A DNA stretch of 43,171 nt, taken from Acidobacteriota bacterium. Lineage in GTDB: Bacteria > Acidobacteriota > Terriglobia > Terriglobales > Acidobacteriaceae. Below the pieces are notes generated by a model. It was not told the DNA's origin, did not search any database, and saw only the letters and a list, made by a program, of their open reading frames with translations. This document shows positions 1-43,171 of the stretch, in pieces. Each line of letters begins with the position of its first letter. The first letter of the stretch is position 1. The position numbers and the translations under genes are program-made. The DNA lies in contig JAKBHH010000022.1 of assembly GCA_021836865.1 (NCBI GenBank), forward strand, positions 1 through 43,171, given 5' to 3'.

Positions 1-1230
1 ATCGCCGGGTTGATGGCGCGCGATCTCGGCGGCGGTCGTCTGGCGCAAGTCTCCACTGCACTGGCCGTCGCGCTTTCGCCGCTCCCCCTCTTCAGCGGAA
101 CGGAGTTTCAATACACCAGCTTCGATTTCCTCTGGTGGGTGCTTGCTGCATGGTGCATTCTGCGCCTGCTCACCACTGAAGAGCCGCGCTGGTGGCTCGC
201 CATCGGCGCTGCGCTCGGCTTCGGCCTGGAGACGAAATACTCCATCGTCTTCTTCATCGCAGGCATCGTGTTCGGCATGCTGCTCACTCCGGCGCGGCGC
301 CACCTGCGCAGCGGCTGGTTCTGGGCGGGCACAGGCCTGGCGCTGCTTTTGTTTCTACCCAACTTCGTCTGGCTCATGCACCACGACTTTATCTCCTACC
401 GATTCCTGCAACACATTCATGCGAGAGATGTGAGTGCGGGTCGCGCAGACGGCTTCCTGCGTGGCCAGATCCTCTACGGCACCAATCTTTTCTCTGTGCC
501 TGTCTGGATCGCCGGCCTCATCGCTTTCTTCCGCAGCAAGCGCTACCGCACACTTGCCTGGATGGCCGTGATCCCGGTTGCGATCTTCTATGTGAGTAAG
601 GGACGCTTCTACTATGTGACGCCGATTTACCCGATGCTTCTGGCGATGGGCTCAACCGTCGCCGAGCGCTGGCTGGACCGGCTGCCTGCGCTCGTCCGCC
701 GCATCCTGCCAACCGCTTATTTCGGGGGAGTCGCGGTTTGTGGCGCGATCCTGATTGCGTATCTTGTGCCCGTCGCATCTTCCGGCCCGCTGCGCGCGTT
801 TGCGCTCAAGAACAATGGCGACCTGCGCGAAGAGATTGGCTGGAATGAACTGCTCCGCACCGTGGCGGCCATTCGCGACTCGCTGCCTCCGGATCAGCAG
901 GCGCATCTCGGCATCACAACCGGCAATTACGGAGAATACGGCGCCATCGAAATCCTCGGCCCACAGTACGGACTGCCCACACCAATTGGCACCACAAACT
1001 CCGAATGGCTGCGCGGCTATCCCACGCCTCCGCCTACTACGCTGATCGTTCTGGGCCTCTCTTCCCAACAGGCGAACGAGATCTTCACCGGCTGCCGACT
1101 GGCCGGCCACAACGGCAATTCGGAAGGCGTGCGCAACGAAGAAAGCAAATCCCATCCGGACATTTTCGTGTGCGGCCCTCCGCGACTTCCCATCGCCGTG
1201 CTTTGGCAAAAGTTCCAGAGCTTTGGCTGA
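1..1230 (+). CDS. GT39-like integral membrane glycosyltransferase, 5' end cut by the window edge
   Basis: The frame is open from base 1 through a Met codon at base 13 with no stop before it, so the start most likely lies outside the window. The visible 409 residues are mostly hydrophobic helices separated by short Arg-rich loops, followed by a soluble C-terminal domain of about 140 residues. Helix order and motifs such as FLPNFVWLMHHDF and the GRFYYVTPIYPMLLA stretch resemble the ArnT/PMT_2 (GT-C) group, which moves a sugar from a polyprenyl-phosphate donor to an acceptor on the periplasmic side of the inner membrane. The catalytic first periplasmic loop with its Asp residues would lie in the missing N-terminus, so activity cannot be judged. 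It ends 5 bp from the convergent CAP-domain gene. The family call is fairly safe; donor and acceptor are unknown. Confidence 0.8.
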   Translation: MAGLMARDLGGGRLAQVSTALAVALSPLPLFSGTEFQYTSFDFLWWVLAAWCILRLLTTEEPRWWLAIGAALGFGLETKYSIVFFIAGIVFGMLLTPARRHLRSGWFWAGTGLALLLFLPNFVWLMHHDFISYRFLQHIHARDVSAGRADGFLRGQILYGTNLFSVPVWIAGLIAFFRSKRYRTLAWMAVIPVAIFYVSKGRFYYVTPIYPMLLAMGSTVAERWLDRLPALVRRILPTAYFGGVAVCGAILIAYLVPVASSGPLRAFALKNNGDLREEIGWNELLRTVAAIRDSLPPDQQAHLGITTGNYGEYGAIEILGPQYGLPTPIGTTNSEWLRGYPTPPPTTLIVLGLSSQQANEIFTGCRLAGHNGNSEGVRNEESKSHPDIFVCGPPRLPIAVLWQKFQSFG

Positions 1231-1235
1231 TCCAC

Positions 1236-2036
1236 TTAAAACAGCAGCACGGCCACACGATAGGCCGTGAAGTCGCCTTGAATGCCCTGCGCGGGGCAAC
1301 TCCCGATCTCGGCCCGGCGATACCTGCCCGTCGCGAGCTTCTGGCGCAAGGCCTGAGGCAACCGCGACAGGTCCGAGTCCTGCCAGCGCATGATGAAGTG
1401 CGGCGTTCCTGCTGCATCGCTCGAAGGCAATCCCGAATCCATCCTGCATGCCTCGCGCGCCGCACTGTTGTTGCGCACAATCGCCACACCGCTCGGTTGG
1501 AGCAGCTCGGCAACGCGTGCCTCCACCTGCGCGCGATCCATCGATGCCACGCTGCGGTCGTAGTCGGCCACGGCATAGAGCGTCCCGCGCGCTGCCACAA
1601 CTGCAATGCCCACGCGATTGACCTCCGGATTGAGCAGATTGCTGCGGTGGCCAGGCGAGTGCATCCACTCGTCATGGACCTCGGCCGCCGATGGTCCCAC
1701 AGCGACGTTTTCTTCTATCAAGCTGAAGTGTGCCCCGGCCTGCCCTGCGCGCTCGGACAGATCGGCCTCTCCCGGATAACGATGCGAGATGGGCCCCTCC
1801 GCCGCCATGCGCAGGCAGTGCTGGCGTGCCGCTGCCGCCAGATTACCGTCCCATTGCAGGGGTGGGGCGCCATGCTCGGCGCGTGCCTGGTTGGCCAATG
1901 CGAGCAACTGCTCGGCGGCCCCGCGCGTCCCGCCCCCGGTTCCCTGTTGCACATAGAAAGGAGACTGCGGCGCTGCGCAGCAAGCCACCGCAATGCCCAT
2001 GAGAAAAACGCCAAACCCATATCGAAGTCTGAACAT
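1236..2036 (-). CDS. Secreted CAP-domain (SCP/PR-1-like) protein
   Basis: A 266-residue protein with an N-terminal signal peptide: a basic start, a hydrophobic core around residues 8-20, and an Ala-rich cleavage region near CCAAPQSP. A CAP domain follows at about residues 38-155, shown by the helix LLALANQARAEHGAPPL, a core His in ARQHCLRMA, the ISHRYPGE segment, the ENVA motif, and the HDEWMHSPGHRSNLL signature with its paired His residues. The last 110 residues are an extra C-terminal part I cannot assign. Bacterial CAP proteins are extracytoplasmic; several bind lipids or cell-wall material, but no reaction can be inferred. It is divergent from the oppC-like gene across a 52-bp gap that holds a perfect palindrome. 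No strong Shine-Dalgarno precedes the ATG. Confidence 0.87.
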   Translation of the reverse strand: MFRLRYGFGVFLMGIAVACCAAPQSPFYVQQGTGGGTRGAAEQLLALANQARAEHGAPPLQWDGNLAAAARQHCLRMAAEGPISHRYPGEADLSERAGQAGAHFSLIEENVAVGPSAAEVHDEWMHSPGHRSNLLNPEVNRVGIAVVAARGTLYAVADYDRSVASMDRAQVEARVAELLQPSGVAIVRNNSAAREACRMDSGLPSSDAAGTPHFIMRWQDSDLSRLPQALRQKLATGRYRRAEIGSCPAQGIQGDFTAYRVAVLLF

Positions 2037-2055
2037 GTCTGCTTGAACCCTACTT

Positions 2056-2074
2056 TACCGCGACTGTCGCGGTA
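2056..2074. promoter_or_regulatory. 19-bp perfect palindrome between divergent CAP and oppC-like genes
   Basis: TACCGCGAC-T-GTCGCGGTA has two perfectly complementary 9-bp arms around one central T. It fills much of the 52-bp gap between two divergent start codons and ends 14 bp before the oppC-like ATG. Position and symmetry suggest an operator for a dimeric repressor. A transcript hairpin near the ribosome-binding region is the alternative. No regulator gene adjoins it. Confidence 0.45.
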
Positions 2075-2088
2075 TTCTTGCATTGGCC

Positions 2089-2958
2089 ATGCCTCCCACC
2101 CCTGCTCAAGCCCGCGGCTTCTTCGGCCGGCGCATCCGCAAACAGCCGCTCATGGTGGCCAGCGTGGTGCTGCTCGCGGCCTTTGTGCTGTCCGGGCTCT
2201 CGGCGCCGTGGATCGCCCCGTTCAACCCCGCTTCGATTGACCTCGTCCACCGCCTTGAAGGGCCGAGCGCAGCCCATTGGGCCGGCACGGACGAACTGGG
2301 CCGAGACACCTTCTCCCGGCTGGTCTGGGGCGCGCGGTTATCCCTGGCCGTCTCGGTCAGCGTGGTCGCCGTTTCGCTGACGCTGGGCCTGGTCATCGGT
2401 GGCCTGGCAGGATACCTCGGCGGCTGGGTAGACACCGCTCTCACCACCGTTGCGATGAATACATTTCTGGCCCTGCCCGGCATCCTGCTGGCGATTGCGT
2501 TCGCCGCATTTCTTGGCGCGGGGTTTACTAATCTGGTTCTCGCTTTGGCCATCGGCGGGTGGGCTGGATACGCCCGACTGGTGCGCGCGCAGGTGATGGC
2601 CGTGCGTGAACGTGAGTATGTCGAAGCAGCCAGGGCGCTCGGCGGCGGGGGCCTACGCATCTTTTTTCGCCATATTCTCCCGAACATTGTCCAGCCGGTC
2701 CTGGTGCAGGCATCGATTGGAATGGCAGGAGTTATCCTCGCCGAAGCCACACTGTCTTTCCTGGGCCTGGGCATTCCCGCGCCGGCGCCAAGCTGGGGCG
2801 CCATGCTCAATGACGCCCGTCTCCACCTGTTCGATGCGCCGCACCTGGTCCTCTTCCCTGCCGTCGCAGTCGCCTGCTCCGTGCTCGGATTCAACCTGCT
2901 GGGGGACGGACTGCGCGACCAACTTGATCCACGAACCCAACTGGACGTCGGGATATGA
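2089..2958 (+). CDS. Peptide/nickel-type ABC importer permease, OppC/DppC family
   Basis: A 289-residue inner-membrane permease of the OppC/DppC family (about six helices). After a short basic N-terminus comes a hydrophobic anchor, then the family segment HWAGTDELGRDTFSRLVWG, typical of OppC/DppC. The cytoplasmic EAA loop reads EYVEAARALGGG followed by RHILPN, the contact site for the ATPase. FLGLGIPAPAPSWGAML near the C-terminus is also characteristic. I took the ATG at 2089 rather than the TTG at 2083; neither has a clear Shine-Dalgarno. The next gene starts 7 bp after the stop. The usual OppB-like partner is not upstream but lies 1 kb downstream on the other strand. No solute-binding protein or ATPase is in the window, so the substrate (peptide, metal or oligosaccharide) is open. 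Confidence 0.93.
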   Translation: MPPTPAQARGFFGRRIRKQPLMVASVVLLAAFVLSGLSAPWIAPFNPASIDLVHRLEGPSAAHWAGTDELGRDTFSRLVWGARLSLAVSVSVVAVSLTLGLVIGGLAGYLGGWVDTALTTVAMNTFLALPGILLAIAFAAFLGAGFTNLVLALAIGGWAGYARLVRAQVMAVREREYVEAARALGGGGLRIFFRHILPNIVQPVLVQASIGMAGVILAEATLSFLGLGIPAPAPSWGAMLNDARLHLFDAPHLVLFPAVAVACSVLGFNLLGDGLRDQLDPRTQLDVGI

Positions 2959-2965
2959 TAATTGC

Positions 2966-3469
2966 ATGTTCAAATTCCATGCAGGTGAGTGTGAGCATTG
3001 CTCGGGCACATACCGTTATTCGCTTTGGCATTCCGGATTCGGGGAAACCTCCTATGCCTACTGCGATACCTGTGGACTACTGGCAACCTGTGCGCACAGG
3101 CGATTTTTTCCGGCTATGACGCCGCCTACCTCCCCGACATACCAGGTGATTGAACAGGAATGGGAATCGCTGCTTGCACCCTGTTCCTGCGGGGGAACCT
3201 TCCGCCAAAATGCCCCCCCACGCTGCGTCTTTTGCAGGAAAAAGCTCTCCGCGGAGCATGCGGCCGGCCACATCGAGCGGAATTCGCTAGGTGCGAGCAA
3301 GGGTTGGCGCTGGCAGCGAAACTGGAGCGGCATCTATTGCATCGCCATGGAAGATCCGAAAATGCCCGGAGTGCTACGTCAGATGATCGATCCATTCGCC
3401 CGGCCCTGGGAGGCGCCAAGACGCAAGCCCCTGATGCGCTGGCCTCAAATGCTGAGCTTTAGCAGATGA
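2966..3469 (+). CDS. Small multi-zinc-ribbon protein of unknown function
   Basis: A 167-residue soluble protein with four Cys pairs: C9-x2-C12, C33-x2-C36 (plus C42), C73-x-C75 and C87-x2-C90, an arrangement expected for two zinc ribbons. The C-terminal 60 residues are rich in Trp and Arg (SKGWRWQRNWSG) and contain no Cys pairs apart from one isolated Cys. I do not recognise a named family. The start is the ATG directly before FKFHAGECEHC, 7 bp after the oppC stop; the longer reading in this frame would overlap oppC in another frame. Its TGA overlaps the ATG of the following phosphoesterase (ATGA), which argues for translational coupling and a shared transcript. Possible roles are nucleic-acid or protein binding; this is a guess from the zinc ribbons only. 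Confidence 0.75.
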   Translation: MFKFHAGECEHCSGTYRYSLWHSGFGETSYAYCDTCGLLATCAHRRFFPAMTPPTSPTYQVIEQEWESLLAPCSCGGTFRQNAPPRCVFCRKKLSAEHAAGHIERNSLGASKGWRWQRNWSGIYCIAMEDPKMPGVLRQMIDPFARPWEAPRRKPLMRWPQMLSFSR

Positions 3470-3936
3470 AGCTAGGGGTTGTCAGCGATACCCACGGGCT
3501 CTTGCGCCCGGAAGTAGCGCCCGCCCTGGCCAACGTGGATCGTATCCTGCACCTCGGCGATGTGGGCCAGGCCAGTATCCTTGCAGACCTTGCACAGATT
3601 GCACCCGTACATGCCATTCGCGGCAACAATGACCGGAGCGGTCCTTGCAGCCGGCTTCCGGAGACAGATGTCCTCCTCTTTGAGGGCCACTATCTCTATC
3701 TGCTACATGACCGTTCGACTCTCCGGCTCAACCCGTTGGCGGCTAAGTTTTCCGCCGTGCTGTACGGCCACACCCACCGTCCGCATATCGAGCAGCACAC
3801 AAATGTTCTCTATTTCAATCCCGGTTCCTGCGGTCCGCGGCGCTTCGATCTGCCCGTCACTGTCGGGATTCTGATGATTGAAGCCGACGGCCGGCTGCTG
3901 CCGCAGATCGTTCCGCTCGACATCGGCGCAGTTTAG
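3466..3936 (+). CDS. YfcE/MJ0936-family metallophosphoesterase
   Basis: A 156-residue calcineurin-like phosphodiesterase of the short YfcE type. All five metal-site blocks are visible: D8-x-H10 in SDTHG, G31-D32 in HLGDVG, GNND at about 53-56, the isolated His at LLHD (81), and GHTH at 101-104, followed by the family ending NPGSCGPRR. These residues bind two divalent metals, and the family hydrolyses phosphodiester bonds in small or nucleotide substrates; the physiological substrate is generally unknown. It is cytoplasmic, as there is no signal peptide. Its ATG overlaps the stop of the zinc-ribbon gene. About 40 bp separate its stop from that of the convergent oppB-like gene, and I see no clear terminator there. 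Confidence 0.92.
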   Translation: MKLGVVSDTHGLLRPEVAPALANVDRILHLGDVGQASILADLAQIAPVHAIRGNNDRSGPCSRLPETDVLLFEGHYLYLLHDRSTLRLNPLAAKFSAVLYGHTHRPHIEQHTNVLYFNPGSCGPRRFDLPVTVGILMIEADGRLLPQIVPLDIGAV

Positions 3937-3977
3937 CGTCGTAGCAGCTTCTTCGTCTCCGGGACCTGCATGCCACA

Positions 3978-4910
3978 TCAGGCGCGCATGCGCGGGTTCA
4001 CCCACACGTAAACCATATCGGTGAACAGGTTGACCAACACGTAGGTCAGTCCGATCGCAAGCAGACAGCCCTGCACCAGCGCGTAATCGCGATTGGAAAT
4101 CGCACTCACCACCAGGCGTCCCAGTCCGGGCCAACTAAAGATGGTCTCAGTCACAACAGCGCCGGCCAGCAACGCGCCAAACTGCAGACCTACTACGGTG
4201 ATAATCGGCACCAACGCATTGGGCAGCGCGTGGCGGCAGACCACGGCAAACTCCGTCAGCCCCTTGGCGCGCGCCGTGCGGATGTACTCCTGGCCGAGCT
4301 CTTCCAGCATCGCGGTGCGCACCATGCGGGTGAGAATTGCAGCCAGCGAAGCGCCCATGGCCAGAGCCGGCAGCACCAGGTATTGCCAGCCAATCCCCCC
4401 CTGACCGCTGCTGGCCCCCGAAACAGGAAGCCAGCCCAACTGAATCGAGAAGACCAGAATCAGAACCGGCCCCAGGACCAGTCCCGGCACGGATAGGCCG
4501 CCGAGACTGACCACGGCAAGAAGCTGGTCAAGCCAGCGACCACGCCACACCGCGGCCGCAATGCCCGCAGGCAGAGCCAGGAGCAGGGCCAGCAGCAGCG
4601 CTGCAAGCGTGAGCGCGAGCGTGTACGGATAGCGTGCCACAATGAGATGGGCCACCGTGTCATGCAATCGGATCGAGCTGCCGAGATTGCCGTGCAGCAC
4701 GGCGTTCCAGTAGTGCAGGTACTGCTGCCAGAGAGGAAGATCAAGCCCGTACTGATGCCGCAATGCGCCAATGTCAGCAGGCGTGGCGCCTTCGCCCAAC
4801 ATCTGGAGAATCGGATCGCCCGGAACGAAATGAATCAGCAAAAACACGAGCGAGACGACCAGCCAGACCACTGGAAGGGCAAACAGGAGACGTCGGAAGG
4901 TTTGCATCAT
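3978..4910 (-). CDS. Peptide/nickel-type ABC importer permease, OppB/DppB family
   Basis: An inner-membrane permease of about 310 residues with the OppB/DppB layout: an N-terminal helix followed by FLLIHFVPGDP, the HYWNAVLHGNLGSS loop, and the EAA loop EYIRTARAKGL followed by HALPNALVPI. The C-terminus (TDMVYVWVNPRMRA) is the standard family ending. I chose the ATG at 4910 (second ATG at 4907) because AAAGAA lies just upstream; an in-frame start at 4946 would add 12 residues before the membrane anchor that look unlike the family. It would pair with the OppC-like protein at 2089-2958, but the two genes are convergent rather than co-directional, so they cannot share a transcript. The neighbour on the same strand (5003-6631) is unrelated. 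Confidence 0.92.
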   Translation of the reverse strand: MMQTFRRLLFALPVVWLVVSLVFLLIHFVPGDPILQMLGEGATPADIGALRHQYGLDLPLWQQYLHYWNAVLHGNLGSSIRLHDTVAHLIVARYPYTLALTLAALLLALLLALPAGIAAAVWRGRWLDQLLAVVSLGGLSVPGLVLGPVLILVFSIQLGWLPVSGASSGQGGIGWQYLVLPALAMGASLAAILTRMVRTAMLEELGQEYIRTARAKGLTEFAVVCRHALPNALVPIITVVGLQFGALLAGAVVTETIFSWPGLGRLVVSAISNRDYALVQGCLLAIGLTYVLVNLFTDMVYVWVNPRMRA

Positions 4911-5002
4911 CGTTCTTTCAGCTCTTGTGCCCCAGACCCGGCTCATTCCCGACCCGGATGCGCGGCGGGACTGGCCGGCGCAATGCGAGAAAAGCCATCT
5001 CC

Positions 5003-6631
5003 CTAGTGTTGCGCTGGCTGAGCCGCAGGCGCGCAGACGCCTGAACCTGTCGCTCCCGTTCTGCCAAACAGCTCAAAAGCATTGTCGCCCTTGCCTTCAG
5101 TCCGCAACACCTTCCAGCCCGGTTGGTGCTCCAGCATGTAAGAAAGCGCTGCCTTCTTCGACAGCAGCAGGTGGTCTATGCGGTATTTGTCCAGAAGATG
5201 AAAAGTGTCATGCAGGAAGATGATGTCCAGAAAATCCTGGAAGATGCCGTTGTGCTCGAATGTGTCAAAGCGCGAGTCGAGAAATGATGACTTGCCCTGC
5301 AAATCCATCATCCCACCCAGGCTGTCTGCATTCAGAATGCGCCAAGAGGGCTGGATCGAAGCAATCGTCTGCATCGGAAACGCTTCCTCCAGCCCACTTT
5401 TCAATTTGGCGTTGGAGGGGAAGAAATAGCCCATCAGACAGATGGATCCGACCACCATCACCATGTTCATAAAGGGAATCGTTTTTTCGTCTGACTCCAG
5501 AAAGAAGCTCCGCTCCATATCCACGGCAAGCATCGGCGCCGTCAGCAGCGCAGCCATGAACAGAAAGCGAGAGTGATCAAAAGCGGCATACCACGCAAAA
5601 AATACCAGGGCTGCGTCAAACAGGCTCCATTTGCGGCTGCGCATGCCATTGGCAATCATCATCAGGCCGATGCAGACCGCAGCGGTCTTCCCCGCGAACC
5701 ACTCCAGATTCAGAGGCTGCCATTCCTGCACGTTGTGGATGTTGAGCTTCTGATTCATCATCATGTCGATGGGATTCCACACCAGTCGCCAGCCATACGG
5801 ATTGATCATCAGCACGACCACGCTGGCGGCCAGCACAAATAGAAGGCGCGTGCGCACCTCCCTGGAGAATGCAGCCTGCTGAAATACGCCGGAATCGTTT
5901 GAGACCAGGCCGCAGAGAATGTAGAGGACCAGAAGGCCGAGCCCGATCAGCCAGCTTCCGTGCGTGTTGACCCACACGCAGAACAGAGGCGGCAGAAACC
6001 AGAGCCAGCGCAGATTCCCGCGGTCCGCCGCCTCAAGGATCGCCATTTCCAACGACATGAGGAGGTAGGCGATAACAATCGCGCGCGCGCCTGCATTGAC
6101 CGTCATCAGCAGAACGCCGATGCCCGTGGCCCAGAATGCGGCGCCTGCGTGCCGCGATTTCCAGCAGCCGCGTAGATAGATCAACAACACATTGGTGAAC
6201 AACGCCAGGAACGTGACCACGTACAGGCCCATTAACCCCAGGTAGTGGTAGCCAAACCAGTAAGGCAGTTCAGCAAGCCACTCCGGGTTGACCCATGGCT
6301 TGCCGGCAACGGTGTAGGAGTAGGGCTCAACGCGAATGAAGTGATGGGTGGTGCATAAAATTCGCGCATCCGCAAGATGCCACCACAGATCAGGATCGCG
6401 CAAAAGCTCCCTTGGCTCATGCAATGCCCCGGAAAGGATCACGACCACGGCGGCGAGGAGCGCCAGGCTCATCAGGTGACGGTTGAACACTCGGTTGAAC
6501 AGCTGAATCCCACGCGCCGGCGCGCCGGATGCGTCCGATGCGCCGGAACTTGAAGGGGGCAGGTCCTCTGCTGTGGGTATTGCGTCCATAGCACTACAGT
6601 AATCGCGCAGCGAGTGACTTGGAAGAGGCAT
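5003..6631 (-). CDS. Multi-pass inner-membrane protein, GT-C-like, function unknown
   Basis: Up to 542 residues, with roughly ten to twelve hydrophobic helices between about residues 50 and 390 and a soluble C-terminal domain of about 140 residues. The first extracytoplasmic loop carries RDPDLWWHLADAR and then EPYSYTVAGKPWVNPEWLAEL; an Asp-containing first loop before an aromatic stretch is typical of GT-C glycosyltransferase-like proteins acting on lipid-linked sugars. The C-terminal part (SFLDSRFDTFEHNGIFQDF) resembles the tail of large bacterial membrane proteins usually left as hypothetical. The start is uncertain: an ATG at 6589 (MDAIPTAEDL) is equally plausible and neither has a clear ribosome-binding site. 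It is divergent from the sigma-54 activator across a 461-bp gap. The fold inference is moderate and no substrate can be named. Confidence 0.75.
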   Translation of the reverse strand: MPLPSHSLRDYCSAMDAIPTAEDLPPSSSGASDASGAPARGIQLFNRVFNRHLMSLALLAAVVVILSGALHEPRELLRDPDLWWHLADARILCTTHHFIRVEPYSYTVAGKPWVNPEWLAELPYWFGYHYLGLMGLYVVTFLALFTNVLLIYLRGCWKSRHAGAAFWATGIGVLLMTVNAGARAIVIAYLLMSLEMAILEAADRGNLRWLWFLPPLFCVWVNTHGSWLIGLGLLVLYILCGLVSNDSGVFQQAAFSREVRTRLLFVLAASVVVLMINPYGWRLVWNPIDMMMNQKLNIHNVQEWQPLNLEWFAGKTAAVCIGLMMIANGMRSRKWSLFDAALVFFAWYAAFDHSRFLFMAALLTAPMLAVDMERSFFLESDEKTIPFMNMVMVVGSICLMGYFFPSNAKLKSGLEEAFPMQTIASIQPSWRILNADSLGGMMDLQGKSSFLDSRFDTFEHNGIFQDFLDIIFLHDTFHLLDKYRIDHLLLSKKAALSYMLEHQPGWKVLRTEGKGDNAFELFGRTGATGSGVCAPAAQPAQH

Positions 6632-7092
6632 ACAACAAAAGAGTTACATGTATGGTTCCCGGCCCCGCAAAGCATCTTCAGCCCTTTCGCCTCTTCCCAG
6701 ACAGGTGTGCGTAAAATAAGATCAAGATGTCCTAACCGAACAGTTGCGGCAGGCGGAATGATCGCCGCGAGATCTACCGCAATGCGGCTCCTTAAATTCT
6801 TGTGGCAATTAGACCTTGCATCACTTCTCTCCGCTGCGTAACATTACCGTTCTGATTCTAGGCATGGTACTAAGGTGGTATTGATCCGGACGTGCTGGAC
6901 GATAACAATCACGTCACACGATGCTCGAACGAACTTGCTGCAGCTGTAATGGTTTTGTCGTTGCTTTGCGCGGCAAAACCTCATCGCCGGCCGCAGGAAT
7001 GTTACAACACGGCTTGACGGATTAGGAACCTCGCAAATTTCCAGGCGAACGGGCTTCGACCGGCAGGCGGCAATGAAAAGAGACGAACCGAT
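6632..7092. other. 461-bp divergent intergenic region with a 10-bp-stem hairpin
   Basis: No convincing gene is seen between the membrane-protein start and the sigma-54 activator. A hairpin spans 6951-6980: arms GGTTTTGTCG and CGGCAAAACC form a 10-bp stem with one G-U wobble and a 10-nt loop. It has no T-run, so it is more likely an operator or leader structure than a terminator. TTGACG at 7014-7019 could be a -35 element for the activator gene, but no good -10 follows at the right spacing. The region must hold promoters for both flanking genes; I cannot place them firmly. Confidence 0.4.
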
Positions 7093-8487
7093 ATGATCCG
7101 GATTGGGCTTCTGACAGACGATGGCACACTCCAACCACTTCTTTCCTCTGCACTGGGAAAGGAGTTCACGGTTCAGTTGGCGATCGACGAGGAACATATT
7201 GATGGGATAGCCCAGGGTGGCGCCTGCGATGTGCTCATTGTTGATTTGAACTCCAATAACAACTCTGCCAAAGCTCGCATCGAACGGGCACGCCGCTTAA
7301 TCGCGAAGCCTATCCCCAGCCTGATCATGGCCGACGATATTCTGCGCGGAACGGCGCTCGAACTTGTTCGGCTGGGCGCTTTCGGCTACTGCCGCAGACC
7401 CCCATCGATCCGCGAACTCAAGGCGATCCTCTACAGGGCCTACGAACACAACAACCTCCGACGCCAGTTGCAGAACGTGCATCAGCAGCTAGAGGATTCG
7501 GGCAGTTGCGATCGTCTGATCGGCTCCAGCCCACAGATGCAGCAGGTTTACCAGCTGGTGCGAAGGGTTTCCAGCCTGAATGCGACCGTCCTCATCAATG
7601 GAGAGAGCGGTACCGGCAAGGAACTGATCGCCCGCGCCATCCACAACCTGGGCTCACGCAGCGACAAACCCTTCGTCGCAGTCTCCTGCGGCGCCATCCC
7701 TGAGACCCTCATCGAGGCTGAATTGTTCGGCCATGAAAAGGGCGCCTTCACGGGCACGGTAGGCGCCAGGGAAGGCTATTTCGAGCAGGCTCGCGACGGC
7801 ACACTTTTCCTGGACGAAATCGGCGATCTGAGCCTCTACACGCAGGTCAAGCTGCTGCGCGTGCTACAGCAGATGGAGTTCAGCCGCCTGGGCAGCAGCC
7901 GCCTCATCCCCTTGCGGGCGCGTCTAGTCTTTGCCACGCATCAGGACCTCGGCAAGCTGGTTGAAGAGGGCAAGTTCCGCCAGGACCTGTACTACCGCAT
8001 CAATGTGATGCGCATCGTCTCGCCGTCACTGGCAGACCACACCGAAGATATTCCTCAGATCGCGACACACTATCTCAAGCACTACTCCAGGGTATTCCAG
8101 AAGCCCATGGAGGCCATCGGCCCCGAGGCTATGGCGACCCTATCGAGCTATCCCTGGCCCGGCAATGTGCGCGAGCTGGAAAATACCATCCAGCGGGCCA
8201 TCATTCTGGCGCCGGGCACCACGGTGCGGGCTGAAGACCTGCCCATCCATGTGCCCTCCGACAAAATCATCGATATCAGTGAATACAATCCCGAGGGCTC
8301 GTTTGAGCGCCAGCTCCGCGACTACAAAATCAAGCTCGCCACAGACGCTGTCCGGGAGAACAATGGGAACAAGACCCTTGCGGCACGCAGCCTGGGCATC
8401 TCACGCGCCTATCTGCACCGTCTGATTCGCCTCACCGAAACGGATTCCATCTTTGAACAGGATTCTGTCGGTTCGGCATCCGCCTGA
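7093..8487 (+). CDS. NtrC-family sigma-54-dependent transcriptional activator with atypical receiver
   Basis: A 464-residue three-domain activator. Residues 1-120 are receiver-like, with an acidic pair at D9/D10 and a potential phospho-acceptor D51 in LIVDLN. The usual Thr/Ser switch position reads Met79 and the conserved Lys reads Arg102, so normal phospho-signalling is doubtful. Residues 142-370 are the AAA+ domain: Walker A GESGTGKE (170-177), sigma-54 contact loop GAFTGT (217-222, the last residue normally Ala), Walker B GTLFLDEIG (236-244), and the arginine-finger region FRQDLYYRINV. The C-terminus is a Fis-type helix-turn-helix (KTLAARSLGISRAYLHRLI). Such proteins bind upstream enhancers and open sigma-54 promoters by ATP hydrolysis. 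No sensor kinase is adjacent and no convincing -24/-12 site was found nearby, so its targets are unknown. Confidence 0.95.
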   Translation: MIRIGLLTDDGTLQPLLSSALGKEFTVQLAIDEEHIDGIAQGGACDVLIVDLNSNNNSAKARIERARRLIAKPIPSLIMADDILRGTALELVRLGAFGYCRRPPSIRELKAILYRAYEHNNLRRQLQNVHQQLEDSGSCDRLIGSSPQMQQVYQLVRRVSSLNATVLINGESGTGKELIARAIHNLGSRSDKPFVAVSCGAIPETLIEAELFGHEKGAFTGTVGAREGYFEQARDGTLFLDEIGDLSLYTQVKLLRVLQQMEFSRLGSSRLIPLRARLVFATHQDLGKLVEEGKFRQDLYYRINVMRIVSPSLADHTEDIPQIATHYLKHYSRVFQKPMEAIGPEAMATLSSYPWPGNVRELENTIQRAIILAPGTTVRAEDLPIHVPSDKIIDISEYNPEGSFERQLRDYKIKLATDAVRENNGNKTLAARSLGISRAYLHRLIRLTETDSIFEQDSVGSASA

Positions 8488-8520
8488 GTCTCGCTCACCG
8501 CGTTCCGTCGATCCACAAAC

Positions 8521-8556
8521 CGCACGCATTTCCGCTACCGGGAATGCGTGCGCTTT
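8521..8556 (+). repeat. Hairpin repeat, copy 1 (13-bp stem), also a possible terminator of the activator gene
   Basis: Bases 8521-8533 and 8540-8552 form a 13-bp stem with one G-U pair and a 6-nt loop (GCTACC), followed by CTTTGTTG. It sits 34 bp after the activator stop, so it may act as a weak terminator. The part from 8526 to 8556 recurs at 37008-37037 with one gap and three mismatches, including the loop side, which a simple terminator would not require. That points to a short dispersed palindromic repeat. Confidence 0.6.
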
Positions 8557-8629
8557 GTTGTACCTATGCATCTCGCAACGGGCTTTGTCCTCAGCCCCGG
8601 CACCGCCAAACTGGTATAGTTCTTTCATC

Positions 8630-9565
8630 ATGATCAAGAAGCGGGTGTTGTTCCCTGTCACGCTCCTGGCTCTTGCGTGGGCTGCCACACTCATCGAAGC
8701 GCAGCAACCGGCTGGCAGTGTCCAAGAGACCACGCCTGCGGTGAGCACTCCCCATACGAATCAGACGCCTCCATCCTCGGGGGTACCCCACACCGCCTTA
8801 CGACAGGGCGGGGCTCCCGCGCCAGAAGCGCTGCCTCAGCCGGCTGAAGCGCCGCCCGCACAGCAGCCGCAGATCATCGTTACCAGCCCAGCGCCGGCAG
8901 CACTGCCATGGCAATGGCACGAGCGAGTCGCCTGGGGAGCGAGCATTGTACTTGCGGTCCTGGGATATGTGGGCATTCTACTCGCACTGCGCTCTCTCAA
9001 GAGCATCGAGCGCAACGGCGAGAGCAGCCTGGAGGCCGCGCGCGCCGCCGTCACTGCGGCGGAATGCACGCTGAGCCAGACCAAGGCCATCCTGGAGTTT
9101 GAGCGACCATGGATTCTGGTTTCGGTCGAACCATACCTTACAGCGGAAAACAGCTTCAAGATCATGGCTTCCAACCGTGGACGACGACCTGCCCGCGTCA
9201 CGCACCTGTCCGATCAAGTGCATATCGTGACAGAGGAGGCGCAACTGCCGAAAACGCCGGGCCATGACTCTATTGAGCCGCAGCCGCAGGAGGATCCGTT
9301 GATTCTGCTGCCGGGCGAGTCGCTGGCAATCGCACGCTTCAGCAGAAACGACGTTGCGCAGATCTGCAAGACCGATGACCAGTTGCGGCGCATTGCGAGT
9401 TGGGAAGAGATCATCTTCCTCTTTGGCCGCATCACCTATAGCGAACTTTCAGGCCCCGCGGATCAGCAGCCGCACGTCACAGACTGGTGCTGCCGATACA
9501 TTCACGGGGAGACAAAGAGTGCGTTGCTTGTCGGAGGACCGCAAGGGTATCACCGGCACACATAG
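8630..9565 (+). CDS. Membrane-anchored protein of unknown function with Pro/Ala-rich linker
   Basis: A 311-residue protein I do not recognise. It starts with a signal-like segment (MIKKRVLFPVTLLALAWAATL), followed by a Pro/Ala/Gln-rich low-complexity stretch to about residue 95, one clear membrane helix (ASIVLAVLGYVGILLALRSL, about 103-122), a short helix with coiled-coil character (SSLEAARAAVTAAECTLSQ), and a C-terminal domain of about 170 residues beginning FERPWILVSVEP. The last part resembles the soluble tail often seen in small bacterial membrane proteins of unknown role. The start is the ATG before IKKRV; a longer frame upstream overlaps the activator gene and is unlikely to be translated. 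It stands alone between the activator and an ABC exporter operon on the same strand. Confidence 0.65.
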   Translation: MIKKRVLFPVTLLALAWAATLIEAQQPAGSVQETTPAVSTPHTNQTPPSSGVPHTALRQGGAPAPEALPQPAEAPPAQQPQIIVTSPAPAALPWQWHERVAWGASIVLAVLGYVGILLALRSLKSIERNGESSLEAARAAVTAAECTLSQTKAILEFERPWILVSVEPYLTAENSFKIMASNRGRRPARVTHLSDQVHIVTEEAQLPKTPGHDSIEPQPQEDPLILLPGESLAIARFSRNDVAQICKTDDQLRRIASWEEIIFLFGRITYSELSGPADQQPHVTDWCCRYIHGETKSALLVGGPQGYHRHT

Positions 9566-9698
9566 AATCCCCGAGAGTGCATCGTGCCCCGCAAATGGGC
9601 GCATACGCTTTGCGAGATCCGCCAGCTGTGTGTTTTAAGAGCATGTGCGAGAAGGTCCGCCGTCCGCTTTTGCCGCCAGCCCCGCAACAGGAGTTGCC

Positions 9699-10601
9699 AT
9701 GCCCGTCGTTGAACTCGCCCAGGTGACCAAAACATACGAAAGCAAGGTCGCCGTCGACCATCTGAGCCTCTCCATTGAAGCGGGTCAGATGTTCGGCTTG
9801 CTGGGCCCCAACGGCACCGGCAAAACAAGCTCCATCCGCATGATGATGGGTATCACCCTGCCCGACACCGGCTCCATCACGCTGTTTGGCAAGCCGTTCG
9901 AGCGCGCCAGCCTCAAGCGGGTCGGCTACCTGCCGGAGGAGCGCGGCCTTTACAAGAAGATGAAGGTCATCGAACAGCTCATCTTCTTTGGTGAGTTGCA
10001 CGGCCTGCACGAAGCCGAAGCGCGCAGCCGCGCAACCGATTGGGCCAGACGCCTTGATATTGATGACTCTCTCCACAAGAAGACCGAAGAGCTCTCTAAA
10101 GGAATGCAGCAAAAGATTCAGTTCATCGGCTCCCTGCTACACGATCCTGCGCTGATCATCATGGATGAGCCCTTCAGCGGTCTCGATCCCGTCAACGCCA
10201 AACTCCTGGAGCAGACCCTGCTTGCCTTGAAGGATCAGGGCAAAGCGATCGTCTTTTCCACGCACCGCATGGATCAGGTCGAAAAGCTCTGCGACTCCAT
10301 CTGCCTCATCGACAAGGGGCAGGCCGTGCTTGCGGGCAAAGTGCGTGAGATCAAATCGCGCTACGAACGCAACCATGTGATGGTGGAGTTTGAAGGCAGC
10401 GAAGCCTTTCTGCAGAGTGCCGAAGTGGCCGAAGCAAAGAATTTCTCAGGCCATGCAGAGATTCGTCTCAGGCCCCACGGCAACGCACAAAAGCTGCTGC
10501 GCGAGGCCTCCGCCTGCGCGACCATCTATCGCTTTGAACTGGTCGAGCCATCGCTCGAAGAGATTTTCATTCAGACCGTGGGAGGGAAAGTCGATGCGTA
10601 A
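9699..10601 (+). CDS. ABC exporter ATP-binding protein, NatA-like
   Basis: A 300-residue ATPase. Walker A is GPNGTGKT, the Q-loop/switch region is VGYLPEERGLYKKM, the ABC signature is the variant LSKGMQQK, and Walker B is LIIMDEPFSGLD, followed by the H-loop VFSTHR. The C-terminal extension (about residues 215-300, ending LEEIFIQTVGGK) is the NatA-type domain (DUF4162-like). I start at the ATG at 9699 because CAGGAG lies 7 bp before it; the frame upstream has an earlier ATG without such a site. The stop overlaps the start of the permease gene by 8 bp, so the two proteins form one exporter. NatA/NatB systems export Na+ or other small molecules; the substrate here is unknown. Confidence 0.94.
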   Translation: MPVVELAQVTKTYESKVAVDHLSLSIEAGQMFGLLGPNGTGKTSSIRMMMGITLPDTGSITLFGKPFERASLKRVGYLPEERGLYKKMKVIEQLIFFGELHGLHEAEARSRATDWARRLDIDDSLHKKTEELSKGMQQKIQFIGSLLHDPALIIMDEPFSGLDPVNAKLLEQTLLALKDQGKAIVFSTHRMDQVEKLCDSICLIDKGQAVLAGKVREIKSRYERNHVMVEFEGSEAFLQSAEVAEAKNFSGHAEIRLRPHGNAQKLLREASACATIYRFELVEPSLEEIFIQTVGGKVDA

Positions 10602-11841
10602 CATGCTGCTGATCGCCCGGCGCGAATATCTCGAGCAGGTACGCGGACGCGCCTTCAAGACAACCACCATCGGCTTGCCCGCCATCTTCGCCCTCATCGT
10701 CGGCGTGGGCTATCTTTCAAACCTCGGCCTCGGTGCCAACCGCCAGGTCGCAGTGGCTTCCAACGATCCTCTCCTTGCCGGTCAAATCCGTCAGAAGCTT
10801 GCCGGCGACAAGGATGCCAAGGCGCGGGTCATCGTGGCTGCACCCGCCACGCCGCAGGATCGCGCTCTGCTCCTCAATAAGGTGAAGGATGGCACCCTCG
10901 ATGGCCTGCTGTGGGTCGACACCGCTACGGGCAAGCTGCCCACGGCAACCTACACCTCGCAGTCTGCAGGCGATTTCATCACCGCAGCCCGCGTCAAGTC
11001 GGCGCTCAATCACGCCATCATTGACGAGCGTCTAATCGGCGGCGGCATGCAACAGGGGTCTGCCGACGCGCTCGTCAATGGCACATCCGTCGCCACCTAT
11101 CAGGTCAAAATGGACGGCAGCGTCCTGAAGACCAACGCCGAGGCCTCCTTCTGGAAGGGCTACGTCATGGCGATCCTGCTCTCCATGACAACCATGATCT
11201 ACGGCATGAACGTGGCACGCTCCATCATTCAGGAGAAGACCTCTCGCATCTTTGAGGTGATGCTCGCCATCGCGAGCCCGAGCGACATGCTGGCGGGCAA
11301 GCTTATCGGTGTCGGCGCCGTCGGCCTCACGCAAATCGCCATCTGGCTGGTCGCCGCTGCGGCTATTCTCGTGTCCCCTTTTGCCGGCGCCATCCTGACC
11401 GGCGAATTGGCCGTCCACATTACATGGACAGAAGCCATCCTGTTCCCCGTGTACTTCGTCCTCGGCTATCTGCTCTATAGCTCGCTCTTCGCCGGCCTGG
11501 CCGCCACCTGCGAAACCGAGCAGGAACTGCAAATGTACACGCCGCTGGCCGCCGCACCCACCTGGCTCAGCTTCGCTCTTATTATGCTCGTCATCAACGA
11601 TTCCAATTCCTTCTGGTCGGTCGCTGCCTCGTTCTTCCCGCCCACCGCGCCGGTCATCATGTTTCTTCGCATGGCCGCCGAGATTCCGCCCGCATGGCAG
11701 TTCGCCGTCTCTATCGGCCTGCTCACCTTAAGCATCTGGGCCGTCCTCTGGTTCTCCACGCGTCTGTACCGCATCGGCATTCTCATGTATGGCAAGCGCG
11801 CCACCGTGCCGGAGCTGTTGCGCTGGCTGCGCTACAGCTAG
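10594..11841 (+). CDS. ABC-2 family permease, NatB-like
   Basis: A 415-residue permease of the ABC-2 type: a cytoplasmic start (MRNMLLIARREYLEQVRGRAF), the first helix near residues 28-46, then a large extracytoplasmic domain of about 130 residues, then five or six helices. YGMNVARSIIQEKTSRIFEVML is the conserved coupling segment next to the second helix. The ATG at 10594 lies inside the last codons of the ATPase gene (8-bp overlap), which indicates translational coupling. Together they form an exporter of the NatAB kind. The following acyltransferase starts 10 bp after the stop, so all four genes up to queA probably share one transcript. Confidence 0.92.
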   Translation: MRNMLLIARREYLEQVRGRAFKTTTIGLPAIFALIVGVGYLSNLGLGANRQVAVASNDPLLAGQIRQKLAGDKDAKARVIVAAPATPQDRALLLNKVKDGTLDGLLWVDTATGKLPTATYTSQSAGDFITAARVKSALNHAIIDERLIGGGMQQGSADALVNGTSVATYQVKMDGSVLKTNAEASFWKGYVMAILLSMTTMIYGMNVARSIIQEKTSRIFEVMLAIASPSDMLAGKLIGVGAVGLTQIAIWLVAAAAILVSPFAGAILTGELAVHITWTEAILFPVYFVLGYLLYSSLFAGLAATCETEQELQMYTPLAAAPTWLSFALIMLVINDSNSFWSVAASFFPPTAPVIMFLRMAAEIPPAWQFAVSIGLLTLSIWAVLWFSTRLYRIGILMYGKRATVPELLRWLRYS

Positions 11842-11851
11842 AATCAGTAGA

Positions 11852-12547
11852 GTGACCGCGAAAGCCAGCCCCAGATTTACCTTCACGCAGCGCCTTGTGC
11901 TGGCTATTGCGCCGCCTGTAGTGTCAGCCCTGGTCTGGCTGGTGGGCCTCACCTGGCGTTTTCAGGTCATTGCGGAAGACGGCGTCACGCCTGTGCTCTT
12001 CGGCCAGAAGGCCGGCCCTGAGATCTACTGCTTCTGGCACCAGTGCGTGCTTCCCTGCACCGTCTACTTCCGCCGCTCCCGCGCCGTCATCCTTATCAGC
12101 CGCAGCTTTGACGGCGAGCTCATCACACGCATTCTCCGCAGCTTCGGCTTTGATGCGGTACGCGGTTCCAGTTCGCGCGGCGGCCCGGAGAGCCTGATCG
12201 GGCTCTCCCGCGTCATCGAGTCCGGCCGCACCGCCATCTTTACCGCGGACGGTCCGCGCGGACCCATCTATCGCACCAAGATTGGCCCCATCAAGCTCGC
12301 GCAGCTCACCGGCGCACCCATCGGCGCCTTCCACCTGGAGCCGGAACACGCCTGGACGATGCGCTCCTGGGATCGCTTCCGCGTGCCCAAACCCTTCACG
12401 CGCATCTGCGTCAGCTGGGCTCAGTGGACTTACGTCTCTACCACTCTTCCCTCTGAGCAGCTTGAAGCGAAGCGCCAGGAGTTGAATGCCGCCCTCGAGC
12501 GGGCCCGGCTGCGCGCGTTGGCGCACTTTGGAAAGGCCTCGCTGTGA
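11852..12547 (+). CDS. DUF374 lysophospholipid acyltransferase family protein
   Basis: A 231-residue protein read from the GTG at 11852; the reading frame continues further upstream only into the permease gene. One N-terminal hydrophobic segment ([19 protein letters not shown]) probably anchors it to the inner membrane. The DUF374 signature is complete: WHQCVLP (catalytic-type His), [14 protein letters not shown], the RGSSSRGG block, and TADGPRGP followed by Lys and Gly. The family is related to LPLAT acyltransferases and is often found with lipid A or envelope lipid genes; its exact acyl acceptor is not settled. Its TGA overlaps the GTG of queA (GTGA), so the two are translationally coupled even though their functions are unrelated. 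Confidence 0.9.
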
Positions 12548-13620
12548 GCGGCCTGAGAGTTGCCGACTTCGATTATGATCTGCCGCCGGAGCTCATCGCG
12601 CAAGAGCCTCCTGCCGAGCGCGGCCAGAGCCGCATGCTGGTCGTCCATCGCTCCACGGGAGCCCTGCGCGACGCCCACTTCGCCGACTTCCCCTCTCTGC
12701 TTGAGCCGGGCGATCTGCTCGTCCTCAACAACAGTCGCGTCATTCCTGCGCGCCTTTACGCGCGACGCACCATCGTCCGCGAACGCACGGCGCCCACCGC
12801 GCTGGTCGAAGTACTGCTCATTGAGCCCACGGCCGACCAGTCATGGCGTTCCCTGGTGCGGCCGGGCAAAAAAGTTGATGTCGGTGAGCATCTCGTCTTC
12901 TCCGCACCGGGCGGAGAAACCGTCCTCGAAGCCGATGTGGTCGAACGCGGCAAACGCGGCGAGCGCATCCTGCGCTTCATGCCCGTGGCCGATTTCTACG
13001 GCGCACTCGATCGGATCGGCCACATGCCCCTGCCACCCTACATCCACCGCGACGATGTCGCTCGGGACCGCGACCGCTACCAGACGGTCTTTGCCCGAGA
13101 GCGGGGGTCGGTTGCCGCGCCCACCGCGGGCCTTCACTTCACTGCGCAAACGCTCGCCGCACTGGCAGCACGGGGCGTTGAAGTTGCACAGGTCACGCTC
13201 CACGTCGGCCTCGGCACCTTTGCGCCGCTCCATGCCAAACAGGTTGAGGACATTCACCTGCACCGTGAACGCTATGAACTGTCGTACGACGCTGCAGAAG
13301 CCTTGAATCGTGCCCGCAGCCAGGGCCGCCGCGTCGTCGCCGTTGGCACCACCGTTGTGCGCACGCTGGAAGCCGCCGCACTCGCCGCCGGCGACCGGAG
13401 CTTCCGCCCTCACGCGGGCACAACCGATATCTTCATCGCTCCGGGATTCCAATTCCGCGCCGTCGGTGCACTCCTCACCAACTTCCACCTTCCTCAATCA
13501 AGCCTGCTGATGCTGGCCAGCGCGTTTGCAGGCCGCGAGCGCGTGCTCGCGGCCTATCGACACGCGGTCCAGGCGCACTACCGTTTCTTCAGCTACGGCG
13601 ATTGCATGTTCCTTGACTGA
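12544..13620 (+). CDS. queA: tRNA preQ1(34) S-adenosylmethionine ribosyltransferase-isomerase (QueA)
   Basis: 358 residues, close to the usual 340-360. The cytoplasmic enzyme transfers and isomerises the ribosyl part of S-adenosylmethionine onto preQ1 in the anticodon wobble position of tRNA, giving epoxyqueuosine. Family blocks are all present: [15 protein letters not shown] at the start, [53 protein letters not shown] and the ending [20 protein letters not shown]. It starts with GTG overlapping the acyltransferase stop. No other queuosine gene is in the window. It is the last gene before the polysaccharide island; 218 bp without recognisable genes follow it. Confidence 0.98.
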
Positions 13621-13838
13621 CTGAGTTCCACCGCTTGATGCCAGTGGCATGGCCCCTGCGATCGGACAACGGCGGGGTGTCTGTTCACTTTAGCGACTAT
13701 CACAGTTTCCATACCCAGGCTTGCGTCGTGGATGCCGGGAGAATGCCGCAAAGTGGAATCTGCCGGGCGCTGTGCATTTATATGTCGGACGTGGGCACGG
13801 CAGGTCAAGCTATGCAATAGTTTCAGAAGGGCGGACAG

Positions 13839-15632
13839 GTGAACGCAAAACAGGGCATAACCCGAAGAGAGTTTGTCATCGGCGGGGCCACAATGGCACT
13901 CGGCTCACACGTTGGGCTTGTGGCGGATACCCCCGGTTCCAGAGCTCTCAACGAGTTCGACTACGATCAGGTGCGTCTGACAGGTGGAGCGTTCAAGCGA
14001 CATTATGACCGCATTCACGCCAGTTATCTTGCACTGGATACCGACCGACTGTTAAAGGTCTATCGCCAGCGTGCGGGGCTGGCTGCGCCCGGCGCCGACA
14101 TGGGCGGGTGGTACGACGCGAACGGTTTTGTGCCGGGACACTCTCTCGGCCAATACATATCCGGCCTTGCTCGCATCGGCAACACAACCGGAGACCCAGG
14201 TTGCCATACTAAGGTCGCGGAACTGGTGGAGGGATTCGCTGCCACCATGGGGCCGGACGACCGCATCTTTGCCGGGCCAAATGCAGAAAAAGTATGGCCA
14301 TGCTACATCCTCGACAAGCATCTCGCGGGACTGATGGATGCCGCGATGCTCAGCAGTGTTGCGTCCGCGCGCGAACTGTTACCGCGCGTCTACCGTGGAG
14401 CTCTTCCCTATATTCCCGATCAGGGGCGCGATCGTGTCGGCAAGAAGGATCCACCCTACGATGAGACCTATGTTCTGCCGGAAAGCCTGTTCGATGCATT
14501 CGCAATGACCCATGACAACGCAATGCGTGAGCGAGCAATCCGTTACCTTCTCGATCGGGAATTCTTCGATCCGCTTGCCCGAGGGCAGGATGTGCTTCCC
14601 GGCCGCCATGCATACAGCCATGGCATCGCCCTAAGCTCGGCGGGCAAGGCACACCGCGTCCTGCGCAATGAGAAGTACCTGCAAGCGATGCGGGTGGCAT
14701 GGAATCTGCTGACTCAGACGCAGCAGTATGCAACTGGAGGCTGGGGTCCGAACGAGACGTTCATCGAGCCGCACAAGGGACAGCTTTACGCAAGCCTCCA
14801 AAGCACCCCGGACCACTTTGAAACGCCCTGCGGCAGTTATGCTGCAGCCAAGCTGGCGCGCTATTTGCTCTGCGCAACCGGGGATGCACACTACGGTGAC
14901 GGACTGGAACGAGTCCTCTACAACACGTTGTTGGCCGCAAAGGAGCCGGACAACGACGGGGACTATCCCTATTACTCCACCTATAGCCCACGCGCACGCA
15001 AAGTCTATTACTCGCAGAAGTGGCCATGCTGTTCCGGCACACTGGTGCAAGGCGTCGCCGACTATGTAAAGCACATCTACTTTCATGCTCCGGGCGAACT
15101 GCGTGTGAACCTGTACGCTCCGTCAACCGTGCAATGGCAGCATGGGAAGACGCAGGTCCAACTCGCTCAACAAACGCGCTATCCCTTGGAGGAGTCTGTC
15201 ATCCTTCACGTTGAAACAAGTGAGCCGACGGCCTTCACACTCGGTCTCAGGATTCCCCGCTGGCTGAATCAACATGCAACCGTGCGCGTAAACGGTGCAA
15301 GGGCCTATCCGCAGCAGAAACAGGGATGGGCGATGGTCCGCAAGGTATGGAAGAGCGGAGACACTGTTCAGTTGGACCTTCCGCAGCGCCTGTACACAGA
15401 GGCAATCGACGACCTTCATCCGGAAACTGTCGCAGTATTGCGCGGCCCACTGGTCTATGTCGAGCTCAATCCGCGTTCGCTAGGCCTGCGCCTTGTGCCG
15501 CTCGATCGCTTGAAGAGCCTTCCCGGTGCATCAGGTATCTATCACGCCGAAGACGCGGAAGGAGATCGCGTCTTCGCCCCGCTCTACCTTGTTGGTCAAG
15601 AAAGTTACACAACGTACTTTCAAAAAAGTTAA
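13839..15632 (+). CDS. GH127-type beta-L-arabinofuranosidase family protein (DUF1680), Tat-exported
   Basis: A 597-residue secreted enzyme from a GTG start with a purine-rich GAAGGGCGG stretch upstream. The N-terminus has a Tat signal (ITRREFVIGG, then a hydrophobic stretch to about residue 30). The rest is the DUF1680 (alpha/alpha)6 barrel plus C-terminal beta domains. The metal/thiol site is recognisable: Glu328 and Cys331 in ETPCGSYA, then Cys397-Cys398 in WPCCSGT. In the characterised GH127 enzyme the Glu and first Cys are separated by one residue (E-x-C) and Cys is the nucleophile; here they are two apart, marking a subgroup. The family releases L-arabinose from plant cell-wall side chains, which suits the neighbouring rhamnosidases and fucosidase. 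Exact specificity is inferred. Confidence 0.85.
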   Translation: MNAKQGITRREFVIGGATMALGSHVGLVADTPGSRALNEFDYDQVRLTGGAFKRHYDRIHASYLALDTDRLLKVYRQRAGLAAPGADMGGWYDANGFVPGHSLGQYISGLARIGNTTGDPGCHTKVAELVEGFAATMGPDDRIFAGPNAEKVWPCYILDKHLAGLMDAAMLSSVASARELLPRVYRGALPYIPDQGRDRVGKKDPPYDETYVLPESLFDAFAMTHDNAMRERAIRYLLDREFFDPLARGQDVLPGRHAYSHGIALSSAGKAHRVLRNEKYLQAMRVAWNLLTQTQQYATGGWGPNETFIEPHKGQLYASLQSTPDHFETPCGSYAAAKLARYLLCATGDAHYGDGLERVLYNTLLAAKEPDNDGDYPYYSTYSPRARKVYYSQKWPCCSGTLVQGVADYVKHIYFHAPGELRVNLYAPSTVQWQHGKTQVQLAQQTRYPLEESVILHVETSEPTAFTLGLRIPRWLNQHATVRVNGARAYPQQKQGWAMVRKVWKSGDTVQLDLPQRLYTEAIDDLHPETVAVLRGPLVYVELNPRSLGLRLVPLDRLKSLPGASGIYHAEDAEGDRVFAPLYLVGQESYTTYFQKS

Positions 15633-15645
15633 AAGGCCATTCGGG

Positions 15646-15921
15646 ATGATCATCGTGCAACTGAATGAAGGAAGTGCGATCCCTCGCAGGCTCCAGCTCA
15701 ACCCCCTTCCGATCAATGCTGGCAGCAATTCTTCTTGCTGCCGCACATCGAAAGACCGTGTGATTGTCCTCCTGATCAACCATGGATCTTATCCTCTCCG
15801 GGTTCCCCTGCCGACGCCCATGGCCGATGTGCTGCAGGACGAAGTGTCCGTCTGCGCATCCATACTCGATCCAAAGGGGATGGCCGTTCTCCTATCGCAG
15901 GCACAACAAGCGAGCCCTTAA
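15646..15921 (+). pseudogene. Remnant resembling the C-terminal domain of a GH42-type beta-galactosidase
   Basis: An open stretch of 91 codons starting 13 bp after the GH127 stop, in another frame and without a clear ribosome-binding site. Its second half (RVIVLLINHGSYPLRVPLP, then MADVLQDE and a LDPKGMAVLL ending) reads like the C-terminal beta-sandwich of GH42 beta-galactosidases, where a 'LINH' strand, a 'DLLTG' segment and a 'PxGVAVL' end are typical. No catalytic domain precedes it, so I take it as the 3' relic of a lost gene. It could still be expressed as a small orphan. The next 195 bp (15922-16116), up to the GH29 start, hold nothing I can assign. Confidence 0.45.
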
Positions 15922-16116
15922 GGTGGCGAGGAGCGATCGGCTCGCTCTCGCCCCAATCACCCACAACACGGCTTCGCTGCCTGGACCAGACCGCAGCGTG
16001 GGCCGTGACCATTTCCACGGACATAGTGCCGGGCCGCAAGGCTTGCCCATCCTGCATAGCGCACATGTTGTTCGATTGCAGTGCAAAAGACGACCTGATT
16101 CTGGTAGCGTGATGCG

Positions 16117-17751
16117 ATGAAATGTTTAGGCCTGCATAGCCAATTGCCGCGTGCCGCGGTCGCCTGCATCCTGCTTGTTCTGCCATGCCTCGCATGTTGC
16201 GGCCAGCAAGAACCCTCTTCCGTTCGCCGCGAACTCGCACGTGTTATGCAGGGGGAGCAGCAAGGCCCCTTTCGTCCGGACTGGAATTCGCTCGCTGCCT
16301 ATCGCATCCCTGCATGGTATCGCGATGCAAAGTTCGGCATTTTCATTCATTGGGGTGTCTACTCCGTTCCGGCATTCGGAAACGAATGGTACCCGCGCAA
16401 TATGTACATCCAGGGCAGCCCGGAGTACAAGCATCACATCGCTACGTATGGCCCGCAGGCAAAGTTTGGTTACAAAGACTTTATTCCGCAGTTCAAGGCA
16501 GAACACTTTGACGCGGATGCCTGGGTGGACCTTTTTGTGCGCGCCGGAGCCCGCTACATTGTTCCCGTGGCAGAACACTGCGACGGCTTTGCCATGTATG
16601 ACTCAGACATCACCGGCTGGAACGCGGTCAAGATGGGCCCTCATCGTGACGTGGTCGGCGCATTGGAGGCGGCCACCCGCCAGCGTGGTCTGCACTTCGG
16701 CGTCTCATCCCATCGAGCTGAGCACTGGTGGTGGTACTCCGGCGGTAGGAAGTTTGACTCGGACGTGAGGGATCCAGAGTTTGCCGGACTCTATGCGCCT
16801 GCACGGCCGAGGAGACTCCCCGGCGAGAACGACGAAAAGGAGCCTGATCCAAATCATCTGGAGCGCTGGCTGCCTCCCGACACAGCCTTCCTTGACGACT
16901 GGCTGGCGCGCAGCAGCGAGCTTGTTGACAAGTACCATCCGGACTTCATGTACTTCGACTGGTGGATTGGCCAGCCCGCATTTCGGCCCTACCTCAAGCA
17001 ATTTGCCGCGTACTATTACAACCATGCATCGGCGCGGGCACAAGGCGTCGTACTCACTTACAAGGACCACGATTTCCCTGAGAATGCAGCCGTCCTCGAC
17101 ATCGAGCGCGGCAAACTGGATGCCCTGCGTCTATTGCCGTGGCAAACCGACACTTCCGTCAGCATCCATTCCTGGGGTTATGTGAAAGGGGATCAATATC
17201 GCGATGCCAAATCGTTGATTGATGAACTCGTCGATGTCGTCAGCAAGAACGGAAACCTGCTGCTGAATGTGGGTCCGGAGGCCGATGGAACAATCCCCGC
17301 ACAGGCCAGGACCATTCTGCTCGATATGGGGCGCTGGCTCACAACAAATGGCGAGGCCATTTACGATTCAAGGCCATGGCTGCTCTATGGCGAAGGCCCC
17401 ACAGTTGTCACAAGCAGCGCGCTGAACACGGATCTGCAGGAGTTCACACCCGAAGACATCCGCTTCACAACCAGCAAAGGCGCTCTCTACGCCATCGCCC
17501 TCGGTTGGCCAACCCACGGAGAGCTGCGCGTGCAGTCGCTGTGGCGCGGCACGCCCTATCTACCCGGACCGGTATGTTCCGTGCAACTGCTCGGGCAGAA
17601 AGGCATGCTCACCGCCGTGCAGCGCGACGACGGTTTGCACATCCTGCTGCCCAGCAGCGCACCGGATGAGCCGGCATTTGTCTTTCGCATTTTGGCGGCC
17701 GCGCATTCCGGCGGCCGATGCGGAGGCGCGCTCGTCGCGGCAGCGCGGTAA
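16117..17751 (+). CDS. GH29 alpha-L-fucosidase, secreted
   Basis: A 544-residue protein with a signal peptide (hydrophobic residues about 12-28, ending near CCGQQ). The GH29 domain covers about residues 50-420: FGIFIHWGVYSVPAFGNEWY at the start of the barrel, AGARYIVPVAEHCDGFAMYDS, and FGVSSHRAEHWWW. Asp281 in FMYFDWWIG is the expected catalytic nucleophile, and LLLNVGPEADGTIP is a strong family signature. A C-terminal beta domain follows. The enzyme removes terminal alpha-L-fucose from glycans outside the cytoplasm. No good ribosome-binding site is visible before the ATG. Fucose occurs on pectin and xyloglucan side chains, consistent with the rhamnosidases and arabinofuranosidase here. The gene is convergent with the rhamnonate operon, separated by about 350 bp that contain a glycosidase relic. 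Confidence 0.95.
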   Translation: MKCLGLHSQLPRAAVACILLVLPCLACCGQQEPSSVRRELARVMQGEQQGPFRPDWNSLAAYRIPAWYRDAKFGIFIHWGVYSVPAFGNEWYPRNMYIQGSPEYKHHIATYGPQAKFGYKDFIPQFKAEHFDADAWVDLFVRAGARYIVPVAEHCDGFAMYDSDITGWNAVKMGPHRDVVGALEAATRQRGLHFGVSSHRAEHWWWYSGGRKFDSDVRDPEFAGLYAPARPRRLPGENDEKEPDPNHLERWLPPDTAFLDDWLARSSELVDKYHPDFMYFDWWIGQPAFRPYLKQFAAYYYNHASARAQGVVLTYKDHDFPENAAVLDIERGKLDALRLLPWQTDTSVSIHSWGYVKGDQYRDAKSLIDELVDVVSKNGNLLLNVGPEADGTIPAQARTILLDMGRWLTTNGEAIYDSRPWLLYGEGPTVVTSSALNTDLQEFTPEDIRFTTSKGALYAIALGWPTHGELRVQSLWRGTPYLPGPVCSVQLLGQKGMLTAVQRDDGLHILLPSSAPDEPAFVFRILAAAHSGGRCGGALVAAAR

Positions 17752-17798
17752 GATTGCGCCATGTTGCTTCTGCCTTCTTCACCGCAAGAGACTGACTC

Positions 17799-18038
17799 CT
17801 ACTTGCCCAGGACCGTAGCAACCGCGAATGGTGGCAGGGTGAGAGTTTCACCCTGCCATTTCGCGGTGTCGAGGCTGACACCTGCCGCAACCATTGCAAC
17901 ATGATCTGCGGTAAAGTCCGTCGGAAGCGCGACAGAAAGCGGCCTGTTGCGCTTATTCACAAGCAGGAGGCGCTTGCCCGCCAAGCCCTTAAGAGCCCGC
18001 GCATCAAGGTCGCCACTCACAAACTTCGCCTCGCCGGT
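17799..18038 (-). pseudogene. C-terminal remnant of a GH39-like glycosidase, paralogous to 35362-36861
   Basis: On the minus strand, an open stretch after an in-frame stop (18039-18041) encodes about 79 residues: SGDLDARALKGLAGKRLLL, then VNKRNRPLSVALP, and an end with LTLPPFAVATVLGK. This lines up with the last 80 residues of the intact enzyme at 35362-36861 (GGDIAAQAFVTQAGRKLLL, TNKRSQATEVLLP, IHLEPFAVTVVSW). No barrel or catalytic residues remain. It lies just downstream of the lactonase gene on the same strand, so an ancestral GH39-like gene probably ended that operon and was mostly deleted. The 60 bp between relic and lactonase stop show only a short open piece in another frame. The remaining gap (17752-17798) is empty. 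Confidence 0.65.
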
Positions 18039-18099
18039 TCATCGCCTGCCTGCGTAGAGCCTGATCCCTTCACGGGCCACTTAAGCCTCGTCAATCCGC

Positions 18100-19080
18100 C
18101 TACCCCGACGAATTCTGCAATTGCGCCTGGCTGGGCGTACGCGCGCGCCAATGATAAACAGCGATCGAATTCTTCCAGAAATACTTCTGCTGTGCAGCCA
18201 GGCTCCTTGTGGCGATGTAGCGCCGTGCGACACCGAATGTCTCGTCAAACGTGGCGAGCGAATCACTATTCGGCCAGTCGCTGCCGAAAAAGATGCGGTC
18301 CTCTCCGAAAAGGTCCCAGAGCCGGTCGAGCGCCGCCTTGTAGAACCCGGAATCAAGCGAGACATGTCCCGCAACACGTCGCACAATCTCTGATGCTTTT
18401 ACATAGACATTTTTTCGTTGGGCAAGTTGCCGCAGATTTGCTTCGTAATCATCCTGGGCGCGCGCATCGGTCGGTGCATCGGCGTGCGGCAGGTGATCAA
18501 TTACGATGCGTAGATCTGGAACGTTATCCGATACCCGGACAACGGCTGCGATCAAGTCAGGATCAGGATTCGCTGTCTCAAGCACCAGGCCCGCGTCAGA
18601 GAGTAACTTGAGACCGGCCCGGAACTCCTGCTTATGCACCGCTGCTCCCAGGTCACGGCTCCACAGATTGCCGTAGCGTATGCCAAGGAAGAGGGAGCTG
18701 CGATGCAGTCGGTCCAGTGTCGCACCAAAGTCCGCGTTGTCCGGCGCCAGATCGCCGATGAATCCGAGCATGATGGTATTCCGCTCCACCACATCCTGCA
18801 GCCAGAAATTGTCTACCATCCATGGGCTGCACTCCACCGCAATGGCGCCGACCACGCCGTGAGGCCTGGCAAGCGGGAGATAGCGCGCAGGTAGCGCTGG
18901 CTGATACAGAACAGTGTCGGTCTTCTCCGGCCATGGAATGCCACCGGGGCGGGTTGGATCGAAGAGGTGGATGTGCGCGTCGATGACCGGCATGGCCGAG
19001 TCGAGCGCTTGAAGCAGGGGGGCGGTGGCAGCGCCCGCTGCAAGTGAGATTGAAGATTTCAAAAGGTCTCGTCTTTGCAC
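18100..19080 (-). CDS. COG3618 amidohydrolase, candidate L-rhamnono/L-fucono-lactonase, exported
   Basis: 326 residues. An N-terminal signal with Arg-Arg (MQRRDLLKSSISLAAGAAT) suggests Tat export. The amidohydrolase domain follows: PVIDAHIHLFDP (metal ligands His36 and His38), a central IRYGNLW segment, VIDHLPHAD, NVYVKASEI, and FFGSDWPNSD with the catalytic-type Asp. The short COG3618 group includes L-fuconolactonase and L-rhamnonolactonase, and the next gene upstream on the strand is rhmD, whose substrate is L-rhamnonate. Opening L-rhamnono-lactone to rhamnonate is therefore the best guess. The predicted export is odd for a sugar-acid pathway normally drawn in the cytoplasm. Start and signal are consistent; the substrate is inferred from context. 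It is last of four genes (GH106, MFS, rhmD, lactonase), 83 bp after rhmD. Confidence 0.85.
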   Translation of the reverse strand: MQRRDLLKSSISLAAGAATAPLLQALDSAMPVIDAHIHLFDPTRPGGIPWPEKTDTVLYQPALPARYLPLARPHGVVGAIAVECSPWMVDNFWLQDVVERNTIMLGFIGDLAPDNADFGATLDRLHRSSLFLGIRYGNLWSRDLGAAVHKQEFRAGLKLLSDAGLVLETANPDPDLIAAVVRVSDNVPDLRIVIDHLPHADAPTDARAQDDYEANLRQLAQRKNVYVKASEIVRRVAGHVSLDSGFYKAALDRLWDLFGEDRIFFGSDWPNSDSLATFDETFGVARRYIATRSLAAQQKYFWKNSIAVYHWRARTPSQAQLQNSSG

Positions 19081-19163
19081 TCGGACTCCTCTGGATATGC
19101 GCGTTTGAGTTATGCCCTTGGATAGGATGGTGCCTGGCCTCTGGCTCGAACCGGAGACGGTCT

Positions 19164-20345
19164 CTACGGATGAGGGTAGGGTCGATGCAGCTTACATTCA
19201 GGATTCAGGCGGACACCGAATCCTGGCGCATCCGGTACCTTCATGCGTCCGTTCACCGGCACCGGTTCATTCAGCAGCAGCGGAGCAAACATCGGTATCA
19301 CCCTGTCGGCCTGCGGCGCCATCATCAGGAACTCTGAAAAGGGGCTGTTATGCCGCGTGAGAACAAAATGATAACTGTAAACGCTTGACCCATGCGGAAC
19401 CACCAGCACGCCTCGGCTATCGGCGAGATCCGCAATCTTTATGAGTTCTGTGATGCCGCCGCACCAGCCCACGTCGGGCTGCAGAATATCCGCGCACCCC
19501 ATCTCCAAAAGCAGCCGGAATCCCCAGCGCGTCGCCTCGTGTTCTCCAGTTGTGACGAGCATGCCGCGGGGCGCATTGCGCTTGAGCTCGGCATAACCCC
19601 AGTAGTCATCGGGCGGCAGAGCCTCCTCGATCCACCTCAGGGAGTATTGCGAGGCTTCCCGCGCAAGTCGTATCGCGTAGTCCAGATCCAAACTCATCCA
19701 GCAGTCATACATCAGCCAGAAATCATTGCCGGTACGCGATCGCATATCGGCAAGCAGAGCGAGGTTTTTCCGCATCCCCTCTTCGCCTTCTGCCGGGGAG
19801 TGGCGCAATGGCAGCTTTCCGCCGATGAACCCCATCTGCTTGGCCAGATCGGGTCGCGATCCTGTCGCATAGAAGACGAGCTCCTGCTGAACGGCTCCGC
19901 CCAGAAGTTGATACACCGGCTCTTGCCGCAGCTTGCCTAGAAGATCCCATAGAGCAAGATCAACGCAGCTGATCGCATTCAACACAAGGCCCTTGCGGCC
20001 ATAAAACAGCGTGGAAAGATACATCTGATCCCATATCCGCTCGATCTCTCCAACGTGCGCACCCTCCAGGAATCGCGCCAGGTGGGACTCTACAATCCAC
20101 GCCGCAGGTTCACCCCCAGTAGTCACGGCAAAGCCCACAACGCCGTTCTCCGCCTCGATTTCAACGACCAATGTGCCCAGTACGTTCAGCCCGAAGGACT
20201 GGCGGCTCTGCCGGTACTCGGGATATTTCGCCATGGGCGTTGCGATGTGATCGTCGATCCAATGGCCCGGTCTCTGATCGTGGTAGTCGCCTCCGCCGCC
20301 CTTGAATACGAAGGCACGAACTTGACGGATGATAGGGTCGGCCAT
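19164..20345 (-). CDS. rhmD: L-rhamnonate dehydratase
   Basis: A 393-residue enolase-superfamily enzyme that removes water from L-rhamnonate to give 2-keto-3-deoxy-L-rhamnonate in the cytoplasm. The N-terminal capping domain carries the RhmD signature [19 protein letters not shown] and [13 protein letters not shown]. In the barrel the metal ligands are Asp214 (MYDCW), Glu240 (RWIEEALPP) and Glu268 ([12 protein letters not shown]), and the catalytic dyad is Asp291 (QPDVGW) with His318 (VPHGSS). These match the characterised E. coli RhmD set with an 11-12 residue offset. The start is the ATG after GGAGAG; the frame runs on upstream, but that part overlaps the MFS gene and is non-coding. Neighbours are a RhmT-like carrier 32 bp upstream and the lactonase downstream. 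This is the firmest pathway marker in the window. Confidence 0.96.
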
Positions 20346-20377
20346 GGAGTGAATCTCTCCTTCTTCGATACGCGAGG

Positions 20378-21706
20378 TCAGTTTGGCAGCATGCGCTCCT
20401 GCGAAGGTGTACCCTCCGCTAGAAGTGCAATGAGACCGGCCGCCAACACTGTGCATCCCGCGAGTACATACAGGCCAGCGGCTGGGGAATGGAAGTGATG
20501 ATCCGCCCACACTTTGATATTGGGAGCGACAAACCCACCCAGAGCACCCAGCGCGTTGATCACTGCGATGCCTCCCGCGGCGGCTCTTCCAGACAAATAA
20601 CTGGTCGGGAACGTCCAAAACAACGGCTGCACTGCGATAAAGCCGGATGCGGCAACGCAGATTGCTGTCATCGCGACCACGCCATGTGGAGCCAGAAACA
20701 TTGTGCTCGCCCAGGCTGAGACGCCCAATATCGATGCGGCGACGATCCGATGAACATTCCAGCGATCGGTCAGTCGCGGTACCCAATAAGCTGCGACCAT
20801 GGCGCACATCCACGGGAGCGCGGAGACAATTCCGACTTCTGGCCCCATGGACTGACCCAGAATTGCCGCAACGTCCGTCGGCAGATAAAACACCACTCCG
20901 TAGACGCTCATTTGAATGAGAAAGTAGATCGCGACAAAGTGATACATCCTGCGACGTGAGAGAGCGTGAAGAAATGCCGATGGGCCATGCGATCTTCGCC
21001 GTTCATCTTCATCCTGAAGGGCCTTGTGCAGTGCTGCTTGTTCCGGTCTGGAAAGCCAGCGCGCGTTTGACGGCCGATCGGCGAGATACCAGAATGCCCA
21101 CACCCCAACTACGACTGCAAGGGATCCTTCCACCAGGAACATCCACTGCCATCCAGGGAGCCCCGCCCTTCCGTGCAGAGTCAGCAGCAAACCGGAGAGC
21201 GGTCCTCCGAAGATAAATGCCAGCGGTGCGCCAAAATAGAACTGCCCTAAGATCTGACTGCGTACGCGCGCAGGAAACCAGTAGGTGAGGTAGAGAATCA
21301 CTCCGGGAAAGAAGCCCGCCTCCGCAAAGCCCAGCGAGAGACGCAACACATAAAACGAAACAGGCCCGCGCACGAACATGGTTGCGATGGAGATGAGCCC
21401 CCATGTAACCATGATGCGGCACATCCAAATCCTTGCACCGACTCTATGCAGGATGAGGTTGCTGGGTATCTCAAACAGTGCGTAACTGAGAAAGAAGAGA
21501 CCCGCTCCCCATGCGAACGCCGACTCCGAAAGCCCCGTTGACGATTGAAACGACTGTTTGGCAAACCCAATATTGACACGATCCAGAAAAGCCACAACAT
21601 ACATCAGCAGCAGGAAGGGAACCAGCCGAAAGCGAGCACGCGCGATTGCGCGAGTCAGCACATCATCCGTCGCCGGACAGCTCGTTACTCGCGTAATTGA
21701 GGTCAT
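20378..21706 (-). CDS. MFS transporter, ACS family, RhmT-like (candidate L-rhamnonate importer)
   Basis: 442 residues with the twelve-helix MFS layout and a central cytoplasmic loop. The anion:cation symporter (ACS) signature is clear: [19 protein letters not shown] in the first helix, then [20 protein letters not shown], and [20 protein letters not shown] in helix 4-5. The family imports organic anions and sugar acids with protons. E. coli keeps a related carrier (YfaV/RhmT) beside rhmD for rhamnonate, and the same pairing is seen here, 32 bp before rhmD, so rhamnonate is the likely cargo. Substrate assignment rests on context. A 219-bp gap with a long palindrome separates it from the upstream GH106 gene, so it may have its own promoter or a processing site. 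Confidence 0.92.
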
Positions 21707-21826
21707 AAGAGGAAGACTAAAAGCTGGAGCGGCATTACCAATCCCGCTTCAGAGAATTTTCGGGATCGAGCTAGCGTTCGTCCGGAGCCTGCATTCATCT
21801 TTCAAGCAATTAAGCTTGTGAATAGG

Positions 21827-21875
21827 CTGGACCGAAGTGAGTTGATCCAAAATGGATGAACTTGCTTCGGTCCAG
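21827..21875. repeat. 49-nt imperfect palindrome between GH106 and MFS genes
   Basis: Two 22-nt arms (CTGGACCGAAG... and ...CTTCGGTCCAG) surround the 5-nt centre AAAAT. Only three positions are not Watson-Crick; read as plus-strand RNA two of them become G-U pairs, leaving one G-G mismatch. A shorter hairpin (CAAGC/GCTTG) lies just to the left. The element sits in the 219-bp gap between GH106 and MFS, both on the minus strand, and has no T-run in that direction. It could be an operator, an mRNA processing or attenuation site, or an RNA read from the plus strand. Confidence 0.55.
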
Positions 21876-21925
21876 GCATAACGGCTGGCAGGTTTGCCTC
21901 CCAGCACCCTTCTGCTGTAAGGCCG

Positions 21926-24900
21926 CTACTCCGTTTGGGTCCGCAAGACCTTCACAGGTCCCAGCAGGCCCGAAGGCAGCAGCGGCGAGTTTGCCCTGTA
22001 GGGCTTTACGTCTGCGGAGGTGTAGGTGGTTGCGCCTGGTTGCTGATCGCCGATTAACCGATTCACCCAGGCGTTGGTGACCTTGATGGTGATTTCATTT
22101 GCGCCCGGCTTGAGTGCGGATGTTGCGTCCACGCGGTAGGGCGTATGCCACACCTCACCCAGGCTCTTGCCATTCACTGAAACCTCCGCAAGGTTTTTCA
22201 CATCGCCCAGATCAATCCAAACGTGCGCGCCTGCGTTGAACCAGTCCTCGGGAGCCTGCACGGTCTTGCTGTACGAGGCAGTTCCGGAGAAGTACTTCAC
22301 GCCCGCGTCTGCGTTGTCGCTCCAGGAAGCAAGAGTGTCCAGCGTGATGGATGCAGGCGCTCCCCAATCCGGCGGAAAACTCAGCTGCCAGGGTCCGTCC
22401 ACTGTAGCCAAAGTCGTCTGGGTAACATTGGGCAACTGGCGTGCGGTCTCTGCGGTCTTCTCGCGGAACAGCACGAATACCGTGCCCCACGGCTCTAGAT
22501 GAAGCGGAACGGTGGTGCGGCCATCTGCCATGGTGAAGGACGCCGGCTCCGTGACACCCGTGTCCGCATGCCAAAGTTCCGGAGTCCTGCCGGTCACGCG
22601 GAAGGTCGCCTGGACAGTTTCGTCGCGATCCTTCCTGTTGTCCACAAAATAGGCATCGCCATCGTCAAGCTTGCGATGGACAAACTCCAACCGAGCATCG
22701 CTTTCCGGCTTGGTGTAGTCGAAGTCGGGTGAAACATGTATTGCGGCAAATACATCCGTCAGGCTCTGCCCCGCATACACGGTTCCCTTGCCGACTGTGT
22801 GTACGCCTGTACCATCGCCAAAGAGCGCATCGCTTAACTTGCGGAACTCCGCCTGATCGTCGGCCAGGCTCGGGTCATCATTCGGTTTCGGCCCGGCCAC
22901 CACGGCGCCGTCCTCAACCAGCTTGTCAATCGCCCGCAGCACAGGCAGAGACATATGACGACTGTACTGATCCAGGCCCAGCACGTGATAGGTCATTCCG
23001 CCTGGAGTCACGATCTGTCCGTCCTTCACGCTGAGCTCATGAATCAAGGCATCGGCGTTCACGTAATCGAAACCAAATCCGGCCGGCACATCCGGAGACT
23101 TGTCGGCGAAGATCGCAGTCAGGTTGGAGTCTTCGCCATAAAAGTAGATCAGGTCCGCGCCAAAGTGTCCTTGCTGCAGAAGAAAGCTGGTGCGGGCCAG
23201 ATAATCAACCCATGCCCCGGCTTCTTCGGCCCACGTTTCGTTACGATTGAACCATTGCCCAAACGGTCCTAGTGTCAAGCCGGGCGCAGTGCCTTTGCCC
23301 ACCAGTGGCTGGTGTGCTGACTCGTGCACAACAATGCGGTTGATGCCGTTCAGAAACTCCTGATCGGCGGTCGGCTTCAGTGTTGCCGGTGACCAGGCCC
23401 AGGGCGCGGCCGCAGCTGTCATGGACTCGGCTGCCGCAAGGTTCTGGCCGTAGATGTGGGCCACCGACGCCGACTCACGATCATCCGCGTTGTAGCCATA
23501 TTGCTCTTTGTTGACGCCGGGCGTCTGCGTCCACATCGCACTCATGGGCACTTCGTTGAACTTCTTCACTTCCATACCATCGGCGACAAAGGCGCGCCCT
23601 GACTCATGCGATTCACCGTAATGGCCCATGCCTCGCTCATGCAGCGTGGCCTCCAACTGCCCGTAGTGCTCGTCGGCGATCAGGTCTGCAATCGTCTTGC
23701 GGAAATCCCATAGGAATCGGTCGCTGGCTTCTGCGCTTCCCACCACCTGTCCGGTGAGAACCGGCATCCAGGGAACCGGATCGTAGCCGCGCCGCTTCTT
23801 GAACTGGTCGATCATGTTGTCGGTCCAGTTCTGCGAGCCGGCCTCCCAACTATCGTTGATCACATAGCGAATGCCGCGCTGGCCCATCATGTCGGCGCCA
23901 ACCGTCTCTTTGTAGCTGTCAAGGTACGTGTCAAAATAAGCCTTCACGTACCGTCGATCGAGCTTGTCTACCTCCAGGCCGGTAGCCTCCGCCGTCGCAG
24001 GGTGGTTGGTGATTCCCAACAGCGAGTACCCGAACCGCAGCACCACCCAATGGCCTGCGGGCGGAGTCCAGTCCAGTGTTCCATCAGGATGCATCTTCGA
24101 CGTAAGGTCGATAATGTCGGACTTCTTCACCGCGGAAGCCGCGTCTACCGGCGGCGTTGCGAAGCCGTAGAGGTCTGGTTCCGGCACAAACGCAGCCTTC
24201 TCCTCGAAGTGACTGACGCGCGCGCCCGTATGGAGAACCAATTCCGCAATCTGATAGCTGGTCGGTGTGGGACCGACACGGAGTCCGAACGATTTAGGAT
24301 CAAGGCCTGCAGCCCATGCGGGCGGCGGTGGAGGCGGCGTCCGCTTGAAGGTCACCCGAAAATACTTGGCGGTCACCGCAGGAAAAGAGACCGTGTGCTC
24401 GGGCGACTCACCCGACGCCAGCCTGGCAACCAGCCGGAACGTCTGGCCATCATCACTGGCCTCAAGAGATTTTTCCGGTGCGGCAATTCCGTATATCATC
24501 GCGACGATCCGGTCCGGATCTTTCGTCACGTAGGTGATCGACCGAAGCGTCGTAGGCTTGGAAAACTCGTATTGAATCCACGCACTCTGCCCCGCCGCTG
24601 GAATCGGAAGATCCGTCGTCTTCTGCAGGTCGCCATCCGTGAGTATTGCCTGGTCGGGTGCGCCGCCGCTCGCAGTGATCTTCGGGTGCAGGTCGGTAAT
24701 GGACATGTCGTCTTTGGGTCTGCGATAAGCAACTACGACAGAGTCGGCGTAAAACTGCGGAGCCGCCTTCGCTCCCGGAGGCGCGCCCAGCGCATCGCGG
24801 ATACCGATGTTCTGAAATGCCCCGGTGTTCGACGGCGGATGCGCGAGCGTCCCCTTGAACGGCTTTCCGCCTTCCACGACCGTCTCGCTCCACACATATT

Positions 24901-25321
24901 TCTTCATGCCCTGCGACGGGGGCACCCATGGTCCACCGGACTCGCTCCACCCCGGTGAACCCGCAATCGCCTCTTCCATGTTCAACTGGTCGGCGAGCGT
25001 GGTGGCATACTTGAAAGCATCCTTCCACGCGGGGGTCATGTAGGCAAGTCGCTGTTTCACTACCTGCGGTGTCGACAAGGCTGCATCAAAGTTCTGAAAG
25101 CCGGCAATGCCAACGCGATTCATCCACTCCAGGTCCAGCTTGATCCCTTCCTGCGAGATGTTGCCGTTCATCCAGTGCCACCACACCCGTGGGCGAGCTC
25201 CCGCAGGCGGATTTGCAAAGCCCGCCTTGAGCGGGTCCGCTCCATCCTGGGCCAGGGCTGTGCACAGACAAATCACCATGGACAATGTAGCGAGGATCAC
25301 CTTAGTTGCGGAATTTCTCAT
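21926..25321 (-). CDS. GH106 family alpha-L-rhamnosidase, long form, secreted
   Basis: 1131 residues starting at an ATG with a strong AGGAGAAGG site and a signal peptide (hydrophobic about 8-24, ending LAQDG). The GH106 pattern is visible: ARPRVWWHWMNGNISQEGIK with LDLEWMNRVGIAGFQNFD at the barrel start, AGSPGWSESGGPWVPP, and a middle part with HYGESHESGRAFVADGMEVK and NRIVVHESAHQPL. A beta domain is inserted at about residues 200-370, and the C-terminus is a lectin-like beta-sandwich (WIDLGDVKNLAEVSVNGKSLG). GH106 enzymes cleave alpha-L-rhamnosyl linkages, for example in rhamnogalacturonan, by inversion. It heads the minus-strand group leading to MFS, rhmD and lactonase, which would use the rhamnose set free. 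The length is near the long GH106 forms. It is divergent from a second, shorter GH106. Confidence 0.93.
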   Translation of the reverse strand: MRNSATKVILATLSMVICLCTALAQDGADPLKAGFANPPAGARPRVWWHWMNGNISQEGIKLDLEWMNRVGIAGFQNFDAALSTPQVVKQRLAYMTPAWKDAFKYATTLADQLNMEEAIAGSPGWSESGGPWVPPSQGMKKYVWSETVVEGGKPFKGTLAHPPSNTGAFQNIGIRDALGAPPGAKAAPQFYADSVVVAYRRPKDDMSITDLHPKITASGGAPDQAILTDGDLQKTTDLPIPAAGQSAWIQYEFSKPTTLRSITYVTKDPDRIVAMIYGIAAPEKSLEASDDGQTFRLVARLASGESPEHTVSFPAVTAKYFRVTFKRTPPPPPPAWAAGLDPKSFGLRVGPTPTSYQIAELVLHTGARVSHFEEKAAFVPEPDLYGFATPPVDAASAVKKSDIIDLTSKMHPDGTLDWTPPAGHWVVLRFGYSLLGITNHPATAEATGLEVDKLDRRYVKAYFDTYLDSYKETVGADMMGQRGIRYVINDSWEAGSQNWTDNMIDQFKKRRGYDPVPWMPVLTGQVVGSAEASDRFLWDFRKTIADLIADEHYGQLEATLHERGMGHYGESHESGRAFVADGMEVKKFNEVPMSAMWTQTPGVNKEQYGYNADDRESASVAHIYGQNLAAAESMTAAAAPWAWSPATLKPTADQEFLNGINRIVVHESAHQPLVGKGTAPGLTLGPFGQWFNRNETWAEEAGAWVDYLARTSFLLQQGHFGADLIYFYGEDSNLTAIFADKSPDVPAGFGFDYVNADALIHELSVKDGQIVTPGGMTYHVLGLDQYSRHMSLPVLRAIDKLVEDGAVVAGPKPNDDPSLADDQAEFRKLSDALFGDGTGVHTVGKGTVYAGQSLTDVFAAIHVSPDFDYTKPESDARLEFVHRKLDDGDAYFVDNRKDRDETVQATFRVTGRTPELWHADTGVTEPASFTMADGRTTVPLHLEPWGTVFVLFREKTAETARQLPNVTQTTLATVDGPWQLSFPPDWGAPASITLDTLASWSDNADAGVKYFSGTASYSKTVQAPEDWFNAGAHVWIDLGDVKNLAEVSVNGKSLGEVWHTPYRVDATSALKPGANEITIKVTNAWVNRLIGDQQPGATTYTSADVKPYRANSPLLPSGLLGPVKVLRTQTE

Positions 25322-25607
25322 AAACCTTCTCCTGTGGAATCAGAGACCTGCAGACTTCGCTCTTCAGGAGTCTGGAGGGTGGGCCATACGCACCGATGCG
25401 CGAAAATTGCACGATTTGCGGGCGCAAAAACAATAGCATGTGAAACGTTGGATTCGAAAGAAAAAAGATTTTCCATTAGAATTTTGCTGCGCACGCCTCC
25501 GCGAGCGGCTCCGCTTCAGACGCAGCGACTTTGCCAACCGGACCCGGCTTTGTTATCAAGAGGCGCGCAACATAGTTGGCAGCTAAATCCCTGGAGGTCA
25601 ATTCCCG
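25322..25607. promoter_or_regulatory. 286-bp divergent control region of the two GH106 genes
   Basis: AT-rich around 25400-25490, in contrast to the flanking genes. It contains a palindrome TTTGCG-GG-CGCAAA (25415-25428), a candidate operator able to serve both directions, and TAGAAT around 25476-25481, a good -10 hexamer for the plus-strand gene but without a matching -35 at normal distance. Ribosome-binding sites lie at both ends: AGGAGAAGG before the minus-strand ATG and GGAGGT before the plus-strand ATG. No regulator gene is adjacent. Confidence 0.4.
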
Positions 25608-28442
25608 ATGTCACAGATGCAGTTCCCCTCCGTGCAACGATCTGCCATGCCGTTGCCTTGGCACCGCCTGATCCTGTTTTTGCTTTGCGCGCTCGCTTCC
25701 GCGGGCTCCGCCACTGGGCAGGCTAATGTCACGATCGCAGAGCTGCATCGCAACTTTGCTGCGCCGCCGGACTCAAGCCGGATCATGATGCGCTGGTGGT
25801 GGTTTGGCCCTGCAGCTACCCGTGCAGAAACTACTCGCGAGCTGGAGCAGATGAAAGCCGCCGGCATTGGTGGAGTCGAAATCGCCAACCTCTATGCACA
25901 GGCGCTCGACGATCCATCCACGGGCTTTGTGAATACGCCTTTCCTCTCGCAGCAACATCTGGATGCGCTGCGGTTCGCGGTCAGCGAGGCGCGGCGATTG
26001 GGCTTGCGCGTGGATATCACGCTCGGCAGTGGATGGCCCTTCGGCGGTCCACACATTCCCGTTACCCAGGCGGCAGGCAAACTGCGCGTTGAATTGAAAA
26101 TCGTGCCGGCGGGAGCCACCTCCGCCGCGGCTCCGGCCGTTGAATCGGGCGAGGAACCTATCTCGGCGTTTCTGATACCTGCTTCCGCTTCCGCCGATGA
26201 AATTGCACATGCCGCACCGCTGGCCCCTGCGGCCGCAGGCAGATATCTCTTCCCCGCTGCTCTGCAATCGCGACAACTGATCTGTTTCATCTCAAGCCGG
26301 ACCGGCATGATGGTCAAGCGGCCTTCCGTCGGGGCAGCGGGGTTTGTACTTGATCCCTACGACCGCGCAGCAATCGAGAATCATCTGCACGCTGTGGGCG
26401 ATCGACTTCTCTCCGCTTTCGGCGATCAACCGCCCTATGCGGTCTTCAGTGACAGCCTTGAGGTCTATGCCGCCGACTGGAGCCCTCGACTCCTGGACGA
26501 ATTCCAACGCCGCCGCGGCTACGATCTTCGGCCTCATCTGCTTGCGCTGGTGATGGACGCGGGCCCTGACACCGCAGCCATTCGCCATGACTGGGGCCAG
26601 ACACTCACTGAATTGGCAAATGAACACTTCCTCGCGCCCATGCGGGACTGGGCCCAGGCTCATCACACCCTGCTACGTTCGCAGACATACGGCTACCCGC
26701 CGGTTACGCTGTCGAGCAACCAGCTCGTCGATCTCCCTGAAGGCGAAGGGAAAGCGACTTTCATGATGTGGCGCGAATTCTCTGACACGCGCTGGGCAGC
26801 CTCCGCGGGCCACCTCTTTCATCGCCCCGTCATTTCATCAGAGACATGGACATGGCTTCACTCCCCTGCGTTTCGCGCCACGCCGCTGGACATGAAAGCG
26901 GAAGCTGATCTGCATTTTCTGCAGGGCATCAACCAGCTGGTCGGCCACGGCTGGCCCTACTCGCCGCCCTCTGTTCCAGAGCCGGGCTGGCGCATGTATG
27001 CTGCCGCGGCGCTCGATGCGCATAACCCCTGGTTCTTCGCCATGCCGGATCTTACAAAGTATCTGCAGCGGGTAAGCTTTGCCCTGCGGCAGGGTGAGCC
27101 GGCCAACGACGTGGCGCTCCTGCTGCCCAACGATGATGTGTGGGCGTCGTTCAAGGCTGGCATGCAGAAAAGATCCACGCCCACCTCTCCGGCAGGGTTC
27201 GATGAGAGCGGTTCCAATGTCAGCATGGACGAGTCGATGGGGAAGTTTCTGGGCGACCGAGTGGTGGCCCAGGTTCTCGATGCCGGATTCAACCTTGACT
27301 TTATTGACGCCGACGCAATCGACCATGTGGGTATTCCCTATCGCATACTCATTCTTCCCGGCGTGGACCGCCTGCCGCTCGCAACCTATCGGAAGATTCT
27401 CGCCTTCGCGCAACACGGCGGCATTGTCATCGCCACGCGGCGCTTGCCAACCACCGCGCCGGGGCTCCCGCATTGCAAACAGGAATCAGCGCAGATCCAG
27501 GAGCTTTCGCGGATACTTTTTCAAGGCGGCCTCACGGGTGAGCATTTTCTGGAAGACGAGAACCAATTGGCTGGGGAACTCGACAAGGATGCCGCGCCGG
27601 ACCTGAAATTGTTCCCGCCCGTTCCGCAAATCGGATTCATCCATCGAAAGCTCCCCGGAGGCGACCTCTACTTCGTGGCGAACACATCGAATGAGGCCCA
27701 GCACACGGAAGCACACTTTCGCAATACAGCCGCCCATGCGGAAACCTGGGATGCATTCTCAGGCACTATTGCAGGCCTTCCTGATCCCGGCGCAATCGAT
27801 CTCAATCTAGAGCCTTACGGATCGCGTCTGATCTACTTCGCCGGGGATGCAATGACCGCGAGTCCTGAGCCAGTTCGCCGCGAGACGATTGTGCAGGATC
27901 TGTCGCGACAGTGGCGCATGACCCTGGGCGAGGATGGCTCTCCCGTGGATTTGCCACACCTCACTTCCTGGACTCAAAACGCAAAGACCCAGTTCTTCTC
28001 CGGCCACGCGACTTACACCAGGACCTTCCAATGGCAAGCCGAGCAGAGCACAAAGGGCGCGTCCATCCTGCTCGATCTTGGAACGGCGACACCCGAGCCG
28101 TTTCCCGCGAACTCGGGCCGGCCCAATATGCGGGCTTATCTCGATCCGCCCGTGCATGAGGCAGCTGAGGTGTATCTGAATGGCAAGCAGGTAGGGGTCA
28201 TTTGGCGCCCGCCGTACCGTCTGGAAGTCACACCGTATCTCCAGCCCGGCGTGAACCATTTGCGCATTGTCGTCGGCAACTCCGCCGTCAATTCCCTGGC
28301 AGGTCAGCCGCAGCCGGAATACCGCCTCCTCAGAGACCGCTACGGATTGCTCTTCGTGCCCCAGGACATGGAAGACCTCAAGCCGGTCCCATCCGGACTC
28401 CTTGGCCCCGTCACGCTCATCGAATCCACCTCCACGCACTAG
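25608..28442 (+). CDS. GH106-like glycoside hydrolase (alpha-L-rhamnosidase family), short form, secreted
   Basis: 944 residues from an ATG with GGAGGT 9 bp upstream; a second ATG 13 codons on begins the signal-peptide core (LILFLLCALASAGSATG). The N-terminal barrel part reads MMRWWWFGPAATRAETTREL with GIGGVEIANLY and ITLGSGWPFGGPH, the pattern of the other GH106 branch. Downstream are FSDSLEVYAADWSP, PVISSETWTWLHSPAFRATP and INQLVGHGWPYSPP. The C-terminus is a beta-sandwich (YLNGKQVGVIWRPPYRLEV). It shares the domain plan with its divergent neighbour but lacks the long beta insertion and is only distantly similar, so the two probably cut different rhamnosyl linkages. Secreted; the leaving sugar is rhamnose by family inference. 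The TonB receptor gene follows after about 250 bp. Confidence 0.88.
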   Translation: MSQMQFPSVQRSAMPLPWHRLILFLLCALASAGSATGQANVTIAELHRNFAAPPDSSRIMMRWWWFGPAATRAETTRELEQMKAAGIGGVEIANLYAQALDDPSTGFVNTPFLSQQHLDALRFAVSEARRLGLRVDITLGSGWPFGGPHIPVTQAAGKLRVELKIVPAGATSAAAPAVESGEEPISAFLIPASASADEIAHAAPLAPAAAGRYLFPAALQSRQLICFISSRTGMMVKRPSVGAAGFVLDPYDRAAIENHLHAVGDRLLSAFGDQPPYAVFSDSLEVYAADWSPRLLDEFQRRRGYDLRPHLLALVMDAGPDTAAIRHDWGQTLTELANEHFLAPMRDWAQAHHTLLRSQTYGYPPVTLSSNQLVDLPEGEGKATFMMWREFSDTRWAASAGHLFHRPVISSETWTWLHSPAFRATPLDMKAEADLHFLQGINQLVGHGWPYSPPSVPEPGWRMYAAAALDAHNPWFFAMPDLTKYLQRVSFALRQGEPANDVALLLPNDDVWASFKAGMQKRSTPTSPAGFDESGSNVSMDESMGKFLGDRVVAQVLDAGFNLDFIDADAIDHVGIPYRILILPGVDRLPLATYRKILAFAQHGGIVIATRRLPTTAPGLPHCKQESAQIQELSRILFQGGLTGEHFLEDENQLAGELDKDAAPDLKLFPPVPQIGFIHRKLPGGDLYFVANTSNEAQHTEAHFRNTAAHAETWDAFSGTIAGLPDPGAIDLNLEPYGSRLIYFAGDAMTASPEPVRRETIVQDLSRQWRMTLGEDGSPVDLPHLTSWTQNAKTQFFSGHATYTRTFQWQAEQSTKGASILLDLGTATPEPFPANSGRPNMRAYLDPPVHEAAEVYLNGKQVGVIWRPPYRLEVTPYLQPGVNHLRIVVGNSAVNSLAGQPQPEYRLLRDRYGLLFVPQDMEDLKPVPSGLLGPVTLIESTSTH

Positions 28443-28497
28443 GTCTCAGGTAAATCGTTGCAGCTATGTCTTCCGATAGGGACAGAATGCGCTCTTT

Positions 28498-28558
28498 GGA
28501 AAATTTCAAATGGGAATAAAATTTCCTCTTGACACTCGCTATCTTGCGTGCGTAATGT
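28498..28558 (+). promoter_or_regulatory. Candidate promoter with upstream inverted repeat for the TonB receptor gene
   Basis: TTGACA at 28529-28534 is a perfect -35 hexamer. TAATGT (28553-28558), 18 bp further, is a modest -10 match. Directly upstream, 28498-28526 has arms GGAAAATTT and AAATTTCC that could bind a dimeric regulator. The receptor ATG lies about 130 bp downstream behind AAAGGAGG. The element sits in the 247-bp gap after GH106. Spacing and the -35 are good, the -10 is weak. Confidence 0.45.
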
Positions 28559-28689
28559 TTGGCGACATTGGAACAACTACGGCTTGGACAACTGCAAGTG
28601 TGTCTCCCCCTATTCAGAGCTCACGGTCAGGAAACAGTTGCCAACCGGCTCAAAAAAGTAAAACCTCGGACTCTCAAAGGAGGCCACCG

Positions 28690-31600
28690 ATGCGCAAACT
28701 TCGTCTCGGTTTTGCACTGACCGTTCTGCTGGCCGCAGCTGGCAGCGCGTTTGGACAAGCGGGAGCGACAGGAACCATTCTGGGGACAGTGACGGACAGC
28801 ACCGGCGCCGTTCTCCCGAACGTAACCGTCACGGTCACCAACACAGCAACCAACGTGCCCTTTCACACCACCACCAGTTCCTCTGGCGACTACCTTGCCC
28901 CGTCCTTGATTTCAGGAAGCTACTCTGTCTCTGCCACGGCCAAGGGCTTTGAGAAGTCTGTCACCAGCGGTGTTACGCTGAGCGTTGACCAGAAAGTCCG
29001 CGTGAATCTCACGTTGAAACCGGGCGCTGTCACGGAGACGATGAACGTGACGGCCCAATCGGTCGCCCTGGATACCGACAGTGCCGCGCTCTCCCAACTG
29101 GTCAGCCAGCAGCAGGTCGAGCAGCTCCCCTTGAACGGCCGAAACTTCATGCAGTTGATCCTGCTGGGAGCGGGCGCTGTCACCGTAGGCGGCGAGCAGG
29201 GCACGATGCGCCAGGGAGAAGGCAACGCCGTGAGTATTAATGGCGGCCGCCCGGAGGGCAACAACTACACGCTGGATGGCCTGGTCAATACCGATCAGGC
29301 ACTGGTCACTCCCGCCGTGATTCTGTCCCAGGATGCGATTCAGGAATTCAAGCTGGAGAGCGGCACGTATTCGGCCGAATACGGCTTCAGCGCCAGCCAG
29401 ATCAACATTGTCAGCAAGGGCGGGACCAACAAACTTCACGGTTCATTCTTTGAGTTCAATCGCAACGATGCGTACGATGCCAAGCCTTTTCCATCAGCAA
29501 CCGATTTCCTGGCCGGGGTTCCTACTGCGAATCCGATCCTGCGCCAGAACCAGTTCGGGTTTGTGATGGATGGGCCCGTCTACCTCCCAAAGATATACAA
29601 CGGGCACAACAGAACCTTCTGGATGGCAAACTACGAGGGATGGCGCATCGACAACGGCGGCAGAGCCTATGACACGCTGCCGAACCCCGCAACTCTGACC
29701 GGAAACTTTGCGGCTGAAACCTATCCTGCGATCAACGGCCTTCCAGGCGGCACACTTCCGGCCTACGGAACCGCTGCCTGCACAACCCTGCTCAGCCTGA
29801 ACCACAACTGTATGCCGGTTGACCCTACAACTGGTCAGCCATTTCCAAATAACGCGATCCCGTCGGCAGAAATTACAAACCGGCTCGCGCAGGTCGCGAT
29901 CAAGTACGGCTACTTCGCCACACCGACCGTACCGAACCAGCAGGAAGGCGTCACTAACTTTATCCAAAACGTGGGCCAGCCGCTGACCACCAACCAGCAG
30001 ACCTATCGCGTAGACCAGACTCTCGGGAAGTTAGGTTCCGTCTTCGGCCGCTTCACCTACTCCACTTATCAGAACAGCAGCCTTTCCACGGCATCACTCG
30101 TCTACGGAGTCGAGAGCCAGTTCGAGACGCAAAAGAACTGGGCAATCTCGCACACCATCAGCCTGGGCCAATCAAACGTCAACAACTTCCGCTTTGGTTA
30201 TCTGGACGCGCAGGCGCCTCAAGGCGCTCCTGCACCCCCGGCTGCGGCAATCTCGGCGCTTGCTGAAACCGGCGTCTTTACGCACTTCGGGCCATTGCAG
30301 CAGACGTGGCCTGATCTCGGGTTTGGGTCCCAGTACTCGAGCACGGGCGGCCCGGTCAACTCTTACACAGGTTCCGATAACCCGATGTGGGAGTTTGCCG
30401 ATTCCTTTACGTCCGTTCGTGGACGCCATACCCTTGGATTCGGCGTCGACTACCGTCACTGGCACCTGATCCGCAACTTGGATGACGACTTCTATGGTGA
30501 CTGGGGCTTCAATGCAAATACGGTGTTGACGAACAGCGCCAATGGTTCCTGCACCACGCCCAGCGGCTTGTGCGGCACGGGCAACTCGGTGGCCGACATG
30601 CTGCTCGGCTATTACAACAACGTAGGTGGATTTGTGCCCGGCCCGTTGAGCCCCACAACCCAGGCGGGCAACCCGCAAAATCACGTATTCGGATACTTCG
30701 CTCCGTATGCGGAGGACGATTGGAAGGCTACCCAGAAGCTGACCCTCAACATCGGGCTGCGCTGGGACTATCGTCCAGCCGCCTATGAAGCGCAGAATCA
30801 TTTCTTCTGGCTTGACACAACGAATGCTCAGGGCGGCCTCTGCTATGCCGACCCGCAATTGACCACAGACGGAGTGGCCCCCGGCGTGGGTGTAAACGGC
30901 GGCCCAATCCTTCGCTACTGCGGCTCTGTCCCCCGTCCCGGGCCGAAAACCCCGTTCGCTCCGCGCTTTGGCCTGGCTTACCGGCTCGACAACAAGACCG
31001 TCCTGCGTGGTGGGTACGGAATCTTCTTCGACTCCTACGAGGGCCGTGAAATCGACGACTCCGCGGATATCTATCCCTATAGCATCCGCAACAGTCTGAA
31101 TCCAACCCAGAACACCACTTTGCCCAAGTTCGGCAACCAACTCTTCCCAAGCTATAACTCCCTTGGGCCGTTCCCTGAGTCCACACTTTCGTTCATCGCG
31201 GTCATCGAATCGCAGAACCCGCTTGACCCCTATGTTCAATCGTGGACGGGTTCAGTAGAGCGTGAGCTCGCAAACGGCACCACCATGGAAGTGAACTACA
31301 TCGGAACCCATGCGGTTCATCTCCTTGACCGCCGCAACATCGCGCAGCCCATCTCCATTTCTGCAACGGACCTGCCCTTCTGCCAGGCGAATCCAAACGA
31401 CGCAACGCACAATTGCCCAACGTCGTCCCGGTTGCCCTATCCCAACTTCAACGGCTTCTACATCAACAGTGACTTCCACGGCTACTCGCACTACAACGCG
31501 ATGAACGTGAAGCTTGACCATCGCGCCGGCAACCTTGCCCTGACCACCATCTACACCTGGGCCAATAGCAAAGACGACAAGTCGGCTGCTGCGGGCGTGG

Positions 31601-32262
31601 GCGCCACGGGCAGTGGCTATCAGGGATTTATGAACAACGCAGATCCGAATCTGGATTACGGCCCGTCGGACTTCGATGTGAACCAGCGGTTCGTTTCCAG
31701 CTACATCTACCAGCTCCCCGTCGGCCGCGGCCAGAAGTATATGGGCGGCATTAACCACCTAACAGATTTGGCGTTGGGCGGCTGGCAGCTCACCGGCATC
31801 ACCACCTTCCAGACCGGCTTCCCTTTCAGCATCACGGCGGCAGACGCAAGCGGCCTGCTCGATACCCAGTTCCAGCGCGCAAACTACACGCCGGGCTGCA
31901 ACATTCACAGCAACCTGACCCAGACCCTCCAGAGAATTAACATGTCGTGCTTCACCCAACCTGCGGTCGGCGTGTATGGCAACACAACACGCAACTTCTT
32001 GCGCCAGCCGGGCATCAACGACTGGGATATGGGCTTTGGCAAATCGTTTGCGTTTACCGAAACGGCAAGATTTGAATTGCACGTGGACACATTCAACACC
32101 TTCAACCATCACCAGTACCTCATCAATGTAGGCGGCCTGGCGACGGCCGGTTCTGGTGGTGGGTCGGCAATTGACAACGCGGTGGGCGATGCCACTCAAG
32201 GCCAGATCACAAGTACGGCGCCGGCTCGCATCATTCAGTTAAGCGGCAAAATCACCTTCTAA
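28690..32262 (+). CDS. TonB-dependent receptor with N-terminal carboxypeptidase-regulatory-like domain (Oar type)
   Basis: An outer-membrane protein of 1190 residues, read from the ATG behind AAAGGAGG; the frame is open further upstream, but that part carries the promoter and no signal peptide. A signal peptide is followed by a CarboxypepD_reg-like domain (about 29-115: ILGTVTDSTGAVLPNVTVTV, SSGDYLAPSL, GSYSVSATAKGFE), then a plug domain (VEQLPLNGRNFMQLILLG, VSINGGRPEGNNYTLDG) and a large beta-barrel ending in an aromatic C-terminus (IQLSGKITF). Such receptors are greatly expanded in Acidobacteria and take up large substrates with TonB energy; no SusD-like lipoprotein accompanies it. Position among glycosidases suggests oligosaccharide import, which is inference. 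A strong terminator follows the stop. Confidence 0.95.
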   Translation: MRKLRLGFALTVLLAAAGSAFGQAGATGTILGTVTDSTGAVLPNVTVTVTNTATNVPFHTTTSSSGDYLAPSLISGSYSVSATAKGFEKSVTSGVTLSVDQKVRVNLTLKPGAVTETMNVTAQSVALDTDSAALSQLVSQQQVEQLPLNGRNFMQLILLGAGAVTVGGEQGTMRQGEGNAVSINGGRPEGNNYTLDGLVNTDQALVTPAVILSQDAIQEFKLESGTYSAEYGFSASQINIVSKGGTNKLHGSFFEFNRNDAYDAKPFPSATDFLAGVPTANPILRQNQFGFVMDGPVYLPKIYNGHNRTFWMANYEGWRIDNGGRAYDTLPNPATLTGNFAAETYPAINGLPGGTLPAYGTAACTTLLSLNHNCMPVDPTTGQPFPNNAIPSAEITNRLAQVAIKYGYFATPTVPNQQEGVTNFIQNVGQPLTTNQQTYRVDQTLGKLGSVFGRFTYSTYQNSSLSTASLVYGVESQFETQKNWAISHTISLGQSNVNNFRFGYLDAQAPQGAPAPPAAAISALAETGVFTHFGPLQQTWPDLGFGSQYSSTGGPVNSYTGSDNPMWEFADSFTSVRGRHTLGFGVDYRHWHLIRNLDDDFYGDWGFNANTVLTNSANGSCTTPSGLCGTGNSVADMLLGYYNNVGGFVPGPLSPTTQAGNPQNHVFGYFAPYAEDDWKATQKLTLNIGLRWDYRPAAYEAQNHFFWLDTTNAQGGLCYADPQLTTDGVAPGVGVNGGPILRYCGSVPRPGPKTPFAPRFGLAYRLDNKTVLRGGYGIFFDSYEGREIDDSADIYPYSIRNSLNPTQNTTLPKFGNQLFPSYNSLGPFPESTLSFIAVIESQNPLDPYVQSWTGSVERELANGTTMEVNYIGTHAVHLLDRRNIAQPISISATDLPFCQANPNDATHNCPTSSRLPYPNFNGFYINSDFHGYSHYNAMNVKLDHRAGNLALTTIYTWANSKDDKSAAAGVGATGSGYQGFMNNADPNLDYGPSDFDVNQRFVSSYIYQLPVGRGQKYMGGINHLTDLALGGWQLTGITTFQTGFPFSITAADASGLLDTQFQRANYTPGCNIHSNLTQTLQRINMSCFTQPAVGVYGNTTRNFLRQPGINDWDMGFGKSFAFTETARFELHVDTFNTFNHHQYLINVGGLATAGSGGGSAIDNAVGDATQGQITSTAPARIIQLSGKITF

Positions 32263-32286
32263 ACAAGGTCTATTGCAGCGCTTTCA

Positions 32287-32323
32287 CTCCGCCATGCCAT
32301 TCGGCCATGGCGGAGTTTTCTTT
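32287..32323 (+). terminator. Rho-independent terminator after the TonB receptor gene
   Basis: Arms CTCCGCCATG and CATGGCGGAG form a perfect 10-bp stem with a 9-nt loop, followed by TTTTCTTT. It starts 25 bp after the receptor stop and ends about 20 bp before the TPR gene start, so the TPR gene would depend on readthrough or on a promoter within this short interval. Confidence 0.85.
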
Positions 32324-32343
32324 CAGTGCGATACATTCTCTCT

Positions 32344-33546
32344 ATGACGAGTCGTCGATTTAAAGTAGCTCTGGCAATCCCATGCTTCTGTGCAGCAGCA
32401 GCGCTGGCGCACCCGCAGGCAAGCGCCGATGATGCGGCAGCACAATATTCGGATGCCGGACAGCAGGCCCTGGCACACGGCCGCTATGCGCAAGCGCAGA
32501 GCGATTTTGAAAAGCTGGCACAGCTCGATCCCGGCATCGCCGAAGTCCACGCCACCCTTGCCGCCATTGACTTCAAGCAGCGTGAGTATGAGGCTGCCGT
32601 TCGCGAGGTGCGCACCGCGCTGAGGCTGAAGCCCAGCCTGCCTCGCCTGGACAGTCTTCTCGGTCTCTCCCTCGCTGAGCTGAGCCGATACTCCGAGGCC
32701 GTTCCGTATCTTGAAAAGGGCTTCAAGCAAACCGCCGACAGCGAGACCAGGCGCATGTGCGGTTTGCAGCTCCTGCGCGCTTACACGGGTCTTGGGCGCG
32801 ATGCCGACGCAGTGGAGACGGCGCTCTCGCTCAACAGGCTTTATCCCGACGACCCTGAGGTCCTCTACCATACAGGCCGCATCTACGGAAATTACGCGTA
32901 CATCGTAATGGAAAAGCTGCATGACAAGGCGCCCGGCTCAGTTTGGATGCTGCAGGCGCAGGGCGAAGCAAATGAAAGCCAGAAGAACTATGACGCAGCC
33001 ATTGTCGCCTTCAATCACGTTCTGACCATTGACCCCAGGCGGCCCGGCATCCACTACCGACTGGGGCGCGTGTATCTGGCGCGATTTACAGAGGGTCAGA
33101 AGGCAGAAGACCGTGATGCGGCGCAGCGCGAGTTCGCCGCTGAGCTTGCCATCGACCCGGACAACGGGAATGCCCGTTACGAGCTTGCAAACACGGCGGC
33201 AGGCAAAGGAGATCTCGTCGAGGCGCGCAAACAGTTTGAGGAGGTTCTCAATCGCTATCCTGGTTTTGAAGAGGCGCTGGTAGGGCTGGGTGGCGTTGAT
33301 ATCGAGAGCGAGAATGCGCAAGCAGCAGTGCCGCTGCTGCAGCGGGCCACCAATATCAACCCGGAAGATGAAGTGGCCTGGTACCGCTTGTCCCAGGCAG
33401 AGCGCGCTACCGGCGACAAGGACGGGCAGGAAAAAGCGCTGGCGGCCTTCAGAAAACTTCACAGCTCCACGCCGGTCACTCTGCGCAGGCCGGATCAGCA
33501 GGACGAAGTTACGCCGCAACAGATCGATGCGAACGCCAGGCCCTGA
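32344..33546 (+). CDS. Exported tetratricopeptide-repeat protein
   Basis: About 400 residues. The N-terminus (basic start, CFCAAAALAHPQASA) is a signal peptide, so the protein is probably periplasmic. The rest is a run of roughly eight TPR units, each with the W/L-G-Y/A-P spacing: for example ALAHGRYAQAQSDFEKLAQLDP, YEAAVREVRTALRLKP, YDAAIVAFNHVLTIDP and LVEARKQFEEVLNRYP. TPRs bind other proteins. The start is either the ATG at 32344 or an in-frame ATG 6 codons earlier; neither has a Shine-Dalgarno. TPR proteins often follow Oar-type TonB receptors in Acidobacteria, but here a strong terminator lies between. The 3' end faces the isomerase gene with only 9 bp between stops, leaving no room for a terminator. 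Function unknown. Confidence 0.85.
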   Translation: MTSRRFKVALAIPCFCAAAALAHPQASADDAAAQYSDAGQQALAHGRYAQAQSDFEKLAQLDPGIAEVHATLAAIDFKQREYEAAVREVRTALRLKPSLPRLDSLLGLSLAELSRYSEAVPYLEKGFKQTADSETRRMCGLQLLRAYTGLGRDADAVETALSLNRLYPDDPEVLYHTGRIYGNYAYIVMEKLHDKAPGSVWMLQAQGEANESQKNYDAAIVAFNHVLTIDPRRPGIHYRLGRVYLARFTEGQKAEDRDAAQREFAAELAIDPDNGNARYELANTAAGKGDLVEARKQFEEVLNRYPGFEEALVGLGGVDIESENAQAAVPLLQRATNINPEDEVAWYRLSQAERATGDKDGQEKALAAFRKLHSSTPVTLRRPDQQDEVTPQQIDANARP

Positions 33547-33555
33547 GCGAATGGT

Positions 33556-34986
33556 TCAGCAGATTTTCTCGAACCCGAGCCCCATCAGCGCCGCACACTT
33601 TTCCAATGTTGACCCCACATGTCCCACACCCACGGCGCAGTGGTGCGCAGGTGCGGCTGCGTTCCATGCGCTCACAAAGCCGCGTGCGCCAATGGGGAAG
33701 CGATAGCGGCTGTTCGTGTTGCCAATCTCAAGAATTTCGCCGGCCACACACTGTCCCTCTGCTATCAGCAGCTTGAAGCGTCGGCTTGCATCCTCGACGA
33801 TGGAAAGCAGCGTGACAGGCCCATGCCTCACGCTCATCTCTACGGAAAGCCCACGGCCCACCTTGCCGTGATAGACCCCGAGTGGGCGCACCTTCGTCTT
33901 GCCCTCGGCAATGGCGATGTGTCCGGGGCCATCGTGGCCCATCAGCACCAGGTCGTCGTTGAAGTCCATCGCATAATATTCGGTGAACGAACCGCCCGCC
34001 CCGAGCGTGTCCATTATCTTCATGGCAAGCGCATTCTTTACCTCATACTCGCCCGCCACCGGAATGTGCCGCGCCGTCAGCAACGACGTGCCAAGAATAA
34101 TGGAGCTCATCGCATCTTCATTGGCAGAGTTGCCCGATCCCTTGTAGTAGTAAGCCATCGCATCCAGCTCGTGCCCGGCGACAAAGGCGTCCAGTGCAAC
34201 GGAGGTGCGGGCTGCGCGTCTCAACTCCTCCGGCGGGCAGTCTGGCTGCACATCAAAGCATCTCTCAAACTCTGCCACGCGGCGTGCAATGTCCTGCTCG
34301 CTCACCGCGACGGTCATCGCGCTCAGCTCATCCACTTCCACCATCTCGACATGTGTCCCAAAGGCAATCGAGACCAGCGTCACATCGGTCATAATGTCCA
34401 ACATGCCGCTGTAGTAGTGGCCCATCAGGACCAGTCTTGCCGATGCCAGCGCAGAGCGCACGCGGGCGGCGTCCAGCCACTCTTCAATCTCGCGCCACGT
34501 CGTGGCTTCGCCCAGCACGCCTGTCACCTGATGAAAAGGAATGCCCGCCCGCATCATCACGTTCGCGATCTCAGGCACCGGGCAGGCCGAGCAGTAGGCC
34601 AGCCACTCGCCAGTCATGGCCGTGCGATCTTGCATGCGGTTGAAAGCTGCATAATCAATTGCCGCATCGGGCTGCAGGTTCAGCACCACCACCGGCACAC
34701 CGGCGCGCTGCACCAGCGGCAGGACCGTACTCGAAAGAGCATATGTAGTGACGTAGAGAAACAGAACGTCGATGTCTTCGCGCCGGCTGCTGCGACCGGC
34801 CACGCGCGAGCGCTGAGGCGAATCCACCAGGCCCAGGTTCACCACCTCGACGCCGGGCCGCACCAGACGCGACGCTACCTGCGACACATAGCTCTCAAGC
34901 CGCTCTTTAAGGCCGGCGAACTGGCTCCAATAGGCTTCCAGTCCAATGCCGCATAGACCCACGCGCAGAGATGGCTCGGCGCTCAT
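33556..34986 (-). CDS. AraA-fold sugar isomerase (L-arabinose/L-fucose isomerase-like)
   Basis: A 476-residue cytoplasmic protein with a GAGGAG site before the ATG. It has the fold of L-arabinose isomerase (about 500 residues), which interconverts L-arabinose and L-ribulose with Mn2+. The four metal ligands can be placed: Glu313 in AGEYEVK, Glu336 in SFTEYYAMDF, His351 in MGHDGPGH and His448/449 in APAHHCAVG, close to Glu306, Glu333, His350 and His450 of the E. coli enzyme. Overall sequence is clearly divergent from classical AraA (HDGPGH replaces the usual HMLE region). It is last in a group of genes with rhaM 28 bp upstream, so an L-rhamnose-like or L-fucose-like 6-deoxysugar may be the real substrate. 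Family call firm, substrate open. Confidence 0.85.
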   Translation of the reverse strand: MSAEPSLRVGLCGIGLEAYWSQFAGLKERLESYVSQVASRLVRPGVEVVNLGLVDSPQRSRVAGRSSRREDIDVLFLYVTTYALSSTVLPLVQRAGVPVVVLNLQPDAAIDYAAFNRMQDRTAMTGEWLAYCSACPVPEIANVMMRAGIPFHQVTGVLGEATTWREIEEWLDAARVRSALASARLVLMGHYYSGMLDIMTDVTLVSIAFGTHVEMVEVDELSAMTVAVSEQDIARRVAEFERCFDVQPDCPPEELRRAARTSVALDAFVAGHELDAMAYYYKGSGNSANEDAMSSIILGTSLLTARHIPVAGEYEVKNALAMKIMDTLGAGGSFTEYYAMDFNDDLVLMGHDGPGHIAIAEGKTKVRPLGVYHGKVGRGLSVEMSVRHGPVTLLSIVEDASRRFKLLIAEGQCVAGEILEIGNTNSRYRFPIGARGFVSAWNAAAPAHHCAVGVGHVGSTLEKCAALMGLGFEKIC

Positions 34987-35014
34987 CGTCGCTCCTCATC
35001 GATCCGTCCCGGTC

Positions 35015-35365
35015 TCAGGGCAGATAGAATACCTCTTCCATCATGGGGAAGAGCTCGCCCGGACGCAAGGCCTCATTCGGTGCAAAGAACGGAGCCATCG
35101 CCTGCTGCCAGCGAAGATTCACAGGATCGTTATCTATCCGGCTCCAGGTAGCATCAAAGTCCTCCGCCCGCAGCGCAAGCACGAGCAGATCGTCGCGGCG
35201 ATAAATTGAGTATTCAGAGATACCCGCACTTTTCAGCAGCGCAAGCATCTCCGGCCACACCGCGCGATGGGCTTCTTCATACGCCTGAGCCATTCCCGGT
35301 TTCAGCCGCAGCACGAAGGCGTAGCGCTTCAACGGCGCAGAGCCGGTGATTGCCTGCGTGCTCAC
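35015..35365 (-). CDS. rhaM: L-rhamnose mutarotase
   Basis: A 116-residue cytoplasmic enzyme that interconverts alpha and beta anomers of L-rhamnose. It matches the E. coli RhaM pattern through its length: RYAFVLRLKPGMAQAYEEAH, AVWPEMLALLKSAGISEYSIY (catalytic-type His33 before the AVWPE block), the WxxxxND/QRW region, and the ending MMEEVFYLP. The start is a GTG overlapping the last codon of the GH39-like gene (GTGA), so the two are translationally coupled. The isomerase follows 28 bp downstream. A mutarotase here implies that free L-rhamnose reaches the cytoplasm, complementing the rhamnonate branch in the other half of the island. Confidence 0.95.
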   Translation of the reverse strand: MSTQAITGSAPLKRYAFVLRLKPGMAQAYEEAHRAVWPEMLALLKSAGISEYSIYRRDDLLVLALRAEDFDATWSRIDNDPVNLRWQQAMAPFFAPNEALRPGELFPMMEEVFYLP

Positions 35366-36861
35366 CAGCTCACCACCGTCACCGCAAATGGCTCCAGGTG
35401 AATCGCGCCGTGATCAACCTTCACGCTGCGCGCCGGTCCATCGCCTGTCTGCTCGTCCACCGTAAGCGCAGTGGCCTGGTCCGCATCGGGTAGAAGCACT
35501 TCTGTTGCTTGACTGCGCTTGTTGGTAAGCAGAAGCTTGCGGCCCGCCTGCGTCACAAACGCCTGCGCGGCGATGTCGCCTCCGCCGTGCCTGCCCCCCA
35601 GCTTGGTTTCCACCAGTTGGTCGCCCGGATGAAAGGAGTCTTTGATCAACTTGAGCACCCAGAAGCGCGCGTTAGGCTTGTTGTTGGTCCAGTCCATCAT
35701 GCTGACGCTCGGGAACTGCGTGGGGTACCCGATCAGCTGCGACTCGCCAATCACATCAATCTGCAGCCGCGACAGTTCGATATACAGGTACGCGTAGAGT
35801 GAGCCGGCCAGATTCCAATAGCCCGCCGGCGGCGGCACCTTATCGGCTGCCGTATTATCTGTGGGCAGAATGACGCCCAGTTCATCCGTGTCCGTCTGGG
35901 TTTCCGGAGATAGCCGCTTCCGAATCGACTCCACATAACGCACCGTGTTCAGGAAGCCGTTCGCCTGATCGAAAAATGTGAATTGCCAGCTGTCGATCGT
36001 CTGCTCTTTCGCCGGCGACGCATAAAAGTGATACGAGATCATGTCCAGCGGTATACCCGGCCGATGATTCTTCGGATTCAAAAAGTACTCGAAGTAGCTT
36101 GGGCTCATACCCGGCATCGCCAGCGCAAGGCCTACAAACTTCGTATCAGGCGAGACCCGGTGGATCGCGCTCACAATCGAGTCATACCGCTCCGTGTATT
36201 GTTCAGGCGTCATCTGGTGTTCAAAATCAACCTCATTCAACACCTCCCACACCGGCAGTTTGTAGTGGTGCCCAGATTCATGACGCACTCCGTTTTCGTC
36301 GGTGAAGCCGGCGTTCACATACCAGCTCACCAACCGCGCATAATAGTCTCCCAGAGCCTTGCCGCTGGGATCGGCTAACTCCTTCCCTTGTGTATAGTCC
36401 CACGTCACCTGGTTCGGGTCTGATGGATATGTCACCGGCTTATCCGTCTTGAAAAGCCAGGCCGGAATGGTGCTGAAGTTCACCACCGTTGAGTGCCCAG
36501 CCGTCGCATCCATGAAATCCTTCGTCATCGGGTCAATCTGGCTGAAATCCCAACTCGTCTTCTGCGGAGTCGGCGGTTCCAGTTCAGCCACAGCCAGCCT
36601 GGGATACGGCAGCCAGGGAACATAGCGCACGTAGTCAGCGCCCAATTCCTTCACCGCCCGATAAGCGGCTTCACCCAGCGGCTCGCCCGGCCGCAGCGGA
36701 GGGTTCACCACCACCTGCAGCGTGGGCGTGGACTTGGATACCACTTCCGTTTTGTCCCAGTGGATCGTGAGTTGCGGCTCTGCCTGCTGGCCATACGTCA
36801 AAACGGTCGCAGCCACGCATGCCAGGACAGGAATTCCCTTCCTCATCATCGCTCGCAACAT
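35362..36861 (-). CDS. Clan GH-A glycoside hydrolase, GH39-like, secreted
   Basis: 499 residues from the ATG at 36861, preceded by GGGAGAA, with a signal peptide (VLACVAATVLTYGQQ). A (beta/alpha)8 barrel of clan GH-A follows: proton donor Glu210 in WEVLNEVDFE, and a likely nucleophile Glu327 in TDTDELGV. The C-terminal 80 residues form a beta domain (LLLTNKRSQATEVLLP). GH39 contains beta-xylosidases and alpha-L-iduronidases; this protein is a distant member at best, so the substrate is uncertain. The stop overlaps the rhaM start by 4 bp, tying the enzyme to rhamnose metabolism. A truncated relative is found at 17799-18038. The upstream in-frame extension to 37011 has no signal peptide and is not used. 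Confidence 0.82.
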   Translation of the reverse strand: MLRAMMRKGIPVLACVAATVLTYGQQAEPQLTIHWDKTEVVSKSTPTLQVVVNPPLRPGEPLGEAAYRAVKELGADYVRYVPWLPYPRLAVAELEPPTPQKTSWDFSQIDPMTKDFMDATAGHSTVVNFSTIPAWLFKTDKPVTYPSDPNQVTWDYTQGKELADPSGKALGDYYARLVSWYVNAGFTDENGVRHESGHHYKLPVWEVLNEVDFEHQMTPEQYTERYDSIVSAIHRVSPDTKFVGLALAMPGMSPSYFEYFLNPKNHRPGIPLDMISYHFYASPAKEQTIDSWQFTFFDQANGFLNTVRYVESIRKRLSPETQTDTDELGVILPTDNTAADKVPPPAGYWNLAGSLYAYLYIELSRLQIDVIGESQLIGYPTQFPSVSMMDWTNNKPNARFWVLKLIKDSFHPGDQLVETKLGGRHGGGDIAAQAFVTQAGRKLLLTNKRSQATEVLLPDADQATALTVDEQTGDGPARSVKVDHGAIHLEPFAVTVVSW

Positions 36862-36938
36862 CGCACTTCTCCCTCTTGTTTGCCGCGGCGTTCCACGCGG
36901 ATCAAGGACTCGCTGAACGCAAAAGAACCTGCGGGCAA

Positions 36939-36968
36939 GGTATACCACTCTGCGAGTTCCATTTGCAA
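36939..36968 (-). promoter_or_regulatory. Candidate promoter of the GH39-rhaM-isomerase operon
   Basis: On the minus strand, TTGCAA (36963-36968) and TATACC (complement of 36939-36944) are separated by 18 bp, in an AT-rich stretch about 80 bp before the GH39-like ATG. Both hexamers match the housekeeping consensus at four of six positions. It would let this operon be read independently of GH78. Confidence 0.35.
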
Positions 36969-37007
36969 TATGTTCTGTATTGATATTTTGCTGGCGCTCG
37001 GACGGCG

Positions 37008-37037
37008 GCATTCCGCTCCCCGGAATGCGTGCTCTTT
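37008..37037 (+). repeat. Hairpin repeat, copy 2
   Basis: GCATTCCG and CGGAATGC form an 8-bp stem with a 5-nt loop, followed by GTGCTCTTT. The 30 bases align with 8526-8556 with one gap and three mismatches, including matches outside the stem, so the two are copies of one element. It lies 25 bp after the GH78 stop on the minus strand, but the minus-strand reading has no T-run, so it is a poor terminator for GH78. Confidence 0.6.
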
Positions 37038-37061
37038 CAGAATCGGATGCTGGGATTCCAG

Positions 37062-39848
37062 TCAGTCCGGCATCGAGGCTCGCACAAGATAGTGGCCCGA
37101 GCCTACGATCATCCGTACACGGCCGGCCACAAGCTCTTCTGAAATCACTCCGGGGGCCTGTGATAGAACCACGCCATCCACGGTGACAGCATCCACCGAG
37201 GGCGACACGACCTCAATCGTCGCAGTCGAGTTGGCGGGAATCGTAAAGCGGTACTGAATTGCTCTCCCCTCCCGCTGCCAGCTGCTCTCAATCAGACCCA
37301 GCGCGGATCGATACCCACAGCGAACCCAGGCAAGGTCGCCGGCAACCGCAGGGCGCAAAATGAGCCGCCCTGCGCCCTTTGCCGAGAAATCCAGGTTGAT
37401 TCCGCCCAGCCCGCGATAGAACCACTCCTCCGCATCTCCAAGCATGAAGTGGTCCTGCGAACTGGCTGGATTTGCATCCCATGCCTCGGTCAGCGATGTG
37501 GCGCCCTGAGTCAGCTGATAACCGTAGCTGGGCGAATCTGTACGCTCCAGCATCTCCAGCAATACATCCGAGCGCCCTCCATCGAGCAGCGCATCCACCA
37601 CGTAGTGGTAGCCGATATCTCCGGCTGTGACGTGATGGTTGTGCGCCCGGATGTCCGCGACCAGAGCATCAAGTACGGCCGCGCGTTCTTCCGCGGGAAC
37701 AAGGCCAAGCACCAGAGGCATGGCTTGCGCCGTCTGGCTTCCCTTGTCGTAGCGATGCTGTGACGCATCGAAGAAGCGCGCATTGAAGACCCTGCGCACG
37801 GCCTCTGCCTGCTGCGCGTACCTGCGGCTCTCATCGCTTTTTCCAGCGAGTGCGGTAACGGCCTCCAGTACACGCAGGTCCTGGAAGTAGATGGCAGTCG
37901 CGGTCACGCCTGCACTGGTGAGCTTGGAATACCCCGGAGGACCGGGGCCAATGTCATACCAATCACCGAGGCCGTAATCGATGATGCCCTGCTGCGCGCG
38001 CGTGTCGAGATAGGCCGCATAGCGCCGCATCACATCAAGCTGCGCAATCAAGGCATGAAGGTCCCCGCTTCGCTGATAGACATACCACGGCGCAAGAATG
38101 GCGGCGCTGCCCCACTCGGGCGAGTCGTCGAAGATGCCGTAGCCAGGGGCGAAGACCACGTACTGCGGCGCAATCTCCGGTACCCGCCCCGCAGATGGCC
38201 CTTCGGCAGTTTGCGCGTCGGCGATATTGCGCGCCGTGGCCGCATACAGGCCCGCAAAATCATAGTCATACAACATGGAGGGAGCCAGCAGGTGCGTCTC
38301 CTCAAGCCAGCCAAGCTTTTCGCGGTGCGGACAATCAGTGAACAGGCTTTCCGCATTGTTCTCGACGGCGCGCAGGATCAGCCCATGAATGCGATTCAAC
38401 AATGTGCTGGAGGAAACAAAGCTACCTGCCTCTGCCGATGAGGAGTGGACCGCCTCGCCACGCAGATTAAGGATGCGCGCCTTGCCGGATTCCGGGCCCG
38501 TCCCGTCGTCCTCCACCTGCACATAGCGAAATCCGTAATAGCTGAAGCGAGGGCGCCACCTTTCTACTCCACCGCCGCGCAACGTATAGCGGAACCATTG
38601 CGGCCCACCAGAGCTCCGCTGTGAAACCGTCCCGTCCCTGTTCAGCAACTCTCCCGGCGTCAGCTTTACCGTCGCGCCGGCGGGGCCGCTCACTGAGATC
38701 GCGGGCCATCCGGCAAAGTTCTGACCCAGGTCATACACCGCAATTCCCGGCCTCGGCCTCGATATCTTCACCGGATCGTAGGTATGCAAGACGCGCAGCG
38801 GTGGTGCCATCTCCGGAGTCAGTGTCCCTCCGGGCCCTTTCACCAGTGCGACATTTTCCCAGCGCGAATCGTCAAAGCCGGCACGGTCCCAACCCGCCGG
38901 TTCCCGCCGCGCGTCATAGTCCTCGCCGCCGTAGGTTGAGGAGAAAGTGATGGGACCGCGCATCGTTTTCCATGTGCCATCGCTGACGACGTCCATCACG
39001 CTGCCGTCAGCCAAATCAACGTGCAGCCGCACTGCGCATTGCAGGGGGCCGTACACGCCCACAAACTTTGTGTAGCGGCCCGGGGTGTGGAGCACGCGGT
39101 ACATTCCATTGCCCAGCATCACACCCATGGCATTGGCGCCGCTTTGCACCAGACCGGTCACATCGTAGGTATCGTAGTAGACCGTCTTGCGATAATCGCT
39201 CCATCCCGGCGTCAGCACATCCTCGCCTACCTTATGGCCATTGACTCGCAATTCATCCTGGCCCAGGCCCGAGGCATACAAAAGCACGCGCCGAACGGGC
39301 TTCCCGATCGAAAAGGTCTTGCGAAACAGAGGCAAGGCCTCGTTCTCTGCCCCCGCCTCTGCCGCTTGTCCTGCGATCCACTGCGGGGTCCAGTCAGGGG
39401 CCTGCGTCCAGCTTGCATAATGGCTCCACGCGCCGGGATGCCCTTGCTCATCCCAAACACGGACACGCCATACATAAGCATGTTGTGCGAGGAATGCCGG
39501 CCCCCCATAGGCAATTTCCGCGGTCGCTCCGGAGTGAACAACCCCGCTGTCCCAGAGGAGTTTGCGTGGTTGAGCGCCGCCGTCGGCAACCTGAATTTGA
39601 TAGGCGCTCTGGCTCACCGCATGGAGACCTTCGGATGAAGCCTGTAATTGCCACGAAAACATCGGCGATACCTCTGCAAGCGCCAAAGGCTCGCGCAGAC
39701 CGTCACAGCGCAAGTCTGCGGGCGCGTCCAGGTGACTGGAGGGCGCGCTTGAAGAAGCAGCCAGGCTCACCGCCGCCGCACCAGCAAGCACGATCAACAC
39801 ACTTGCCAGGCCTCCTGTCAGCGACAACCTGCTTCGAAGCATAGTCAT
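37062..39848 (-). CDS. GH78 alpha-L-rhamnosidase, secreted
   Basis: 928 residues with a signal peptide (about 8-32, LASVLIVLAGAAAVSLAASS). The GH78 domain order is visible: an N-terminal beta domain (DLRCDGLREPLALAEVSPMFSW), a second one with the signature FRKTFSIGKPVRRVLLYASG and LTPGWSDYRKTVYYDTYDVT, and the (alpha/alpha)6 barrel. There TDCPHREKLGWLEE starts at about residue 505; its Glu after CPHR is the expected general acid, and LTEAWDAN later carries the expected base. A C-terminal beta domain closes the protein. It releases terminal alpha-L-rhamnose by inversion. An SDR gene lies upstream on the same strand and the GH39-rhaM-isomerase group downstream. The ATG has only a weak ribosome-binding site. 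Confidence 0.95.
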   Translation of the reverse strand: MTMLRSRLSLTGGLASVLIVLAGAAAVSLAASSSAPSSHLDAPADLRCDGLREPLALAEVSPMFSWQLQASSEGLHAVSQSAYQIQVADGGAQPRKLLWDSGVVHSGATAEIAYGGPAFLAQHAYVWRVRVWDEQGHPGAWSHYASWTQAPDWTPQWIAGQAAEAGAENEALPLFRKTFSIGKPVRRVLLYASGLGQDELRVNGHKVGEDVLTPGWSDYRKTVYYDTYDVTGLVQSGANAMGVMLGNGMYRVLHTPGRYTKFVGVYGPLQCAVRLHVDLADGSVMDVVSDGTWKTMRGPITFSSTYGGEDYDARREPAGWDRAGFDDSRWENVALVKGPGGTLTPEMAPPLRVLHTYDPVKISRPRPGIAVYDLGQNFAGWPAISVSGPAGATVKLTPGELLNRDGTVSQRSSGGPQWFRYTLRGGGVERWRPRFSYYGFRYVQVEDDGTGPESGKARILNLRGEAVHSSSAEAGSFVSSSTLLNRIHGLILRAVENNAESLFTDCPHREKLGWLEETHLLAPSMLYDYDFAGLYAATARNIADAQTAEGPSAGRVPEIAPQYVVFAPGYGIFDDSPEWGSAAILAPWYVYQRSGDLHALIAQLDVMRRYAAYLDTRAQQGIIDYGLGDWYDIGPGPPGYSKLTSAGVTATAIYFQDLRVLEAVTALAGKSDESRRYAQQAEAVRRVFNARFFDASQHRYDKGSQTAQAMPLVLGLVPAEERAAVLDALVADIRAHNHHVTAGDIGYHYVVDALLDGGRSDVLLEMLERTDSPSYGYQLTQGATSLTEAWDANPASSQDHFMLGDAEEWFYRGLGGINLDFSAKGAGRLILRPAVAGDLAWVRCGYRSALGLIESSWQREGRAIQYRFTIPANSTATIEVVSPSVDAVTVDGVVLSQAPGVISEELVAGRVRMIVGSGHYLVRASMPD

Positions 39849-40017
39849 GGTTCCCGTCGGCGCATTCCAGGGTTTGATACACCAGCGAAGCCGGATGGTG
39901 CAACTGGCATAGCATATCCATTCACACGCGATGCGCCCCGCGCAGTCGAATGCTCCGGCGCCTCATAGAATCTTACGCACACTGTTGGCGCCACCGCCCG
40001 AGTAGCGTGAACTGGCC

Positions 40018-40770
40018 CTAGTACGTAGCACGACCGCCGCTCAGGTCGAAGACCGCGCCGGTCGTAAACGAATTCTCCTCAGAGACAAGCCACGCCACCA
40101 TTGCACTGACCTCATTCACTTCCAAAAATCGCCCGCGCGGAATTCTGGAGAGCATGAAGTCGATATGCTCCTGTGTCATCTGATCGAAGATGCGAGTGCG
40201 GGCGGCCGCGGGAGTGATGCAATTCACGGCGATGTTCTGTTGTGCCGTCTCTTTGCCCAGAGATTTGGTCAGCGCGATCACGCCGGCCTTCGACGCACTG
40301 TAAGCCGACGCATTCGCATTACCCTCTTTGCCGGCAATGGACGCAACATTCACAATGCGTCCGTAGCCCTGGCGCACCATATGCGGCACGACTGCATGGC
40401 AGCATAAAAATACGCCAACAAGATTGATGTCGATTACCTGCTTCCAGGCGTCGATCGGATACTCCCACGTCCTGTGGTTCGGTCCGGCGATCCCCGCGTT
40501 GGCGACGAGAATATCGATCCTGGCATGCTTCTCGACGGTCGCGGCCGTGGCGGTGGACACACTCGCGGCATCCGAAACATCAACAGTCTCCGCCGAGACT
40601 GAATCGCGCCCTCCGAGCTGCCTCAAAGCCACCGAGAGCAATTCTTCATCGCGATCCCACAGGGAAACCGATGCGCCGGAGGCCAGCAGGCGGGTTGCAA
40701 TGGCCAGCCCAATTCCCTGTGCTCCCCCAGTCACAACCGCGTGTCGGTGATTCAAGTCGATCCGATTCAT
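40018..40770 (-). CDS. SDR-family NAD(P)-dependent dehydrogenase, candidate L-rhamnose-pathway enzyme
   Basis: A 250-residue classical short-chain dehydrogenase. The nucleotide-binding motif is VVTGGAQGIG (14-21), Asp39 at the end of the second strand (SLWDRDEE) favours NAD over NADP, NAG is at 91-93, and the catalytic set is Ser144, Tyr157 and Lys161 (SAYSASKAG). The start has ACGGAGAA upstream. Its overall pattern is close to the 2-keto-3-deoxy-L-rhamnonate/fuconate 4-dehydrogenases of the diketo-hydrolase branch of L-rhamnose breakdown; L-rhamnose 1-dehydrogenase is the other possible role. Either suits rhmD and the lactonase encoded elsewhere in the island. The family is very broad, so the substrate is inference. 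GH78 starts 169 bp downstream on the same strand. Confidence 0.88.
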   Translation of the reverse strand: MNRIDLNHRHAVVTGGAQGIGLAIATRLLASGASVSLWDRDEELLSVALRQLGGRDSVSAETVDVSDAASVSTATAATVEKHARIDILVANAGIAGPNHRTWEYPIDAWKQVIDINLVGVFLCCHAVVPHMVRQGYGRIVNVASIAGKEGNANASAYSASKAGVIALTKSLGKETAQQNIAVNCITPAAARTRIFDQMTQEHIDFMLSRIPRGRFLEVNEVSAMVAWLVSEENSFTTGAVFDLSGGRATY

Positions 40771-41331
40771 CTGTTCTCCGTGAATGTGGGGCGCTGCATG
40801 CCGATCTTGCCGAAAGGCGGCGCGGCCCGGTCATGGGTGAAGAATACCGGCCCGCTTATGCGGACTCGCTTGTTACGGCCCGCAGCACACAGGAAAACGC
40901 AGATCGCGGCGGGCTGGTACGGCTTCCGCACGTTTGCCGCAGCTTCCCGAAGACATGCCTATATTATCCTGACCATCATGCTCCTCCGTCTCGTCTCACT
41001 CCCTCACGTCCCCCGCATCATCGCCATCGAGCGCCTGCCCGTGGCCGGCGTCTTCGTGGGTCAATGATCCGAGGAGCCTGACCACGCTACCCCTCCAGCC
41101 TTCACGCCCGCGACTTCGTCCGCCAGACTCACTCCGACGCGCTGGCCGCCTCCATGTCCCTGCCCGAAGACAAGCGGGCCCAGCGCACCGCCAGTCGCTC
41201 CCGGCAAGGAGTATGCTGTTCCGTTGCACAGCCGGCCCCGCAGCGCGGCAGCAGGACCCGGATCGAGCTTTCTCAGGTCTTTATGCCAGGATCTGCGGTG
41301 CGCAGACAAGCCTGCGGAAAGGATGGGAATC
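40771..41331. other. 561-bp gap without a recognisable gene, between island and housekeeping genes
   Basis: Several frames are open for 70-130 codons, but none has a ribosome-binding site with a recognisable product. A hydrophobic 29-codon frame starts at 40978 (MLLRLVSLPHVPRIIAIERL) just after an AT-rich TATTAT, and stops before a GC-rich stretch (41070-41210) that looks coding-like in composition but frameshifted. This may be a decayed gene at the edge of the island or ordinary upstream sequence. The promoters of the SDR gene and of the stress-protein gene must lie here. Confidence 0.4.
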
Positions 41332-41769
41332 ATGAGCTTCAAAAAAATCCTGATTGCGGCGGATGAAAGCGTCTTTGCCGCGCGCGCAGCCGATGCCGGG
41401 CTTGAACTCGCACGACAACTCGGCGCAGAAGTCGCCTTCGTCAACGTAGTGGACCCCGCAATGGCGCGCGTTGCCGCGGACACAGGCATCTTGCATGAAC
41501 ATTGGCAGGCCATGGCGCAGCGCGACGCAAAAGACCTTCTCCATGCCCTTGCGGCGCGCGCAGCCGCCACACCTCCGGCGCTTGAATTTGTTGTAACGGG
41601 CAAGCCAGCCGCCATGATTGTCGAAGCCGCCAAAAACTGGCCTGCGGATCTAATCGTCATGGGCACACACGGCCGCAATGTCGTCAGCAATATTCTGCTC
41701 GGCAGCGTAGCACAGGGAGTCCTGCGCCATGCTCCGTGCCCGGTCATGGTGCTCCGAGCGCAGAAATAG
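41332..41769 (+). CDS. Universal stress protein, UspA family
   Basis: A 145-residue cytoplasmic single-domain Usp. It starts MSFKKILIAADESVFAARAA (Asp of the first strand at the nucleotide site), and has the C-terminal ATP-binding motif of the G-x2-G-x9-G-(S/T) type in MGTHGRNVVSNILLGSVAQ, followed by the family end HAPCPVMVLRA. ATP-binding Usps serve as stress and energy-state regulators with no single reaction. The ATG at 41332 was chosen because GGAAAGGATGGG lies before it; an in-frame ATG three codons earlier is possible. The gene is convergent with the aldolase gene, with a strong shared terminator between. Confidence 0.95.
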   Translation: MSFKKILIAADESVFAARAADAGLELARQLGAEVAFVNVVDPAMARVAADTGILHEHWQAMAQRDAKDLLHALAARAAATPPALEFVVTGKPAAMIVEAAKNWPADLIVMGTHGRNVVSNILLGSVAQGVLRHAPCPVMVLRAQK

Positions 41770-41914
41770 TAGCCGGCGCTCCGCCTCTGCTCTCTCTCCG
41801 CTTGGGCCTGCACCGCCTGCGCGACTAAGCCCTCGCCCCCGCTATCGCTCTCCCCCGCCCGACAGGACAAAGGGGCTGCCACCCCAAAGCCGGCAAACAT
41901 GGTCGGCACATAAA

Positions 41915-41956
41915 AGCCGGGCCGCTCCAGATAATGGAGCGGCCCGGCTGCATTTT
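41915..41956. terminator. Bidirectional terminator between usp and aldolase genes
   Basis: Perfect 15-bp arms (AGCCGGGCCGCTCCA and its complement) flank the 5-nt loop GATAA. T-runs occur on both sides: ATTTTT for the plus strand and TTTTA for the minus strand. The stem lies 145 bp after the usp stop and 25 bp after the aldolase stop, so it serves chiefly the aldolase gene. Confidence 0.88.
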
Positions 41957-41974
41957 TGCTTTCGGGAAAGCCTG

Positions 41975-43024
41975 TTACTTTGCGGCCACCAGCGGACGGG
42001 TGCTCAGCGTGCCGTCCTTGTAGCCCTTGGCGATCTCGGCAATCGACACCGGCTTGTAGTCGCCGGCGTGTCCTGCCTGGCCGAACTGGGTCATGCGCAG
42101 GGCAACCACCTTCTGCATGGCCTCGCGGGCGGGCTTCATGTAGTCGCGCGGATCGAACTTCTCCGGGCTCTCCCACAGAACCTTGCGGATGGCGCCGGTA
42201 ATCGCCAGGCGATTGTCCGTATCCACGTTGATCTTGCGCACGCCGTTGCGGATGCCGAGCTGAATCTCCTCCACCGGCACGCCCCAGGTCTCTTTCAGCT
42301 TGCCGCCATACTGGTTCACGATGTCCTGCAGATCCTTAGGCACCGACGAGCTGCCGTGCATCACCAAATGGGTGTTGGGCAGGCGCTTGTGGATGGCAAT
42401 CAGCACGTCCATCTTCAGCACCGAGCCGTCCGGCTTCTTGGTGAACTTGTAGGCGCCGTGGCTGGTGCCGATGGCGATGGCCAGTGCGTCCACGCCGGTG
42501 CGCTCGGCAAACTCGACCGCCTGGTCGGGGTCTGTGATGTGGTCCAGGCCCGAACCGCCCGCGCCATGGCCGTCTTCCACTCCGCCCAGCACGCCGATCT
42601 CACCCTCCACGGTGATGCCGCGCTCGTGGGCAAAGTCCACCACCTTGCGCGTCACTTCCACGTTCTCTTCAAAGGTGGACGGGGTCTTGCCGTCGGCCTT
42701 CAGCGAGCCATCCATCATCACCGAGGTAAAGCCCAGCTCAATCGCGCTCTTGCAGGTCTCAAAGCTGTTGCCGTGGTCCTGGTGCATGGCGATCGGAATC
42801 TCCGGATAGAGCTCGCTCGCCGCCAGGATAAGGTGATAGAGGTAGCGATCCTGCGCAAACTGGCGCGCTCCGCGGCTGGCCTGGATGATAACCGGCGACT
42901 TGGTTTCCTTCGCCGCTTCCATGATGGCCTGAATCTGTTCCATATCGTTGACGTTGAACGCACCGACGCCGTATCCGCCCTTGGCGGCCTCGTCGAGAAG
43001 CTGCCGCATGGAGACTAGAGGCAT
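41975..43024 (-). CDS. fba: Class II fructose-1,6-bisphosphate aldolase
   Basis: A 349-residue zinc enzyme that splits fructose 1,6-bisphosphate into dihydroxyacetone phosphate and glyceraldehyde 3-phosphate (glycolysis and gluconeogenesis, cytoplasm). Family blocks: [32 protein letters not shown] (catalytic Asp and zinc His), [34 protein letters not shown] (zinc His) and [14 protein letters not shown]. The start is the ATG after AAGGAGAA; the open frame upstream to 43141 has no family similarity. This is the longer form with the Calvin-cycle/FbaA-like pattern. No other glycolytic gene is in the window. Lactaldehyde- or tagatose-type aldolases are relatives, but the motif set and length fit fructose bisphosphate best. 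Confidence 0.95.
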
Positions 43025-43171
43025 AGGAATTCTCCTTCTGGGTTGGTCCGGCCGCCTGTTCGCTCGGATCCTCAGTGGCGGGAAATCAGCCTGTGGGGCG
43101 GCAGGAACTGCAATCGTCCTTATGGTAACAGACGCAGACAAGGGGAAAATGTGCCGCTCGACACGCGCGCG

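Follow-up and report, generated by a model that had tools for sequence, protein, structure and literature searches.

Background

The non-phosphorylative LRA1-LRA6 pathway of Sphingomonas, Azotobacter and Herbaspirillum shares with the locus analysed here a RhmD-type dehydratase, a homologue of the L-2-keto-3-deoxyrhamnonate (KDR) 4-dehydrogenase and an amidohydrolase-2 lactonase. It differs in that our lactonase is a predicted exported protein, and in that the genome has no match to LRA1 at E<=1e-45 and only distant FAH homologues of LRA6. The rhmD-rhmT(yfaV)-rhmA(yfaU) block of Escherichia coli also places RhmD beside an ACS carrier without a dehydrogenase, but it encodes a KDR aldolase and no lactonase, whereas our locus adds a putative exported lactonase and KDR is probably oxidised. 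The cog3618 protein 4dlf, which we take to be an L-fucono-1,5-lactonase, resembles our lactonase candidate in fold and in its HxH, DH and GSDWP motifs; bacterial copies in the clusters examined have no export signal, while ours carries one. Glucose in Pseudomonas is oxidised in the periplasm, with import of the sugar acid, and the same idea of an acid made in the periplasm and then imported underlies the TRAP system of Advenella mimigardefordensis; systems of that type, however, serve other sugars through TRAP, whereas our locus has an MFS carrier and no linked oxidase. Conversion of other sugars to acids in the periplasm, followed by import, is described in two articles (PMC5812351, PMC12076931). 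A rhamnose version would be a new variation on this theme. Among the papers listed by searches of titles and abstract openings, with subscription journals mostly outside their range, none showed an extracytoplasmic rhamnose oxidation route.

Results

The window (the whole stretch of DNA analysed, 43,171 nucleotides) belongs to an Acidobacteriaceae genome that is 96% complete, and its features are collected in Table 1. A GH106 rhamnosidase, an MFS carrier, RhmD and a 326-aa amidohydrolase-2 protein are consecutive on the minus strand, with gaps of 219 bp (GH106 to carrier), 32 bp (carrier to RhmD) and 83 bp (RhmD to lactonase candidate). The open reading frame listed for RhmD (19164-20813) overruns, and the gene is most likely the shorter one given in the table. 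The outer-membrane barrel is likely to serve oligosaccharide uptake. No dehydrogenase gene for making a lactone was found within the group, and a promoter and terminator scan gave no more sites than shuffled sequences did. The lactonase, RhmD and carrier genes named by the sequence-only reading are real and lie where it placed them. Its wider interpretation, an oxidation of rhamnose outside the cytoplasm feeding RhmD through the lactonase and the carrier, stood in part: the Tat-type signal, the signal-less RhmD, the RhmT-related carrier and the recurrence in relatives agree with it, but the group lacks the dehydrogenase.

Table 1. Features of the window (+, forward strand; -, reverse strand)
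Feature	Coordinates	Strand	Basis
Tat-type exported amidohydrolase-2 (cog3618-like), probable sugar-lactonase, 326 aa	18100..19080	-	Pfam, motif, fold
N-terminal extension of the lactonase with twin-arginine signal, residues 1-29	18994..19080	-	
RhmD, L-rhamnonate dehydratase, 393 aa, without signal	19164..20345	-	NCBIfam score
MFS carrier, ACS type, RhmT-related, 442 aa	20378..21706	-	Pfam MFS_1, identity
GH106 alpha-L-rhamnosidase, next gene upstream of the carrier; export signal by eye	21926..25321	-	
Second GH106-like rhamnosidase	25608..28442	+	
Outer-membrane barrel with carboxypeptidase-regulatory-like N-terminal domain	28510..32262	+	
GH78 alpha-L-rhamnosidase	37062..39848	-	
SDR, probable KDR 4-dehydrogenase, LRA5 type, step after RhmD	40018..40770	-	similarity only

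The lactonase candidate starts at a GTG with a good ribosome-binding site (CCAGAGGAGTCCGAGTG) and has the N-terminus MQRRDLLKSSISLAAGAATAPLLQALDSAMPVIDAHIH. It matches Pfam Amidohydro_2 from residue 33 (103.8 bits, cut-off 26.4), and its AlphaFold model (mean pLDDT 91.7) begins the first barrel strand at residue 32 and falls below a pLDDT of 50 over most of residues 1-27, as expected for a removable signal. The nearest solved folds found with Foldseek include cog3618 and pyrone-dicarboxylate lactonases, 4dlf being the best match (TM 0.73/0.82, 22% identity), and the fold together with the alignment of the three motifs with 4dlf marks the protein as a cog3618-type amidohydrolase. It fell short of the L-fucono-1,5-lactonase model NF052480 (90.4 bits, cut-off 400) and shares no more than 22-25% identity with the amidohydrolases of three known rhmD clusters, which have no signal and are taken as lactonases. 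From the fold and the neighbouring genes, it probably opens a sugar lactone. The genome also holds a signal-less cog3618 lactonase-like gene on another contig (C190).

For the conservation of the signal we used the best 80 of 250 confirmed loci of the protein family. The motif RR.[FLMIVA][LIMVFA] precedes the barrel in 79 of them, and RR in all 80, whereas it turned up in 130 of 4654 (2.8%) internal 50-aa protein stretches and at the N-terminus of 81 of 652 neighbouring ORFs. Among the relatives, 15 of 17 lactonase copies have a Tat-type signal, the classes being assigned by motif and by eye; the two others are one of the copies of G078 and that of G001, which lies in a rhaI-rhaB-rhaEW cluster. 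These signal-less copies and a methionine at position 30 of the window copy could suggest a cytoplasmic enzyme whose extension is a wrongly called start, a reading that we consider very improbable: the motif is kept throughout the family at a rate far from that of internal stretches, so the signal is a family trait by sequence and not a misread start, and no ribosome-binding site was seen ahead of Met30, while the GTG has a good one. A cytoplasmic lactonase was thus rejected. With the motif, an apolar stretch, their conservation and a TatC encoded in the genome, the protein has the sequence features of a Tat substrate, from which we infer its export.

RhmD starts at an ATG with AAGGAG upstream, shows no signal by eye and scores 741.9 bits on the NCBIfam L-rhamnonate dehydratase model NF011968 (cut-off 393). 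It is 77.7% identical to the Caulobacter enzyme and shares with E. coli RhmD the invariant D214, E240, E268 and H318, presumably the metal ligands and general-acid histidine of the enolase superfamily. The carrier (MFS_1, 143.4 bits, cut-off 33.4) shares 46-47% of its residues with E. coli YfaV/RhmT and 56% with a carrier adjoining rhmD in Burkholderia. Such a carrier adjoins RhmD in six of the eight relatives that have RhmD (short loci L004-L011). Kinship and linkage make it RhmT-related, with rhamnonate as its putative substrate. The sequence-only reading had claimed a Tat-like signal on the lactonase, none on RhmD and an ACS-family carrier before RhmD; the first two were confirmed, and the carrier is related to RhmT and adjoins RhmD, but it scores below the cut-off of the TIGR00893 sub-family (260 against 395).

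A search of the genome for the cytoplasmic rhamnose 1-dehydrogenase LRA1, in which 28 candidates were scored and which would pick up close homologues but not an unrelated enzyme of this activity, gave no match at E<=1e-45. RhaI, RhaB-like and RhaEW genes are present, the RhaI and RhaB matches being below their curated cut-offs and the RhaEW label resting on similarity to L045, so that a phosphorylative route for free rhamnose appears to exist. Because the genome has this route and yet no close LRA1 homologue, rhamnonate probably enters the cell from outside. The SDR of the window is 60% identical to the KDR-dehydrogenase candidate of a Burkholderia cluster (L056_SDR_a), and its closest PDB entry is 6d9y (311 bits), called a putative L-KDRDH in one article (PMC11199699). 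We also considered this SDR as the missing rhamnose dehydrogenase. Over four clusters it falls in with the candidates for the KDR dehydrogenase (48-60%) rather than with those for LRA1 (29-33%), and it was discarded as such; the LRA1 and LRA5 labels of these comparison proteins are assumed, chiefly from gene order, their records saying only SDR. For LRA6, the 2,4-diketo-3-deoxyrhamnonate hydrolase, the search gave two distant FAH homologues (39 and 44%), one of which, when scanned, scored 218 against 500 bits.

Carrier, RhmD and lactonase occur together in four of the 78 relatives (G012, G014, G032 and G042) and, in varying gene orders, in nine of the 80 family loci, three of which coincide with the contigs of G012, G014 and G042; the two sets overlap elsewhere too (L073 and G027, for example, share a contig, judged by length), and the crude gene caller missed some lactonase ORFs placed by another search (e.g. 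L031, L033). The lactonase is present in eight of the nine RhmD genomes and in nine of the 70 others (Fisher p 7e-6, kinship ignored). Window-type GH106 is found in 15 of the 80 family loci. The lactonase is directly followed by a carrier without RhmD in five (L089, L092, L095, L101, L103), and in L074, L129 and L139 it comes with RhaT, again without RhmD; some members adjoin isomerase or RhaT genes. Acidipila rosea (L100) has a different enolase-superfamily dehydratase 36 bp after the lactonase, and behind this dehydratase an SDR that shares 81% identity with the KDR dehydrogenase of the window. No carrier, GH106, RhmD or isomerase was found within the locus sequence in 53 of the 80, several of these sequences being short.

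As to the source of the lactone, the sequence-only reading had proposed to look for a PQQ- or flavin-type aldose dehydrogenase elsewhere in the genome, and a secreted quinoprotein dehydrogenase (PQQ/cytochrome c) does exist, unlinked to the gene group. It misses the TIGR03074 cut-off (476 against 833), and relatives of it occur in all nine RhmD genomes and in 31 of the 70 others (p 0.002). This makes 40 of the 79 genomes, so the family is general, and we kept the protein only as a candidate, not as an established rhamnose oxidase. G027 has the lactonase and GH106 but lacks a quinoprotein of this kind, and the genome of the window gave no match to the soluble glucose dehydrogenase PF07995. Tat-type N-termini are present on at least three of its 11 aldo-keto reductases and two of its nine Gfo/Idh proteins, counts that leave out L152, L153, L154, L157 and L161 (aldo-keto reductases) and L166 (Gfo/Idh). 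In relatives, a Tat-type aldo-keto reductase (L102, L104, L132) or Gfo/Idh protein (L126, L134, L141) adjoins the lactonase.

Discussion

In the chain that we propose, the Tat-exported amidohydrolase would open a lactone of L-rhamnonic acid on the outer side of the cytoplasmic membrane; the RhmT-like carrier would import the L-rhamnonate so formed, RhmD would dehydrate it to KDR in the cytoplasm, and the SDR would oxidise KDR in the direction of pyruvate and lactate. The phosphorylative RhaI-RhaB-RhaEW route for free rhamnose would run in parallel to this aldonate branch, and the lactone may come from the organism's own exported oxidoreductases (the quinoprotein or the Tat-exported aldo-keto and Gfo/Idh enzymes) or from other organisms. 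We give this chain as a whole about an even chance of being right.

On the origin of the lactone, scavenging of the ready-made compound fits the data equally well as oxidation by the cell. The former would be an E. coli-like rhm operon with an exported lactonase added, with which the cell would open the L-rhamnono-lactone made by other microbes or by fungi, and take up and degrade it together with their rhamnonate, while oxidising no rhamnose outside itself. Such a life is a tentative possibility, to which point the missing dehydrogenase in the group, as in E. coli, the phosphorylative route available for free rhamnose and a marine isolate whose growth is reported to be enhanced by rhamnono-1,4-lactone and rhamnonate (PMC10444878). 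It is less easily reconciled with the quinoprotein relatives in every RhmD genome and with the exported oxidoreductases adjoining the lactonase in a few relatives. The secreted quinoprotein of this genome, the Tat-type aldo-keto reductases and Gfo/Idh proteins, including those beside the lactonase in relatives, and the lack of an LRA1 match favour the view of the sequence-only reading that a quinoprotein or Tat-exported NADP enzyme turns rhamnose into the lactone before uptake; as none of the candidate genes is linked to the group here, the quinoprotein comes from a general family and misses the TIGR03074 cut-off, PF07995 is absent and G027 has no such quinoprotein, we hold periplasmic oxidation as conceivable but short of an even bet. 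It is also rather doubtful that the substrate of the amidohydrolase is some other lactone or ester from rhamnoside or pectin breakdown, its proximity to RhmD being incidental. Family members that lie among isomerase or RhaT genes, or at loci with no rhamnose gene, and the low similarity to known lactonases speak for that idea; its recurrent linkage to the carrier, as well as to two acid-sugar dehydratases of different kinds, and the lactonases among the nearest solved folds speak against it.

In our preferred chain, from exported lactonase to KDR oxidation, a soil acidobacterium would process some of its rhamnose, a plant sugar, outside the cell and take it up as the acid. An extension to the Acidobacteriaceae, in which an exported quinoprotein or Tat NADP enzyme would oxidise part of the L-rhamnose outside, a Tat lactonase would open the product and rhamnonate would be imported for RhmD, parallel to the phosphorylative route and with the dehydratase step also exported in L132 and L105, seems to us rather unlikely at present. 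Pectin and many plant glycosides contain rhamnose as a main sugar, and soils are rich in acidobacteria. Were the branch to operate as we propose, the exported rhamnosidases would feed an extracellular aldonate pool that a dedicated carrier could guard, apart from the uptake of free rhamnose. The Tat-exported amidohydrolases, a large family with 5592 homologues at E<=0.001, many of them named only predicted metal-dependent hydrolases, would then gain a testable function, for which Acidipila rosea DSM 103428 offers a simple test organism.

Results

The window contains a rhamnoside-degrading region and belongs to a 3.98 Mb genome (192 contigs, 96% complete) whose relatives mark it as acidobacterial. 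Transcription on the minus strand runs in the order GH106, MFS carrier, RhmD, amidohydrolase-2 protein, and the grouping of a putative exported lactonase, a carrier and RhmD proposed by the sequence-only reading was confirmed, the three genes being consecutive at 18100-21706. Elsewhere the window encodes a second GH106, an outer-membrane barrel, GH29, GH127, a GH39-like protein, GH78, an SDR, and rhamnose-mutarotase-like and arabinose-isomerase-like proteins. The GH127, GH29 and GH39-like genes adjoin rhamnosidases, which suggests a pectin region, possibly for rhamnogalacturonan II; the GH127 protein is a weak match to the model for aceric acid hydrolase (93 vs 950 bits). The isomerase-like/mutarotase-like pair, often with a GH39-like gene, recurs in 6 of the best 80 lactonase loci and is present here despite a separate RhaI in the genome; its arabinose/sulfoquinovose-isomerase-like member lies far under known cut-offs (56 vs 622 bits).

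Coordinates of the features discussed (positions in the window unless a locus in G000, the window's own genome, or in another acidobacterial genome is named)
Feature	Coordinates	Strand	Remark
GH106 rhamnosidase	25321-21926	-	first of the four-gene row
MFS carrier	21706-20378	-	second in row
RhmD	20345-19164	-	third in row
Amidohydrolase-2 protein (lactonase candidate)	19080-18100	-	fourth in row
Arabinose/sulfoquinovose-isomerase-like + rhamnose-mutarotase-like pair	33556-34986 and 35015-35365	-	profile match, recurrence
GH127, GH29, GH39-like genes	32323-37011 and 13839-17751
SDR	40018-40770
Secreted quinoprotein, two inserted cytochrome c domains	L051:5257-7632		below TIGR03074 cut-off
Signal-less lactonase-family copy	L045:9639-10505
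Tat-type RhmD-like clusters	L132:7426-10984 and L105:4267-7898
Acid-sugar block L182	G000:C142:28001-45455

RhmD scored 741.9 bits against the L-rhamnonate dehydratase model (cut-off 393) and 731 bits against PDB entry 2oz3, and in the alignment it keeps the expected catalytic positions, whose roles we assume, as in E. coli RhmD. As had been claimed, no signal was seen by eye at its N-terminus, and a cytoplasmic site of action is therefore expected.

The predicted twin-arginine signal of the lactonase is a family trait. Of 250 loci confirmed in GTDB genomes, the best 80 all had RR before the barrel and 79 of them had RR.[FLMIVA][LIMVFA] there, against 81/652 for the first 60 residues of neighbouring ORFs and 130/4654 for internal stretches. 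With the window's own copy left out, the motif was found in 15 of 17 copies from relatives, the two exceptions being in G001 (within a rhaI-rhaB-rhaEW cluster) and one of the G078 copies. RR also preceded the metal motif in 98 of the 120 homologues listed, out of 5592; many of the other 22 begin inside the signal, apparently through starts called too far downstream. The family motif and the presence of TatC in the genome uphold the Tat-like signal first noticed from sequence, and in the predicted model (mean pLDDT 91.7) residues 1-27 are mostly below 50 and the first strand begins at 32. A signal-less copy lies with GH106 in a rhaI-rhaB-rhaEW-like cluster (L045), so the family would also include a cytoplasmic form tied to rhamnose.

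A structure search gave 4dlf/4do7 (cog3618), 6uvz and 2ffi as the nearest solved folds, and the motifs HxH, DH and GSDWP align with 4dlf. Fold and context thus make the exported protein a probable lactonase, with rhamnono-lactone as its presumed substrate; it falls outside the curated fuconolactonase family (90 vs 400 bits). The signal-less amidohydrolases of rhmD clusters in Acidisoma, Caulobacter and Sphingomonas differ from it, with 22-25% identity. Contig C190 of the same genome encodes a signal-less cog3618-like protein 25% identical to the window lactonase and 28.6% to the Sphingomonas amidohydrolase.

Across 79 genomes including the window's own, RhmD (E<=1e-100) occurred in 9 and the lactonase (E<=1e-40) in 17, the latter in 8/9 RhmD genomes vs 9/70 others (Fisher p 7e-6, uncorrected for kinship). 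The genes for carrier, RhmD and lactonase are clustered, in differing orders, in the window and in G012, G014, G032 and G042; a 42% lactonase adjoins RhmD in G020, the two are far apart in G018 and G044, and G029 has RhmD without lactonase. Within the best 80 loci, the genes near the lactonase were the carrier (18 loci), the window's GH106 type (15), RhmD at >=78% (10), the isomerase-like gene (6) and a remoter member of the enolase superfamily (3); both carrier and RhmD accompanied the lactonase in 9. Just downstream of the lactonase, L079, L082 and L094 have a Tat-type protein, which a scan of the L079 copy identified there as a 3-keto-disaccharide hydrolase (PF06439). The strongest case for the exported enzyme as the source of an aldonate that is then dehydrated comes from its independent pairing with a second dehydratase in Acidipila rosea (L100), where a different enolase-superfamily protein (219 bits against the RhmD model, cut-off 393) follows at 36 bp and is itself followed by an SDR that shares 81% identity with the one in the window.

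Several results speak against the proposed pathway. Carrier, GH106, RhmD and isomerase were all absent from the available DNA in 53 of the best 80 loci, a set in which several loci are short. Without any RhmD, the carrier comes directly after the lactonase in L089, L092, L095, L101 and L103, and RhaT accompanies the lactonase in L074, L129 and L139. In G027 (L073) it stands between GH106 and an isomerase block, in a genome with no RhmD (E<=1e-100) or quinoprotein (E<=1e-80) match.

Discussion

Beside RhaEW (69% identical to the L045 copy) the genome encodes RhaI-like (462 bits, under the cut-off of 531) and RhaB-like (314, under 528) proteins, and free rhamnose therefore probably has its own cytoplasmic route. 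No LRA1 match was found in it at E<=1e-45; matches occurred in 9/79 genomes, all only 40-43% identical. Given that route, and RhmD without LRA1, the cell would most simply obtain rhamnonate from outside, as is likewise thought for E. coli rhmD-yfaV-yfaU. The window's SDR was rejected as a rhamnose dehydrogenase, being 48-60% identical to KDR-dehydrogenase and 29-33% to LRA1 candidates from four clusters; its best PDB match, 6d9y, is given as a putative L-KDRDH in PMC11199699. Another acid-sugar block (L182) holds an enolase-superfamily protein, SDRs, Gfo/Idh, an FAH protein, aldehyde dehydrogenase, and KDG-kinase- and aldolase-like proteins, all named by eye except FAH.

The lactone might arise by the cell's own periplasmic oxidation of rhamnose or be scavenged from outside, and we hold the two about equally likely. 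Exported oxidoreductases do exist in this genome: the search for a PQQ-type dehydrogenase suggested by the sequence-only reading yielded a secreted protein that combines a PQQ domain with two cytochrome c domains and is closely related to proteins in many genomes of its genus; of 11 aldo-keto reductases at least 3 have Tat-type N-termini, as do at least 2 of the 9 Gfo/Idh proteins. None of them is linked to the gene group in the window. The quinoprotein family occurred in 9/9 RhmD genomes vs 31/70 others (p 0.002), which is suggestive only. In other acidobacteria the lactonase is adjoined by a Tat-type aldo-keto reductase (L102, L104, L132) or Gfo/Idh protein (L126, L134, L141), sets that include near relatives of each other. 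In L132 and L105, from two other acidobacterial MAGs, even the RhmD-like member of the enolase superfamily (41% identity, catalytic positions conserved) has a Tat-type signal. It is grouped with a Tat-type lactonase and a Tat-type aldo-keto reductase (catalytic D-Y-K-H conserved, by eye; 3 bp from the lactonase in L132); judged from these genes, all three steps there, from oxidation through opening of the lactone to dehydration, might take place outside the cytoplasm.

The best-supported reading of the window, to which we give roughly an even chance, is that the exported lactonase would yield an aldonate outside, the carrier would import the acid, and RhmD and then KDR dehydrogenase would process it. 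Oxidation in the periplasm and subsequent import of the acid are described for other sugars in PMC5812351 and PMC12076931, and our literature search found no such route for L-rhamnose; the idea is thus already known, and its rhamnose version would be a new variant of that scheme.
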